Source: Ptychodera flava (taxonomy: Eukaryota > Hemichordata > Enteropneusta > Ptychoderidae). Taken from it: a stretch of 64,000 bases of DNA. Below the pieces are notes generated by a model. It was given only the letters and a program-made list of their open reading frames with translations, was not told the origin of the DNA and made no database searches. Shown one piece after another: positions 1 through 64,000 of the stretch. The translations under genes were made by a program, and so were the position numbers. Each line of letters begins with the position of its first letter. Position 1 is the first letter of the stretch. The DNA lies in assembly GCF_041260155.1 (NCBI RefSeq), contig NC_091944.1, positions 14,237,772-14,301,771 on the forward strand. Direction: 5' to 3'.

Positions 1-991
1 TTCGTTTTTTTTTTTCACCAAAGTCCATTCATGTGTACAACTGATCTCATTCTCTGTCTCAGTTTTTTTTCCGCTTACAACGCAGCATGCTATAATTGTG
101 CATAATTTAAGGAGTTTGCACAATAACTGATTATCCTGTAACTTCTAACATTTTCAGTCCCTCTAGTTAAAAGTTGAAAGTGTGTGCGCGTGCAAGTCGG
201 TGTGTCGAGGAGTTTTGTCCGATTATGCTCCATACTGTTTTCTATGAATCTGCTTAGTGCATTTTCTTTTAGGTTGTAAAAATAAGCCATCAGGAAACCT
301 GTTCTCTGCCATGACAAAGTAATTTACGAGAAATGTTTTGAAATTTTCTGTAGTAATAGTGTTTATAGTGGAATTGTAAAAAAGGAAGACTATTCATTTT
401 ACATTCAAAGACTTTTGTAAGATAAATATTTTCAATGATAGACATAGGTATGTTTGAATTTCAGTCTTTTCGACTTTTCAAAGTCACTGTCAATAGTAAT
501 TTACAGTGCTTTGCACAGGTCATTTCAACTTTGGTAGGAACTGTTCATGATCTTGATAACAAAATCATCTCAGGCGACCATTCAACACTTCAGATGCCAG
601 AAACCTTACTGAGATGTTGTGCACAAAATATGATGATGTCACTAACATTTGTCATATACATCAGCTCGTAACCTTCTCACCTCTATAGTTTGGTCCAACT
701 CGATTGTTTTCTATGGCGAGTGAGGACCTGTACACAGGGAAATGGGGGTGAGGAGATTGGTGCTGATGCTGTGTGGCAACTCTGTAAAGTTTGGTGAAGT
801 GTGTGGTCTCTGAATATTTTGATATGTCATGCCAGAAGTTACCAAGTCTTGAAATGGCTTGTCCTTTTTCACTGCAACCCTTAAGTGGCAAAGACAGGTT
901 CCTTGGCGCTAATACAATGACAGGTCTGGTCATGTAAAGTGAAGTACAAAAAGATAACTCAGCATGTTTGGTTTTTTTTTGCCATGATCAG
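1..991 (+). other. SF1 intron (partial), no coding seen
   Basis: The acceptor of the first visible SF1 exon ends at 991, after a run of T. No coding segment matching the missing SF1 N-terminus is visible. A degenerate copy of the short CCTTTCACC mini-MITE family lies at about 667-755. Short ORFs here have no recognisable content. Confidence 0.6.
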
Positions 992-1144
992 GTCTCCCTC
1001 ACCGGAGCCAATCTATAACAGTGAAGGCAAGCGGCTGAACACACGGGAGTACCGGACTAGAAAGAAGATTGAAGAAGAGAGACACAAGCTAATTCAAGAA
1101 GCTCTTCAGTTGAACACAGAGTACAAGCCACCAGCTGACTACAA
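992..1144 (+). CDS. SF1: SF1 exon: SPSP motif and start of helix-hairpin region
   Basis: The first base completes an Arg codon from the exon upstream. The exon then encodes [19 protein letters not shown] and on to PPADY, ending two bases into a Lys codon before gtaagc. The paired SP serines correspond to the sites in human SF1 phosphorylated by the kinase UHMK1 (KIS), which strengthens U2AF binding; that is family knowledge. Confidence 0.93.
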
Positions 1145-4100
1145 GTAAGCCAATAACGTACCTTTTATATTCCATGCTCAGTGACTTGAAAAAGGCAGTC
1201 TCATTCATTTAGCAGTATTAACCAGTAATTGATTGTCATGACAAACATGTGGTATGATCTTCCAAAATATAGTGTGTGGTGCATTCATCTTAACCTAAAA
1301 TGCATCCAAATATTACTTGATACTAAGGACAAAATTGCAATCATGATATTCCAACAAACTTTTGCCATCATGTTTTCAGTAGAAGCTTGTGATGTAGGCT
1401 GTTAGTGCGTAATGTTTATGGCCTTCATCACAATAGTCGTATTCAGAATGTACTATTTTTTCTGAATATTGTGCGAAACTCCTTAAAATCTTGCATCAAC
1501 TTTTGTTGAATGTACATGATCTTGTGAATGTATTTACCGGATTTTTCTGAGAGTACGCCCAGGGCCGTTAAACAGAAAATGGCTACATTGTCTGCTTCAC
1601 ACCTGTAGCTAAATAACGGCCCAGGGCCGTAATTCGGTAAAAATTTACCGCCAATTAACTAAAAAATAAAGGAGTTATTTTATCACTGTTGATCACAAAA
1701 CCAAAAATAAATGACGGTAGAACGCTGCAAAACATCCACTCATTTTTTTCTCGAGAGTTTTGTTTTCTTTTTCGTCATTGTGCGCTACAAATTCTAACAG
1801 ATCCATCTCCAACAAAAAGGACACAATGTTGCAATTTCTGATGCATCATACAATAACATAAACTGACACTCATGCACTCATTCACGCACGCATAAAACTA
1901 AACTGACCCCAAGATACGATCAAGATTTCTTTTATTTGTATATCAACACAAATTGCAATAATAATTATACACATCTCTTGGAAAATAAAATCACACATGG
2001 AAAAATAAATTACGAGTCAGGTAAAAATAACGCATGGATAATCAACGCACAACCGTGACAACACAAGGTCCCATTTAGCTGTGGGTCCATAGCTGTGGTG
2101 TTTTCAGACGGGATTCATGCCTTTTACGGGCTGGTTTTGACATTTACGATTTTTAACCCCGCCACCACAGCTATGGGATATTCCATAGACTAGCGTCCAT
2201 GTTCCGCCGCAATCACCCTTTGCGGAAGTTTGCTCGACGATATTTCGAAATATTTTCCATCCAAATTACAAATTGCCAACACTCATCGACAGCTTGGTTA
2301 TTAGGGACTAACTAGACCAGAAGTCCGCTTAAATTAACTGAAATGTCGCCTTTTTTCTAAGTTTGCCCGACATGACTACACGGAGACCGCCATTTTGCTA
2401 GCGTAAAACTGTTGGTCGAGGATCCCTGCAGTACGTCACTACAGTGACGTAGCGGTGACCTCTCAACTTCTAAACACAAACTGAGAGATTCTTCGTGTGA
2501 TATCGATGACCATCGTTCGTCTTATGGACATTCCCAGTCTCACAAAACTGAAACCAAACTTTTACTTGGGGGTGGGGGAAAGTTCAGTCCTAGGATCTAT
2601 GATTATTCGTGGCGCGCGGATGCTGGCCGTAATCTCTTGGTTCGTGTTCAGAAGTTGAGAGGTCACCGCCTACGTCACTGTAGTGACGTACTGCAGGGTT
2701 GGCTGGTACCCGCCTCAGTGACAAGCACAGAGAGGCGTCTTCGTGCTGCGTCTAGCTAGTCACGTGAGACGCAGTGATCAGCGAAACTGCAGGGATCCTC
2801 GACCACAGTCCCTTTGGTGGAGGGACTGTGCCTCGACCAACAGATTTACGCTAGATTTTACTTGCCAATAACAAAAAGGAAAAACCTTTTTAAATTTTTA
2901 TATAGACATTTTTTTAATATATGCCTCCATGGTTGTGTCGAACGCATTCAAATTTAAGCGAAGAAAATCATCGATCAGATTTTGACATGTGCACGTGTTC
3001 TGAGGTTGACCTAGTTTTAGTCCTGCGTACGATGCTGTGTGTTCCGCTACAGCTAATATGGTGAGCGGGGCTATTAGCTGTAGCGGAACACACAGCATCG
3101 TACGCAGGGCTAACCTAGTTTGTATAAGTGTGACAAGTTAATCAAAGTAGTCGAACTTGTGAAAATAGATACAGTGTTTCACATTCGTTGCACGCAAAGA
3201 GGTCAATAATCGTAAACAATTGTGGATCATACCATTTCTACTAGGCATTACTACTACTGTTACGTTTGTGAATGCACAAATTTACGCGAAGAAAATCATC
3301 AGATTTTTGTATCAAAGCGAAAAAAACGTGAAAAGTAATGATGTACATTAAATAAAAAATAATGAAACAGAGTTATTTTTTATGATAGTCATTTTATTTA
3401 TTTCATGATCCCCATCGTGCAGAATGGAAAATTCCTGGCTCCTGCTTCATCTGTCAATCATTGTCGGCATTGTGTGGCAAACTCTAACGTTGACTTTGCG
3501 TTCTTCTGGATCATTCCACCTGCATTTTAGTAGCATAAATAGGGGGATACGGACATATATCGCCGAAGTAATTATCTTAGAAGTGTAACTTATTTTATTT
3601 TGTAAGCTATATAAAACTTTTTGACCTTTGCGTAGGTAATTTTTTTCAAGGGTAGTCAAGTTGAAATGCCGTAGACAAAGGTTGAGATGAAATTTAAATT
3701 CTTAATAACGGCCCACCCCCCAAATAACCGCCCATGGGCGGTTTTTCGAGTGGGCGTACTCTCAGAAAAATCCGGTACCACATTTTGATGTCATTTTGCA
3801 TCAGCCTCATCCATCCAGACCTGCCCGTCCCTACATTCCCATTCTGAATCAAGACTTAGAGTGTTTTATAAATAAATGCAAGAAAATGTGTTAAATACAC
3901 TAGGTACTTGCATGGCAAAAGTGAATATATGCAGCAGACTGAAAATACACTATTTTCTGTTTTCCTGTAAAAAACAGGCCTCCAGTTCAGAGAGTCAGTG
4001 ACAGAGTAATGATTCCTCAAGATAAACACCCTGACATCAACTTTGTTGGACTTTTGATAGGACCAAGGTAAGTCAGTTTTGCAAGTTTTGTAAGTCAGTG

Positions 4101-7100
4101 TTATATAAAGTTACTGCAGAGTTGTGAAAGGCTCGCTGTGTAGAGATATATGACCTCAACAAACTCTTGGTGGGCAAAAAATGTCAGCTGTGTCATCTTC
4201 AACTTTCGCTTTCCAATTTTTCACACTGTCTGTTGACTAATGATAGCAGATCCGGTTATCAGATTGTGAAGGGTGATTTACTTATAACGCTTACCGGGAA
4301 GAGTTTTGAGTAATTACTGTTTGTTACTTCTGAATAATAAGACAACAAGCAAAAAAGAATATGGTGAGAAAACAATGCATGACACATATGGGTGTTTATG
4401 GTAGATCGCGCCTAAGGGACAAATATTCTCACTCTCAAACTTTTACAATGGCATTTTGGTCTATCACTCCTTGGGGCTCATTTTGAAGCATATTGAATAA
4501 ATTAAGTTTTTGCCAGTTTATTTTTGTGAAAACAAAAATTAACTTCCGCCATAGAGTTAACACAGGGATATCAGCTGTTTAGAAATTTAAATGTCTGTAA
4601 TTGTTTCTCCTGTTCCAAATTTTCCATGGTAACCCCAGATTTTTAATTATAATTTCACAATGAAATGGTTTAAATTTTGCTATGGACAATTTGAGCGAGG
4701 TTTAAGTCTTTCAAATTCGAGGCGTGAAATACCTCAAGTGTATTTTGAAACAACCTTTCGTTTGCTTATTCTTTTTTCAGAGGAAACACCTTGAAAAAAA
4801 TGGAGAAGGAGACGTCGGCAAAGATCATGATTCGTGGCAAGGGATCTGTGAAAGAAGGCAAAGTAGGACGCAAAGACGGCCAACCACTTCCCGGAGAAGA
4901 TGAACCACTGCATGCACTGGTCACCGCAAATAATGCAGAGAGTGTAAAGAAAGCTGTGGACCAGGTAGGCTAGGGAACGCCACAATGAATTGCAACTGTA
5001 TTGTGATTATCACTTCCCCTTTTCTCATATTTGGTGAACTCTTTCTGTGTGGTTTCTGTGTATTTTATTTCCCTTCGGCTAACAATCACAGACACAGTAT
5101 CATATGCTTTTGTCCTATATTTTCACCTCTCACGTTGAATGAAACTCCTGCAGATATACTTTTTGAAAATTTATAGCGATTGTTTGTATCTGTAATCAGT
5201 GTAACATAAAAGTAACCCACTCTGTTCCAGTTAAAAATATATTTTGCACACTCATGAAATATCAATCAAGTTTTACGCAAACTGTTTTTGGTCAGGGTAT
5301 AGTTCAAAAATTACATATCAGTCACAAAAGAAATTCATTTCTTCTTGTAAGAGCACAAAACATTTAGAAAATGTGGTTGATGAAATTGACTACTGCACAT
5401 CTGATTTATTAGTAAAACATATATCTTAACACAAAACCACCGTTACTATGAGGGGGATACTAGTTAAGAACACTTGTTTACTTTGCACCAAATATACTCA
5501 CTTTGAATGTTTTGTCATAGCTTAATGTTTGCCGTAAAATAGAAACGTACAATTGTTTATGTCATTGACTGTGATTTTATTTTGTGTTTTTGAACCACAG
5601 AGCATGTAAGTTGACAGTGTACTTTGTGATTTTCTTTTCTCCCCTCAATGTTTTGCTTTTAGTTCATGGTCGCCGTACATGTTTTCAAGTAAACTCCCTG
5701 TTCAATTTGCTGTTGAGATTGCTGTATTAAAAGAACAAGAAACGATTCATTTAAAATCCCAAAGCTTTAAAAAAACCTGCAAGACATATTCCTCTAAATT
5801 TTCAGCAAGGAAGTTGTTCAGAGGTGATAATTTCAAAGTCAGGACAGAAATATTACCATATATTGTTTTGATGTAAAAATTGAAATATGAAGTGTTGATC
5901 TTTGTGACAGACATTTCAGCCTGACAAAATCTTCATTATGTTTTCTCAGATCATCCTAACCAGCTCTACTGTGACAGAATAATACAATTTCAAGTTTGTT
6001 GTCATAATTACACAAAGTGCCATTTCTATTGTACTAATTCTTCTGTTCATCAACAAATTTGATTTTTCCTGATGTAACATTGACAGCATGCGGTGTCGTG
6101 TGTACTAATCCTATTTTGTGAAAGTTTCCTACCAAAACCATGTGCGCAATGCACAACGACTGTCCCGTCAGACGAGTACACTGCTGTTGTTGTACTAATT
6201 CTAGCTTTTCCATTGACCCATACTCACATCCGTATTTTGTTTCTTTTATAGCAGTTTTCCTAGCCAGGTCTGTCTGTGCAAATTAAAAGCAGTGTGTTCG
6301 CAACGCACAAACTCACAATCACCGGTAGTTAGCAGACTCGACGTACACACAGTTTAATCTCAAAAGAGGTCAGAAAAAAATTCTGTGAGGGCACTTGTGT
6401 CTGAAACTGGAGTGCATCGTGTCAGTAATCCAAGCCATTATCACATCAACTGCAGATCCATCATAGCATATTGCAAGCTCATCTTTATTTGCTGTTCATA
6501 GCGCACCGATATTGCAATCGTCCAGTTTTTGTACTAATTTTATTTTACCTTTTCAGCAAGCTATTTTGTACTTATCTGTATTTTTTATTTCTATCTAGCT
6601 CAGTGTAGAACCACAGTTTTGCATTTTGTCTCCAAAGCCGCCTAGACTACCATAGCGATACCTGTCACTCCGCTCCTTATCCCCCCCACTCCCTCACCTC
6701 AGCTCCCTGTATGGAATGCAGTTTTCTCTTTTCACAGCCTTTTACTAAAATACATCTGAGTTTCTGAGTTCGGTGTTCTGGGTAGTTCCCTCGTGGGAGG
6801 ATTCTTACCTTGGTGTTATTGGTGTGGTACTTCAGAGTTTAACTGTTTCTGCAGAAAAACTTGGACTGCTGTTCTCTTCATGAGTGAGCAGTTTTCGTCA
6901 ATTTGACCTGGTCTTACGATTAACAGGCAAACACAACTCTAACAATCAATTTCAAATTAAATTATGAAATTGAAGCTCTCACTCTGTGTATGTGCATTCT
7001 TGAAGAGAGGTTAGACTTTTCAAATGACAAAGCAAAAATTTACTATCAGTGATTTGAAAAACATGTTTCGTCAACTGTTACAATATCCCAGCCATTGCAT

Positions 7101-10100
7101 GTTTAAGATTGGCTCAGTGTGTTGAAGAGTATATGGTCTGTAAAGTTATTATATATGAATGCGAAAAACGATGGAGAGATTTTTGGTTTTCTTATGTCAA
7201 TACCCATTGTCATTCCTGGGCTGTTTCAAATAGATAAATGTCGGACTATTAGTTGATATCAACCAAACCCCAGGCTTAAATGACTCCAAGGGAGACGCAA
7301 TCCCAGAATGTACAGTCCCTTCCCCAAACGAAGGCCCTACTCACTACATGTGCCAGATCACATATCTATATCTCTCTTAGATAAACGAGATCATCAGGCA
7401 GGGGATTGACACACCAGAGGGACAGAATGACCTGAAGCGTATGCAGCTGCGCGAGCTAGCAGCACTCAATGGTACTTTACGTGATGCGGAAGCCGTAAGG
7501 TATTTGTGGACGTACTTATACTCTTCTTTTTCTCCACCCCTTTTTCTCCCCTCGTGCTGTCTTGTGTATGTGTTTGTAGATCAATGAAATAATCAAACAG
7601 GGAATCGAGACACCTGAAGGCCAGAACGATCTGCGTCGCATGCAACTACGGGAGCTTGCCAAACTGAACGGCACCCTACGAGAGGATGACACTATAAGGT
7701 TCATTTGGTTTTTATTTCTTTGGTGTGCACTTTATTATTTTAAGGCAGACTCTTTATGTTGCCAGCATTTTACATATATGGTGTGTGTTGAAGTCCTTTC
7801 GGTGCCGTACAGGGAAAGACGCGGATGTTGAAATCGCCAAGGCTGTGTGGCAGTAGGAAGTTTGGATGGCCAGGAGTGCTACTAACAAAACTGCTCAAAA
7901 CTGACTGCTTTTTTCCATTAATATTTCATATGTTCCAGTGATAGACTACCAACTTACAACTATACTGAAACCTTCAAACAATCAGGAGAAATATGCTCAT
8001 CATTATTCATGAACAGTATTTAAAAACATTGCCTTTCAAATTATAACTTTCAAAAATCTTCACTGCGCTGTTCCTAACCATTTCAGTCCAGCTGAGCTAT
8101 GCCTAGTGAAAATGTAATGAGAAAAGTGGTGATTTTAGTACGCAATTTTATGGAGTACTGAAATTTCAGATACACTTGTGTGAGGCAATAAGCAAAGTCT
8201 CTGTAGGGTCTGCCTCATGATGACATTTCCAAGTATGTCAAATGTACAGATGAGTTGCTAGATTCATTATATGTATATTATCTTTGGCATGAGAAATTAC
8301 AATGTAAACGCCTTGGAATTGTATTCCACACATGTATAGATCTTTTTCGTATCATGGCATCTACTAAAATCTTCCTAGAAATCAAAAGAGCAGGAACCAC
8401 CAACATATTCTAGGATTTTGTGAAAAAATATGGTTCAGTAACCAGTAACTGTAAAAATTGCAAGCTGAAACCTTGAGATCTGTTTCTTGAGTATCGGCAT
8501 GAAGAGCTAATTGAGCATCGGCGTGAAGAGCTATCTTTCTTTTGATTGTTAGATGAAATTATTCAGAAAAATATTACTAACATATTATAGCACCGAAAGG
8601 ACATGAGACAAAGGTGTAGAAAGTTTTAGTGCATTTGTTTGGACTTCAACCTATCCCACCTCTTTTCCATGTGTAATGGAGTGGTCCGTAAAGTGGATCA
8701 TTCCATTCTTCATGTAACTAGGATGGGTAGGTTGAAGACTGCATGCCTCCCACCCAACCCTAATCCATCCCATAATACTTTATGGATTTGTTATGCATGG
8801 CCTCTTACCAATGTTTGCCAAAAACTACCATGTTTATTAATGGTACCGTATTTTTGTGTAATCTCGTCTTTTTTGGCATGCAGTGGAAAAAAACTGCCTA
8901 CTTTCTTAGCATAACAAAAATCTGGGGATGAAAATCTTAAATTTGGGAGCGCTGTATCTCATATATATCATACGATAATGTAAATCGCACGTAGGATTCA
9001 TTGGGGAAAAGGTCCAAATACCGGTACAGTAGATAGATGCCAAGAAAAGCAATTTTAAAAATATCACCGTAAACATGGATTTTACATCTTTGTGTGTAAG
9101 TCATTGTGAATGACATTTGTGTAACGTTAGAACTTGCCAACTGTTCAAGTTTACTGTCAAAGCACATGGAAAGATTCAGTAGAAAGGTGAACTTAGTTGG
9201 CTTTTTACATCTCATTAAACAATGCTAGTATGTCAAGGTAAGTATGACGCAGTGAAACGTGTGTATTATTGACACCGTTTTGGTTTGGTAAGGGAACATT
9301 GTATATTTGAACTTGCCTTCACAGAACATGGTTGATCTTTGTTCAGACAAAAGATCCTGTTTATATTGCTAAAGACACCATGATTATGTCTTTCCTGACA
9401 ATATCTTGCCTCTTGAGATTGAAATACGTAAAATAGTCTTTGAAATATGACAACTATTCATGCTTAGCAAGTAATGATATCTAAGTGAGCACATCAGCTT
9501 GGTGTATCACAGTTAAGAAAGAAATTTGCAACCATGTGCAGACCACTTTGATTAACCACCTAAGAGTAAGACACCCAGTTCCTTGCTCATAGTGTGTAAT
9601 ATATGGCTTACTATCCTAGCCACTTGTGTAGTTACTCTAAGAATATGATTGAGATATTGAAACTGGCTTTTGCACAGTGGTTGAAGTTACAGAAGATTCA
9701 CATTTTCAGAACAATTGCTTTTGTAATTCTCTGAACAGAATCAGACCAAAAGATAAAATGTATGTGGCATACCTTGTTCAGACTATCTGATTAGCATTGT
9801 TTGTATTCCTGATGTCTCATTGAAGTGATTTAAATCGGAAACAAAAATAAATAAATTTAAGAAAACATATCATTATAAACATATAGTTTGATTGCCTTTC
9901 TCTTTACAAAAATTTTTAAATTTGTAACACTTCTGTTTCAACAGATGTACCAACTGTGGAGCCAGCAGTCATCGTACATGGCAGTGTACAGAGAGGCAGA
10001 ACATCACCAACACAGTGCAGTGTTCCCAGTGTGGTGGTGCTGGTCACATTGCTGCTGACTGTAGACAGAAACGGGACAGAGCAGGAGGATTTGGACCTAC

Positions 10101-13100
10101 AAATACAGTTGACAAGGCCAAAATGGACAGCGAGGTCAGATAGTTTTTGTAAAATGTATACATGTTACAACTATTAGAGCACTGCCAGTGAAATTCATTA
10201 AATAATCTCCCTGAGATGCATTTGTTGAAGTCCGAGTTCTCTTGTTGTAATTGCTTGAAGTCCTTCAGAAGTCTAGTCTGCAGTTGTTTGTTGTGTGCTT
10301 TGCCAGGAATGGTGTGCCATTATTTCATCAGAAAGAATGAAACCAGGGGTGAAACCAGGGGTGTGATAGAGGGCGCTGTATATCAGAGTGGATCGTTCCT
10401 TTGTAAATTATCTCATCAAGCCAGACTAACTTGTGTTTCTTTCTTTCCGTTTTCTCACAGTACTTGTCTCTGATGGCAGAGCTAGGGGAAGGCCCGCCGC
10501 CACCAGCAGCTCCATCAAACATGTCACACCACCATCCATCATCCGGACCGAGACCTCTGCTCTCAACACCTGTTAGTCATCCTCCTCCATTGGTGAATAT
10601 TAAACATTTAGTCATGCATGCAATCTGGCACTGTCTCGCCCCGAGGATTCCCCATGGCAGGCAGTGATCTTGGTTGATGGACTGCGCCATTGGGAGCTGG
10701 GGTAGGCAGGTGTCAAGTTGGTAGTTGTGTGCTGTGGTATTGTTTCTTTTTTCTCTTTACACCCACTTCACTCCCACTGAAATGCATACAGCAAAATTAC
10801 ATCCCTCACAGGACTCGTGTTTTCTTCTCATTTTACAAACTTTCACCTTACTTACATATAAAGTGATATCCAAGCAGGAAAAGAAGTACAGTACATTTTA
10901 TGTATTTACATACATATATGCTATCACACCTGTTTCACACTCTGTAGCATCTTTTACAAGGCTATACATTAGTATTTTTCTCACATATACAACTACACTA
11001 CATGCCCTTTATGTTTAGACAAGTTATATGTCTGTCATCGTTCTTGGTGTTAACAACATTGACTTTGATATGTAGTTAAAGGAGAGACTTTTCCTGATTT
11101 TTGCCACAACAGATGAGTCAGAATGCACCACCTCCATGGATGCAAAACAAGCAAGAAAAACAACATCATAACATGATGGACAATAGACCGCCAAGCCTTC
11201 TTGGGTCAGGACCAAACCAGCCACCACCTAGTCTAATGTCACAGCATGTTCAACCCCATCACAATATGCCGCCTCCACCCCCTCCGAATGTTTCCAACCA
11301 GCCGTGGAATCAACCACCCCCAGCACCCCCATCATCAGCATCAGGTAAGCCAGTTCATATTGGGAGCAGTGTTGCAGCTTTCTCTGTAATTTTTACAGAA
11401 CAACTCACTTCCTAATCTCTACAATGGACCAACTCTTGAATAAAATGTTGCACTCAAAGTACTGCAGTGTCTTATGAAAAATGGATGCTGAAATGCTATG
11501 CTCATAGTGGTACAAACAAATTCATGTGGATCAATACACACACAGAAATACATGTAATTCTATGTTGGTTTCTGCTTTGGGGTTTCGTACTATGGTCCAT
11601 TCAAATTCAGGATTTAACCCATTGAATTGGAAATGGAGAAATTACTGGGAAGGACATGTAAAATGTGATGGTTGAATAACTATTTTCTCAGCCCTATGAC
11701 ATCCAATCTTTCACTATTTCAATAGTAAACTTAAATTTACATGCTGATAAATGCAACCAAAATCATTCATAAACATTCCCATTATCTCTTTCAGTTCCTC
11801 CACCGCCGCCGCCCTCTCTTCTCGCGGCGCCTCCACCACCACCCCCAACAAGTGAACCTCCGCCGCCGCTGCCGACAAGCCAGTCTTGGCAGGGACAGAC
11901 GAGTAAGTAGTTGAGCACTTTCTGATTGGCTGGAGCTCACTTGTTTTAATAGCACTGCTAACAGCCAGTGGTGTTAGAATATCACCAGCTTCAGTCAGTT
12001 TTCAAGATAACAAAGGGTTGCAATTCTAGGATAATCTTTGCATGTAAATTTCTTCTCTCACGCTGGAAAGCAGCAGAAAAAATTGTTTGACCCTTATTCA
12101 TGAAGCAGAGCTTTATATTGATGGGTTGATCTGGTTCATTGGTTAAATCGTTGGTCACTGTCTATATATTTAAGCAATAATGTCCTCCTTCAGGCCCACA
12201 ATATGGGCGAAATCAAACTTTTTGCAACATAATGTACATTATGTACATTATGGAGTGCAAAGTTTTCTTGAGTCCATTATGGCCGGGACGGGGTACATTA
12301 GTGCTGTTATTTTATAGTTTTTGCCAATGAATATGTAGATGCAGAAAACATTCAGGCCACAATGCTGGATAATTGGATACATTATCAGAAATAAACTGAG
12401 GGTATGACACCACAAAATTCACTGGTATTGACAAAGCAATAATATAATTCAGAATATTTAAATTTGGAATAATTCTTCCTTCTAGAGTGAGGCACTGTCC
12501 TCTTGTTTATCTCTTTTGAAATCAATCTCCTATCTTAAGGTGGCTGGAAAGGCTAGAGCGTCAGCTATAAACTTCAACAAAACTATTAAAATTTAAAAGT
12601 AGTCAACATTCTGTGGAATAAAAAAACCAGACATTTGGAGCCAAAGGCATTGCAGAGTTATAGCCTGTTGAAACTTCTGAAAAACTGACCAGATAAGAAG
12701 AAGTTGGGGAGTCCTTTGTGTATTAAATATGGTAGAGGTCCCCTAGCTTTTAAAAAATGTTTGAAAGGGAAAGTCATTTTTTGCTGTTTTTCAGGAAAGT
12801 TTGACAAGGCGGTGCTGGCATTCAGAGTGAGTGACTGCTATTGTAAATGCATTTTTAGATTCTTTGAGTGTCAAAGAGGTGTCAAAAGTGAGATTAACCA
12901 AAAAGACTGCTCTGTGACTTCAAAAGAGGGGTGCAAATATGGCTTGTTTCAACAGTTTTGACAGAATAACAGTTTTCTTACATAATTTCATGCCAATTTA
13001 ATCCAACCTTTGAATGAGATATGGACATGGAATTTTTACAGCCTATTAACAAGGTTACAGACAAGATGACTATGGCACAATTTTCCTGTATTTGAAGTAC

Positions 13101-14328
13101 TTTTTGAAAAATCACATTTTGAAATTTGAAAGAATTTTTTAATAATTGTTTGATATGTAAACCCATGTAAAATCATAAAACAAATTTTATTTACAAATCC
13201 TGCCGTACATATCTTACAATTAATATTGTCAACATATTTATAACTATTTGGTAATATTTAGTGCTATCCAATTATTATGAAATTCAAATATGTAAAAAAA
13301 TATGAAAAATTAAATTTTAATATTTACTGGTATTATATTTCAAAATCATGAGTGCAAATATACAATTTTTATATTATTTGGAAAAATTATTAAGTAAGGA
13401 GTTATCCTGAAAATTTGAACTAAATATCTCTATTCTAACACTTGAAACTTGACATTAACTCTGAGATAAGAATTGGTGCAAAAATAGCCTTTCCAGCCAC
13501 CTTAACCGGTTTTCAAAAGTAAAAGTGTTGGCAAAATATGCAAGTAGTTTGGTGGATAATTTCAAGATTGGCACCCCGAGCACCTTGATCTCCAAAACAC
13601 ATGCTTCCAGAACTGTGTGTGAGCTATTGCAATGTCTAACTGGATGTCTTTCCTATTATCTAATTCAGGCAGTGCTCCAACCTTAGCTACAAGCCCTGCT
13701 GGGGCACCGCCCCCCTGGTACCAGAATCAAGGTACTCACGAAATGCGCACACACACACAGTGCAGTATTGTAGTGTGGTAGTCTGTGTAGTCGTCATCTG
13801 TATAAAATCAATGAACATTAGGGGACGTTGTTCATTGAAGATTTCTTCCTAAAATGTGTTCATGGAAGAGTTGAATAGTAAACAACAAATGTAGGCCAGC
13901 AATAATGTTTGTCAATGGCATTAACTTTTTGCAGATTGCAGCATTTCTTCCCTGAAATACCGACTTTCTATTCATTTCCAGGTTCATCATCAGCATCGTC
14001 TACATCGTCCTCAGTGATGCCACCACCACCACCATGGCAGGTACCACCAATCACAACTATGGCCCACATGCCACCATGGCACCAACCACCGCCACCGCCG
14101 ATGCCGCCACCGCAGCACCCCGGTATGATGCCTCCTCCCATGCAACCAGGAATGCCGCCGCCTCCAGTACAGCCCCCACTTCCCCCAGGGCCACCACCTC
14201 CTCCCCCAATGGGCATGATGCCTTATGGTCAGCCACCACCCCCTCCACCCCCAGTAGACATGCAACAAAATATGGGTGCTGTCCCCCCTCTTTTGCCACC
14301 AGCACCCCCACCACCACCTCCAAACTAA
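992..14328 (+). CDS. SF1: Splicing factor 1 / branchpoint-binding protein, 3' eleven exons (5' end outside window)
   Basis: Nuclear RNA-binding protein that recognises the intron branchpoint (UACUAAC-like) together with U2AF in the early spliceosome. Exons read in phase: 992-1144, 3978-4067, 4781-4964, one of 7381-7499 or 7580-7698, 9945-10134, 10461-10592, 11113-11344, 11795-11902, 13669-13731, 13982-14328. About 538 residues lie in the window. In order they give the SPSPEP motif, a KH domain with GLLIGPRGNTLK, QUA2, two CCHC knuckles, the [10 protein letters not shown] motif and a proline-rich tail ending PPPPPPN. Every step matches the known SF1 family. The N-terminal U2AF-ligand motif must lie upstream of base 1. 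All introns are GT..AG; the donor after 10134 (gtcaga) is weak. The mutually exclusive QUA2 exons are unusual. Identity is very sure; exon edges rest on reading phase and splice consensus, not on transcripts. Confidence 0.95.
2398..2861. repeat. Nested inverted repeats inside the intronic transposon
   Basis: GCTAGCGTAAA and TGTTGGTCGAGG at 2398-2421 recur inverted at about 2833-2856. A second pair, containing TACGTCAC and GGTGACCTCTCAACTTC, lies at 2424-2471 and inverted at 2650-2698. A hairpin with CACAGTCC arms is at about 2804-2830. This looks like one foldback element inserted in another. Confidence 0.6.
3023..3107. repeat. Perfect 36-bp hairpin
   Basis: The arms 3023-3058 and 3072-3107 are perfect reverse complements with a 13-nt loop. 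They lie inside the 1535-3777 element and are probably an independent tiny foldback. Confidence 0.75.
3978..4067 (+). CDS. SF1: SF1 exon: first half of KH domain
   Basis: Encodes [16 protein letters not shown] and the start of the GxxG loop (GLLIGPR), flanked by cag and gtaagt. It is in phase with both neighbours. The KH fold binds the branchpoint RNA. Confidence 0.94.
4393..4738. mobile_element. Degenerate copy of the 340-bp TTAA MITE family
   Basis: It shares the order of blocks with the copy at 47876-48210: a CTCTCAAACTTTTACA-like block, GGGGCTCATTTTGAAG, a GTTCCAAATTTTCCATGG-like block and AACCCCAGATTTTTA. The termini have decayed and the TTAA is no longer clear. Confidence 0.5.
4781..4964 (+). 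CDS. SF1: SF1 exon: second half of KH domain
   Basis: Completes Arg-Gly-Asn-Thr-Leu-Lys of the GxxG loop. It continues through [15 protein letters not shown] and [14 protein letters not shown] to KKAVDQ, ending on a codon boundary at gtaggc. Because it ends in phase 0, skipping both alternative exons downstream would shift the frame. Confidence 0.95.
6032..6538 (+). promoter_or_regulatory. Cluster of four TACTAAT branchpoint-like heptamers
   Basis: TACTAAT occurs at 6032-6038, 6103-6109, 6193-6199 and 6532-6538, in the intron upstream of the two alternative SF1 exons. UACUAAC is the optimal site for SF1 itself. The last copy is followed by a pyrimidine run and cag at 6556-6558, so it looks like a complete 3' splice site with no recognisable exon after it. 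These may be decoy or autoregulatory sites. The regulatory role is inference. Confidence 0.35.
7381..7499 (+). CDS. SF1: SF1 alternative QUA2 exon A
   Basis: A 119-nt exon encoding [20 protein letters not shown] and on to [10 protein letters not shown] plus two bases of an Arg codon. Acceptor tctcttag, donor gtatttg. Its peptide matches exon B at 31 of 40 residues. Five of the nine changes fall in the last six residues, where Asp-Ala-Glu-Ala-Val replaces Glu-Asp-Asp-Thr-Ile. It has the same length and phase as exon B and joins the same zinc-knuckle exon. Many synonymous differences from B suggest an old duplication kept by selection. Whether it is used needs transcript data. Confidence 0.85.
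7580..7698 (+). CDS. SF1: SF1 alternative QUA2 exon B (canonical-like)
   Basis: A 119-nt exon encoding [20 protein letters not shown] and on to [10 protein letters not shown] plus two bases of Arg. This is the version closer to human SF1, which has [12 protein letters not shown] and LNGTLREDD. The acceptor follows a very long pyrimidine tract and ends gtttgtag; the donor is gttcat. QUA2 extends the KH surface that holds the branchpoint RNA. If exon A were joined directly to it, the reading frame would meet TAA in the fifth codon. Confidence 0.92.
9945..10134 (+). CDS. SF1: SF1 exon: two CCHC zinc knuckles
   Basis: One base completes Arg; then [14 protein letters not shown] and [14 protein letters not shown], each C-x2-C-x4-H-x4-C, lead to VDKAKMDSE. 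Human SF1 retains only the second knuckle, while yeast BBP has two. The knuckles add nonspecific RNA backbone contacts in the known family members. The donor after GAG is gtcaga, weaker than the others. Confidence 0.93.
10461..10592 (+). CDS. SF1: SF1 exon: [10 protein letters not shown] motif and proline-rich start
   Basis: Begins after ctcacag with [18 protein letters not shown], the strongly conserved block after the knuckles in animal SF1. It ends in phase 0 at Leu before gtgaat. The block is followed by His/Pro/Ser-rich sequence. Confidence 0.9.
11113..11344 (+). CDS. SF1: SF1 exon: Met/Gln/Pro-rich tail
   Basis: Opens at ATG in phase 0 ([14 protein letters not shown]) and runs through [11 protein letters not shown] to SSASG, with donor gtaagc. 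Composition matches the PPWM-type tail of animal SF1. Such tails bind WW, SH3 and FF domains in known members. Confidence 0.88.
11795..11902 (+). CDS. SF1: SF1 exon: proline runs
   Basis: Phase-1 exon giving [18 protein letters not shown] and on to SQSWQGQT, with a tttcag acceptor and gtaagt donor. Because both ends are phase 1 it could be skipped without shifting frame, as could the next exon. Confidence 0.85.
12535..13505. mobile_element. TTAA-flanked MITE, 971 bp, in SF1 intron
   Basis: Both ends carry TTAA followed by a 17-bp inverted terminal repeat (GGTGGCTGGAAAGGCTA at 12539-12555, its exact complement at 13485-13501). TTAA target duplication is the hallmark of piggyBac-type transposons. 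No transposase ORF is present, and the interior is AT-rich with only short meaningless ORFs. It is therefore a nonautonomous element. Confidence 0.75.
13669..13731 (+). CDS. SF1: SF1 exon: small tail exon
   Basis: A 63-nt exon encoding [20 protein letters not shown], phase 1 at both ends, acceptor attcag and donor gtactc. The PPPWYQNQ block resembles the LPWQQ-type repeats of the SF1 tail. Confidence 0.82.
13982..14328 (+). CDS. SF1: SF1 last coding exon
   Basis: Starts after ttccag with a Ser run, then Pro/Met-rich sequence ([25 protein letters not shown]). It ends APPPPPPN with TAA at 14326-14328. The human protein ends in almost the same way. Open frames on the other strand and in the second frame here are products of the CCA/CCN composition. 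Confidence 0.93.
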
Positions 14329-14384
14329 AGAAGCATGCCAGGAACCTGTTGCTGTTAAAAATATCGTTTACTTTGACTTACAGA

Positions 14385-14390
14385 ATTAAA
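14385..14390 (+). terminator. Possible proximal poly(A) signal of SF1
   Basis: ATTAAA lies 57 nt after the stop codon. A second candidate, AATAAA, is at 16600-16605. Which one is used cannot be told from sequence. Confidence 0.35.
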
Positions 14391-15454
14391 GTATTTTAGC
14401 TTCCGTGAATTATTTTATTAACATTAAAGCTTATGCACTGTATATGGAGAGATTTCACATCAAAAGTAACTGAAAATTGAACGGGTACATGCAATTCAGT
14501 TTGATATCAAGGCTTGATGAATTTGCCTATTGGTTTTCCTTTCTTGTACCATACCTGCAAAATGAAGTTTCATCTGTTTGTGAGTGCATATTTCAGACTC
14601 TTCTTGCTGATCTTTTTAGTGAAATAATGAACATTTATTTGTTTAGAGTGGTTTCAGAGAATTGATGATTGATTGTGATAAATTTGTTGGGAATAAGTGC
14701 TCTTCTAAAATGTCATATATGCAAAGGACAAGAGGCTTTGGGTGGTTATTGGATGTTGTGTACATAGCTTGTGTGGATTTGCGCCTGAAATGTGCCAACT
14801 GGCAACAAGGGTAATCATACAATGATATCTGAAACTTTTATGTCAACTGATTATAGCAACATGGCAATCAGTTTCATAACAGACAAAATTAAATTGTACT
14901 AATGTGTCAGTAACAGCAGACACTGGAATTCAGAAATATCCGGTAGTACTTCCATAACACACAGACCATGGAATACTGTGATCGCGAATCAGTCCATGCC
15001 TGCTGTGTTTTGAATCTACAGTATACAATATACCCTCAAAGACGTGTACATGGTTATTGCTGCCAGTTGGTCATTTCATGGTGTTCTTTTTATAATGCAC
15101 ACGTGAATGTTTGAAGCACTTCTCAGTCTGAGGTCACATTTCAGGGATACGAATAGCTGTGATTTGCAAAGATAAGGGGCAAAAAAAACAAACATTGAAA
15201 AGCTTTCTCAGGATCTTGGTGGTTTAAATTAACTGGCATAATACTGTAGTAAAGTTTGAGCTGTGGTAGATTTGTCTTTGTTGGCATCAGAGTTGAAATA
15301 TTCAGAGATCTGGCCATGACAGATACTTCAAGTCTTGGTGCACTGTTATTGCTATTGTAGACATTAAAATTTGATCATATTGTGTTAGAAGTGTGTAAAA
15401 AAGTAAAGAAAAACGTACTCAGTTCGATGTGTCCAGGTTTACAGTGTATTTTGG

Positions 15455-15547
15455 TTAACCCTTTCACCCCCATGGTTTGGCCCAAACTCATTGTTATCAA
15501 TGGTGACCATGGGTCCTGTTTATAGGGAATCTGCGGTGAAAAGTTTA
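15455..15547. mobile_element. Mini-MITE copy
   Basis: TTAACCCTTTCACCCCCATG at the left, then the ATTGTTATCAATGGTGA core and a decayed CGGTGAAAAG right end. Same family as 34229-34321. Confidence 0.6.
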
Positions 15548-16212
15548 CCATTTCAAACTCCAAGATGTGTTTCTATACTAACCCTTTCCCACAAAGCTCT
15601 GTAGTGATTAGTTTGGACTCTGTCACAAGAGAAGAAACTTACATTTAGTGTCTTGTAATCAAAAGTGTTATATGCACAGTAGGTTATGCACACCAACCTT
15701 TCAACATCCAGTGTTATTGTTTTTCACTATCTTTTTGCTGTATATTAAAATGATATGCCATGCACTTTTCAAAAGATACGGGTGAAACCATAACACGAAT
15801 TATAAGCTTGGTATCAGCTTCTGTAGCCAAGGTGGTGAGAGCTCATGAATATATGTAAATTGTCATATGGATTTATGTACTCACTCTTTCTACTGTCATT
15901 TCAGAAATGTAATGTTTTCAATTTCTGTACTTTTAATGTATTTTCAAATATTTTTGTTCTATTTGTAAAGTACAGTTTCTTTTCCTACTCTGAAGGTCAC
16001 GTTGAAATGCAGAGTATTCATTTTTCGCCATAACCTGCATGTGTGAGATTTCTGTCGTTGTTCACAGCTGAAGTTTTAGACTGTACTATGGATTCATCTT
16101 TCATGCAGTAACATTGTATGATGTACAACGATGCGTTTTGTCAGCAAGGGTAATACAGTGTAGTTTCCTGGAACAAAAATAATGAAAATATGATCAAAAG
16201 CTGTGTTCCGTT

Positions 16213-16559
16213 TTAAGGTAGTTTGCGCCTCGGAAGTGACTTAAACTTTTGCCCAAATTTTCCATAAGGAGAATCTTTCAACCATTCTCATTAAAAATCA
16301 ATAAAAAATTGGGGGTTGCCGTTAAAATTTTGGTACTAAAGAAACAACCCAAAATTTACAGATATTTAAATTTCAAAGGGGCTGCCATCCCTGTTTTAAC
16401 TCTGGAGAAAAACAAAGTTTTTGAATTTCGAAAAACTAAGCCTTTGAAAAGTTTTCTTGCACCAAGAGCTCTAAAATGAACCCCCACAATTGGTAGATCA
16501 GAAAAGAATTGTAAAAATTTGAGTCTGAATACCTGTCCCCGAGGTACATTCTACCTTAA
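16213..16559. mobile_element. TTAA-flanked MITE of about 347 bp
   Basis: Begins TTAAGGTAG and ends CTACCTTAA, with further pairing of TGCGCCTCGG against CCGAGGTACA. Internal sequence is the inverse of the copy at 47876-48210 (CCACAATTGGTAGATCAGAA here, TTCTGATCTACCACATTGTG there). A TTAA duplication and no ORF fit a piggyBac-type MITE. Confidence 0.7.
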
Positions 16560-16884
16560 GATGAAGTGAATTCTTTGAAGAGTTGGCATCATTTCATGTA
16601 ATAAAGTATAGCATATGAAAGTTGTTATTGTGAAACACTTCTTGGGTCTCTGCGAACTTTCAGCATATTTCAACTTTTCAACTTTCACAATGCCTGTAAT
16701 ATGTAGGTGCTGACTTTCATGTTTCATAAATCTTGCTTTTGATTATGCGGAACCAAACCTGTAAAATCACCCTTTGACTTCATTTATCAGTACGGAGAAC
16801 TCCAAATGTTTTAAAAACTGTTGAAAGTTAAACCAAATGTTTATCATCAGCGACACTGTGAGATTATTCTCGAAAATGATTTGT

Positions 16885-16973
16885 TTTACCCTTTCACCAC
16901 CATGGTTTGACCCAAACCTATTGTTATCAATGGTTATTTTGGACCTGTTTACAGGGAATTAGGGGTGAGAAGC
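16885..16973. mobile_element. Mini-MITE copy
   Basis: Left end TTTACCCTTTCACCACCATG, core ATTGTTATCAATGG, right end GGGGTGAGAAG. Same family as 34229-34321, with decayed TTAA ends. Confidence 0.55.
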
Positions 16974-17433
16974 AGATAGTACCCACCCAGATACTGTTTC
17001 AGATCTAATCAAGTCATTAACAGTATATGATCTATAAATTGTGATATGTGTTACCTGCCAATTAATAACTTTAAACAGCTTATCCCAGTATTGCAAAAAA
17101 TTGTTCATAGATACATATAGGCTTTTAAAAATTGAATTACAAAATACCAAGTTATTTGTGAGTTGTTAGAAACCTGTGAAGCTGTTCTTTTATTTGATTA
17201 TTTCAGGCAACTTGATTTGTTGCGACAAAGTTAAAATATCAGACAAGTTTTGTTATGAGAAATATTCTCTGTAATGGTGTGATCTTCGATAGTAAAAATG
17301 TTTGAAAAATGATAAAAACAATTTCTAACCTACCAGCTGCTTGTGCAAAGATACCTAAATGCTTTAAATTTAGAAAAAGGAAAAGGAGTGTGTACTGTGT
17401 CCCATTCTTAAGAAATTATCAATACCTTGAAGG

Positions 17434-18004
17434 TGTTATGTAGGTCATTTACCCCACACTCATCATGACCTGAGTTCAATTAGTCTAGAACATTCTCAAG
17501 GTCACTACCCTTAATGACCTCACAACCTTGAATTCAATTAGTCATGTTTGGAATGTTCTGGAAAGTTGATTAGTTGTGTAAGGGAGATAATTTTAGAACA
17601 GTAATTAGCATGTCAATAAAAGTTCTAGATTGTTCTTATATGCCTTTATAAAAGGGACGTGCACAGCTTCTAGTCAGACTTTTGGGATCGTGTCTCTTGT
17701 GTGTTACTAAACTCCAGCAGTAGTCATTCTCAAGACTTTTCAAGACCTTCACTGTCAACGCTGGATTTATACTGTGGACTTTGTGCAGCTTCAAGCCTGC
17801 AAGCCAAAGGACTGTTCATTCATTCGACTGACTGTTACAACTCTGAGACTGGAGCTTTGCCGTCCCAGCTGAGATAAGTAGTCTGTACACTTTAAAGCTT
17901 GTACTCTATCCCTGACTTAGCAATTAGTTTTATTTTTGTAATAAATTCTGTTTAAAACGTTATTTGCTGAGTTCACCCTTTTGTTCGTTTCTCTGCACGT
18001 AACA
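17434..18004 (+). repeat. 5' LTR
   Basis: 571 bp from TGTTATGTAGG to GCACGTAACA. Contains TATAAAA at 17646-17652 and AATAAA at 17940-17945, fitting a U3-R-U5 layout. It differs from the 3' LTR at seven sites: three substitutions and four one-base indels. Confidence 0.95.
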
Positions 18005-18007
18005 AAT

Positions 18008-18025
18008 TGGGGGCTTGTCCGGGAT
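18008..18025 (+). promoter_or_regulatory. Primer binding site, tRNA-Pro-like
   Basis: TGGGGGCTTGTCCGGGAT starts 3 nt after the LTR. It differs by one base from the classical proline-tRNA primer site known in several retroviruses, so tRNA-Pro is the probable primer. Confidence 0.8.
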
Positions 18026-18106
18026 ACGAATATTTTGAGCCGTTTGACAACATTTTGACAGCCTTTTCAAAACTACTATATACTGTGAACTCAGCGAAAT
18101 TTAATC

Positions 18107-19753
18107 ATGGCGGAATTTAAACCAGACGAATTTATGGATGACCTTGATCAGGACACATTTAATTCCCTCAGAAAAGACAACCTCATAGCACTGGCCAATT
18201 TCCTTAAAGTAGAAGTTAAAAGATCTATGCGCAAGAGGGAAATACAGTACCGTATTGCCAAACATCTGGTTGATTTAGGCCAATTTGAGGAATCCACCTT
18301 GAAAGATTATGAGCCCGAGTCTACCTTTGAACTAAGAAAATTAGAATTAGAAATGCAGACAAATTTGGAGATCAAGAAACTAGAATTACAAATGAGAGAG
18401 AAAGAATTACAAATGGAAAAAGAGAGACAGGCAGATTTGGAGCTTAAGAAATTGGAATTAGAAAGGAAATGAAAGAAAAAGAATTGCAAATGGAAGAAAG
18501 ACAGAAAGAAAAAGAAAGGCAGGAAAGATTAGAATGGAAGAAAGACAGAGAGAAAAAGAATTGCGATTAGAAGAACAGCGATTACAGGTAGAAATAAAAC
18601 GTTTAGAGCTTGGACAGTCAGGAAATTCTTCCCTTCGGACAAGTTTGACATCACTAAGCATTTCAGGTTAGTTCCCCCTTTCCAAGAAAAGGATGTTGAC
18701 AAATATTTTCTCCATTTTGAGAAAATTGCTCAGAGTCTGAATTGGCCTAAGGAGTCCTGGTCTATGCTTTTGCAGAGTGCTTTGGTGGGTAAAGCCAGAG
18801 AAATTTACATTCAGTTGTCAGTAGAGCAGGCTTCAAATTATGATTCTGTGAAGGAATTAATTCTCAAGGGTTATGAGTTGGTGCCTGAAGCGTACCGTCA
18901 GAAATTTAGGGATTGTGAGAAGGCGAAAGACCAAACTTATGTTGAATTTGCTCGAACAAAAGAACAACTGTTTGATCGCTGGTGTTCTTCTGAAAAGGTC
19001 AGTCAGAATTATGACAAATTACGACAACTTGTTTTGATTGAGGAATTTAAAAGGTGCATCCGGAGTGACATCAAGACGTTTATCAATGAACAAAAGGCAG
19101 ATACATTGGAGGTTGCTGCACGTTTGGCCGATGATTATTCATTGACACACAAATCTTCATTTCTCAGCAAACCATCCCAGTCCTTTTCATACAGAAACAA
19201 TGCAGGTAAATTTAACTCCTCCTTTTCATCCAAGAATTTTTCAAAGGAGAGTAGAAAATCAAATGACAACAGTTCACAGAGTTCAAGTAACACTCCCACA
19301 TCATCAGATCCCAAGTCTCAATCTCCTTCTGACAAACAGTTTGGTACACTTTCTTGTAATTATTGTAAGAAAGACGGCCATTTAATGTCAGAGTGTTTCA
19401 AATTGAAAAGAAAACGTGAAGGTCAAAGTGGTCAAAGTGGATCTAAGCCAACCGGCTTTATTTCTTCATCAACTCAATTAGAGTCTAATAATGTGTGCAA
19501 CACATTTTCTGAGGTTAAACCCCTCTTATCCCCAATTAATGAGGTCAAGGTCAATTCTTCTCAAGATAGCATTATGGGTATTTTCGAGCCATTTATTCAT
19601 AATGGTTTTATATCACTTTCTAGTGATTTTTCTTCCGCTACCCCTGTCAAAATTTTAAGAGATACCGGGGCTTCCCAGTCTCTTTTGTTGGCAGATACCC
19701 TGCCGTTTTCTGAAAAGTCATTTTCAGGTTCTAAGTTCTTATTAAGGGGGTAG
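18107..19753 (+). pseudogene. gag (with SCAN-like capsid segment) running into protease, frameshifted
   Basis: The first frame (18107-18472) starts at a good ATG. It has a SAP-like helical stretch at residues 15-55, then a long charged coiled coil rich in Glu/Lys/Leu. The frame is broken between about 18460 and 18650. It resumes upstream of 18764 and stays open to 19753. That part carries the capsid-like helices; residues such as YRQKFRD..K and LRQLVLIEEFKRCI recall the SCAN domain. A CCHC knuckle (CNYCKKDGHLMSEC) lies at 19355-19396. The protease active site DTG, in LRDTGAS, is at 19661-19669. The frame ends at 19753, where the protease should continue in another frame. Not a working gene as written. 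Confidence 0.85.
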
Positions 19754-21332
19754 ATTGTAATGACTACATTCCTGTTCCTCTCCATAATGTCTATTTGTCT
19801 TCGGACTTGTTTCTGGACCTGTGGCTTTAGGTATTAGGCCTTTTTTGCCTTTTGAAGGGATTCACCTTCTTCTTGGAAACGACCTTGCTGGGGACAAGGT
19901 CATTACTAATCCACTTGTGACTGATAATCCTAGTTTAGATCAGGATCCAGAGCCAATTGAACAAGAGATACCCGATTTATTTCCTTCATGTGCCATTACT
20001 CGAGCCATGTCAAAGAAAACTTCCGAGAATCAAAATACTCTCAAAATAATGTCACAGATGTTGACTTAAATGACACCTTTCTCAGTCAGGTGTTTGACAC
20101 GGATCATTCCGTTATCCCTCGTGGATTTGAAACTTCCAGTAAACTTCTGCTGACCAAAGTCAGACATTTTCTAGATCAAATCTCATTGCAGAACAACACA
20201 AAGACCCAGATATTTTGTCTTTGTTTGACAGGGTAGATGATGAAGGTAAAACTTCAGATAGCTCTGTTTCCTATTATACAAAATCTGGTATTCTCATGCG
20301 TAAATGGAGACCTCCAGATGTCTTGGTTGATGACGATTGGGCTATAAAACATCAAATTGTGGTTCCAAAGCCCTATCGTGCTGAATATTGCGCCTGGCCC
20401 ATGAAACGCCCTGGGCTGGTCATTTGGGAGTAGGAAAACTTATCATAAAATTCTCAGTCACTTTTATTGGCCTAATCTCAGGCAGGATGTAGCACATTTC
20501 TGTAAAACTTGTCACACATGTCAAATGGTAGGAAAGCCGAATCAGACCATTCCAAAGGCCCCTTTACAGCCAATTCCTGCATTTCAAGAACCATTTAGTA
20601 GGATACTAATAGACTGTGTTGGGCCCCTACCAAAAACAAGATCAGGAAATGAGTACATGTTGACAATTATGTGTACATCAACTCGGTTCCCGAAGCCATA
20701 CCACTGAGAAATATAAAGACAAAGACTATAGTGAGAGCTTTAGTCAAATTTTTCACTTTATTCGGCCTCCCTAAATGTGTCCAGTCCGATCAAGGCTCCA
20801 ACTTTATGTCTGGTATTTTTCAACAAGTAATGGATCAGCTAGGCATTAAACAGTATAGGTCATCCGCCTATCATCCAGAAAGTCAGGGTGCTCTTGAGCG
20901 ATTTCATCAAACTTTGAAAAACATGATTAGGACCTACTGTTTTGACACGAGAAACAGTGGGATGAAGGAATTCATTTTTTGCTCTTTGCTGTTAGAGAGT
21001 CAATTCAAGAGTCTCTTGGTTTTAGCCCATTTGAGCTTGTATTTGGACATACAGTCCGTGGCCCACTTAAGCTCGTTAAAGAGAAATTCCTATCAGACGA
21101 CGATGATTGTCTGAATATTTTGCAATATGTGTCAGATTTTCGTACAAACTCTCTAAAGCATGTGAATTAGCCAGAGAAATCTTGAGTCATCTCAGCAGTC
21201 AATGAAAACCAATATGATAAAAACACCTCAAAACGGAAGTTTGAACCAGGTCAAAAAGTTCTTGTTCTACTTCCGGTTCCTGGCAAACCACTCCATGCTC
21301 GTTACTTTGGGCCATACCTAATTGATAAGAAA
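19754..21332 (+). pseudogene. Protease remainder and integrase, several frameshifts
   Basis: Pieces in all three frames together cover a typical gypsy linker and integrase. They include a post-protease segment ending DLFPSCAITRAM (19821-20069) and the HHCC zinc-finger region with CKTCHTC (about 20439-20527). The catalytic core has Asp at 20612-20614, Asp at 20788-20790 and Glu at 20896-20898, a D,D-35-E spacing. Frame changes fall near 20050, 20220, 20420, 20700, 20950 and 21170. The catalytic triad residues themselves are all present. The DNA joins the RT frame downstream through the GPY module. Non-functional as written. Confidence 0.85.
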
Positions 21333-23057
21333 TTGAGTGATTTAAATTACATCATAATAACACCTGACAGGCGAAAACAAAAACAGCTATGTCACATAAA
21401 TATGCTTAAGCCATATTTGGATAGGGATAATCCTACTATAACTCAGCCTGTCAGTGCAGTCAGTTCAAACCATTATGAAGATAGTGATACTGAAACTGAC
21501 TTGAGTGAAAATACTCTAAACTCAAAGCTGGGCTCGGTCAAGCTTCAGAACTCAGAAATCCTGGAGAAGCTGGAGTCTACAAAGTTGGCACACCTCCAGC
21601 CAGAACAACAACAACAGGTGAAAGAACTGCTCCATGAATATAAACACCTGTTTCAAGATGTTCCAACGAGGACAAACGTCATCTATCACGACGTTGATGT
21701 TGGGGACAGTAAGCCTGTAAAACAACATCCATACAGACTGAATCCAACAAAAGCAAAATATCTCCAGGAAGAAGTCAAATACCTGCTGGACAATGACTTT
21801 ATTGAACCCAGTAAAAGTAACTGGAGTTCGCCGTGCATACTTGTTCCCAAATCAGATCACAGTTATCGTATGTGCACAGACTTTAGGAAGGTCAACACTT
21901 TAACAAAGACAGACACTTTCCCAATCCCGAGGATTGATGACTGCATCGACCGAGTGGGAAAAGCCAAGTATGTGACAAAATTTGACCTACTGAAGGGATT
22001 TTGGCAAGTCCCTCTGACGGATCGTGCTCGTGAAATATCCGCCTTTGTTACACCAGACGGATTGTTCCAGTACAAGGTGATGCCATTCGGAATGAAGAAC
22101 TCTCCGGCAACGTTCCAACGGATGATCAACGACGTCATATCCGGGCTAGACGGGTGTGCAGCCTACGTTGACGACGTCGTCCTGTATAGTGACACCTGGG
22201 AGGAACACATCAAGCTCATGCGGAAGTTCTTTGAGAGACTGAGCAAAGCAATGTTGACTGTCAACCTTGCCAAATCTGAGTTTGGTTGGGCAAGGGTAAC
22301 TTACCTCGGACATACTGTAGGACAGGGTGAGGTAAAACCTGTTGATGCCAAAATCAGTGCCATTTCAAGTTTTCCCATACCAAACTGCAAACGACAACTG
22401 ATGCGCTTTCTCGGTATGGCTGGTTACTACAGAAAATTCTGTCCAAATTTCTCCACAATTACTGAGCCTTTGACTAACTTACTTAAAAAGAAAGTAAAAT
22501 TTGTTTGGTCAGAGCAATGCCAACAGGCATTTGATACACTTAAAGCCATACTGCAAAGTGCCCCAGTGTTGTCTGCACCAGATTTCACTTTGCCATTCAA
22601 ATTAGCTGTAGATGCTAGTGATACGGCTGCTGGTGCTGTTTTATTGCAAGAGGATAGTCATGGTGTAGATCATCCTGTTTGCTATTTTTCACGCAAATTT
22701 AACAAATCCCAGAGAAACTACTCTACAATTGAAAAAGAGTGTTTATCTTTGATATTAGCTTTACAGCATTTTGAAGTTTATGTTACTTCTTCAAATCAGC
22801 CAATAGTGGTTTATATTGATCACAACCCTCTTGTTTTTCTGCAGAAATTTAAAGGCAAAAATCAGAGATTGCTAAGATGGAGTTTAATGTTACAGGAGTT
22901 TAATCTTGACATTAAGACATATCAAAGGCAGAGACAATTTAATTGCAGACTGTCTCTCTCGTATTTAGAAATTATTGTTGTTCACTTTCAAGAAATTTTA
23001 TTGTTGTTCACTTTCAAGAAATTTTACTTTAGAGTAAAACAAAATTTGAGTACTTAA
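21333..23057 (+). CDS. pol: Integrase C-terminal GPY module fused to reverse transcriptase and RNase H
   Basis: A 574-codon open frame; the listed first codon is TTG and the frame in fact extends upstream, so this is the 3' part of a polyprotein. Residues 1-35 complete a GPY/F-type integrase tail (HINMLKPY). RT follows: MCTDFRKVN, KFDLLKGFWQVPL, MPFGMKNSPATFQR and the catalytic YVDD at 22164-22175. RNase H follows with its first Asp in LAVDASD (22611-22613), Glu in EKECLS and Asp in YIDHNPLVFL. A one-base frame change just before 22924 moves the last RNase H motif into another frame. Reverse transcription of the element's RNA is the family role. No envelope gene is seen. Confidence 0.9.
   Translation: MSDLNYIIITPDRRKQKQLCHINMLKPYLDRDNPTITQPVSAVSSNHYEDSDTETDLSENTLNSKLGSVKLQNSEILEKLESTKLAHLQPEQQQQVKELLHEYKHLFQDVPTRTNVIYHDVDVGDSKPVKQHPYRLNPTKAKYLQEEVKYLLDNDFIEPSKSNWSSPCILVPKSDHSYRMCTDFRKVNTLTKTDTFPIPRIDDCIDRVGKAKYVTKFDLLKGFWQVPLTDRAREISAFVTPDGLFQYKVMPFGMKNSPATFQRMINDVISGLDGCAAYVDDVVLYSDTWEEHIKLMRKFFERLSKAMLTVNLAKSEFGWARVTYLGHTVGQGEVKPVDAKISAISSFPIPNCKRQLMRFLGMAGYYRKFCPNFSTITEPLTNLLKKKVKFVWSEQCQQAFDTLKAILQSAPVLSAPDFTLPFKLAVDASDTAAGAVLLQEDSHGVDHPVCYFSRKFNKSQRNYSTIEKECLSLILALQHFEVYVTSSNQPIVVYIDHNPLVFLQKFKGKNQRLLRWSLMLQEFNLDIKTYQRQRQFNCRLSLSYLEIIVVHFQEILLLFTFKKFYFRVKQNLST
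22975..23026 (+). repeat. Two tandem 26-bp units before the polypurine tract
   Basis: TTGTTGTTCACTTTCAAGAA plus ATTTTA is repeated exactly twice, between the end of the RNase H region and the polypurine tract. Confidence 0.8.
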
Positions 23058-23117
23058 ATCCTTTTCAAGATTACATTTGTAAAAGAAAGATTTTTCTTTG
23101 AAAAATTTTCTTTTTTT

Positions 23118-23129
23118 GAAGAGGGGGTG
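23118..23129 (+). promoter_or_regulatory. Polypurine tract
   Basis: GAAGAGGGGGTG abuts the 3' LTR, the usual plus-strand primer position. Confidence 0.8.
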
Positions 23130-23700
23130 TGTTATGTAGGTCATTTCCCCCACACTCATCATGACCTGAGTTCAATTAGTCTAGAACATTCTCAAGGTCA
23201 CTGCCCTTAATGACCTCACAACCTTGAATTCAATTAGTCATGTTTGGAATGTTCTGGAAAGTTGATTAGTTGTGTAAGGGAGATAATTTTAGAACAGTAA
23301 TTAGCATGTCAATAAAAGTTCTAGATTGTTCTTATATGCCTTTATAAAAGGGACGTGCACAGCTTCTAGTCAGACTTTTGGGATCGTGTCTCTTGTGTGT
23401 TACTAAACTCCAGCAGTAGTCATTCTCAAGACTTTTCAAGACCTTCACTGTCAACGCTGGATTTATACTGTGGACTTTGTGCAGCTTCAAGCCTGCAAGC
23501 CAAAGGACTGTTCATTCATCGACTGACTGTTACAACTCTGAGACTGGAGCTTTGCCGTCCCAGCTGAGATAAGTAGTCTGTACACTTTTAAAGCTTGTAC
23601 TCTATCCCTGACTTAGCAATTAGTTTTATTTTTGTAATAAATTCTGTTTAAACGTTAATTGCTGAGTTCACCCTTTTGTTCGTTTTCTCTGCACGTAACA
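23130..23700 (+). repeat. 3' LTR
   Basis: 571 bp, about 98.8% identical to the 5' LTR by direct comparison. TATAAAA is at 23343-23349 and AATAAA at 23636-23641. It is followed by AAGG, the target duplication. Confidence 0.95.
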
Positions 23701-26700
23701 AAGGGTAAAAACAATTACATACCCTCATGTCTGACCATTTTGCGAAAGTATTTTTTCAGAGTTATGAAATCAGTGGTTTGATTCCACAAGTTTCACAGTA
23801 CTTGTTATATTTTGTATTGTACATACAGATGTGTGCTAGTATGAATTGTTTTGGATAAATTCTACGGTTCTTTTTTGAAAAAAAAATTACTTTGTAATTG
23901 CTATAATGCATGATTTTGATCACAAAAGAGAGTAAATATTTTTGATGTTTGTTCCTGATGTGCTGAACATATCAGTAGAGTGTGACCAAATATGTTCAGG
24001 TCAGAGTTGTCAATTGAAACCATGTCCTCTATGTTTTAAGGTTTGGCACTTTCAAATAACTTAGTTTGACCTTAATAGCTTCATAGTCACTAACAAATAT
24101 CCCCAGACCTTTGCTTAATAAAGTCACCAACTGGCTACTGTTCATATTGACCAAGATTGTGCTGTATTTCTCAACCTGTCTATTGTAATGTCAGGGTTAA
24201 AGTATGAAGAATAAAATTGTCAATATTGAAGTAAAGATTGTTTTTTGCCTGTGTTGCTTCTTTAATGACTTGGTGGCCATGGCTGCAGATAGTCGCATTT
24301 CAGGTAGACAAGTTCGAGCCATGCATAGTTCTATAAAAAGATTGCCTCATTATGCAAGACTGTTGTTTGAAGAAAGGTCATCTTAGGTCATGCCTGCCAC
24401 AAGCCACACCTATGACTTGACCCAAAGATGACCTCAGTTCAAATAATGGCCCACCATTGCAACTCTGTACACTGACAGCCAGCATGATCTGATGTTATGA
24501 TAAAAGATGCATCCAACCCAATACGGTGACTGTCAAGTAGCTGCTCTTCTCTGAATGTTGTTCCTCGGTCAGTTTTACATACTTTCACATCTATAGAGAA
24601 CGGGGAAAATGGCCCACAGTTCTAAAAGAGAGTATACCTCAAGTAGCTCCTCCCCCCCCCCAAAAAAAAAAAAAACAAAACTCCAATCACATGTATAGAC
24701 TGACAGTGTCGGCAACATTGCAGAACATTGGCCTACCCAAAGTAGTACTCGGGAACCAATATGTGATGTTGTTACTTTTCTCAACTTTTCTTCCCTCCCC
24801 CACGCCGATGTCAAAATCAAAAAATACCAGGAAGGTGTATCCTAGGACTGTCTAACTATATGGCTGTTTATTTTAAGAATGAACTAGGACAACTGCAATC
24901 AAATAAACCTGAATTTTTATTTTTTAATTAGTTTTTGGAGGGAACAAATAAACCTGTATTAGTGTGCTCAGCTTTCACTATACCGCCATCAACGATGAAT
25001 AAAAGTCACCTTTTATTGAAGACAGCATAGCCAATTTGATACTAAAATTTTGGTGGTGTGAATCAGTTTACTCCGTTATCATTTAAATTGCATTTACAAT
25101 ACAGGGTTATAATACCCGTTCGCTTGTGAGCCAGTACTCACTCTGCGTGGCAGGACTGTCGGCTATGTGGTACGTGATGAGAGAGGCGTAGCCGGTAACG
25201 CAACGGCTCAGGCACGCAGTGCCACTGATCAACAACGATATTGCTTTGAAATTTTCTTAGTACAGCAGGAGGTACCTTATACAGCAGTGACATAACTGTA
25301 CACTTTTCACACACACACACACACAGACGCATTATCTTCACCGTGAAAGTACCTGCAGAGAGTGATTTCTCGCGGCACCGGGTTATAACACGACAGACGT
25401 TGATATTATTAATTCTCTCGTATCGGGAGATACAGATGGCCACTATAAAATTTTGTCATGATGACGCAATCCGGTGTAGCAAAACGTTTGGCATATTTCA
25501 TCATATCCCCGTGCACCCCGTCCCCTCATATACAAGTAGTATGGAAGAGTTTCTGAAAAAGGGTTATGTAAGAAGTGTACGTATGAAGACGGATTACAAC
25601 GACCGAGAAATATTTTGTTTTGCTGTACATACAGTCGTTGGACGTGCCCATTATTGGCCCAAGCACGTCTAGTATAGTATGAGAAATAAGTGGTCGTGCC
25701 ACAAACGATCAAATATGAGTGGCATTTCTTAATATTTTCCTTGTGACAGGGTACACAAACGACAAAAAACGAGTCGAATGCCCTATTGACAACAGAAATG
25801 ATGACAAAAAGACGTGTAAAGCAAATAGACAGTTACAGAAAAGGGCGTTCACCCTCTGGTCATTCGGCATAACTGTACGTACGTGCGGACGTGCTGAACT
25901 GTGAGCAGAGTATAGGTCACAAAGGACGACTTCCCATTAACCTCGACAGACAGACAGCTCATTGCAAACAAAGGTCACCTTGTGTGTTGTGAATGATATT
26001 CATCGCTGTTATTGTCGTTTCTTGTTGTTGTCTTCTAGGCTTCACCAATGTTATTGTAGCTGATGACTTTATTTTTCAAGAAACGGTATCACTGTTATGG
26101 AAATATGGAAAAGCATGTTGCAATGGAACATGTGGAATGGGTGATTTTTAACAATGAGTGCAACCAGATTTATAATATCATGAATACTAGAACTGGGTTT
26201 CCCGTACATTGTCAATATCTTTGTGAACGGATGTTAACATCAGGCGTTCCCTTTGTAAGCCAATGAGTAATCTTTATAACGGGAATCCAGGCACCAGCTG
26301 CAGCACGGTTACATAATGTGATGTTGAGAGAACGCCACATCATTATTTCTGCACTAAATGCGTCCTTGAGTGCGGACTGAATGCAAATCTCTTCTTACAC
26401 AATAAAATCCGTGCAACGTACGCCTGCGTGGGTTTTTTTTTTGTTTTTTTTTTTTGTTTTTTTTTTGCACGTTGTACAATGATCACTAGTAGTCGTTTGA
26501 ACAGCAACAACGATGTTTTTCCAAAGTTAATCAGACGAAGCAATTTCCTTTTAGATAATGCTAACAACTACCTGCACCTTTACAGCTGAAAGGACAAAAT
26601 TCTGGAGTCTTATTTTTTCAAGTAGACCTAAATGGAGACTTAACTGAAACATATTATTCGACACGCAAAATAAAAATGCACCAAGTTTTCAAGCATTTCT

Positions 26701-26742
26701 TTTCCTGCGTATGTACAAAATATAACTCTGTAGAAGAAATAC
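23701..26742. other. Intergenic, no gene recognised
   Basis: Only short ORFs without recognisable domains. Low-complexity tracts include a C-run/A-run at about 24648-24674, a CA run near 25308-25325 and T-runs at 26432-26466. AATAAA at 24211 could be a distal poly(A) signal of SF1, but nothing supports it further. Confidence 0.5.
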
Positions 26743-26825
26743 TACACACACACACAAACACACAGACACAGACACAGACACACAGACACAGACACAGAGA
26801 GTCACAGACACAGACACAGACACAC

Positions 26826-26883
<58 letters not shown>

Positions 26884-27105
26884 AGATATGAAATGTGATG
26901 CTGTTGGATGTGATCCTTCAATAAAGAACCTGGCATAATATTATATATATATATATATATAGATATATATATATATATATATATGTGTGTATGTATATAT
27001 ATAATATTTCTTTATTTCAGACTGAAATGTCCATATAAGGAAAATACAAAAGGAATCACCTGAAAATTCTCTCAGTCCCTGGGATATATGCTTTTGCTCA
27101 AAAGT

Positions 27106-27166
<61 letters not shown>
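26743..27166. repeat. Compound microsatellite: CA/CAGACA, CATA, TA and GATATA arrays
   Basis: CA and CAGACA units at 26743-26828, CATA units to about 26851, then TA and GATATA units to about 26887. Long TA arrays follow at about 26940-27003 and 27107-27166. ORFs across it are repeat artefacts. Confidence 0.85.
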
Positions 27167-27170
<4 letters not shown>

Positions 27171-27227
27171 TAACATGATATGTGATGCTGTTGAATGTGA
27201 TCCTTCAATAAAGAACCTGGCATAATT
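26888..27227 (+). repeat. Direct repeat pair of 52 bp flanking TA arrays
   Basis: 26888-26939 and 27176-27227 match at 50 of 52 bases (shared core TGTGATCCTTCAATAAAGAA). Each copy is next to a TA array, so the segment arose by a local duplication or from two ends of one element. Confidence 0.7.
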
Positions 27228-29238
27228 TGCTTCGGGAAGAGATTTTCTGTTCCTTGAAATCACCTTCGAGGTGGTCACATATTTGACTGTAGAGTCGCAT
27301 GATTTTTCCATTTTGTGCGTTTAAGTTCACTAAAGCCTAATATTTGGCAAACAGCATTATTCCAATACGAACCCAGTCAGGTGTTTATATCAATCTTTTC
27401 TCTGTGCAAAGGCAACCCACACGCACTGAGCGCGTGTTAAAATGAAGAACAGTCCGTGATTCGATCAACAATCAAAATAAAAATCGTATTGATTAGGTGG
27501 ACCTATTAATATGGCTGAGTGAGTCAATTGAGTACAAAGTTCTCAGTGAAAAGATCTGGTAGAGGGACGAATATTTCTAGTCACATGCTGAAGCCCAGAA
27601 ATCAATAGGCAAGGTATTAACTTTGAATTTTGTTTTCTTTTGAACTTTTTAAAAGACATGGAGACATCATTATTTATTTCCTATATGTCAGATGGCCACA
27701 TATGTGAAATTTGTTGTTTTTAGGTCTGACCAAGATAGACTCCAGTCGTCTGCTAGCGTTTCTCAGGCGCACGTTGCAAGCACTGAGTGTCATCGTGTTT
27801 ACCCCACGATTTACATGTGACACAATTTTCTTCAATTTACACAGTTTTGATATTTAGGCCTATATGCTCACTGACTTGGGACAGGTCTAGACTAATTGGC
27901 CTATGGAATGTTATTAGAGTTATGTATTGTCTATAACTCAGTCTCTGTCGTAAAACACTAGTTTGCATCGAAACTTTACAGTGTATGTAGGTAGAATGAC
28001 TGAAGGACAACTGCACGCCAAGGCTACGTGATTGCAGTGACATCTGGGCACATTTTTGTCCCGCTGGTTTTGGATGGACTAGAATACTTCCAAAATTATC
28101 ATATGGGTTTTGCCGGCAAACTTTAAATCATCCGAGTCTACCTAGTACCCATGTAGATCTATAGGCCTACTCACAGTCACAACCGCATATGTACACGCGT
28201 CTATGGGGGCATAGACGCCGAGCGGAATAGACCGATCACAAGAGACTGTGGCCTACTCCAAAAATTGATCCATTGTCAGGTGTTTCCCATCAAAATTTGG
28301 GGAACATCTTCAGGTCATTTAGGCCTACCGTTATTCTATCGCACATGAAGGCTTTCCTAAAGCAGGGAGGATAATATTTCCTATATAGATTTATATTTAT
28401 CGTTTTCCCCTAGTGAAAAGTCGACCCATGGTAAAGTGACCCATTCGAAAGGCGCCTGACACATAAGCTAATTTTTCAATGGGGACCCCCTCCCCTCCCC
28501 CCGCCAATTCTTGCGGGATTTGTTGGTCTTACCATTTCAGATCGATAGTCCTTCCTTGTTGTAGATTACTGGTCAAGGTAGCACTTAAACAATAAGAAAT
28601 TTTACCATGACCTGGGGTGATCGATGAACTTAATATTGAACGGTTTTGCTTTGGGTCGTTCTATTGTTCACAAGGTCAATCGACCCTGTTAAAACTCTAA
28701 CGGTCAGGCTGGCTGCTTTATACAGCACAGACCCTCACTTTGCCTACAGTAAGTTGCGACTTCCATTAAAAAGTCTCGGGTATTCCAGGTGAAATTCAAC
28801 AGAAACGTAATAGTATTGTCATACTTAGTATTGTATAGTATAGTATAGTATAGTATTGTCATACAATCGAAACAAAGGCTTTCACAGAAGTTGAAGAACA
28901 ATAGGTGTATATACATGCTGTAAATAGAACAACAGGTGCTCCTCGTCAAGGTATCGTCCCTTTAAACGCTATTGTACTTTCAAAACAACATATTTGGATA
29001 CAATAGGGATGGGATGACATCATATTTTTAAAAATAGTTCATCGTCAGCAACGTGATCTCTCACGGAATCCCCTCATCATGTCGTCTGTGATAGTTTCGA
29101 AATCCTGAGACGAATTGTGACATTTATCATGCTTATAGAACACAGTTGAACTTTCGTCAGCGCGTGGGCTGATAAGTGGAAAGTACCTGCCCACAGACCC
29201 ATACGTAATCGTCGTGACTGTTCGAGGAGCAATTGCTG
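27228..29238. other. Intergenic, no gene recognised
   Basis: Contains a short AGTAT-unit microsatellite (about 28827-28862) and one half of a foldback repeat at about 28190-28255 shared with 42063-42215. No coding content is recognised. Confidence 0.5.
28190..28255. mobile_element. Half copy of the CACAGTC foldback family
   Basis: Shares the blocks GTCTATGGGG, GAGCGGAATAGA and GATCACA..GACTGTG, in the same order, with the right arm of the foldback at 42063-42215. Confidence 0.5.
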
Positions 29239-29301
29239 ATTGGCCAATTCCAGATGCCCCTCATGTTTCATTGGTCAAAGTTCCTATTCTATGCAAATTG
29301 G
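29239..29301 (+). promoter_or_regulatory. CCAAT/octamer cluster, promoter-like
   Basis: ATTGG at 29239, CCAAT at 29244, ATTGG at 29270 and 29297, and octamer ATGCAAAT at 29291-29298. About 150 bp further on, AAG|gtgagt at 29454/29455 is a strong donor. This could be the promoter and noncoding first exon of the gene at 33567. No TATA box is placed. The link is inference. Confidence 0.35.
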
Positions 29302-31656
29302 CAATGCTGTACCAGATTTCGATTAGTACAGTCAGCTGGATGTCAGCCTTCTGCTGCTATCAGAAATGCACCAGCTCTGCCAGTTGCTTTCCCTCGATTT
29401 CAGGTAGAAAAGGCTGATTAACTGTAAAGTTTTGTACATCTGTATGTTTTTAAGGTGAGTAGGATTATTTTTCTTTTCAAAAATTTTATTGGAATATCGC
29501 GAAACTTATGGAAATGAAATGATAGTCTGCCGTGTTCCACGCACGTTCCACTGACCGTAGATTAGGGTTCATATGGGCAGAGCAGAGGTTGCATCATCGC
29601 CGCGCCGAACAGCGGCCCTATAACGGACAGGGCTTCGGTGTTCGCTAGACATGCACGCTAGCATTTCTTGAACATTTTACACTCTAGTTTTGGGCCACCG
29701 TACTCTAACAGTTTACGGATCGCTTATAAACGATGACGAACCGACACCATGCACCGCGTCTGTCTTCACTTGCGTGTAAAGACCCCGACCCAATGAGGGC
29801 GATCCTTTGTCGAGTAGGGTGATGGGTGATGTCATCATGCAACCAGTTTTCATTTAAACGCTGAACATTCCCTAACCCGAATTTATGGAAGGCAACATAT
29901 CCGATATAGATACTGCAGAAGAGTTTAAGTACGACCAAACAGAAATTACTGCAATTAGTTGTACTACCGTAACAACGCACTCACACTGAGACTAGTGAGA
30001 GCTATCAGTACCCTATATTTATTGCCACAAACAGTTATACAAGCACACCTACTGTGCAAAGCCTGTATGCTTTTGGAAATTCATCTCAGTTTACAAATTT
30101 ACCTTTCAAGTTCAGCTCATTCACAATTTGATCTTAATCTGGTTAGTACAGGACTATCAATGTTATCATGGAGGTAGCACTCAGACCTCCCTGGCAATAT
30201 CAAGGGCAAGACTTGGGCTTTGTATTCAAACATGGAGCCTAGGCCTCAATATAGCAGCGAGGCTCGTTTCTACCCCCATGGTTCAAATCAATTGGCCGAA
30301 AGCAATGCCACGTTTATCCGGTCCCTCCCTCTGTTCTTCCTGAGATTAGATCCCTTCAAAAAATGTTGTTCTTCTGACATTATTGAACAAGATGTATCAG
30401 CCTTTTGTCCAAGGTGACCTTCATTAAGATTTGATTGATTTTTAAATGGCCACGATAACTGAGGAAAAAAATTAAAAATTTCTGTCCTCATGTTATCTAT
30501 CAGATCATGGGGGAGCTAAATATGTTTTACAAATTTAGTTTCATAGCCAGGTCATTCTGAAAAGTGTCGAAAAAGCCAAAAGTACCAGTTTCACCAGCAA
30601 AGATGTTTATTCAGGCAGGAACCTCCCTCAAAACAGACTATGGAGTATACTATGCCAACATAACCAAGCAATGTGAACTGGAAGATGGCGATGAGCTTCA
30701 AATCACCGAATTTAATACACTAATTAAAAGTAGAGGTATATCATATAGAGATTTTATCTCCTTGGTTATCTAAATTGACCAGGTTCATTTGTATGTGGAA
30801 TGAAGATTTTGACCTCGGAGAAACCATTGTCAAATTCATTCACCAGCTCTCCTTTTGACAGTGCCATTGAAAAGTCTTGTAGGATTGAATAGTGTTATTG
30901 CATCACCCCAGTAAGTTGTCCGCACACAATACCTAAAGTCTCAATACCAACATCAGGCACAGATAATAACTCTACTGAAGGCAGTAGAGGATGCAGTAGT
31001 TTGTGAACGTTTTGTTGAATTTTGAAAAAAACAAATGCTGCCCAATCCTGTAGACTTTGACAAGTTGAAGAGAATACCCACAATGCACATGTCTTTGTGT
31101 GTGATAAATGAGTGGCTGTCTAAGCTATTCTGGAAAATACAAGGAACTGTGTGAGGTACAGAGCAGATGCTGGCTGCAAACGTGACCTCATTGCCTATGA
31201 CATTGCCTGTGACAGTGTAGAATCTAGACTTCTGTTTGGCCTTTTTCTTCTCGGCCCCACCAAAAGCAAATGGCCTAACACTAGATTCTAGACAAGTGCC
31301 ATTGCCATTCAGTCAGTTGAGATTGATAAGTTGAATTTGTGAATAGTGTGTGCTCATTCTATAATTTTATGTGCATTTTGTAATGGTAGCTTTTCAGGGA
31401 AATGAGATGTGTATGCCGTACTTGCATACAGCAGTTTAATGTCAACATATAGAAATGGGTCAGTGTCTGTTTTCTGCATGTTTTGTAAAAAAATATCACG
31501 TCCCCCAAAGTTCAAAGACAAAAGCATATAATAGTATCTCAAAATTAGCAATTCAAAATATGTAAATTCTATGAAAGGTCACATCTTGTCTGTGTTCTAA
31601 TTCGCCAATTGATAGTCACGTGGGATGCGTTCTTTTTGTGCTGATCCACGTAAACG

Positions 31657-31732
31657 ACGTCATCAGGCATCATTTGTTTGAACTGTTGCCTGCCAGGCAT
31701 CAGTTCCGAAAAATGATGCCCGCTGACGTCAA
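31657..31732. repeat. Imperfect hairpin with GACGTC ends
   Basis: GACGTCATCAGGCATCATTT at the left pairs with AAATGATGCCCGCTGACGTC at the right (17 of 20). Each end includes a CRE-like GACGTC. It lies directly upstream of the ORF at 31774. Confidence 0.55.
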
Positions 31733-31773
31733 AAAGGACATTGAAGCGAACGCGGACCGGAATGTAAACAACA

Positions 31774-31950
31774 ATGTCGTCTGCGGCCGATCGAAACGAT
31801 AGTCGAGAAATTTCTTGGTTTATCCTACTTTCTGAAGAAGAATTGAATGCTTTGGTGTCCAACAAGGACTCGATACGGACAAAAACTATAATCAACGGTG
31901 TATTGAACGTTTTGCAGATCCTTTTGGGAAAAACGTTTTCTTACTGAACC
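31774..31950 (+). pseudogene. Possible N-terminal fragment of a DUF3504/Crypton-type tyrosine recombinase protein
   Basis: A short frame from ATG at 31774 to TGA at about 31948, some 58 codons. Its block LSEEELNALVSNKDSIRTKT resembles the start of the many animal proteins with a Crypton-derived DUF3504 recombinase domain, where an acidic helix precedes a Lys/Thr-rich helix. The catalytic domain is absent. It could be the decayed first exon of such an element or chance. Low confidence. Confidence 0.3.
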
Positions 31951-32046
31951 ACTCCAACATATTACATCGTAGGTGTACATGCGACAAGTTTTGTGTATAG
32001 TACGTGACGTTCTTATGCATGGCTACAGAGTAGGTGTGTTACAAAA

Positions 32047-32230
32047 CACATATTGACTGGCCATGAGGGCAACAGCATACATCCTTAACCCCTCGGGCCT
32101 GTGAGTCACCCCCAAAACAGACTGTTTCCCTCGGCCTACGGCCTCGGGAAACTGTCTGTTTTTGGGGGTGACTCACAGTCCCTCGGGGTACAGACGTATG
32201 CTGTTGCCCTCATGACCAGTCAATATGTGT
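32047..32230. mobile_element. 184-bp foldback element
   Basis: The two halves are nearly complementary along about 90 bases: ACACATATTGACTGG at the left against CCAGTCAATATGTGT at the right. An inner arm has AGTCACCCCCAAAACAGAC against GTCTGTTTTTGGGGGTGACT. No ORF; a MITE-like hairpin. Confidence 0.75.
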
Positions 32231-33566
32231 ATACTGTTTACCAAAGACAAGGTTTATTTTTTCAGGACGTTTGTTCAGGTCAAGCCCAGCATGTCCTCTC
32301 TCTAGTCTTTGAATAATAAATTAATAGTAGGGTGTTTATTAAGTGTATTACCATAGACTTCCTCCTCTCACTAGGTCATGGTCATGTGTCTGCCTATAGA
32401 CTCACTAACCTTGGGTCTGTATTAATCCTAGTTCAGGGTCATTTGTCTGCCTACAGACCAACTGACCATTGGTCACAGTCAAATAGCTGTACTGGTAATG
32501 GTTTATGTCCATAACCGGGAAACAATTGCATGTCCTCATTCAAATGAGAGTGTCGCTTGACTGAGACCAGACTCATTTTGTACTATATGAAAATACTAGC
32601 ATTGTAAGCATTATCACATTTTGGTATCTCAGTCACTAATGTATTTAACAAATAGGATCTCCCTAAATAGCTGTACAGTAGTAGAAATTGGCACTTTGCA
32701 AAGGCAGACACAATGCAAAACGCATACTCTACTGTTAAATCAAGACACCTTGTACATAGACAGGTTCAACAAGGATGTATGCTTCTTTACTTGGGCTTTA
32801 TTGTAAGGCAATTTGAAAAGCAAAAATCATCATCAAGGAACTAGATCGACTTTGTCTTTCGTGTTCACATTCAGCTTGTCTGCTTCCTAGTATCAATCAA
32901 CACAAAAGTGCATGACCCCCAATAAAAAAATTCTTCTCCTACTGGCTTAATGGGATTCAGGAATGACTCATGTAGAACTAAATCGATAAGGACACTGAGC
33001 ATGAAGTACATTATTTACACCATGACGGTTAACAAACCCGTCACACTTTCTTTTTCTGGCTATAGATTGTAATCTTTGAGTACTATCAAACAGCCAACTG
33101 TGAATAGTTAAATTGCAAAATATATTTCGAGTAACTACTAACAGATATTGAAAATCTTTGTATAGTAATGGAGTTTTGGAGGTAGCAACACTTTGTATAC
33201 AGACTATTGAAAAAGTTAATTTTGTACAGCATCATTGTTGTATCTAAATATTGACATGTGATACATACATTAATTTTAGACCAGGAAATTATCTAAATCC
33301 AGTACTAATGCAGTTGATGAAACCTGGCATTTGAAAGAATGCTGGTGCAAACAAAACCATGCATAAATCAGGATAAGAATTTGCATATGTAAGAATATGC
33401 ATATTCCTGTTCATTTCTTTCTTGCCTTTCATCAAGACTATCATCTATACAGTGTGTGATTTTCATTCCTGAAAAGGCCTGCTTTCAGTGAGGTTCATTG
33501 ATACAATGGTATTTTTCTCTCTTACAACCTAGTTATTGAAAGAAACCATTTTTTAAAGACGTCATT

Positions 33567-34850
33567 ATGGCTGCTGTTCCCAACGCCTGTTACGCTGCCA
33601 CCAATACTTACGCTAACTTCCACAAGCAGAAGATTATCATTGAGACAAGTGACGAATCAACACCTCCATCAAGCCCTAACAGGACAAGATATCCTTCAGG
33701 TGAGAGAGAGAGACAGAGAGAGAGCGAGAGCGAGCACACATCCTTCCACAAGCCATTCCTATTTTCTGTGCAAGGGAAGAATAATTTAAGTTACTCTCAG
33801 TGTATTTATTAACCAAAAATTACATATATGTGATTGATAGTTACAATCCAGGGTACCATGTGTCCACTATACTTCAATGACGTAAACTGTGAGGCAAATG
33901 ACCTCTTTACTTTAAACAGTGCAGTCATTCCGTGACCCAGCATCTTACAAAGGATAGCAAAAATGCAAATCTTAAGTCAGTCAGGCCATGGTTGTAAATT
34001 TTAAAATGTTTAGCAGCAAAGGGTTTGCATAAGTACATAAGGAATAGCTGATCAGTTGAAGTAAACAAGACAGTAACATATGGATTATGCAACAGACAGT
34101 TAAGTTCATGGCTGTTTTTGTTGGAAAAATGCTTCAAATAGTATTCATTTAACCTCCACCCACTCTTGTTGTGAGATGTGTCATCTTAATTGTCTATTGT
34201 TTGATATTTTTGTTTGTGTCTGCAAGCCTTAACCCTTTCACCGCCATGGTTTTACCCAAACCCATTGTTATCAATGGTGATCTTGGACCTGTTTACACGG
34301 AACTGGGGGTGAACAGGTTAAATAATACTCAAACATGTTATCAAAATGAGCAAGTTAAGTCTCAATTCCACTTTGTTTGTGGAATACTTGGGCTATAAAT
34401 AGATAAACAGGCAAGTGTTTACAAATTAGAGAACAACAAGTGTCGACATGATTTTAAATAGGGGCAACAAAGGTATTCAAATTTAAACAATGACAGTTAA
34501 GAGCTTTTGTCCAAATTATTAAATCCAACAATGAACAATGATTAGCTCAGTGTGTTTTGTCTGTCATATCTTAATATAACTTTGTTTTTGTCCTGCCAGG
34601 AGGCCCTGGAAGTCCAGCTAAGTGGATCAACTCTGCCTTACATTACTTCCACTTCCCAGGACGTCCAAGAAGTGAGTCAAATCCTGAGAATCCATCAACA
34701 GTCTCCCAAAATGGAGCCAAAAGTGCCGCACGTCAATTAATGGCAGAACAAGCTGCACAAATTGAACACAAAAGTGCTCCTTCAAGCCCTCTTATGAGAC
34801 ACATGAGGAAAGAAAACTCTTCTTTTGAAAACTTTGACAAGAAAATATGA
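33567..34850 (+). CDS. Small Ser-rich protein of 127 residues, two coding exons; weakly PPDPF-like
   Basis: Exons 33567-33699 and 34600-34850, joined in phase 1 (TCAG|gtgaga .. ccag|GAGGC). ATG follows an acceptor at 33531-33532, so there is probably a noncoding upstream exon. The protein starts MAAVPNACYAATNTY. It has a Ser/Thr/Pro stretch (ETSDESTPPSSPNRT), a central block with one Trp and aromatics (KWINSALHYFHFPG), an Arg/Ser segment and a basic C-terminus (SSPLMRHMRKEN). No signal peptide or membrane segment. The short MAA-(V/I)-P start, Ser-rich next part and Trp/Phe block recall PPDPF, a vertebrate protein of 114 residues, but this is weak and from memory. The function is unknown. The exon pair is convincing because splicing joins two frames with biased, protein-like composition. 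Confidence 0.6.
33701..33735 (+). repeat. GA microsatellite starting inside a splice donor
   Basis: The donor of the small gene reads gtgagagagagag and runs straight into GA/GAGC units to about 33735. Confidence 0.8.
34229..34321. mobile_element. 93-bp mini-MITE, best preserved copy
   Basis: TTAACCCTTTCACCGCCATG at the left and GGGGGTGAACAGGTTAA at the right: TTAA flanks and short inverted ends. An internal 17-bp inverted repeat lies in CCATTGTTATCAATGG. Related copies: about 667-755, 15455-15547, 16885-16973, 48765-48857 (minus), and partial ones near 35684-35765 and 39939-39997. The CCC end next to TTAA fits piggyBac. Confidence 0.65.
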
Positions 34851-37454
34851 ATATTATCTGTGTCTTGCCGATATATTCTGTGTTCATGTGATATGCATCA
34901 AGTGTGAAGGATAGGAGTATGGTTACCGGAGAACCTGCCTTCTAGGTTTTTCTCTGATATTTCTTTCTATAGGAATGCTCTGCAATGCTGTATAAAAATA
35001 CTTAGCCATATTTGCATTTACAGTATTAAATGTAACTGGGTTTTCAGACACAAAACATAAGTAAGCCTTAATATCACTTTCTTTTGAAATCAAATGTGTG
35101 AATGCATTCTTCTTCTGTAATATGACCCTTTTTATATTAATCACTTCATATGCTATTGATGTATTTGAAAGTCATAACAACTCTAACAGCAGTCTGAAAC
35201 AGTCCGTGCCAACATCAAATGGTCTTTGCAAATATAAGCTGTGTGTTCTGCAAGTGTATTTTTAGGTATGAAACCAAATTTTGCAACAAAACCTGTCTAT
35301 GGTGCAAACATTGGCAGTTTTGACTTGGCATGTACATATTGTCAATGCTACTGGAAGACTACATTCTGGCTTGAAATTTTGAGTTTTGTAAGTTTTCGGA
35401 ATTTGGGTAGATCAATAAACCGTATGTCTTGTTGTGCTTTGACCATACAAACTGCTGGAGAGTTGAAAATGTCACCAACTGCATTATTCTGTCATCAAAC
35501 TATGTCTTTCTGATTTTTTCAAGAATTATTGTCGCACATACTTAGTTACAGTCTTGTACTGATATATCTGCTTCAGGACAGAAGTTTATTGTGTGTTTGA
35601 TCAATTCATGGGCATTTCTTTAGAGTGTAAACCATCCAGTAATGCTTTTGCTCAGACTTTCATATCTTTCTGTTCATTGCCTGTTAACCCCATCCCCAGC
35701 ACAGTGATCTAATCCTACCCATTGTTAACGATGGAATAATCCAAGTGGTTGGTGTGAATGGGATAAGTTTATATTAATAAGCATTTTCTTATAAATGCGG
35801 TATAGTACTGCCATGTAAAGTAAGATTTCTAAACTTATCAATTCTATTTCATCCCTCATATTAGAGGTTAAAATCATTTGACATCAGTTTTAAAAATATG
35901 CATAATCTTGTTTTATTTGAAATGAAGAGACATGTAAGGATACAGAGAAACCCTCGCTAAGCAGTGAATCTCCTTGCCAAGCTCTGAATGTAACCTTCAG
36001 TTTTGCCTCCAAAAGATTCCAAAGTCACTGCTGCCATCTAAATAAACTTTGATTGCAATACGGTACTATCAACTTCTCGATATGCTGTCACAATTTTTAA
36101 GTGGTCACAGTGAAGATCTACAAGTTTGAAAAAATGCAAAGTATGCATATTTTTCTCAGAGAATTTATTTTCTTTTTCTCACTTTCTAGTCATACCAATA
36201 TTTATTAGCAAAGGAGAAGATAAGAAATTTCAACATAAACGTTCATGTGTATTTTTGTGTATTTGATCATCCCATCCAGAGATCTACTGGTTCATCAGCT
36301 AAGCCTTGCTTTTGAAATGGCCTGAATGAACACTTCAGACTTGGCAATGAGGACACTGTGGAAAAATTATTTTTGTCTTTGTTTCCCCTGTCAGAGTTGG
36401 ACAATCATCACCGCCCGCACTCACTCGTAATGTAACCATGGTTACATTGTTATCATTGCAGGCAGCGGCACCTCCACAGGGCTCACTTTTGAATGCTCAC
36501 CAGTGGATTATGGGTACTATTTGTGGTCATGAAGGTGACATCACCCATTGCTGACCTAGCCACAGGGGCGCGGCACGCATCGTGTAATTATTTCATGAAT
36601 TTTATACATCAACCTGGGCTTTGCTGTCATAGCCATTAAAAGTATTGATACATGCTTCTTTGTCCGTGTCCAAACTCTGTGTGTTGCATATTATACTTTT
36701 CAATACGATTATACTTTTAGTCACACACACTTCTTCATTTGTACCATGCGCAATCAAGAATGACTCCGCAATTTTTTTGCTGCACATGGCAGATAGTGAT
36801 TCAAAGGTCACAGGGATCGAATTTGAACAGCTTGATAATGCATTCATTTTATACAAAAGCTGTTGAAAACAAAGACATCATGTGAAAGCCACATCTGCTG
36901 TAAACGCACAGGTTACCAAAGTACACATAAATAAGAAAACTAACTGATAGCAGATTTGGTTTGTCAGATAAGAAATGTTTGTGTGTCGGAGAAAAAAACT
37001 GCTGATGAAGCACAAAGACACACTGGATAAGGAGACTGTTTGATAATATTTTAATGATGTTTGGTTTTCGGTTGCAATCAAAAATCCAATTTACAATTCA
37101 TCCTGATGTGAACGTTTGTCTAAAACGAAATACTCCATACAGAAGTGTTTTTTTGCACAGACACAGATGTGGAGGAAAATCTGAAAAATTCAGTTGAAGA
37201 TTGTTTGTCCCCTAAAAGTCTTGTTATGTTTATGTTTGCTTTATGTTAATATGTATATGTAATGTCCATAGTTATCTTTGTATGTAACAAAGAGAAATAT
37301 GTTAAGAACTGTGCAATTTCATATTTCACCACCATAAATCATATCTCAGTTAATGATTGTATGTCATATGATGTCAGACAAATAATACAGTGCCCAGCTG
37401 AAAAGTATCTTGTAATTCAAATAAGTATCATTTGTGTGCGTTTAAAGTTTACGT
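34851..37454. other. 3' UTR and intergenic region
   Basis: No further gene recognised. A perfect 20-bp palindrome (AATGTAACCATGGTTACATT) lies at 36429-36448. Confidence 0.45.
36041..36046 (+). terminator. Candidate poly(A) signal of the small gene
   Basis: AATAAA about 1.2 kb after the stop codon; an earlier AATAAA is near 35416. Either could serve. Confidence 0.3.
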
Positions 37455-39880
37455 TTATTAGTCCCACGGTCACCGTCCGGGGGACTTATAGGTTTGGTCA
37501 TGTCCGTGCGTGCGTGCGTGCGTGCGTGCGTCCGTCCGTTCACGCAGATATCTCAGAGATGCAAGAAGCGATTTCATTCAAACTTGGTACAAGGATTACT
37601 ACATATGTCATACAGATGCACGTCAATTTGTTTTGTGATACGATCCAATATGGCCGCCAGGCGCCCATTTTATTACGATTTTTTCATGTACAGAGCCATA
37701 ACTCAGACATGTTTCAACCGATTTTATTCAAAGTTGGTACAAGGACACTGACTAATGTCATAGATATGCACGTTCATTTGTTTTGTGATACGATCCAATA
37801 TGGCCGCCAGGCGGCCATTTTATTACGATTTTTTCATGTATAGAGCCATATCTCAGACATGTTTCAACCGATTTTATTCAAACTTGGTACAAGGACATTG
37901 ATTAATGTCATAGATATGCACGTCTATTTGTTTTGTGATACGATCCAATATGGCCGCCAGGCGGCCATTTTATTACGATTTTTTCATGTACAGAGCCATA
38001 ACTCAGACATGTTTCAACCGATTTTATTCAAAGTTGGTACAAGGACATTGACCAATGTCATCGATATGCACGTCAATTTGTTTTGTGATACGATCCAATA
38101 TGGCCGCCAGGCGGCCATTTTATTACGATTTTTTCATGTACAGAGCCATAACTCAGACATGTTTCAACCGATTTTATTCAAACTTGGTACAAGGACATTG
38201 ACCAATGTCATAGATATGCACGTCAATTTGTTTTGTGATACGATCCAATATGGCCGCCAGGCGGCCATTTTATTACGATTTTTTCATGTACAGAGCCATA
38301 ACTCAGACATGTTTCAGCCGATTTTATTCAACGTTGGTACAAGGACATTGACCAATGTCATAGATATGCATGTCAATTTGTTATACATATATACATCAAT
38401 TTGTTATGTGATACGATCCAATATGGCCGCTAGGCAGCCATTTTATTACGATGTTTTCATGTACAGAGCCATAACTCAGATATGTTTCAACCGATTTTAT
38501 TCAAAGTTGGTACAAGGAGATTGACTAAATGTCATACATATGCATGCCCATTTGTTATGTGATACGATCCAATATGGCTGCCTTGCGGCCATTTTGTTAC
38601 GATTTTTTCATGTACAGAGCCATAATACTCTCAGGCATATCTCAACCGATTTTATTCAAAGTTGGTACAAGGACATTAACCTATGTCATACATATGTAAG
38701 TCAATTTGTTTCATGATATGATCCAATATGGCTGCATGGCAGCCATTTTGTTACAATTTTTTCGTGTCCTTAGCCAAAACTTGGGCATGTCTCAACTTAT
38801 TTTATTCACCAATTTTAATCATTGTACAAGGACAGTGACCTATGTCATACATATGCACATTGATTTGTTTTGTGGCCATTTTTTTCCGATTTTTTCATGT
38901 CTGGAACCATAACTCAGACATGTATCAAGCGAATTTATTCAAAGTTGGTACAAGGACATTGACTTATTTATGTATGTTGATTGGTTTCACGAGATGGTCC
39001 AATATGGCCACATGGTAGCAATTTTGTTATGGTTGTTTCATGTCGAGAGCCATAACTCTGGCAAGTCTCAACTGATCTTATTCAAAGTTGGTACATGTAC
39101 ATTGACTTACGTCATACATATACGTGTTGAGTTTTTGAAACAGTAAGATCAAATATTGCTGCATGGCGGTGATTTTGTTACAATTTTCAAATGTACAGAG
39201 CCATAATCAGACATATTTCCACCAGTATCATGTTGGTACAAGGACATTGACCTACGAGTATTTCATACATATGCTCGTCAATTTGTTTCACGTCATGTAG
39301 CAGTAACATGTCAATTATTGAAGTTTCGTAAGTAGGCTGATATGTCAAGAAATATGTACTGCATCAATTCATGAAAGTTTATACAGATGTTAGCTGATGT
39401 TAAGCTCACATTGCTTTAACATTGAAAAAGACATTTATCAGTGTCATTTTAATTAATTTGTAATTGCATAAGTAATGAACTTTCCTAATTAGGGTGATAT
39501 AGCCATAAATTAATACAACGTCAAATGTGATGAAACTTGATACAGATGTTGATCTCATAGTGTTGTAAATACTGCATCAAACTTTATGAAATATGGTACC
39601 AGTGATAATCCGTCAAGTGTTAGAATTGTGTGCACAAATGTTTTGCACATCCTGTTGATTAATTCCTAGTTTACTCATTTTCTGAACTTTAGGATGGTGG
39701 CCTACATTGGTTTCATGTTTTCATCACATGGAACTCATTCTTGGCCATTGAGCGTCATCTGTATCAAAGTATTTTTATCACAGACCTAATTAATGAAGAG
39801 GACTCTATCCTCTCTGAGACATGTAATCAAAGTACCCATTAACAAGTGGGGACTGTGTCATCAACGATGACTTATTTATC
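37455..39880 (+). mobile_element. Tandem-repeat mobile element, pearl/HINE-like layout
   Basis: Starts with a small hairpin (AGTCCC, ACGGTCACCGT, then GGGGGACT, 37460-37487). A GTGC/GTCC microsatellite follows (about 37503-37540), then about twelve units of roughly 150 bp (37543-39340), then diverged second-type repeats. A possible right end with GTGGGGACTG and the small hairpin GTCATCAACGATGAC is near 39846-39871. The order hairpin, microsatellite, about 150-bp core array resembles the nonautonomous pearl/Helentron-related elements of invertebrates. That assignment is from general knowledge; the end is uncertain. Confidence 0.5.
37543..39340 (+). repeat. Array of about 12 units, mostly 150 bp
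   Basis: The GAGCCATAACTCAGACATG block recurs with unit starts at 37691, 37841, 37991, 38141 and 38291 (exactly 150 bp apart), then 38463, 38615, 38770, 38901, 39044 and 39195. Each unit holds TTGGTACAAGGACA, GATCCAATATGG and the inverted pair GGCCGCC..GGCGGCC. The first units are near identical; later ones decay step by step. Since 150 is a multiple of three, frames stay open over 190-220 codons, but these are not genes. Confidence 0.9.
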
Positions 39881-41928
39881 AATAAAGGTTGAGCAACTGT
39901 AATAGGAAAACTTCACCTATTCAGCCGCAATTCCACACACCATTGATAACAATGGTTGTGTTTCCAAACTATGCCATACCATGGTGGTGACAGGGTGCTG
40001 GTGTGCAATTCTTTCTCACTTTTCTGCCTTGTGGCAGTTAGTGTCATGGCATCTTTCCCTTTTAAATTCTAAAAACAATTTTAAAAACAATTCTTTTACA
40101 GAATAAGTGGCATGTATCTATAGAAGAACACTTTTATCTGTTCTGTGGAGTTGTTTAGGTTCAGATCCACTGTGTCTCCTATTGACCCAGTTCAGTAAAA
40201 TTCCATTTTAGTGACAATCACCATTGGTTCAGTTGTATACCTGTATTTTGAATAATATTCTTCAAGTTGGATTTGAAATGAGGTCACTTCTGAAATGTTG
40301 TGAAACTGATAAATTGCCCACTGTGTCAAATACCTAAGTGATGAAGAGCAGTTTGTCGATGAGATAAAATACATAGTGCTATATTACAATTAAGTGTAAC
40401 ATTTTTATCAGTCTTGTGTTGTATTCAAAATTTTCATGTCATCTTTCTGTTTTAGACTTCAATAACCACTGAAATGTAATTGGTTATGTAAGTGTCTTGA
40501 CAGTAGCTGAAATAGATAGCATGTTTTCATATCACTTCAATAAAACCAGAAGAGAAAATGTAATATGTAAATAGAAATCGTTTTTCTGTGTATTTTAATT
40601 CAAATATTACACTTTAGTGTTCATATCATTCTGAATAAAACATGGTCTTTGATTTCAAATGACATTCTCTGAATCAAATGGAGTCTTGTCTTGAGGATAT
40701 GCCTGTGAAGTTATCTAATCATCTGTTCTGAAGGAACAGTGATGGTATGTACTTAGCTCTTCGGATTTATATAATAATAATAGTATCATTTATATGATAA
40801 TTTCAGAACTCCCCACTCCTTTCTATTACCTACATGTCTGTACCACGTAGACTGCTCGCTGTATTTTTAGTGTTTGAACTCTTTCATGCAATTTTATGGA
40901 CAGAATAGATTCTGTCACATCCCTGGGTTCACTCTGCCATTCTAAATGCACAGTTCACATCCTGTGATTGGGCCAGACAACACATACAGCCCGGCCTTAA
41001 GTCGCTTGTTGTTCAATACACAGCGAAGGCCACTGCATGCACATTTATAGCCTACATTTCTAATGTGTACAGCAGCTTTCGCTGTGTACAGAACCATGTA
41101 GCGGCAGTTCTGTTGCTCGAAGTTTTTAGGGGTATGTGGGTCGGCTGGCAAAACCAGGCCCACATACCTGAACAAAACTTTGAGCTACAGCACAGCAGCT
41201 AAAAAACCACAACGTGCATGGAGGACAGAGATTGTGTAAACAAATGATTGTTTGTAATGAAAGCTTTATTGAAATTAAATGGCAAAAAAAATGGATTAAA
41301 ACTACCAGAGCACAGTGTTGAGGTGCAAGAGGCTGCGGTGGAGAGTGCAAGATGACACCCTCTCTCACATTGAAAATGTTGAAACCTTGATGTGTGCAAT
41401 GGTGCAATCTGGTACAATCTTAGAGGTGGGTGTTTCAATTTGTCTGTACTGGATAATTAACTATTTGAAAATGACATAGGACATCCAAGGGGGAGAGCTT
41501 GAGAGGGGGTGTCCCCCCTCATATTGAAAATTTTGAGAAATTGGTGCGAACAATCAGAGGTGTTTCAGAGGTGCACCTCCAGAGAATGAGACAGATTTCC
41601 CAAATTTTGAGACATTTTTTTTCTTTCGTCTGCTGTGAATGTGAAAATTTTTTTTCCTCAAGACATTACTGGAGGTATTTTTTCTTCTTCTTCACCTGCC
41701 GACATTTTTTCCGAAAAATCCTCCACCCACCCCCCCACCCCGGAAAATCAAATGGTTCTCCCCATACAAGCAACTGGCCCCAAGGATTTGCCCCCCACCG
41801 TGCACCGCACCGGCCATACAGCACGAAGAGCCACTCTCAACTCAAGCATGGAGCTAAAAGCTTAGCTCCACCATGCTCTGAGCGAAACCACTCTAAGCCA
41901 ACACGTTGAGCCGCGGCTACCCTACACA
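39881..41928. other. Intergenic with degenerate repeats
   Basis: Partial mini-MITE near 39939-39997. A hairpin near 41110-41195 has arms around GTATGTGGG and CCCACATAC. Two decayed copies of a GGGTGTC..CATTGAAAA repeat lie at about 41335-41420 and 41500-41560. No gene recognised; the ORF at 41499-41909 is repeat-derived. Confidence 0.45.
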
Positions 41929-42028
41929 TAGCTCTACATGGCAGGGCTGTGTATTACCGGCGTTATACGGCCTCCTACCACATGTGGTGGGAGGCCGTAT
42001 AACACACAGCCCTGCCAATGCAGAGCTA
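41929..42028. mobile_element. 100-bp foldback element
   Basis: TAGCTCTACATGGCAGGGCT at the left pairs with AGCCCTGCCAATGCAGAGCTA at the right, and the inner CCACATGTGG centre is palindromic. Confidence 0.7.
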
Positions 42029-42062
42029 CCCTACACATTGTCGATGGGCATACCTTTAATAC

Positions 42063-42215
42063 AAGCACAGTCACTCGTGAGCTATTCAGCTCTGGGACTA
42101 TTCGCCCCATAGACGTGTGTACATAAGCGAGAAAAAACCTTTTTCTCAAGCATATGTACACACGTCTATGGGGCGCATAGTCCAAGAGCGGAATAGATCA
42201 CAGGGGACTGTGCTT
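42063..42215. mobile_element. 153-bp foldback of the CACAGTC family
   Basis: Ends AAGCACAGTC and GACTGTGCTT. Inner arms CGCCCCATAGACGTGTGTAC and GTACACACGTCTATGGGGCG are perfect complements. Related sequence is at 28190-28255, and CACAGTCC..GGGACTGTG hairpins recur near 2804-2830 and 58467-58491. Confidence 0.75.
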
Positions 42216-42442
42216 ACAAGGAGCCGTGATGCGAGAGAAAGGTAAAACAGCACGTCGGGACTGGCGGTGGAGCAGTCCCACGGAAACAGCCACGAGTTAA
42301 CGGCAGAAAATAGACAGCGCCACCAACTGCTGGAATGAGGATATTGACCCTTGACCCTGGGTCAAACATTTGTTTTCCCAGCATGCTTCAAAACCCTCAT
42401 GGTGACTGACACATTGAATGAACAAAACGCGAGTACACGTCA

Positions 42443-42448
42443 GGTGAG
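42443..42448 (+). promoter_or_regulatory. Possible donor of a noncoding first exon of zinc-finger gene 1
   Basis: CAG|gtgagt at 42443 follows sequence without repeats. The coding exon at 44785 is preceded by an acceptor at 44711-44712, so an upstream noncoding exon is expected. The pairing is a guess. Confidence 0.25.
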
Positions 42449-43049
42449 TTTCTTTCCAGTTTCCTGCTCGCAGTTACCAATCGATCCGAAGTGAATATGA
42501 ATGAGAACGGGACAGAGATTTCAGTATGCATATGCAAATGGTAAACTTCGTTGCAACCTGTATATACATTATCAGTATATCACATGTACGCGTGTGTGTG
42601 GCAACTGATGACATGACACTATGTAATATTATGAATAAGAATAGAATAATGCCAACGGCGGTACTATACACTACACTGTCACAGTCCTCCACACACATTT
42701 GAGGGGGGGGGACTAGTACTCTCAACAATCGACACTATCTCCATGCCAAACCCCAGACACTTGATAGCTTGAGCAGGACTATGCCCGGCAGGCTGTTGAT
42801 TTTACACCATTAGCCTGACAGACTGGACAAGTCCTCCTGCTTATGGACGTTGCCCAGCTAATGAAGGTCTGTAGTAGTATTGGTTGAGCCTGTTGTTACT
42901 ATAATGAACAGGCGACCCAATAAGTATTACTGAGTTTTTCACACAGTTTTTCTATCATTTTCTCTTCTTTCTTCATGCTCTGAATGATCGGAATAAATAA
43001 AATAAATGGTTAATATAACCACCGTCCCTCCCTGGAGCGACGGTGATAT

Positions 43050-43397
43050 AACCTAACCTAGCCTCTGTGACTCTTTATTTATTTTACACTCCATTACAAG
43101 GACGTATATCTCTCATACACACATGCTGTAATTAATTAGTCAACACAACTAATTATGCTAATCCGTGGACTTATCAGGGATTTTACGGGTTGGTCAACAT
43201 CGCGAAAGATAGGAATGGTTACTAAACTCCTTTTTCATTAACATCACTATCTTTCCGATGTTGACCAACCTCTGATAAGTCCACGGATTAGCATAATTAG
43301 TTGTGTTGACTAATTAATTACAGCATGTGTGTATGAGAGATATATGTCCTTGTAATGGAGTGTAAAATAAATAAAGAGTCACAGAGGCTAGGTTAGT
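43050..43397. mobile_element. 348-bp nearly perfect palindrome
   Basis: Arms of about 160 bp: CTAACCTAGCCTCTGTGACT at the left against AGTCACAGAGGCTAGGTTAG at the right. Pairing continues to GGTTGGTCAACATCG and CGATGTTGACCAACC around a loop of about 25 nt. No ORF. Confidence 0.8.
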
Positions 43398-43612
43398 TAT
43401 ATATTATCTTGTTCACATTGGCAACCCAACTGAAATTTGGGCCGACGCAAAATAATTGTCCTTTTGGGATTAAATTTGGTCCGTGTCCACACCTACCGGT
43501 ACCAGAATTAGGGCCGACGTAACTTTACCTTCCTTTGTGACCTCTGACCTGTCAAAGTTCAAAATGGCGTATTTGAATATGGCACGCTGTTTCTACTGTT
43601 CATGATTTTCCT

Positions 43613-43885
43613 GTGTTTTTACGCACAGGAAGGGCAAATATGACTACCACTCACCCTTTTAATCATCGGAGAGATCTTCACCATTTATTGGATGAGCATA
43701 TGGTATATATAAGACCGCAGTGGAGAAATAACCAGTGCGCGGCATTTTTGACATGCCTCTCTAGTCTATTACGTGCACTGTGGAATCGAATGACATGGTC
43801 TCGTTTGCGGAACAAAGGTTGGTGGAAGTTCAGCGTACATGGGATGATATTAAAATGTAAAGACTGGATTGAAAACTTTCGATAG
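43613..43885 (+). pseudogene. Truncated Harbinger/PIF-like transposase N-terminus
   Basis: A 90-codon frame ending WWKFSVHGMILKCKDWIENFR then stop. The spacing of WW, the DWIENFR block and the preceding Arg-rich helix resembles the segment just before the catalytic domain of PIF/Harbinger transposases. No DDE domain follows. Flanking GGGCCGACG and GTGTCCACA repeats (43440-44165) could be transposase-binding subterminal repeats. Tentative. Confidence 0.35.
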
Positions 43886-44300
43886 GTGTAAACTTTAGTT
43901 TCAAACGTCGTTTGTTTTGTGCGAATAGGGTGACTAGTTCAACTTCGATCCATGGCGGAGGCCTGGTCAACTGGGACCAGGGCCGACGTAACGTGTCCAC
44001 ACTGGCGATTTGCGTCGGACCAAATTTTGCGTCGGCCCTGAGTCGGCCCTGAACCCCCTTCTAACCGGGACCAAACTGAGTCGGCCCAGGGCCGACTCAG
44101 CGTGTCCACATTGGTTTTTTTACGTCGGCCCCGGCCCTGGTCGGGACCTGGGCCGACGCAAAGTCGTCAATCTGAACGTACCAATAAACCATTTATTTTA
44201 TTTATTCCGATCATTCAGAGCATGAAGAAAGAAGAGAAAATGATAGAGAAAAACTGTGTGAAAAACTCAGTAATACTTATTGGGTCGCCTGTGTATAATG

Positions 44301-44524
44301 TTAACCCTTTGAGCGCCAAAGTCAATTTTTGTTGCCTATATCAAAATATACATCAGTCATTTTTTTCCTAATTTTTGCTAAAATTTTGATAAAAGTCTGA
44401 AGCCAATAAAATGTGATGTTCATTTGGTCCAAGATTGTCAAAAAATTACAGAAAAATTCACAAAATTTCTAAAATGTTACACACTGTTATTTTGGTGGAA
44501 AAATTGCAGCACTGGAAGGGTTAA
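44301..44524. mobile_element. TTAA-flanked MITE, 224 bp
   Basis: Begins TTAACCCTTTGAGCGC and ends GCACTGGAAGGGTTAA. TTAA is on both sides with CCCTT/AAGGG ends, typical of piggyBac-type MITEs. It lies just 9 bp beyond the composite at 42908-44292. Confidence 0.7.
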
Positions 44525-44784
44525 AGATGGAAAGTCTTCTAGATAGATAATAAAGCTTCGTTCAGTTCCCAGAAAAAGCAAAAGACACGTGACTATTTAT
44601 AGGCAAGAAATACATAATCCCAAATGTTCCACCACTCTTTGATTTTCCTCTCTGAACCGTGGGAGTTTTTTTTTTGTATTTTCAATAAATGTTTTCTTCT
44701 GTATCCATGCAGTGCTAAAGTGAAGGAATGCGAAGGTGCTTGATACCATAATTATCAACTGTCTATCGTCATCATAAGGCCAAT

Positions 44785-46326
44785 ATGTCCTCTCATGTCT
44801 GTTCGGATGAAGATAAGATCAAACAGAACAGGGAATGTATACTACACGAAGGAAAAACTTCATTGACGTCAAAAAGGAAGGGAGTTGACCGTTGTGACGG
44901 TGATGGGCAGAAGCAGATGTGCAAGATATGTGGCAAGACGTACAGGAGATTTTGGTTCCTTCAAAGACACCTCAGAGTCCACAAAGAATCGATGCTCAGC
45001 AAGTGTACCCCTTCTTCCCGGAACAAGATAATGAAAAAACAGCCTGTGGGACAACAACTGCCAAAGGATGATGGCTGTGGTGTAGACAAGCGATACAAAT
45101 GTGAATTTTGTCCATATGCTACTGTGAAATCAAGCCATTTACTGGTTCACAGACGTATCCACACAGGTGAAAAGCCATACAAATGCCATCTGTGTGACTA
45201 CAGTGCGTCACAGAAAAACAATGTCAAAGCTCACCTGAGAGCACAACACTCACAGTTTAGCTGCAGTCATTGTGAGTTTCGATGCCTTGGCCAAAGAGCT
45301 CTCATCACTCACCTGAAAATCCACACAGCTTTTAAAGGGATCCTGTGTTATGTGTGCTTCAAGAACTTCAATTCATGGTCAGAGAGGCGAGCGCACATGA
45401 AACGACACGGTGAAAAGAATCCTTTCAAGTGTGAAATATGTGCATATGCCACAAGTAATTTCCGACAGTTGTTAATCCACATCCGAAGCCACACCCGTGA
45501 GAAACCGTACAAATGTAAAGAGTGTCCTTATCAGGCAGTTACTTCAGGTGGAATTAGCTTACATGCCCAAGCTCACAAATGTATCAGTGCGTTTAAGTGT
45601 CAGTTTTGTACGTTCTCCAGTAGCAGGCAACAAAATATTAGCGTCCACGTTGCACAGGTACACTCGGAAAATGAACCACTGTTCTGTGATAGATGCCCAT
45701 TCACCACAATTGATCATTCCGACTACAATGCACACATAATTTTGCACTCTAGGCACAAATCTTATGATTGTCCACTGTGCAAACATGCAACGCCTTTCAA
45801 AATTCTCCACATGCAGCACATGGATCAACATTTTAAAATTCTCACAAAACATTTTACTTACAACGGTGTGAAGTACAAATGTAAGCTTTGTAAACACTCA
45901 TATGCTGATGCCTCTGACTGTCAGGTCCACCTCAAATTGCATCTTTTGAATGAAAAAGGTGCAGACATCGATCTACATGTCCATGGGAAGCCTAAAAAGA
46001 AGTCAAAGAAAATCACAAAGCAAAATTCAGGGCATGAATCATGGGGGAAAGAGAGGAAAAATATCTTTATTCAACCTCCCAATAATATTTCAGTTTGCGT
46101 GACTGCACCTGTAATTGAAAATTCCTCCAATAATGTGATAGTGAAGAGTATTAGAGAACTAAGTAATGAAGAAGTGGAGGCTGTTATGAGACAGGATAGA
46201 GGTAGACAGGACAAACCCTTTGTTTGTCAGTATTGTAATAGAGGCTTTGATGAAAACAATGAATGGCAGAAACATGTGCAGAGACATTTTATGAGATGGC
46301 CAATTTCACCAGTGAAGGCCAAGTGA
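44785..46326 (+). CDS. C2H2 zinc-finger protein 1, 513 residues, 12 fingers
   Basis: Single coding exon; a 5' UTR acceptor (catgcag) lies at 44711-44712. The start MSSHVCSDEDK matches the MSS start of the paralogue at 53311. Finger 1 (MCKICGKTY, residues about 45-66) stands apart. Fingers 2-11 form an array from about residue 107 (YKCEFCPYA) to about 388 (YKCKLCKHS). A basic linker of about 80 residues follows (PKKKSKKITK), then the block ELSNEEVEAVM. The isolated twelfth finger (FVCQYCNRGF..KHVQRH) ends the protein with FMRWP. Linkers such as TGEKPYK and TREKPYK indicate DNA binding. The separate last finger at the very C-terminus recalls REST, where it recruits CoREST, but orthology is not shown. 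Probably a nuclear transcription factor. Confidence 0.9.
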   Translation: MSSHVCSDEDKIKQNRECILHEGKTSLTSKRKGVDRCDGDGQKQMCKICGKTYRRFWFLQRHLRVHKESMLSKCTPSSRNKIMKKQPVGQQLPKDDGCGVDKRYKCEFCPYATVKSSHLLVHRRIHTGEKPYKCHLCDYSASQKNNVKAHLRAQHSQFSCSHCEFRCLGQRALITHLKIHTAFKGILCYVCFKNFNSWSERRAHMKRHGEKNPFKCEICAYATSNFRQLLIHIRSHTREKPYKCKECPYQAVTSGGISLHAQAHKCISAFKCQFCTFSSSRQQNISVHVAQVHSENEPLFCDRCPFTTIDHSDYNAHIILHSRHKSYDCPLCKHATPFKILHMQHMDQHFKILTKHFTYNGVKYKCKLCKHSYADASDCQVHLKLHLLNEKGADIDLHVHGKPKKKSKKITKQNSGHESWGKERKNIFIQPPNNISVCVTAPVIENSSNNVIVKSIRELSNEEVEAVMRQDRGRQDKPFVCQYCNRGFDENNEWQKHVQRHFMRWPISPVKAK

Positions 46327-46615
46327 AAAGAAAAATCTTTCACCTTGCAGTGTTGCTATTTTATTAGCATTTCTTCATTAGTGTCAGAAGCAGTATATAT
46401 GTATTTTACATATCTTGTATCTAGGACTATAGAGGGCGCCCTATGCAACCTGCAGATGAACGTTCAAACAGCAAATGTGTCAGCATTCCCATTTACAGAC
46501 AGCTTTGAATGAAACAAATTTAATAGATGCTATGGCAAATAACAAAGCTGCATCAGTGATATACAACAAAGTGTGGTATAAACTTATTAATTTTTGAGAA
46601 AGCAAAATATATATT

Positions 46616-46803
46616 CAGGGATGGAGAAAATAGCCGGCAGCCGGCAAAAACAACCGGCTATCAGCTAAAATTTGCCGGATATGAAAATTTAGTGTTGGTA
46701 AAAAATCAGGACATTTTGCATAAAGTTTATGTGCAGATGTACCACTTGTAACCGCCTGTACTTAAATTTTTGCCACCTGTAACGAAAATTTTCTACATCC
46801 CTG
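46616..46803. mobile_element. 188-bp MITE with CAGGGATG ends
   Basis: CAGGGATGGAGAAAA at the left and TTTTCTACATCCCTG at the right are inverted with one mismatch. The interior has GCCGGC repeats. CAGGG ends suggest hAT, but no 8-bp target duplication is visible. Confidence 0.55.
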
Positions 46804-47329
46804 TATGTTTCACAAAACATATGCCACAGGACAATTTATATCACATGGTCTTTAAAGTCATTGCTGGCACCTTAGCATTGTCCACATTCACACTATATTA
46901 AAACTACTTGCATCAAAACTAGATAAATTGCACTAATTCTAACTTACAAAGTACTCAGAAGGGATCAGCAACAAGGTACTGTTAGTGAGGAATAGGGCAA
47001 AAATGTAAAAAGTGAAAATTGAAAAAAACATTTACCACCATGCTGACCAATTTGCATGCTGTCAACCTTACAACTCTGGCTAAATCAAATAGGCCATACC
47101 TGATAAGTGCGGTATGGCTTGAACTCCCCACTCATTGACACTGTCAATTTACAAATATCTTACCTTTCACATGATACAACTTACAAGTACAGAGAAGTTT
47201 AAATTGAGAGCCACGCTCATTAAGACATTTAAAGAATGATACAATACAGAAGTAGACCTTATTTTGCCAAGATATTACTAAGAATTTGGCATTTTGCATC
47301 TTTCATGACCCCTGCATGACTGTGTAATT

Positions 47330-47384
47330 TGTATTGAGAATATAACCACACGTACACTGTACATGTGGTTATATTCTCAATACA
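47330..47384. repeat. Hairpin with 27-nt arms and 1-nt loop
   Basis: TGTATTGAGAATATAACCAC at the left and GTGGTTATATTCTCAATACA at the right are complementary, with one mismatch in the full arms. Confidence 0.7.
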
Positions 47385-47875
47385 GATTTATTTTGTTTAG
47401 CACTATAATATATTATTCCATGCATTTATAAAGCTCCAAGTTTTTACACTGCACTATTTTCACATTCCTCAATATCTGATGTACAGGGTTTGAGAGGTGA
47501 TATTTTTCGAACATATTTCTGATTTAGGTTTAAAGCCCAGTATCTGTTTCTATCTGCACTTTTTACTCACAAGATATCATGGGAATTTCACTCGCTCAAA
47601 ATTACACCATTAAATAATATAAACCATGTTTGTATTTAACATATCAACTCCATTCTAACCTAGAAATCTCATTACAATGTAAAACATTGGTAAAAGTCAA
47701 ACCCTGAGTGAAATTTTTAAAGTGCTCCCATCAAAGTTACTATGCTTTTACTACAATAACAGCTGTCTAAAACAATAACACTCATTGTAGTTTTAGTCAG
47801 TGAATACAGAAGAGTCAGTTTATCACCTCACTTTTGTATTGTTACAGCTATTAGGGATTTGAAATGTTTATTATT

Positions 47876-48210
47876 TTAAGGTAGAATAAGCCGAGGACAT
47901 ATTATTGGACTCTCAAAATTTTTACAACTCTTTTCTGATCTACCACATTGTGGGGGCTCATTTTAAAGCTCTTGGAGAAAGAAAAACTTTCACCGTCTTA
48001 GTTTTCGAAAACCAAAATATTCCTCCACTGAGGAATGGCGGCCATTTTGAATTTCAAATATTGCAAAATTTTGATAATTTGTTTTGCTAGTTCCAAACTT
48101 TGCAAGGTGATCCCCAATTTTTATTGTTGATTTGGTTAGAGAATGGTTGAAAGTTTCATTCAGGAAAGTTTTACCATAGTCTTTCACTGTAGAGGCACAT
48201 ACTACCTTAA
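47876..48210. mobile_element. Second clear copy of the 340-bp TTAA MITE
   Basis: TTAAGGTAG at 47876 and CTACCTTAA ending at 48210. It is in the opposite orientation to the copy at 16213-16559. Short ORFs crossing it are not genes. Confidence 0.7.
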
Positions 48211-48764
48211 GATAATTACTGCCAAGAAGTTTTAAGATTTTTAGTATTTACAGTTAACACAAAGACTGCCGAATGGACAGGCATGACATGATGAGAAATG
48301 ACTTTTAATGTTTACAGTGCCTTTTTTGAAGTTATGAAGTCAGGAGCGGTGACACTGTTAACATCATGCAGTGGTCTGATCTTATTGATCTTATTCTATT
48401 CTATTTTTTTCTTATTGTTTTTGTTACAATGGTTTAAGTCCATATACAGGAAAACAGGGAGGACAGACTCAGAGTACATGAATTTTATTTCAAACAGTTC
48501 CCTAACTGCGATGTCTATCACTGCCAAACTCTTTGTTGGTATACTTTGCGAACATTCCATGTGACAATACATCTCTGAACCCCAGACGCCAAATGTCTAA
48601 AATGGTTTCTAGGTATTTGCTACTTTATTTCTTTACATAATAGAAAGCTGCGATGTGTTGTTGTGTCAGCTTATAAGCTCTTACATAGAGTTGTCATGAT
48701 TTTTGTACGGTTTTGTATTCTTTGCTTTCCTGACCATGCATGCATGCAGTATGGTAGAAATGCC

Positions 48765-48857
48765 ATAACCCTTTCATTCCCATTTTCAAATAGAGAGGTC
48801 CAACTTTACCATAGATAACAGTTGGATTTGGTCAAACCATGGTGGTGAAAGGGTTAA
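48765..48857. mobile_element. Mini-MITE copy, opposite orientation
   Basis: Ends AAACCATGGTGGTGAAAGGG followed by TTAA, and starts near ATAACCCTTTCATTCCC. Same family as 34229-34321 on the other strand, with a diverged middle. Confidence 0.55.
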
Positions 48858-51070
48858 GAGGACAAACTGAATGTTTCATGGGGTGATTTTTATGTAAAAA
48901 ACTTAATCACAGTCAAACCTGTCTCAGTGGTCAACTTTACAGAGTGGTCACCTCTCTATAGTGGTCACTTTGCAGCAGTCCCATAACATTCTAAATGTTA
49001 AAGGCCCTCTACAGTCCCCAAATAGTTTACATGTTAAAGGCCTTCCACAGAACAGCCACCTCTCTTATAAACCATGATGGTGAAAGGGTCTAGCACTCCA
49101 TTTTGCAGCACTATCTATATAGTCTTGAAAGATGTGTGTTTACAAGCATAGACCCAAAAATGATCTTATTTGTAGGTCTAGGTTACAGAGTGAACAAAAT
49201 AGCTGATTTGTCTCCCAAACAATGAAAATATGCAGAAACATTATCCTCTTACTGAGGTTGCCACTTTGGCCAGGCTATACATGTTTTATCAGTTCAGATG
49301 ACTGTACTATAATTTCTAATCATGTAGTCCAGATATTGTTTTGCCTGTTTTTGTGAAGTGGATAAACTGAGTATTGACTTCTCACACCAGGCTCCCTAAG
49401 TTTTCATTTTGGCTGAACAAAGTATTGTTTCGCACAATCCAATCTGTCCCATTTCAAACTGTGAACTCAGAACCTTGTCGTTTGTAAAACTATTGTGTGA
49501 ATTGGTGAAATTTGCTGCTCTGGCCAGTTTTAAATGAGTAGAAACATGTATTACTGTTTTCATAGAATGAAATGTTGCTAAATCACACAGCTTACTATCA
49601 GGAATAGACCAGTGGATTTTTTGGGATGGGGGTTTGTGAGATGGTGCAGTAAGATCATACGTTTGTGTTTTCACTTCTGAATTCAGATGACTTGCTTCAT
49701 GTCATTTGTTAGTTCTTATATATTTAGTCACTGGTTGACTTTCGATTCTTGCGGAAATTGCACCGTTTCTAAAATATCTTTCCTAAGTACTTTCATTTTC
49801 TCAGTTTTGCAATGTGTAATGCAATATAAGCTGTTGTAGTCGCAGGAAGGAACAAAGACACCAAGTCCATTACACTTCAAAATTGCAAAATCATGCAATA
49901 CATCCCTGGGTTATGAAAGTTCTGATAAATGGCAGCAGTTCCAAACAACTTTGTTATCTCCTGCAAACTCAAATGAAAGTTCTAACTTGTCTGTTCTATG
50001 AACAGGGTACTTTTGTATTAATGGAAGGTGTGACCAAAGCAAGGATTCTTGAGGGAACATGATAAACATAAAATTCCCAGTGGTAAGAAAGGTCTTTGCA
50101 GGGCAGTTTCTTTTCATAACTTCAGTAGATATTTGTGAGCTTTTGCTGTCATGGTGATTGAGCTTATTATGTCTGGTGTCGTAATTAACATAGTTCTTCA
50201 GAGTTTGTTGTTTTAAACTTTGTACTGTCGTTTTCTCTGTATACTTCACACCATAAATAAACATTGTTCGTTAACTGTATCCATCACTTTCCAAAGTTCA
50301 GCTTAATTTTTATTGGAACAGGTTCATACTAATGGCAAATCAGTTTATTGATGAATTCTATTTCCCAGTGTCTTCATGTTATGTTCTGCCCCAAAGTGTT
50401 GAGTGAAGGCAAGTGATACTTTTCATTATTATAACTGACATGCAACAGGTTTGTCTTCAGGTCAGTACATAGACTAGAAGGTACGTCACTTGAAGGCTCT
50501 CTCTACGGTCCCCCCTCTTAAGAGGGGGGAGTGTAGGGCGTGTCCTCGAGCAATGGATCTTTCAGTCTAGTCAATACAATGCTGTAGATTATGTTGAAAT
50601 AAATTTGAAGTTGCATAGAGGGGCAGGGATGTTGACATAATTCTCTTGACTGACAATTGACTGACTGCACGAGTGTCAAGTGAAAGACTTTTGATAATGT
50701 TGGGAGTGGGGGTATAATTATAAAAAAAAAATTAGACACTTTGGAGTACTTTTGGGAGAAATCCAGCAAACTGAAGACAAAAATTGCAGATATAAGAAGC
50801 ACTTCATCAGTCAGTGGTTGGTAAACCAAGGTACAATATTTCAACTCTCCCAAGTCCATCCATCAAGGGACTGTGGGCTCTAACCTTTAACTAGAAGTGT
50901 TCTATCCTTTCTTGTTCATGATAGTTCACAGTCTCCGAGAAAGTGTCAAAATGTGGAAAGCTACACACAGTCAGTGTCTGTCTAGGTTAACTGGTAATTT
51001 CACCTTTGTTTTCGTATACATGCCTGTTATCTTTATATGTAATCCTATGTCACTGCTTGGCATGGCCATG

Positions 51071-51880
51071 CAGGGAAGCCAGGATAAGCAAACAAACTAA
51101 CAAAACCCAAAACGGAAAAAATCAACCAAAGAAACAAATAGACAAAACCAAACAAACTAACAAAAACAAACATCCAAATAGACAAAACCCAAACAAAATG
51201 TGATGTCAATACCCTATAAAAAAATAATGATTTCAAAGGACTGGTGTCTCTCAACGGGGAAAAAGCAACCCAGGTGTTCTAAACCACTGCATGCAGAAGT
51301 GCACAAATGAGAAGAAATGGTAGTGACACTTTAGAAATTGCCAGAAATTTTACTTTCTTATTAATTGCACAATCATTTTACACAGTAAATATGTGAGTCA
51401 CATTCATCTTCTCCCCAGCTGGTATGGATTTTCACTGATTGACAGTGAGACAGTCAATTTTTTGCAGGTGGAAAAAATTATAGCATTGACCATGGCATGG
51501 CATGAGTGGCCATGAAGTCACATCCCTTACATGTGGGAGTATAGTGGGCAATGTGAATATGGTGCATGTGTTGTTCCGTCAATCATTTCAATTCTTATCG
51601 GGTTATTACTTTCTCTTATATTTAGTTATCTATTTATTTATTTGTTTGTTTGGGATTTTGTTGGTTTATTTGATTATTTATTTCTATATATTACTTCATA
51701 CTTGTTTGTTTTTGTTTGATTCCTTGGTGTTTACTTGTTTGTTTGTTTGTTTGTTTGTTTATTGTTTGTTTAGGCTTGATGTTTTGTTTTTTATATATTT
51801 TTTTATTTTTTGTTTGGTTGGTTGGTTGGTTGAGTTGTTGGCTTTTTTTGTTTGTTTGTTTGTTTATCCTGGCTTCCCTG
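51071..51880. mobile_element. 810-bp foldback with AAAC-rich left and GTTT-rich right arm
   Basis: CAGGGAAGCCAGGATA at 51071 is the exact complement of the right end at 51880. Next to each end lie CAAACAAAC-type and GTTTGTTT-type runs. Hydrophobic ORFs in the T-rich arm come from the repeat. Confidence 0.6.
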
Positions 51881-52205
51881 TGGTGGCTATGGTTCCTCCA
51901 CACAGAGGGACCCTGGTGTGGCCAACAGCCAAAACACTCCCGGATCCGACAAAGCAACTTAGGGATTACTTTGTAAAATATCACCATAATTTATTGTTGC
52001 CGTCATGCAGCTTGCAATAGTTGAGAAAACTGTCGTCAATCTTCCACATGCAATCCGTGCGATTACTTGAACGTCGGCAACTGTCAATCAAGTTCCAGCT
52101 GATTTGACCTTTCAATAATATCGTCCACATAGAGGTCATGCACCTTACCCGGCATGCCGTATCATTTTGATGGCGTCCAGTTCTAGATGAGTTGACTGAA
52201 GTCCC

Positions 52206-52211
52206 GGTAAG
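52206..52211 (+). promoter_or_regulatory. Possible donor of a noncoding first exon of zinc-finger gene 2
   Basis: CCCG|gtaagt lies 1.05 kb upstream of the acceptor at 53252-53253 that precedes the coding exon of zinc-finger gene 2. There is no transcript support. Confidence 0.3.
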
Positions 52212-53310
52212 TTTTTCACCGCCATGTTGGCCGTATTAGCGATTGACATTCCGCACTAGCGGAAATTTTAGCGTTCTACGAGACCAATGTTATAATTTTT
52301 AAGGTTCAAAGGCTCTGTCTATTAGGCAGAAACCCACACGCAATTTTGAATCGCTTGCCGACTGACCTGTTGACTGGACTCGATGAGTTCATCGGCACAC
52401 ATTATATACATTCCAACACAGTGTGTATAGTGACGACTTGTTGCTCATCAAGTGCTCTAAGCATACATTTCCGTTCCAAAGGAGTTCAACTGGCACGCAT
52501 AAATAGTCTTTTCAACTCAGAAAAAAGTTTTGTTCTGAAAACTTTCTGATTCAGTCGAAAACGTGAATTCTACAAGTCCCGGATGTTAAGTAATTAATCA
52601 TGGTGGCAGTCGATGCCCTTCACAATATCTCGCTGCTATTGTGGTCAAAGCAACTTAGCAAGGGTGACAAATTGCCATGTGTCATAAATGTCCGTAGGGG
52701 GATCTTTAAGAGGTCATCAATGATAAGGAAACACGAAAAAATTGTTACTGATAAGATACGGATAATTCATTTAGTACAGTTTATTGTGTATGTCTAAAGG
52801 TTATTAAAACTCCATGATTATCACTTGTTAGCTGTGCTCAAACTATAAAAATGCAAGGAACATTCTTTTATATTGCAACAAACAATGTTAAATAGTTCAG
52901 AACAAGTTGTGTTTGTGATAACGTTGGGATAATGACGTCAAGACCTACTTTTACATTAAATTCTTGCTTACAAATGGACTTATCACAAAGACAAATGAAA
53001 AATGTGACAAACTGCAAAGAATAGTCAATGATTTCAAACGATCTTTCTAAAACAGGCAATGTTGACAAGCTGGGTATCTGGAAGACCCAGATTCTGTATC
53101 AATGCTATTTTTGACACATGAAACAAAAACCTCGGACAATGTCAAAAGTTACCATAATCAGGCCTAATTGATTTCATAGATTACAACAGCAATAAAGTGG
53201 ACAACATTTTGCAAAAAGTTCTGAATTTCCATTTCTTGTCTGTTTTCTTTTAGTTGCGAAGTTAGATCGTCAGACAATTGAATGATACCCAGAGGATACT
53301 CAGGATCATC

Positions 53311-54963
53311 ATGTCCTCCAGTGATGTAGATGTGTGTACAGTCGATAGTGCAGAAGAACCCACGGAGATGATGAATCAAGATGATTTCACCGCGGTGAAA
53401 ATCATGACGTTCAGTCCAGTCACTGCAAAGATAAGAGATACTGAGAATGGAGCATCGATGCGTGCGGATGAAATGAAGCGTACATATTCATGTATGCAGT
53501 GCAACTGGAGCACTTCCAATAAAAGCCAGATGGAAAAACACCAGAAAAATCACACTTCAGGAAAGCTAAAGGAATTCGTCTGCGATCTCTGCCCATACAA
53601 GTCCACTATGAAGGGCTATTTTCGTCGACATTTGCATACACACCAGCAGTCAAAATTGTTCAAATGCTCTTATTGTGAGTTTGAGTCTCCACACAAGCCA
53701 GTAGTTGTCAACCATGAAAGGGTTCACACTGGAGAGAAGCCGTACACCTGCAAAGTATGCCAGTACAGTTGTCGTCAGCAGGGACACTTGGTAGCCCACA
53801 TGAGAACTCACACAGGTGACAAGCCATATAAATGCAAACACTGCGACTATGCCACGGCACAAAGCAGCCATCTGAAAACTCACATGAAGAGGCACACTGG
53901 CGTGCGTCCGTATAAGTGTACGTATTGCAATTACACGTGCAGCGAGAAAAGTACTTTAGTAATTCACCTGAGAATCCACACCGGAGAGAAACCCTTCAAA
54001 TGCTACCTCTGCAACTATTGTTCTGGTCGGAAGTCACATTTGCAGGAGCACATGAAAACACACACCGGAGAGAAGCCGTACAAGTGCGAGGTCTGCGATT
54101 TCTCCACCGTTCAGCATCCGCACATGATTATGCACACTCGGAAGCACACCCGGGAAAAGCCGTTCAAGTGCCCCGAGTGTCCTTACAGGGCAATGTGTAC
54201 CAGTGCCTTGAAGGTACACTGCCGCATGCATACAGTCAAGGAGGCGTTCATGTGCAGATTTTGCTCTTTTTCCAGTTCCCGTCAGGCATTTGTGAAAAAT
54301 CATGTCGCGCAAGTGCATTCAGTGGTCGAACCAATGGTGTGCGATAGATGCCCATTCGAAACTATTGATGCCAGCGACTTCAAAGCACATGTTTCACTGC
54401 ATAAAGATTTCAAGTCGTATGATTGCACTCTGTGCAACTACTCAACCCCTTTCCAAATCTTGATCAGTAAACACAAGAGTGACCATACCAAAAGAGCATC
54501 CGAATATTTTGACAAAACTACCATGCAATATTATTGCAAGATGTGTCGTTTTTCATGTACAGATGCGTTAAGTCTAGTAAGCCATGTTGAGTCACATGCA
54601 AAGGGTATGCAAATGATGATGACATCTGGTGATTCTAATAGGTCTGAAATATTGCAACAGTCTCCTCACGCAGAAGATGGTAATCATTTTCCGAGCTCTG
54701 CCGCAGAGGACTCCCCAACTGAAGCGACTGTCTGTTCTTTTACTGAAGTGCAGACTTTTACTGATGCTGCCATGATACCTGTGAAATGTGAGAACGTCAT
54801 GAACCTGACCAACGAAGAAGTGGAAGAGGTGTTGAATCAGGGAAGTGGAACCAAACATGAAAAGTCCTTTATTTGCCAGTACTGTGAAAGGGGCTTTGAT
54901 GCAAAAACAGAATGGCAAAAACACGTACAGAGACATTTTATGCGATGGCCAAAAAAGAAATGA
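53311..54963 (+). CDS. C2H2 zinc-finger protein 2, 550 residues, 14 fingers
   Basis: Single coding exon, acceptor tttcttttag at 53253. The first ATG in frame is at 53311 (MSSSDVDVCTV); a longer reading from TTG at 53278 is not used. Thirteen fingers run in tandem from about residue 60 (YSCMQCNWS) to about 430 (YYCKMCRFS), many joined by TGEKPY/FK linkers. A Ser/Thr/Glu-rich linker of about 80 residues and NLTNEEVEEVLNQ follow, then an isolated last finger (FICQYCERGF..KHVQRHFMRWP) before the basic end KKK. It is a clear paralogue of the gene at 44785: the FSSSRQ..HVAQVH and CDRCPF.TID.SD fingers and the whole C-terminus match. Probably nuclear and DNA binding. The target is unknown. Confidence 0.92.
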   Translation: MSSSDVDVCTVDSAEEPTEMMNQDDFTAVKIMTFSPVTAKIRDTENGASMRADEMKRTYSCMQCNWSTSNKSQMEKHQKNHTSGKLKEFVCDLCPYKSTMKGYFRRHLHTHQQSKLFKCSYCEFESPHKPVVVNHERVHTGEKPYTCKVCQYSCRQQGHLVAHMRTHTGDKPYKCKHCDYATAQSSHLKTHMKRHTGVRPYKCTYCNYTCSEKSTLVIHLRIHTGEKPFKCYLCNYCSGRKSHLQEHMKTHTGEKPYKCEVCDFSTVQHPHMIMHTRKHTREKPFKCPECPYRAMCTSALKVHCRMHTVKEAFMCRFCSFSSSRQAFVKNHVAQVHSVVEPMVCDRCPFETIDASDFKAHVSLHKDFKSYDCTLCNYSTPFQILISKHKSDHTKRASEYFDKTTMQYYCKMCRFSCTDALSLVSHVESHAKGMQMMMTSGDSNRSEILQQSPHAEDGNHFPSSAAEDSPTEATVCSFTEVQTFTDAAMIPVKCENVMNLTNEEVEEVLNQGSGTKHEKSFICQYCERGFDAKTEWQKHVQRHFMRWPKKK

Positions 54964-57051
54964 AGAACTGTGATCTGGTATTGAGATGCCGCAGAATCGG
55001 CGATTTAAAATACCTCAGTTTATTTTTGTGGAACAGTTGTTTTCTGCCAAGGATGCCTCATAAAATATGATGACTCCAATCCAAAGCAGTTGACAGTGAT
55101 GCGTAAGTCCAAAACTTGAGTCCTGATCATCAGTGTTTGGTGTTTTCTAATGAAATTTGAGTAGTTGATTTATTGGGTGTAGTTGATGTCTTTGAATGTC
55201 AGCCAGCTTATCAAGTGCTTGTGTTTTACTTAATTGGAATTGACTAGTAGTTAGTGGTTCATTTATATAAGTTGAGGATTTTATTGGGTAAATTTTGAGC
55301 AGCTTTGCTTTTGTCTCAAGGTGACCTTGTATTTGCTGTCATCCTGTAACACATTTAAGTTACATAAATTCTAACATTGAAGGTCTGTTTGTCTGTGGCT
55401 ATCAGTTGTTATGTATCTTTCTTTCACTGGGAATCTAAGGTCAGTTGCTTGTTGCTGTCTGTTTGTACTTTTTAGTAACATTTACAACAAAAGTTGATTT
55501 TCTGTACTTACTGAATTGTGAATAGTATCTTGAATCACAAACTATGGTAGATATTGAAATTGAATTGGGGCACTGTTTACTGTCATGACAAGATAGTAAT
55601 GCTTAAGACTGAATAACAGGGTTTATTGCAGAGTTTTGACCTTCTAGCATATGCTGTGTTATACTCTTGGGCACCCTGATAAAGTGTGAGTGTGTTTGTA
55701 ATTTTGAATTTCTGCATTAATTCAGTTGAGTTCTAGTCATTGTAAAGTTCTTATGCATTGAACCTACACAGCAGCAGTAGCCATTAATTAAAAATTGAAT
55801 GCAGGGACTAGCTCATTGGCTTCCTTGCATCGTCTTGGATGTTTTTACAAGGTAGTTCTTCAGGAGTGATAAACACAGACACACACAATTTACAAGCTCA
55901 TTAAAAAAATGAGCAAATTTCTATATTTGTATGTACTAATCATAATGCTGCCGTAGTGAAGTGTGTGAACTTTATATTGTGGATGTATTTCTTCCTGTGG
56001 TAGAATATATTTTCCGAATGTTAGCAAATTCATCAAGTTCCTACAAAGATGTAAAAAGTATCACATGTGAACCATTAACTGTCAATGACTGAATGGATAT
56101 GTCAGTATGCATTATGAACTTTTGCCAAAAAAGCACAATATCTATGCAATAGCATTGTGATCTTAGAATCAATATATTGAATAAGCAGTAGGTATTACTG
56201 TAGGTCTGAGTGCCAAAATAGTTATGCAATTTAAATTTCATCCTATAGCTTTATGAATTATTGTCTGTAATTGAGTTGTTTTTTACATTTTCCAAACTCT
56301 GTATATTTTTCTACTTCTTGTACACACATTTTGTACTTTTTTACATCATTCAGAAAACAAGACTTTATCTGAAATTGTGTACATCATAGAAGCATGAATA
56401 ATTGAAAATTTTAGTGATATCAAGTTTGTACTTTTTCTATTAAGCATTGAAATTCCATTTTTGCTAAAAGTTTTCACCAAGAATTTGAAATTTTGATCTT
56501 TGAGTGCTGCTGGGCAACTAATTACCCACAATCCTGAGTATGTCTCTGATGTGATTTGTTGGACGTTACAGCAAAATATTATTTCATACTATGCAGTAAC
56601 AAGCTTTTGAAAAGTCTGTTCACAATAGAGTCTGAACTGTGATAATTAAATAATTTTATCAAAATATTCACTTTACACCTGGACAAGCAAAATTGTCATG
56701 TGGTGATTTGCCGAAAACAATTCAATGACATACCAGGTGTACTGTAATTTGTTCAAAAAAGTTACTTATTAGTCCTTGTACTATAAACAGCATTCATGGG
56801 TGTATAATGAAAGAGAGCATGATAATGACCCAGTTCTAATTAAAGAAACTATGCAATTTACAATTTGTGAATGATTGTCTTTTAGAGATGCCTTGTACTT
56901 CTAAGTAGTTCTCCATGACTTTGAACATGGTAAAATGAATGCTTTGATTGCCAACTATGTAAAAGCACTCACAACCAGATGAGAAAATTATTTGTTAGAA
57001 TTTTGTCTTAATGCATGGATGTATTTTCTTTGAAATTTTGAAGTTTGAAGA

Positions 57052-57057
57052 AATAAA
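57052..57057 (+). terminator. Poly(A) signal of zinc-finger gene 2
   Basis: AATAAA followed by a GT-rich stretch (GTTGTTTGTTGTAATTTTTT), which fits a cleavage site near 57075 and a 3' UTR of about 2.1 kb. Between 54964 and here no other gene is seen. Confidence 0.6.
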
Positions 57058-57449
57058 GTTGCATGTAGTTGTTTGTTGTAATTTTTTGTGTGAAGTAATG
57101 TTTTCTACCTAGAAATTGTGGCGCTGTTGAAATCATTACGATTTGGCTGGTTACAGTGGCCATTTAGTTCATGTGTGTTGTCACTGTTGCAGCGGACAGT
57201 GAAATGTTTTGATATAGCAAAGTGGAAAAGTCTCTATCAGTATCCTTTGCAATGTTCCTATCTCCTTAGGAAAACAGCAAGGAACTTAGACTGGTGAAAC
57301 TTTGATGATTTTTTCACTAGTTTTGTTATTTGATATCAACCATAATTTTCTTGCTGAGCGTGTTATCTTCCCTATATTTTCCAACTATGCAATGACAGGC
57401 CCCTTGTTCCTTGGCATTTGTCAAATCCACAAAATTTTATGAGTCAAAT

Positions 57450-57513
57450 CAATCTTCCGCTCTATATAGTAAGCCATCTTGTAAGATGGCTTACTATATA
57501 GAGCGGAAGATTG
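57450..57513. repeat. Perfect 31-bp inverted repeat with 2-nt loop upstream of IF1
   Basis: Arms 57450-57480 and 57483-57513 are exactly complementary (inner AAGATGGCTTACTATATAGA). It ends 113 bp before the IF1 start codon, in the promoter or 5' UTR, and contains TATATA-type sequence. Confidence 0.85.
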
Positions 57514-57625
57514 TATGTTTGTGAATGTGGCTATCCAGTGAAAACAAAGGCACTCGCATATTCAACGCCAGGGGGCCCTTGTGTTCAAACTTTGACCTTC
57601 ATTGCACCGGGTCTGTTCGTCCAAA

Positions 57626-59920
57626 ATGGCGTTGGCAAGATACGCAGCGGCACGTTTTACAAGAAATTTGGCCGTATTCAGGTAGGAGGTCGAATATTCG
57701 ATATCTTATGGCTCGATATTTTGTGTATGTCCCGTTAGATTTGTTTGGTAATGCGAAGTCCCGAATCGAAATGAGCACCTGCCGACTTGAGCTGCAGAAA
57801 TGTGAATCGTGCGATGGAAAACACGGGCCTGGGCCTGAGTACAGTACTAGTCACGTACCACAGTCCTATCACGATGCATTGCTGTCCCGACCGTATTGGA
57901 TACCTGTTTCACAAGTTTTCAAGTACATGAATCAGTAACTTAATCATTCCATATTCTTACAGCAATGTTCCGTTTTGTTTTGCCAACAGTCAGGTTCGAC
58001 TGATGAGCCAAGGAGAATATGGTTCTGGTGTTGGCAAGGTAAGTACGTGCGCTCAGATATCATGTGAGCCGACAGTCACCATGCAGTGAATGAAGGGTCA
58101 CTTCTGAGATCACCAACGCTAAGGGGAGGGGACCTGAACTTGAAGCGAAGCACCGAATTCCAGGCATTTCAGTTGTGTCACAATTATGTATACAAATCAA
58201 ATCAACGTCAATGCTTATAGTGTGGGTGCTTGCAGTGCCATGGTTTCAACTTGCTGCGAATCCGTAGCCTCTGCCACTCGGGTAGCTTGGTCATTGGAGT
58301 GGTAGGCCCCACTCCCAGCAGAACACGTCAAGGAGTGGCAGGGCTCGTTTTCGCAGCAAGGTTTCAACCAAAACATGTTCGTGAGGTCAACTCGACATGA
58401 CAGCAGTGCTCACTTCCATTTATTTGAATTAATAAAAGACAGCTCTTCTTTATAACACTAACACCACAGTCCTTCATGGAGGGACTGTGATGAAACGAAG
58501 CAAATTATTTTGACACCTTACTTTAAATTGATTGGAAAAAACTTTGCTAAATGAACTGTTTTACATCCACTCTAGATTAAGAATACTAGTAGGTTGACTG
58601 TGTCAAAAGACCAACGTTTAAAAATATTTTAGCCACACATTTTCGTCTGAGTACGCATCTCCTAGTCCAAGTTTCAGCACAGGATAGGAATATAGAAGCT
58701 GATTGGGGAACTTCTGTACCAATTGTGGCCAAAGATTATATTTGCACTGGCATTAGACCCAGGGGAGTCCAGTGATATGACATGGAAGAACTGTGATAAA
58801 ATTTAAAGGGGTACTACTCATAACAAAAACCACTGTAGCAGTGTTACTATGGTTGGACTGGCACCAAGAATGTATTACTTGCATTAGGATACATCAACCA
58901 AGGTTCACCAGTTCTGCATGATACTATGATCACAAGTGGACAATAATTCACATACTCTCCACAGTGAAGGGTGATCCATGCTGTCAGGAATACCATGTCT
59001 TACTTCAAAATTTTCTTTTTACATCAGGGAGGTGGCGGAGGTGGTTCCGTCAGGGAAGCCGGTGGATCCTTTGGGAAAATGGAAGCTGCTCATGAGGAAC
59101 AATACTTTAGAAAATTAGTAAGTGAATCAGTCTGATTGGCCAGCACTTTTCTTGTTATATGTAATTGAATTATGTTCCGTTCAATAATATAGATTGTTTT
59201 ATTTTGATACAGAATTTTATGTTTGATTCATGGAAATCAAGCAAATGATTTTCATTGACAAATGAAAAGGAAAATTTTGGCATGAAAAATATTTTGGAGA
59301 TGCATATAGTAAAATCATTATAGTACAAACAAAAGACTATAAACAATTGTTTGCAGAATACCGTTTACCCTGCTGACGTTGAACCAATAATCACCTGCCC
59401 TCATGGTCATACACACAGTACCCTTTTATGGCTATTTTATATGAAACTTGAAAGAATAAATCATAATATAGAGGAGAATAAATCGTTGTTGGTAGCACAT
59501 GGCATGTTATTTCAATTTTTATGGTGTGTGGTATTTCCTCTGTCATTCTAACTTTGCTTGAAGGCAAGTGGGATGAACAAGAACTTGTACTCATAGTTGG
59601 CAGAACATCCTTACTTCTATTTTGAACATTGGCCTTCAAGCAAACTGCACTTCTAGCTAGTTCTGGGCTGGCCAGGAATGCAGGCAAAAGCATGGCCCTC
59701 TTTTGCATAGTCCAGACAATCATTGAAGACATTTCTTTGATTTCAGCAAGCAGAACAGTTGAAGAGCCTGAAAAGTCAACACGATGAGGAGATAGAACAC
59801 CATGAATCTGCTATACGGCGCCACCAAGAGGCCATCGAAAGACATAAGAAGAGAATGAGACAAATAGATGATCAGGCAGATGATCTAGATTCAAGTGATA
59901 GTGACGTCGAGAAAAAATAA
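57626..59920 (+). CDS. ATP5IF1: Mitochondrial ATP synthase inhibitor factor 1 (IF1), four exons
   Basis: Exons 57626-57681, 57990-58038, 59028-59117 and 59747-59920 join in phase to 122 residues. ATG has AAA before it and G after it. Residues 1-18 (MALARYAAARFTRNLAVF) form an Arg-rich, acid-free mitochondrial presequence. After a Gly-rich stretch comes the inhibitory segment SVREAGGSFGKMEAAHEEQY, then a long coiled coil rich in His, Glu and Lys (EEIEHHES, RHQEAIERHKKRM). These are the family signatures. IF1 blocks ATP hydrolysis by F1-ATPase when matrix pH falls, with the His residues as pH switch. The acidic tail DDLDSSDSDVEKK is longer than in mammals. An in-frame alternative acceptor at 57962 would add nine residues. 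Confidence 0.95.
58247..58372. mobile_element. Foldback MITE in IF1 intron 2
   Basis: TTGCTGCGAA and GCCACTC at the left pair with GAGTGGCAGGGCTC and TTCGCAGCAA at the right. A small CACAGTCC..GGGACTGTG hairpin follows at 58467-58491. Confidence 0.55.
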
Positions 59921-62333
59921 ATACTATTGTGTGTATGATTAGAAGGGAAGAGTTGGGTGTTGGTCAGGTTTGGAGAGACTCATTTGATGTATAAGGGTCT
60001 GACCAGTTGATGAAAATTGAGGGTAATTTTGGTGATTGTAAATGAAATGACAGATGTGTAGTTATGTATTGGTATGCTACCCTGACATTGTCTGCTGGTT
60101 AGACCCCTAGTGTGATAAGTCGTAAAAAGACATCTGTTGTGATGATATTGAGTGGAAATCATGCCATAAACTAGGTGGCTATTGCAAGTTTCAAAAGAAC
60201 AGTTACTTGCCAATCTGTATAACATTACGTGCGCACTTTTTCCAGTTCCAGTCTACTGTATCTCGAGAACTGATCGCTACATTTATATGATTTTAACTTT
60301 GCACAGTATCATGAATTTTTTGAAATCCGGTTTCTTTTTGCCATGACTGTAATCATGCAGAGTAAAACAAAAATTGGCGACAGCGTGGTTTCTTTTGTGA
60401 GATGGAATAACAACATGGTGGTTTCTGATTGATAGCTTGGTATTTAAGATTCATGTACAGCGAAATTTATAGAAAAATAGTTTTAAAAATGTCTTATCAC
60501 ATGATGTGTGGGTTCCCTTAGTGTGAAACCTGTTTTAACACAAAAATAAACGACTTCCCTCAAAGTTTGTGTTCTGTGTGTATGTAGATGCTCATTTAAA
60601 TAAGGAATAAAAAGTCCACCTTTCTTGAAAATGGATTCTCTGTGTTTAAATTTTTCCTTTTTGTTCAGTGGAGGCACAGTAACTTGATGGTAAAATATTT
60701 GGTGAATTACATATTTTCTAAGCCTTTCAGAACTAAATTTTAGTAAAACCCGGTTGTGTACTGTTAAATGTTGGACGTCAAAAGACTGAAGGGGTCAGAG
60801 GTCAAATATGTTGATGTATATGGGAATTGGCCCTTCCTCACACTGAGCTCATGTACATGGCACTTTACCTGTACTAACACATTCACAATGCAGACCAGTC
60901 ACAGTACTTCTTCTGGCTAAGATGCCAGTCCACAAAAATGCAAGGAAGGAAACAACTACCAGCTTGCCTTCCAAGGGCAGGTAAATTTTGGCAGGGCTAT
61001 TGAAATCTTGCAGTTACCTAGCCTATTGACAGATGGAAATTGTGTCCTATTTTTGGTTTGCATAGATTAGAGTTATGCTAGGTATATGTAGTGTGTGAGA
61101 CAACATGAGAACAGGTACTGTTTCAAACTTGCCTACATATGAGTGCCTATACAGTGAAATGGCAAGACATTGTCTACAGTTACAAATTTCAGCTCCTATT
61201 GCACCATGGTATCGACGTGCATATACAGTTCTGTTGAATTCTTGTCAAAACTTTGACAAAGTTTTATTCACAGCCAGTCCTTTTGGTTATTTTTGAATCA
61301 ATGCCAGTTTATATCACATGTGATTATATCTGTGCTAGATGACTTTGTTTTACCATGTTTACTGTCACTGGCTACCCAGTTTTATTTTTAAAATTCACAA
61401 AACCAAAATCACTGTTTCATTACCTGACACTCAAATATTTGTCGGTGAGTTTCCTTAGCAACCTGTTCCTTGTAGCTTTATCAGGTACACTCTGGGCAAG
61501 TGTTACAATTTAGTAACACTTCTGTTGCAATCACACATCTCTGTATGGCCATTTATTCAACTATAGGACGACTTCCTGTGACTTCATCCTCTGATGTTAT
61601 TAGTTGAACCGTGATCCATGTCAGCAAGTGTTTTGGAAATTTTTATTGACTTTATTTTTTATAGTACACACATCAATTAATGTGATTGATATTGAGGTAA
61701 GAATACTTTCTTTGAAATGATTTACCACCTACATATGTAATCTTGCATTCATAATTTTTAGTAAATAGACAAAACAAGTGGTAGTTTGGTTTCAGAGCAG
61801 AACTCTAGAAGATGTACGTGTGCTAGGGTGTATGGAACAGACGTACGCTAGTGCCGCCCTCAACGACTGATGGCGCCTTTCGCTTGTTTTTTACGACCCG
61901 CAATTTTGCCTCGGACGAATCGCTAACAGACACTACCAATCTCTGAAATCGTACCACATAGTGGAGGCACCAGAAATACAGTATGAAATGGACGGTGGGG
62001 GGATTTAATCTCCTTTGAAGGCCCTGTTCGAAATCTCAAGTTCATGAATGATTTTCCACTGGCCTGAAAAAATACGCGATCGTTCGTTTCGAGCTGCTCG
62101 ATCATTTTGAATGACCGTGCTACTTGAATATTTCTTCTCATAGCAACGTATTGCAAGGTCAATAATGAGTATCCGGGTACACATGCGTAATTATCGTTAT
62201 GATGCAATATGTACACATGTCTCTGTCTCTCTCTGCCTCTGTCTCTGCCCCCCCCCCCCCGCAGGATGTTGTAGATGCATAAGGCGTCAAAACTAACCTA
62301 TCTTCACTTCAAAATATTCACGAATATACCGTA
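59921..62333. other. IF1 3' UTR and intergenic region
   Basis: No gene recognised. A CT-rich and C-run tract lies at about 62221-62262. GACCGTGCTACTTGAATATT at 62113 recurs in direct orientation at 62961, beyond the palindromic element. Confidence 0.5.
60544..60549 (+). terminator. Poly(A) signal of IF1
   Basis: AATAAA followed by GTTTGTGTTCTGTGTGTATG; a second AATAAA lies at 60606. The AATAAA overlapping the stop codon at 59916 is unlikely to be used. Confidence 0.5.
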
Positions 62334-62846
62334 CACTATAGGGAAAAAGTGCGTGGCTAGAGCGAGAAACTGACGCTTTCTCGCAATCGGTGAGAATCTG
62401 TTCGTATTCTCACCGCTGTCGGTGAGAAAATTTTAATCTCCACTGGAGATTGGTGAGAAATGCACTCCTTGGCGAGAATCAAGTGTGAGAACAAATTCTC
62501 ACAGGTGAGAATGGAAATTCTCACTAAGTACAGCGAGAATTGAAATTCACTGGCGAGAATCATCAAGACTCACCGTTCATTTGCGAGAATCATAAAGACT
62601 CAGAAAGGCGAGTCTTGATGATTCTCGCCAGTGAATTTAAATTCTCGCTGTACTTAGTGAGAATTTCCATTCTCACCGGTGAGAATTTGTTCTCACACTT
62701 GATTCTCGCCAAGAGTGCATTTCTCACCAATCTCCAGTGGAGATTAAAATTTTCTCACCGACAGCGGTGAGAATAAGAACAGATTCTCACTGATTGCGAG
62801 AAAGCGTCAGTTTCTCGCTTTAGTCACGCACTTTTTCCCTATAGTG
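62334..62846. mobile_element. 513-bp palindromic CACTA-type MITE
   Basis: Starts CACTATAGGGAAAAAGTGCG and ends with its complement CGCACTTTTTCCCTATAGTG. GTA stands on both sides, a 3-bp target duplication. CACTA ends and 3-bp duplications define the CACTA/EnSpm superfamily. The arms (about 235 bp each) pair almost completely. They carry many copies of GCGAGAAT/GGTGAGAAT, which look like subterminal transposase-binding repeats. No transposase is present. Confidence 0.8.
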
Positions 62847-64000
62847 GTAAGCATTAGGGGAAAAATAAATCGTACAAAATTGAAAATTTCAGTAGCTGAA
62901 GCTGCTGCCTGTCAAAATAATGGAACGCGCTCATTATCAGTCCTTCCCAAACAACTAGAAGACCGTGCTACTTGAATATTTGGTCGGCCAGTTTGGTTAT
63001 CGTGGTTTGATGTTACAGTTCTTTCCAACATTAATTATCCCAGTGAAATTGGGACAAATTTCTCAGTGTAACAAAAGGACAAATGATCTGGTGCACTTTA
63101 GGTTGGACCGAAATGAATCTTTTCCGCTACATACACTACCCCCATGCGCATCCATGCTTGTACCACAAAATTTTAAGATACCCCTAATCTCGGATTTTTC
63201 AACAAAAAGATCCCCTTATTTCGAGAAATATGGGAGAAAGGACGACCAAAAATACCCCCTTACAAACAAAATCCAGGAGACGTAATATTAGAGTCAGGTC
63301 AATGCTGTATTATGGTATTGTTTTCACATATATTAATACATAAGAGTCCGAAAGGAACTGTTAACTTTTGAACAGGAGTGTCAAAAGCATAAGAAACGCA
63401 CAATGAAACTTTTGGTGAAGTTTGAGTGTCTGATAGGTATTTCCTGGGATATTTCAAACCTTTCTTAGGCCAGATTTTTGGAGAAGTACCCATTTTTCTT
63501 GATTTCACGGACCCGTGATAGCGAATAAAAAACACCCTCCTTTCCCGTGATTTTGGGAACACGCATGGATACCCAATTTCCCCGACAGTGACACCACCGG
63601 GACACTGCCATCAATAAAGTTAGCTGAAAATCAGGTCTATGGCTTCATTAGAGCCACTGTAAATTGCTTTTAAAGGCCAACTCCAGCCACATACCCCGCC
63701 CTCTACTTTTTGTTTAGACCTTTGCCTTTTGTGAGAGAGCAGCATAATTGCATTTATCAAACAGAGGCCAGGAAGTCCTTTAAAGTAAATATATATGGCC
63801 CGTTGCCAAGGTGCCGGTCAAGTGATTATTAACAATGCCTGGAACTACGCATGATTTGCTACATAAATCTCTGTGCTGCAATGCACAATAACTAGTTTCT
63901 ATGCTGAGCGTTGCTACTAGAGTAAATTACATATTTTGCTGATCGTATGTGTGCCATTGATAAGCCTACGTGATAAAACATCATCGTTTCGTGTTTAAAG
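62847..64000. other. Intergenic, no gene recognised
   Basis: Two short ORFs (62965-63285, and 63299-63562 on the minus strand) lack recognisable content. The fragment near 63170-63280 may be repeat-derived. Confidence 0.4.

Follow-up and report, generated by a model that had tools for sequence, protein, structure and literature searches.

Most of the gene for SF1, the branchpoint-binding protein, of the acorn worm Ptychodera flava (Hemichordata, Enteropneusta) lies on the plus strand of the 64,000-nt stretch of DNA analyzed here, which we refer to as the window. Eleven SF1 exon positions are recognizable within it (Table 1), and about 120 earlier codons fall outside it, judging by comparison with an NCBI protein, "splicing factor 1-like isoform X4 [Ptychodera flava]" (P0002), a database model with a name in RefSeq style. 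Two of the exons, A and B, each encode a QUA2 segment. The reading frame that runs through exon A (isoform A) stays open to the stop codon and yields 538 aa counted from the window's first exon, and isoform B, with the other exon, has the same length.

That this gene is SF1 and that the exon pair falls in QUA2, both proposed in the initial annotation, is borne out by Pfam families, by alignment with human SF1 and by the match to P0002. The helix-hairpin domain with its SPSP motif (PF16275) scores 74.8 bits against a Pfam cut-off of 29.3, and the BBP-type KH domain (PF22675) scores 77.3 bits against 30. The conserved 254 residues of human SF1 align end to end with both isoforms (E = 1.8e-111 for A and 4.9e-115 for B), and both also align with 1k1g_A through QUA2. 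After QUA2 the product has CCHC zinc knuckles followed by a proline-rich tail; the single Pfam match to the zinc knuckle family PF00098 (21.5 bits, cut-off 20.8) is the second knuckle, and the first was identified by eye, its C, C, H and C being invariant in 41 aligned sequences. The N-terminal part of P0002, the corresponding exon of which lies outside the window, contains a basic stretch with RSRW that may correspond to the N-terminal ULM (U2AF-binding tryptophan motif). Of the 538 residues of the window's isoform A, P0002 shares 531; the remaining seven form a single gap that lies outside exon A. The seven residues absent from P0002, VSHPPPL, are encoded at 10572 to 10592 by the longer form of a proline-rich exon, and an upstream 5' splice site in that exon, likely situated after position 10571, would account for the gap.

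Table 1. Exons and candidate splicing elements of SF1 in the window
Feature	Positions	Strand	Basis
SF1 exon, SPSP motif and helix-hairpin domain (PF16275)	992..1144	+	P0002 comparison
SF1 exon, start of KH domain (PF22675)	3978..4067	+	
SF1 exon, KH domain; last exon before the alternative pair, ending in phase 0	4781..4964	+	
Four TGTACTAAT sites, candidate regulatory element in the intron upstream of exon A	6030..6538	+	
TACTCAC, candidate branchpoint for exon A (adenine 7343)	7338..7344	+	sequence prediction
Exon A, diverged QUA2 exon; used by NCBI isoform X4	7381..7499	+	
A-B intron, 80 nt	7500..7579	+	
Exon B, QUA2 exon of the conserved type; its 5' splice site, GTTCAT, is weak	7580..7698	+	
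SF1 exon, two CCHC zinc knuckles; completes the shared Arg codon	9945..10134	+	
SF1 exon, 7 residues of which are absent from P0002	10461..10592	+	
SF1 proline-rich exon	11113..11344	+	
SF1 proline-rich exon	11795..11902	+	
SF1 proline-rich exon	13669..13731	+	
SF1 last coding part, stop codon TAA at 14326-14328	13982..14328	+	

The intron between the window's first two SF1 exons carries nested inverted repeats at 2424 to 2698 (29 nt at 100% and 39 nt at 90%), perhaps a small foldback element, and a near-perfect hairpin at 3017 to 3113 with 42-nt arms (98%) and a 13-nt loop. About 3 kb beyond the SF1 stop codon is a young-looking LTR retrotransposon (17433 to 23652) whose terminal repeats are about 99% identical over the matched blocks; a SCAN domain match falls in its gag-like frame, and its integrase core precedes the reverse transcriptase/RNase H frame, which we take to be the gene order of Gmr1-like elements. 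Elsewhere in the window, tandem repeats with a period of about 150/300 bp, probably satellite-like, span 37569 to 38808, part of the array being open over 221 codons, and two long uninterrupted C2H2 zinc-finger reading frames of similar layout occupy 44785 to 46326 and 53278 to 54963.

Exons A and B are adjacent, homologous, and equal in length and phase. Their coordinates, phase and splice dinucleotides as first recorded are exact to the base: each exon is 119 nt long, follows the same Gln codon in phase 0, and ends in AG, which the A at position 9945 completes to an Arg codon. The reported identity of 31 of 40 residues corresponds to 30 of the 39 residues with whole codons plus the common split Arg. 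Including A and B together gives R-S-M-K and then a stop early in exon B, and skipping both gives 37 out-of-frame codons and then a stop; since either wrong combination stops early, a working mRNA can use one exon only, and inclusion of a single exon is needed for a productive frame. The proposal of one exon per mRNA therefore stands at the level of the reading frame, and at the RNA level it is suggested by the frame together with the short A-B intron and its branchpoint-like site close to the 5' splice site. A tblastn search of the window found no third QUA2 copy (other matches had E values of 1.1 or weaker), and no extended homology was found between the introns flanking A and B, for which the best blastn match was 20 nt long (E = 0.15). 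We conclude that A and B are very probably a tandem exon duplication in P. flava SF1 that is spliced in a mutually exclusive manner, with enforcement that likely has two layers.

The 39 codons compared between A and B comprise 7 identical ones, 23 with synonymous differences and 9 that encode different residues; third codon positions match at 10 of 39, and fourfold sites at 2 of 14. The dN/dS-type check suggested at the outset gave a pN of 0.134 and a pS of 0.94 by Nei-Gojobori style counting, the latter value being saturated and beyond correction. When neutral decay was simulated in 20,000 copies of B at matching third-position divergence, at most 10 of 39 residues were kept and 15% of the copies were without a stop. 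Chance preservation of the likeness between A and B is excluded. The initial annotation had described diverged synonymous positions around a preserved core, and indeed the QUA2 residues that are invariant in 42 aligned sequences (hand-picked from the proteins retrieved; two of the 42 carry A), QLRELA and LNGTL among them, are equal in A and B. Residues kept far beyond the neutral simulation at saturated pS indicate that both exons have long been held by selection. Selection, one half of the earlier claim of an old duplication under selection, is thus upheld; old age, the other half, fits the saturated synonymous sites, and the phylogenetic analysis described below gave no date.

By sequence comparison, B is the conserved hemichordate form and A the diverged form. 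The QUA2 of a Glandiceps talaboti record equals B at 39 of 39 residues and that of a Saccoglossus kowalevskii record at 38 of 39, with exon A at 30 of 39 in the same comparison; human QUA2 matches B at 31 of 39 residues and A at 25. Isoform A is already annotated as a protein at NCBI, as P0002 uses exon A. Exon A was present in P0002 alone among 197 distinct proteins retrieved in three protein searches (120 of 365, 11 of 11 and 68 of 68 matches listed), a set in which representatives of 90% clusters may hide isoforms with A; among those representatives we found no P. flava protein record with B. Seven of 11 short matches (P0121 to P0127) end exactly at the Arg that closes A and B, which would fit the same 3' exon limit. 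Nine of the 11 look cnidarian and two fungal, and a second QUA2 copy was found in none of them. The top search score belonged to P0001, from the mayfly Ephemera danica, which has two QUA2-knuckle segments within a repeated block. These segments are identical, and we rejected P0001 as an alternative exon pair and read it as an assembly or annotation duplication. A repeated stretch is also present in P0039 (fungus Asterophora).

To place the duplication, a tree was inferred from 35 QUA2 segments over 39 columns, comprising 32 hand-picked from the 197 proteins in addition to P. flava A, P. flava B and human; lgn_fungus and lgn169 were dropped from the tree, and jgi_fungus was left out since its protein starts too late. 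In the best tree A branches outside the B sequences of deuterostomes, at a weakly supported position (40/75). Over the whole segment A is most identical to the sea lily Anneissia (82%); along the tree, its shortest path leads to hemichordate B. None of the constrained groupings was rejected: p-AU was 0.244 for A with hemichordate B, 0.171 for A with hemichordate B and echinoderms, 0.265 for A with cnidarians, and 0.281 for a deuterostome B group without A. The 39 columns cannot decide among these, and the duplication is therefore not datable by this tree. Residue sharing at the nine sites where A and B differ bears on a further reading, under which A descends from an ancient QUA2 exon that is older than the hemichordates and has been lost or gone unannotated elsewhere. 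At these sites A matches two stony-coral rows at 5, Rhizopus at 5, and hemichordate B exons at 0, a pattern that would suit an ancient A, as would the placement of A in the best tree. The five cnidarian rows, however, scatter from 1 to 5 matches, eight echinoderms share 1 to 3, and the matches are mostly conservative K/R or D/E exchanges; moreover, the nearest relative of A is Anneissia or hemichordate B, depending on the measure, and a grouping with hemichordate B survives the test on what are only 39 columns. We regard such an ancient origin of A as unlikely, and note that it concerns the age of the exon and is compatible with a mutually exclusive tandem pair.

The splice signals around the pair suggest how exclusion may work. 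The A-B intron measures 80 nt (250 to 2833 nt for every other intron in the window). A single yUnAy site occurs in it, TACTTAT at 7513 to 7519, which would put the branchpoint at A7518, 19 nt from A's 5' splice site and 61 nt from the 3' splice site of B. Downstream of this site come a C/U tract at 7521 to 7553 (32 of 33 positions are pyrimidines) and after it a UG-rich stretch; the intron is free of AG up to its 3' splice site. The intron has eight adenines, six of them at most 37 nt from the 5' splice site and the other two at positions 69 and 79. For human OGDH exons 4a and 4b, PMC7969005 describes branchpoints mapped 25 to 41 nt from the 5' splice site, below a proposed threshold of about 50 nt, that enforce the choice between the two exons and keep them from being joined, with a large pyrimidine tract downstream. 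The arrangement resembles that of A and B in its short intron, 5'-proximal branchpoint and large pyrimidine tract; OGDH is, unlike SF1, a metabolic enzyme, and its branchpoints are mapped whereas the SF1 site at 19 nt is predicted. The predicted site would lie below the roughly 50-nt steric threshold. Among mononucleotide shuffles of the 80-nt intron, 83% keep a yUnAy site, and in 25% of these all sites lie within 30 nt of the 5' splice site, so the position of the branchpoint alone is not significant.

We hypothesize two layers of enforcement. In the first, the spacing of 19 nt between the predicted branchpoint and the 5' splice site of A would make U1 and U2 snRNPs sterically incompatible, and the join between A and B would be blocked. 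Nonsense-mediated decay of transcripts with premature stops is an established pathway, and in the second layer it would destroy transcripts that contain both exons or neither. We infer both the steric step and the decay of wrong products from the sequence. The choice between the exons is probably set by the long pyrimidine tract of B against its weak 5' splice site. The last 30 nt before the two exons have the same pyrimidine fraction (0.67), but over the last 60 nt the fraction is 0.78 before B versus 0.60 before A, with pyrimidine runs of 17 and 15 nt before B and a longest run of 8 before A. The 5' splice site of exon B scores 1.26, the lowest of 11 donors scored, and that of exon A 5.54, these being rough weight-table scores. 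Exon A would thus have the better 5' splice site without a long pyrimidine tract, and its candidate branchpoint (A7343) lies 37 nt from its 3' splice site with one AG between. Such a balance of pyrimidine tract against 5' splice site would leave the choice of A or B open to regulation.

These features of exon A could also be read as those of a cassette or decaying copy, rarely or never used, with B as the sole functional exon. Its 3' splice site without a long pyrimidine run, the AG that intervenes between the exon and its sole yUnAy site, its occurrence in a single one of the retrieved proteins, and its difference at 9 of 39 residues from a B that is near-constant across three hemichordates would all sit comfortably with disuse. 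We nevertheless consider this very unlikely, given that A has an intact frame and canonical splice sites, retains the invariant QUA2 residues at a synonymous divergence where simulated neutral copies lose most of the sequence, and is contained in NCBI isoform X4. Highly improbable, in our assessment, is exclusion by competing RNA base-pairing between docking and selector sequences in place of branchpoint spacing. Pairing of this kind is known to govern mutually exclusive exons elsewhere (PMC6071210), but the 16 inverted repeats in 4965 to 9944 (14 to 22 nt, 73 to 93% complementary) have no obvious common docking arm, and the region 7300 to 7720 folds no better than shuffles (z = 0.56). These repeat and folding results cover the P. 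flava sequence alone, and the long-range pairs are described by their length and complementarity. No Rfam family matched at gathering score in the window. Branchpoint spacing backed by decay of the wrong products remains our preferred account of exclusion.

A regulatory input to the choice could come from the upstream intron, where four copies of TGTACTAAT, a sequence that contains the STAR/SF1-type motif UACUAAY, form a cluster that was spotted post hoc. The 2416-nt intron holds 4 UACUAAY motifs against 0.36 expected (P about 0.001), and when the window's 15 plus-strand sites are placed at random, 4 fall within 500 nt with P = 0.0024; across the window as a whole there is no excess (20 on both strands against 18.1 expected). 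According to PMC3116199, the tandem UACUAAC repeats of Gomafu RNA are a stronger binding target for SF1 than the divergent branchpoint sequence of mammals, and SF1 is described as competing with QKI at ACUAA sites (PMC13004596). The cluster together with these binding reports makes self-regulation of the A/B choice at most a fair hypothesis. A stronger form, in which STAR proteins including SF1 bind the cluster and the two unusual branchpoints and set the A:B ratio, and in which the two SF1 forms prefer different branchpoint contexts, is in our estimation quite unlikely. The same elements could instead make the pair mainly an off switch, SF1 or another STAR protein driving joint inclusion or skipping and thereby limiting the amount of SF1 through unproductive splicing. 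Both wrong combinations do stop early, and four UACUAAU sites do lie within about 500 nt in the upstream intron; yet autoregulation of this sort has no need for two exons that each hold a full protein-coding core, the A-B join that it would exploit appears sterically disfavored, and the cluster was identified post hoc, and we judge it a decidedly improbable purpose for the pair.

If mutually exclusive splicing operates as proposed, the product would be two SF1 proteins with an equal QUA2 core and different surface residues and links to the first zinc knuckle. The nine differences split into four within the first 34 residues and five within the last 6 (Fisher p = 0.001, for a split chosen once the differences were seen). 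The first four, given as A/B, are R/K at residue 6, D/E at 10, K/R at 19 and A/K at 28, which correspond by alignment to human residues 227, 231, 240 and 249; the last block, DAEAVR in A and EDDTIR in B, is the link from QUA2 to the first zinc knuckle. PMC4735526 describes the 5' (U/C)AC portion of the site as what QUA2 recognizes in SF1, QKI and GLD-1, and an effect on branchpoint preference is therefore possible. The altered branchpoint affinity envisaged in the initial annotation is a conjecture, given that the invariant core does not differ between the exons and that most of the differences sit next to the knuckle, and an effect on knuckle placement or on a protein partner seems at least as likely. 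Any difference between A and B in RNA binding is something that we infer.

Tandem exons of which each transcript takes only one are a familiar arrangement, and SF1 is an unexpected gene for them. The usual picture of SF1 is of a general factor that has a single RNA-binding domain and varies only in its tail. We found no published report of an alternative QUA2 pair in SF1 in the open-licence PubMed Central literature. Human SF1 belongs to the same protein family, and its chain has a B-like QUA2; in the alignment it is without the first zinc knuckle, whereas the P. flava protein has two CCHC knuckles. Among other STAR-family proteins, QKI and GLD-1 resemble SF1 in that KH-QUA2 reads UACUAAY-type sites (PMC4735526), and differ from it in having a QUA1 dimerization domain, which SF1 lacks (PMC13004596). 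The closest precedent in function is the Ab/3 exon pair of U2AF1 (U2AF35), which like A and B consists of tandem homologous alternatives and acts at the same step, the recognition of the 3' splice site and branchpoint. The Ab/3 choice is set by weak branchpoints and a long pyrimidine tract, as described in PMC5224494, where a search for SF1 gave 0 hits. It concerns another gene and another domain, and has been studied in vertebrates; the SF1 exons, unlike Ab/3, encode QUA2, which contacts the branchpoint itself.

With the P. flava pair added to U2AF1 Ab/3, there would be two early 3' splice site factors in which tandem exons exchange a domain. A swap of part of the branchpoint-binding surface is a natural experiment in how far QUA2 may change and still work, and the lineage that carries SF1 A and B offers a test of whether branchpoint choice is regulated through SF1. 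If STAR proteins do set the A:B ratio and the two SF1 forms do prefer different branchpoint contexts, a core and supposedly constitutive step would become a tunable splicing switch in acorn worms.
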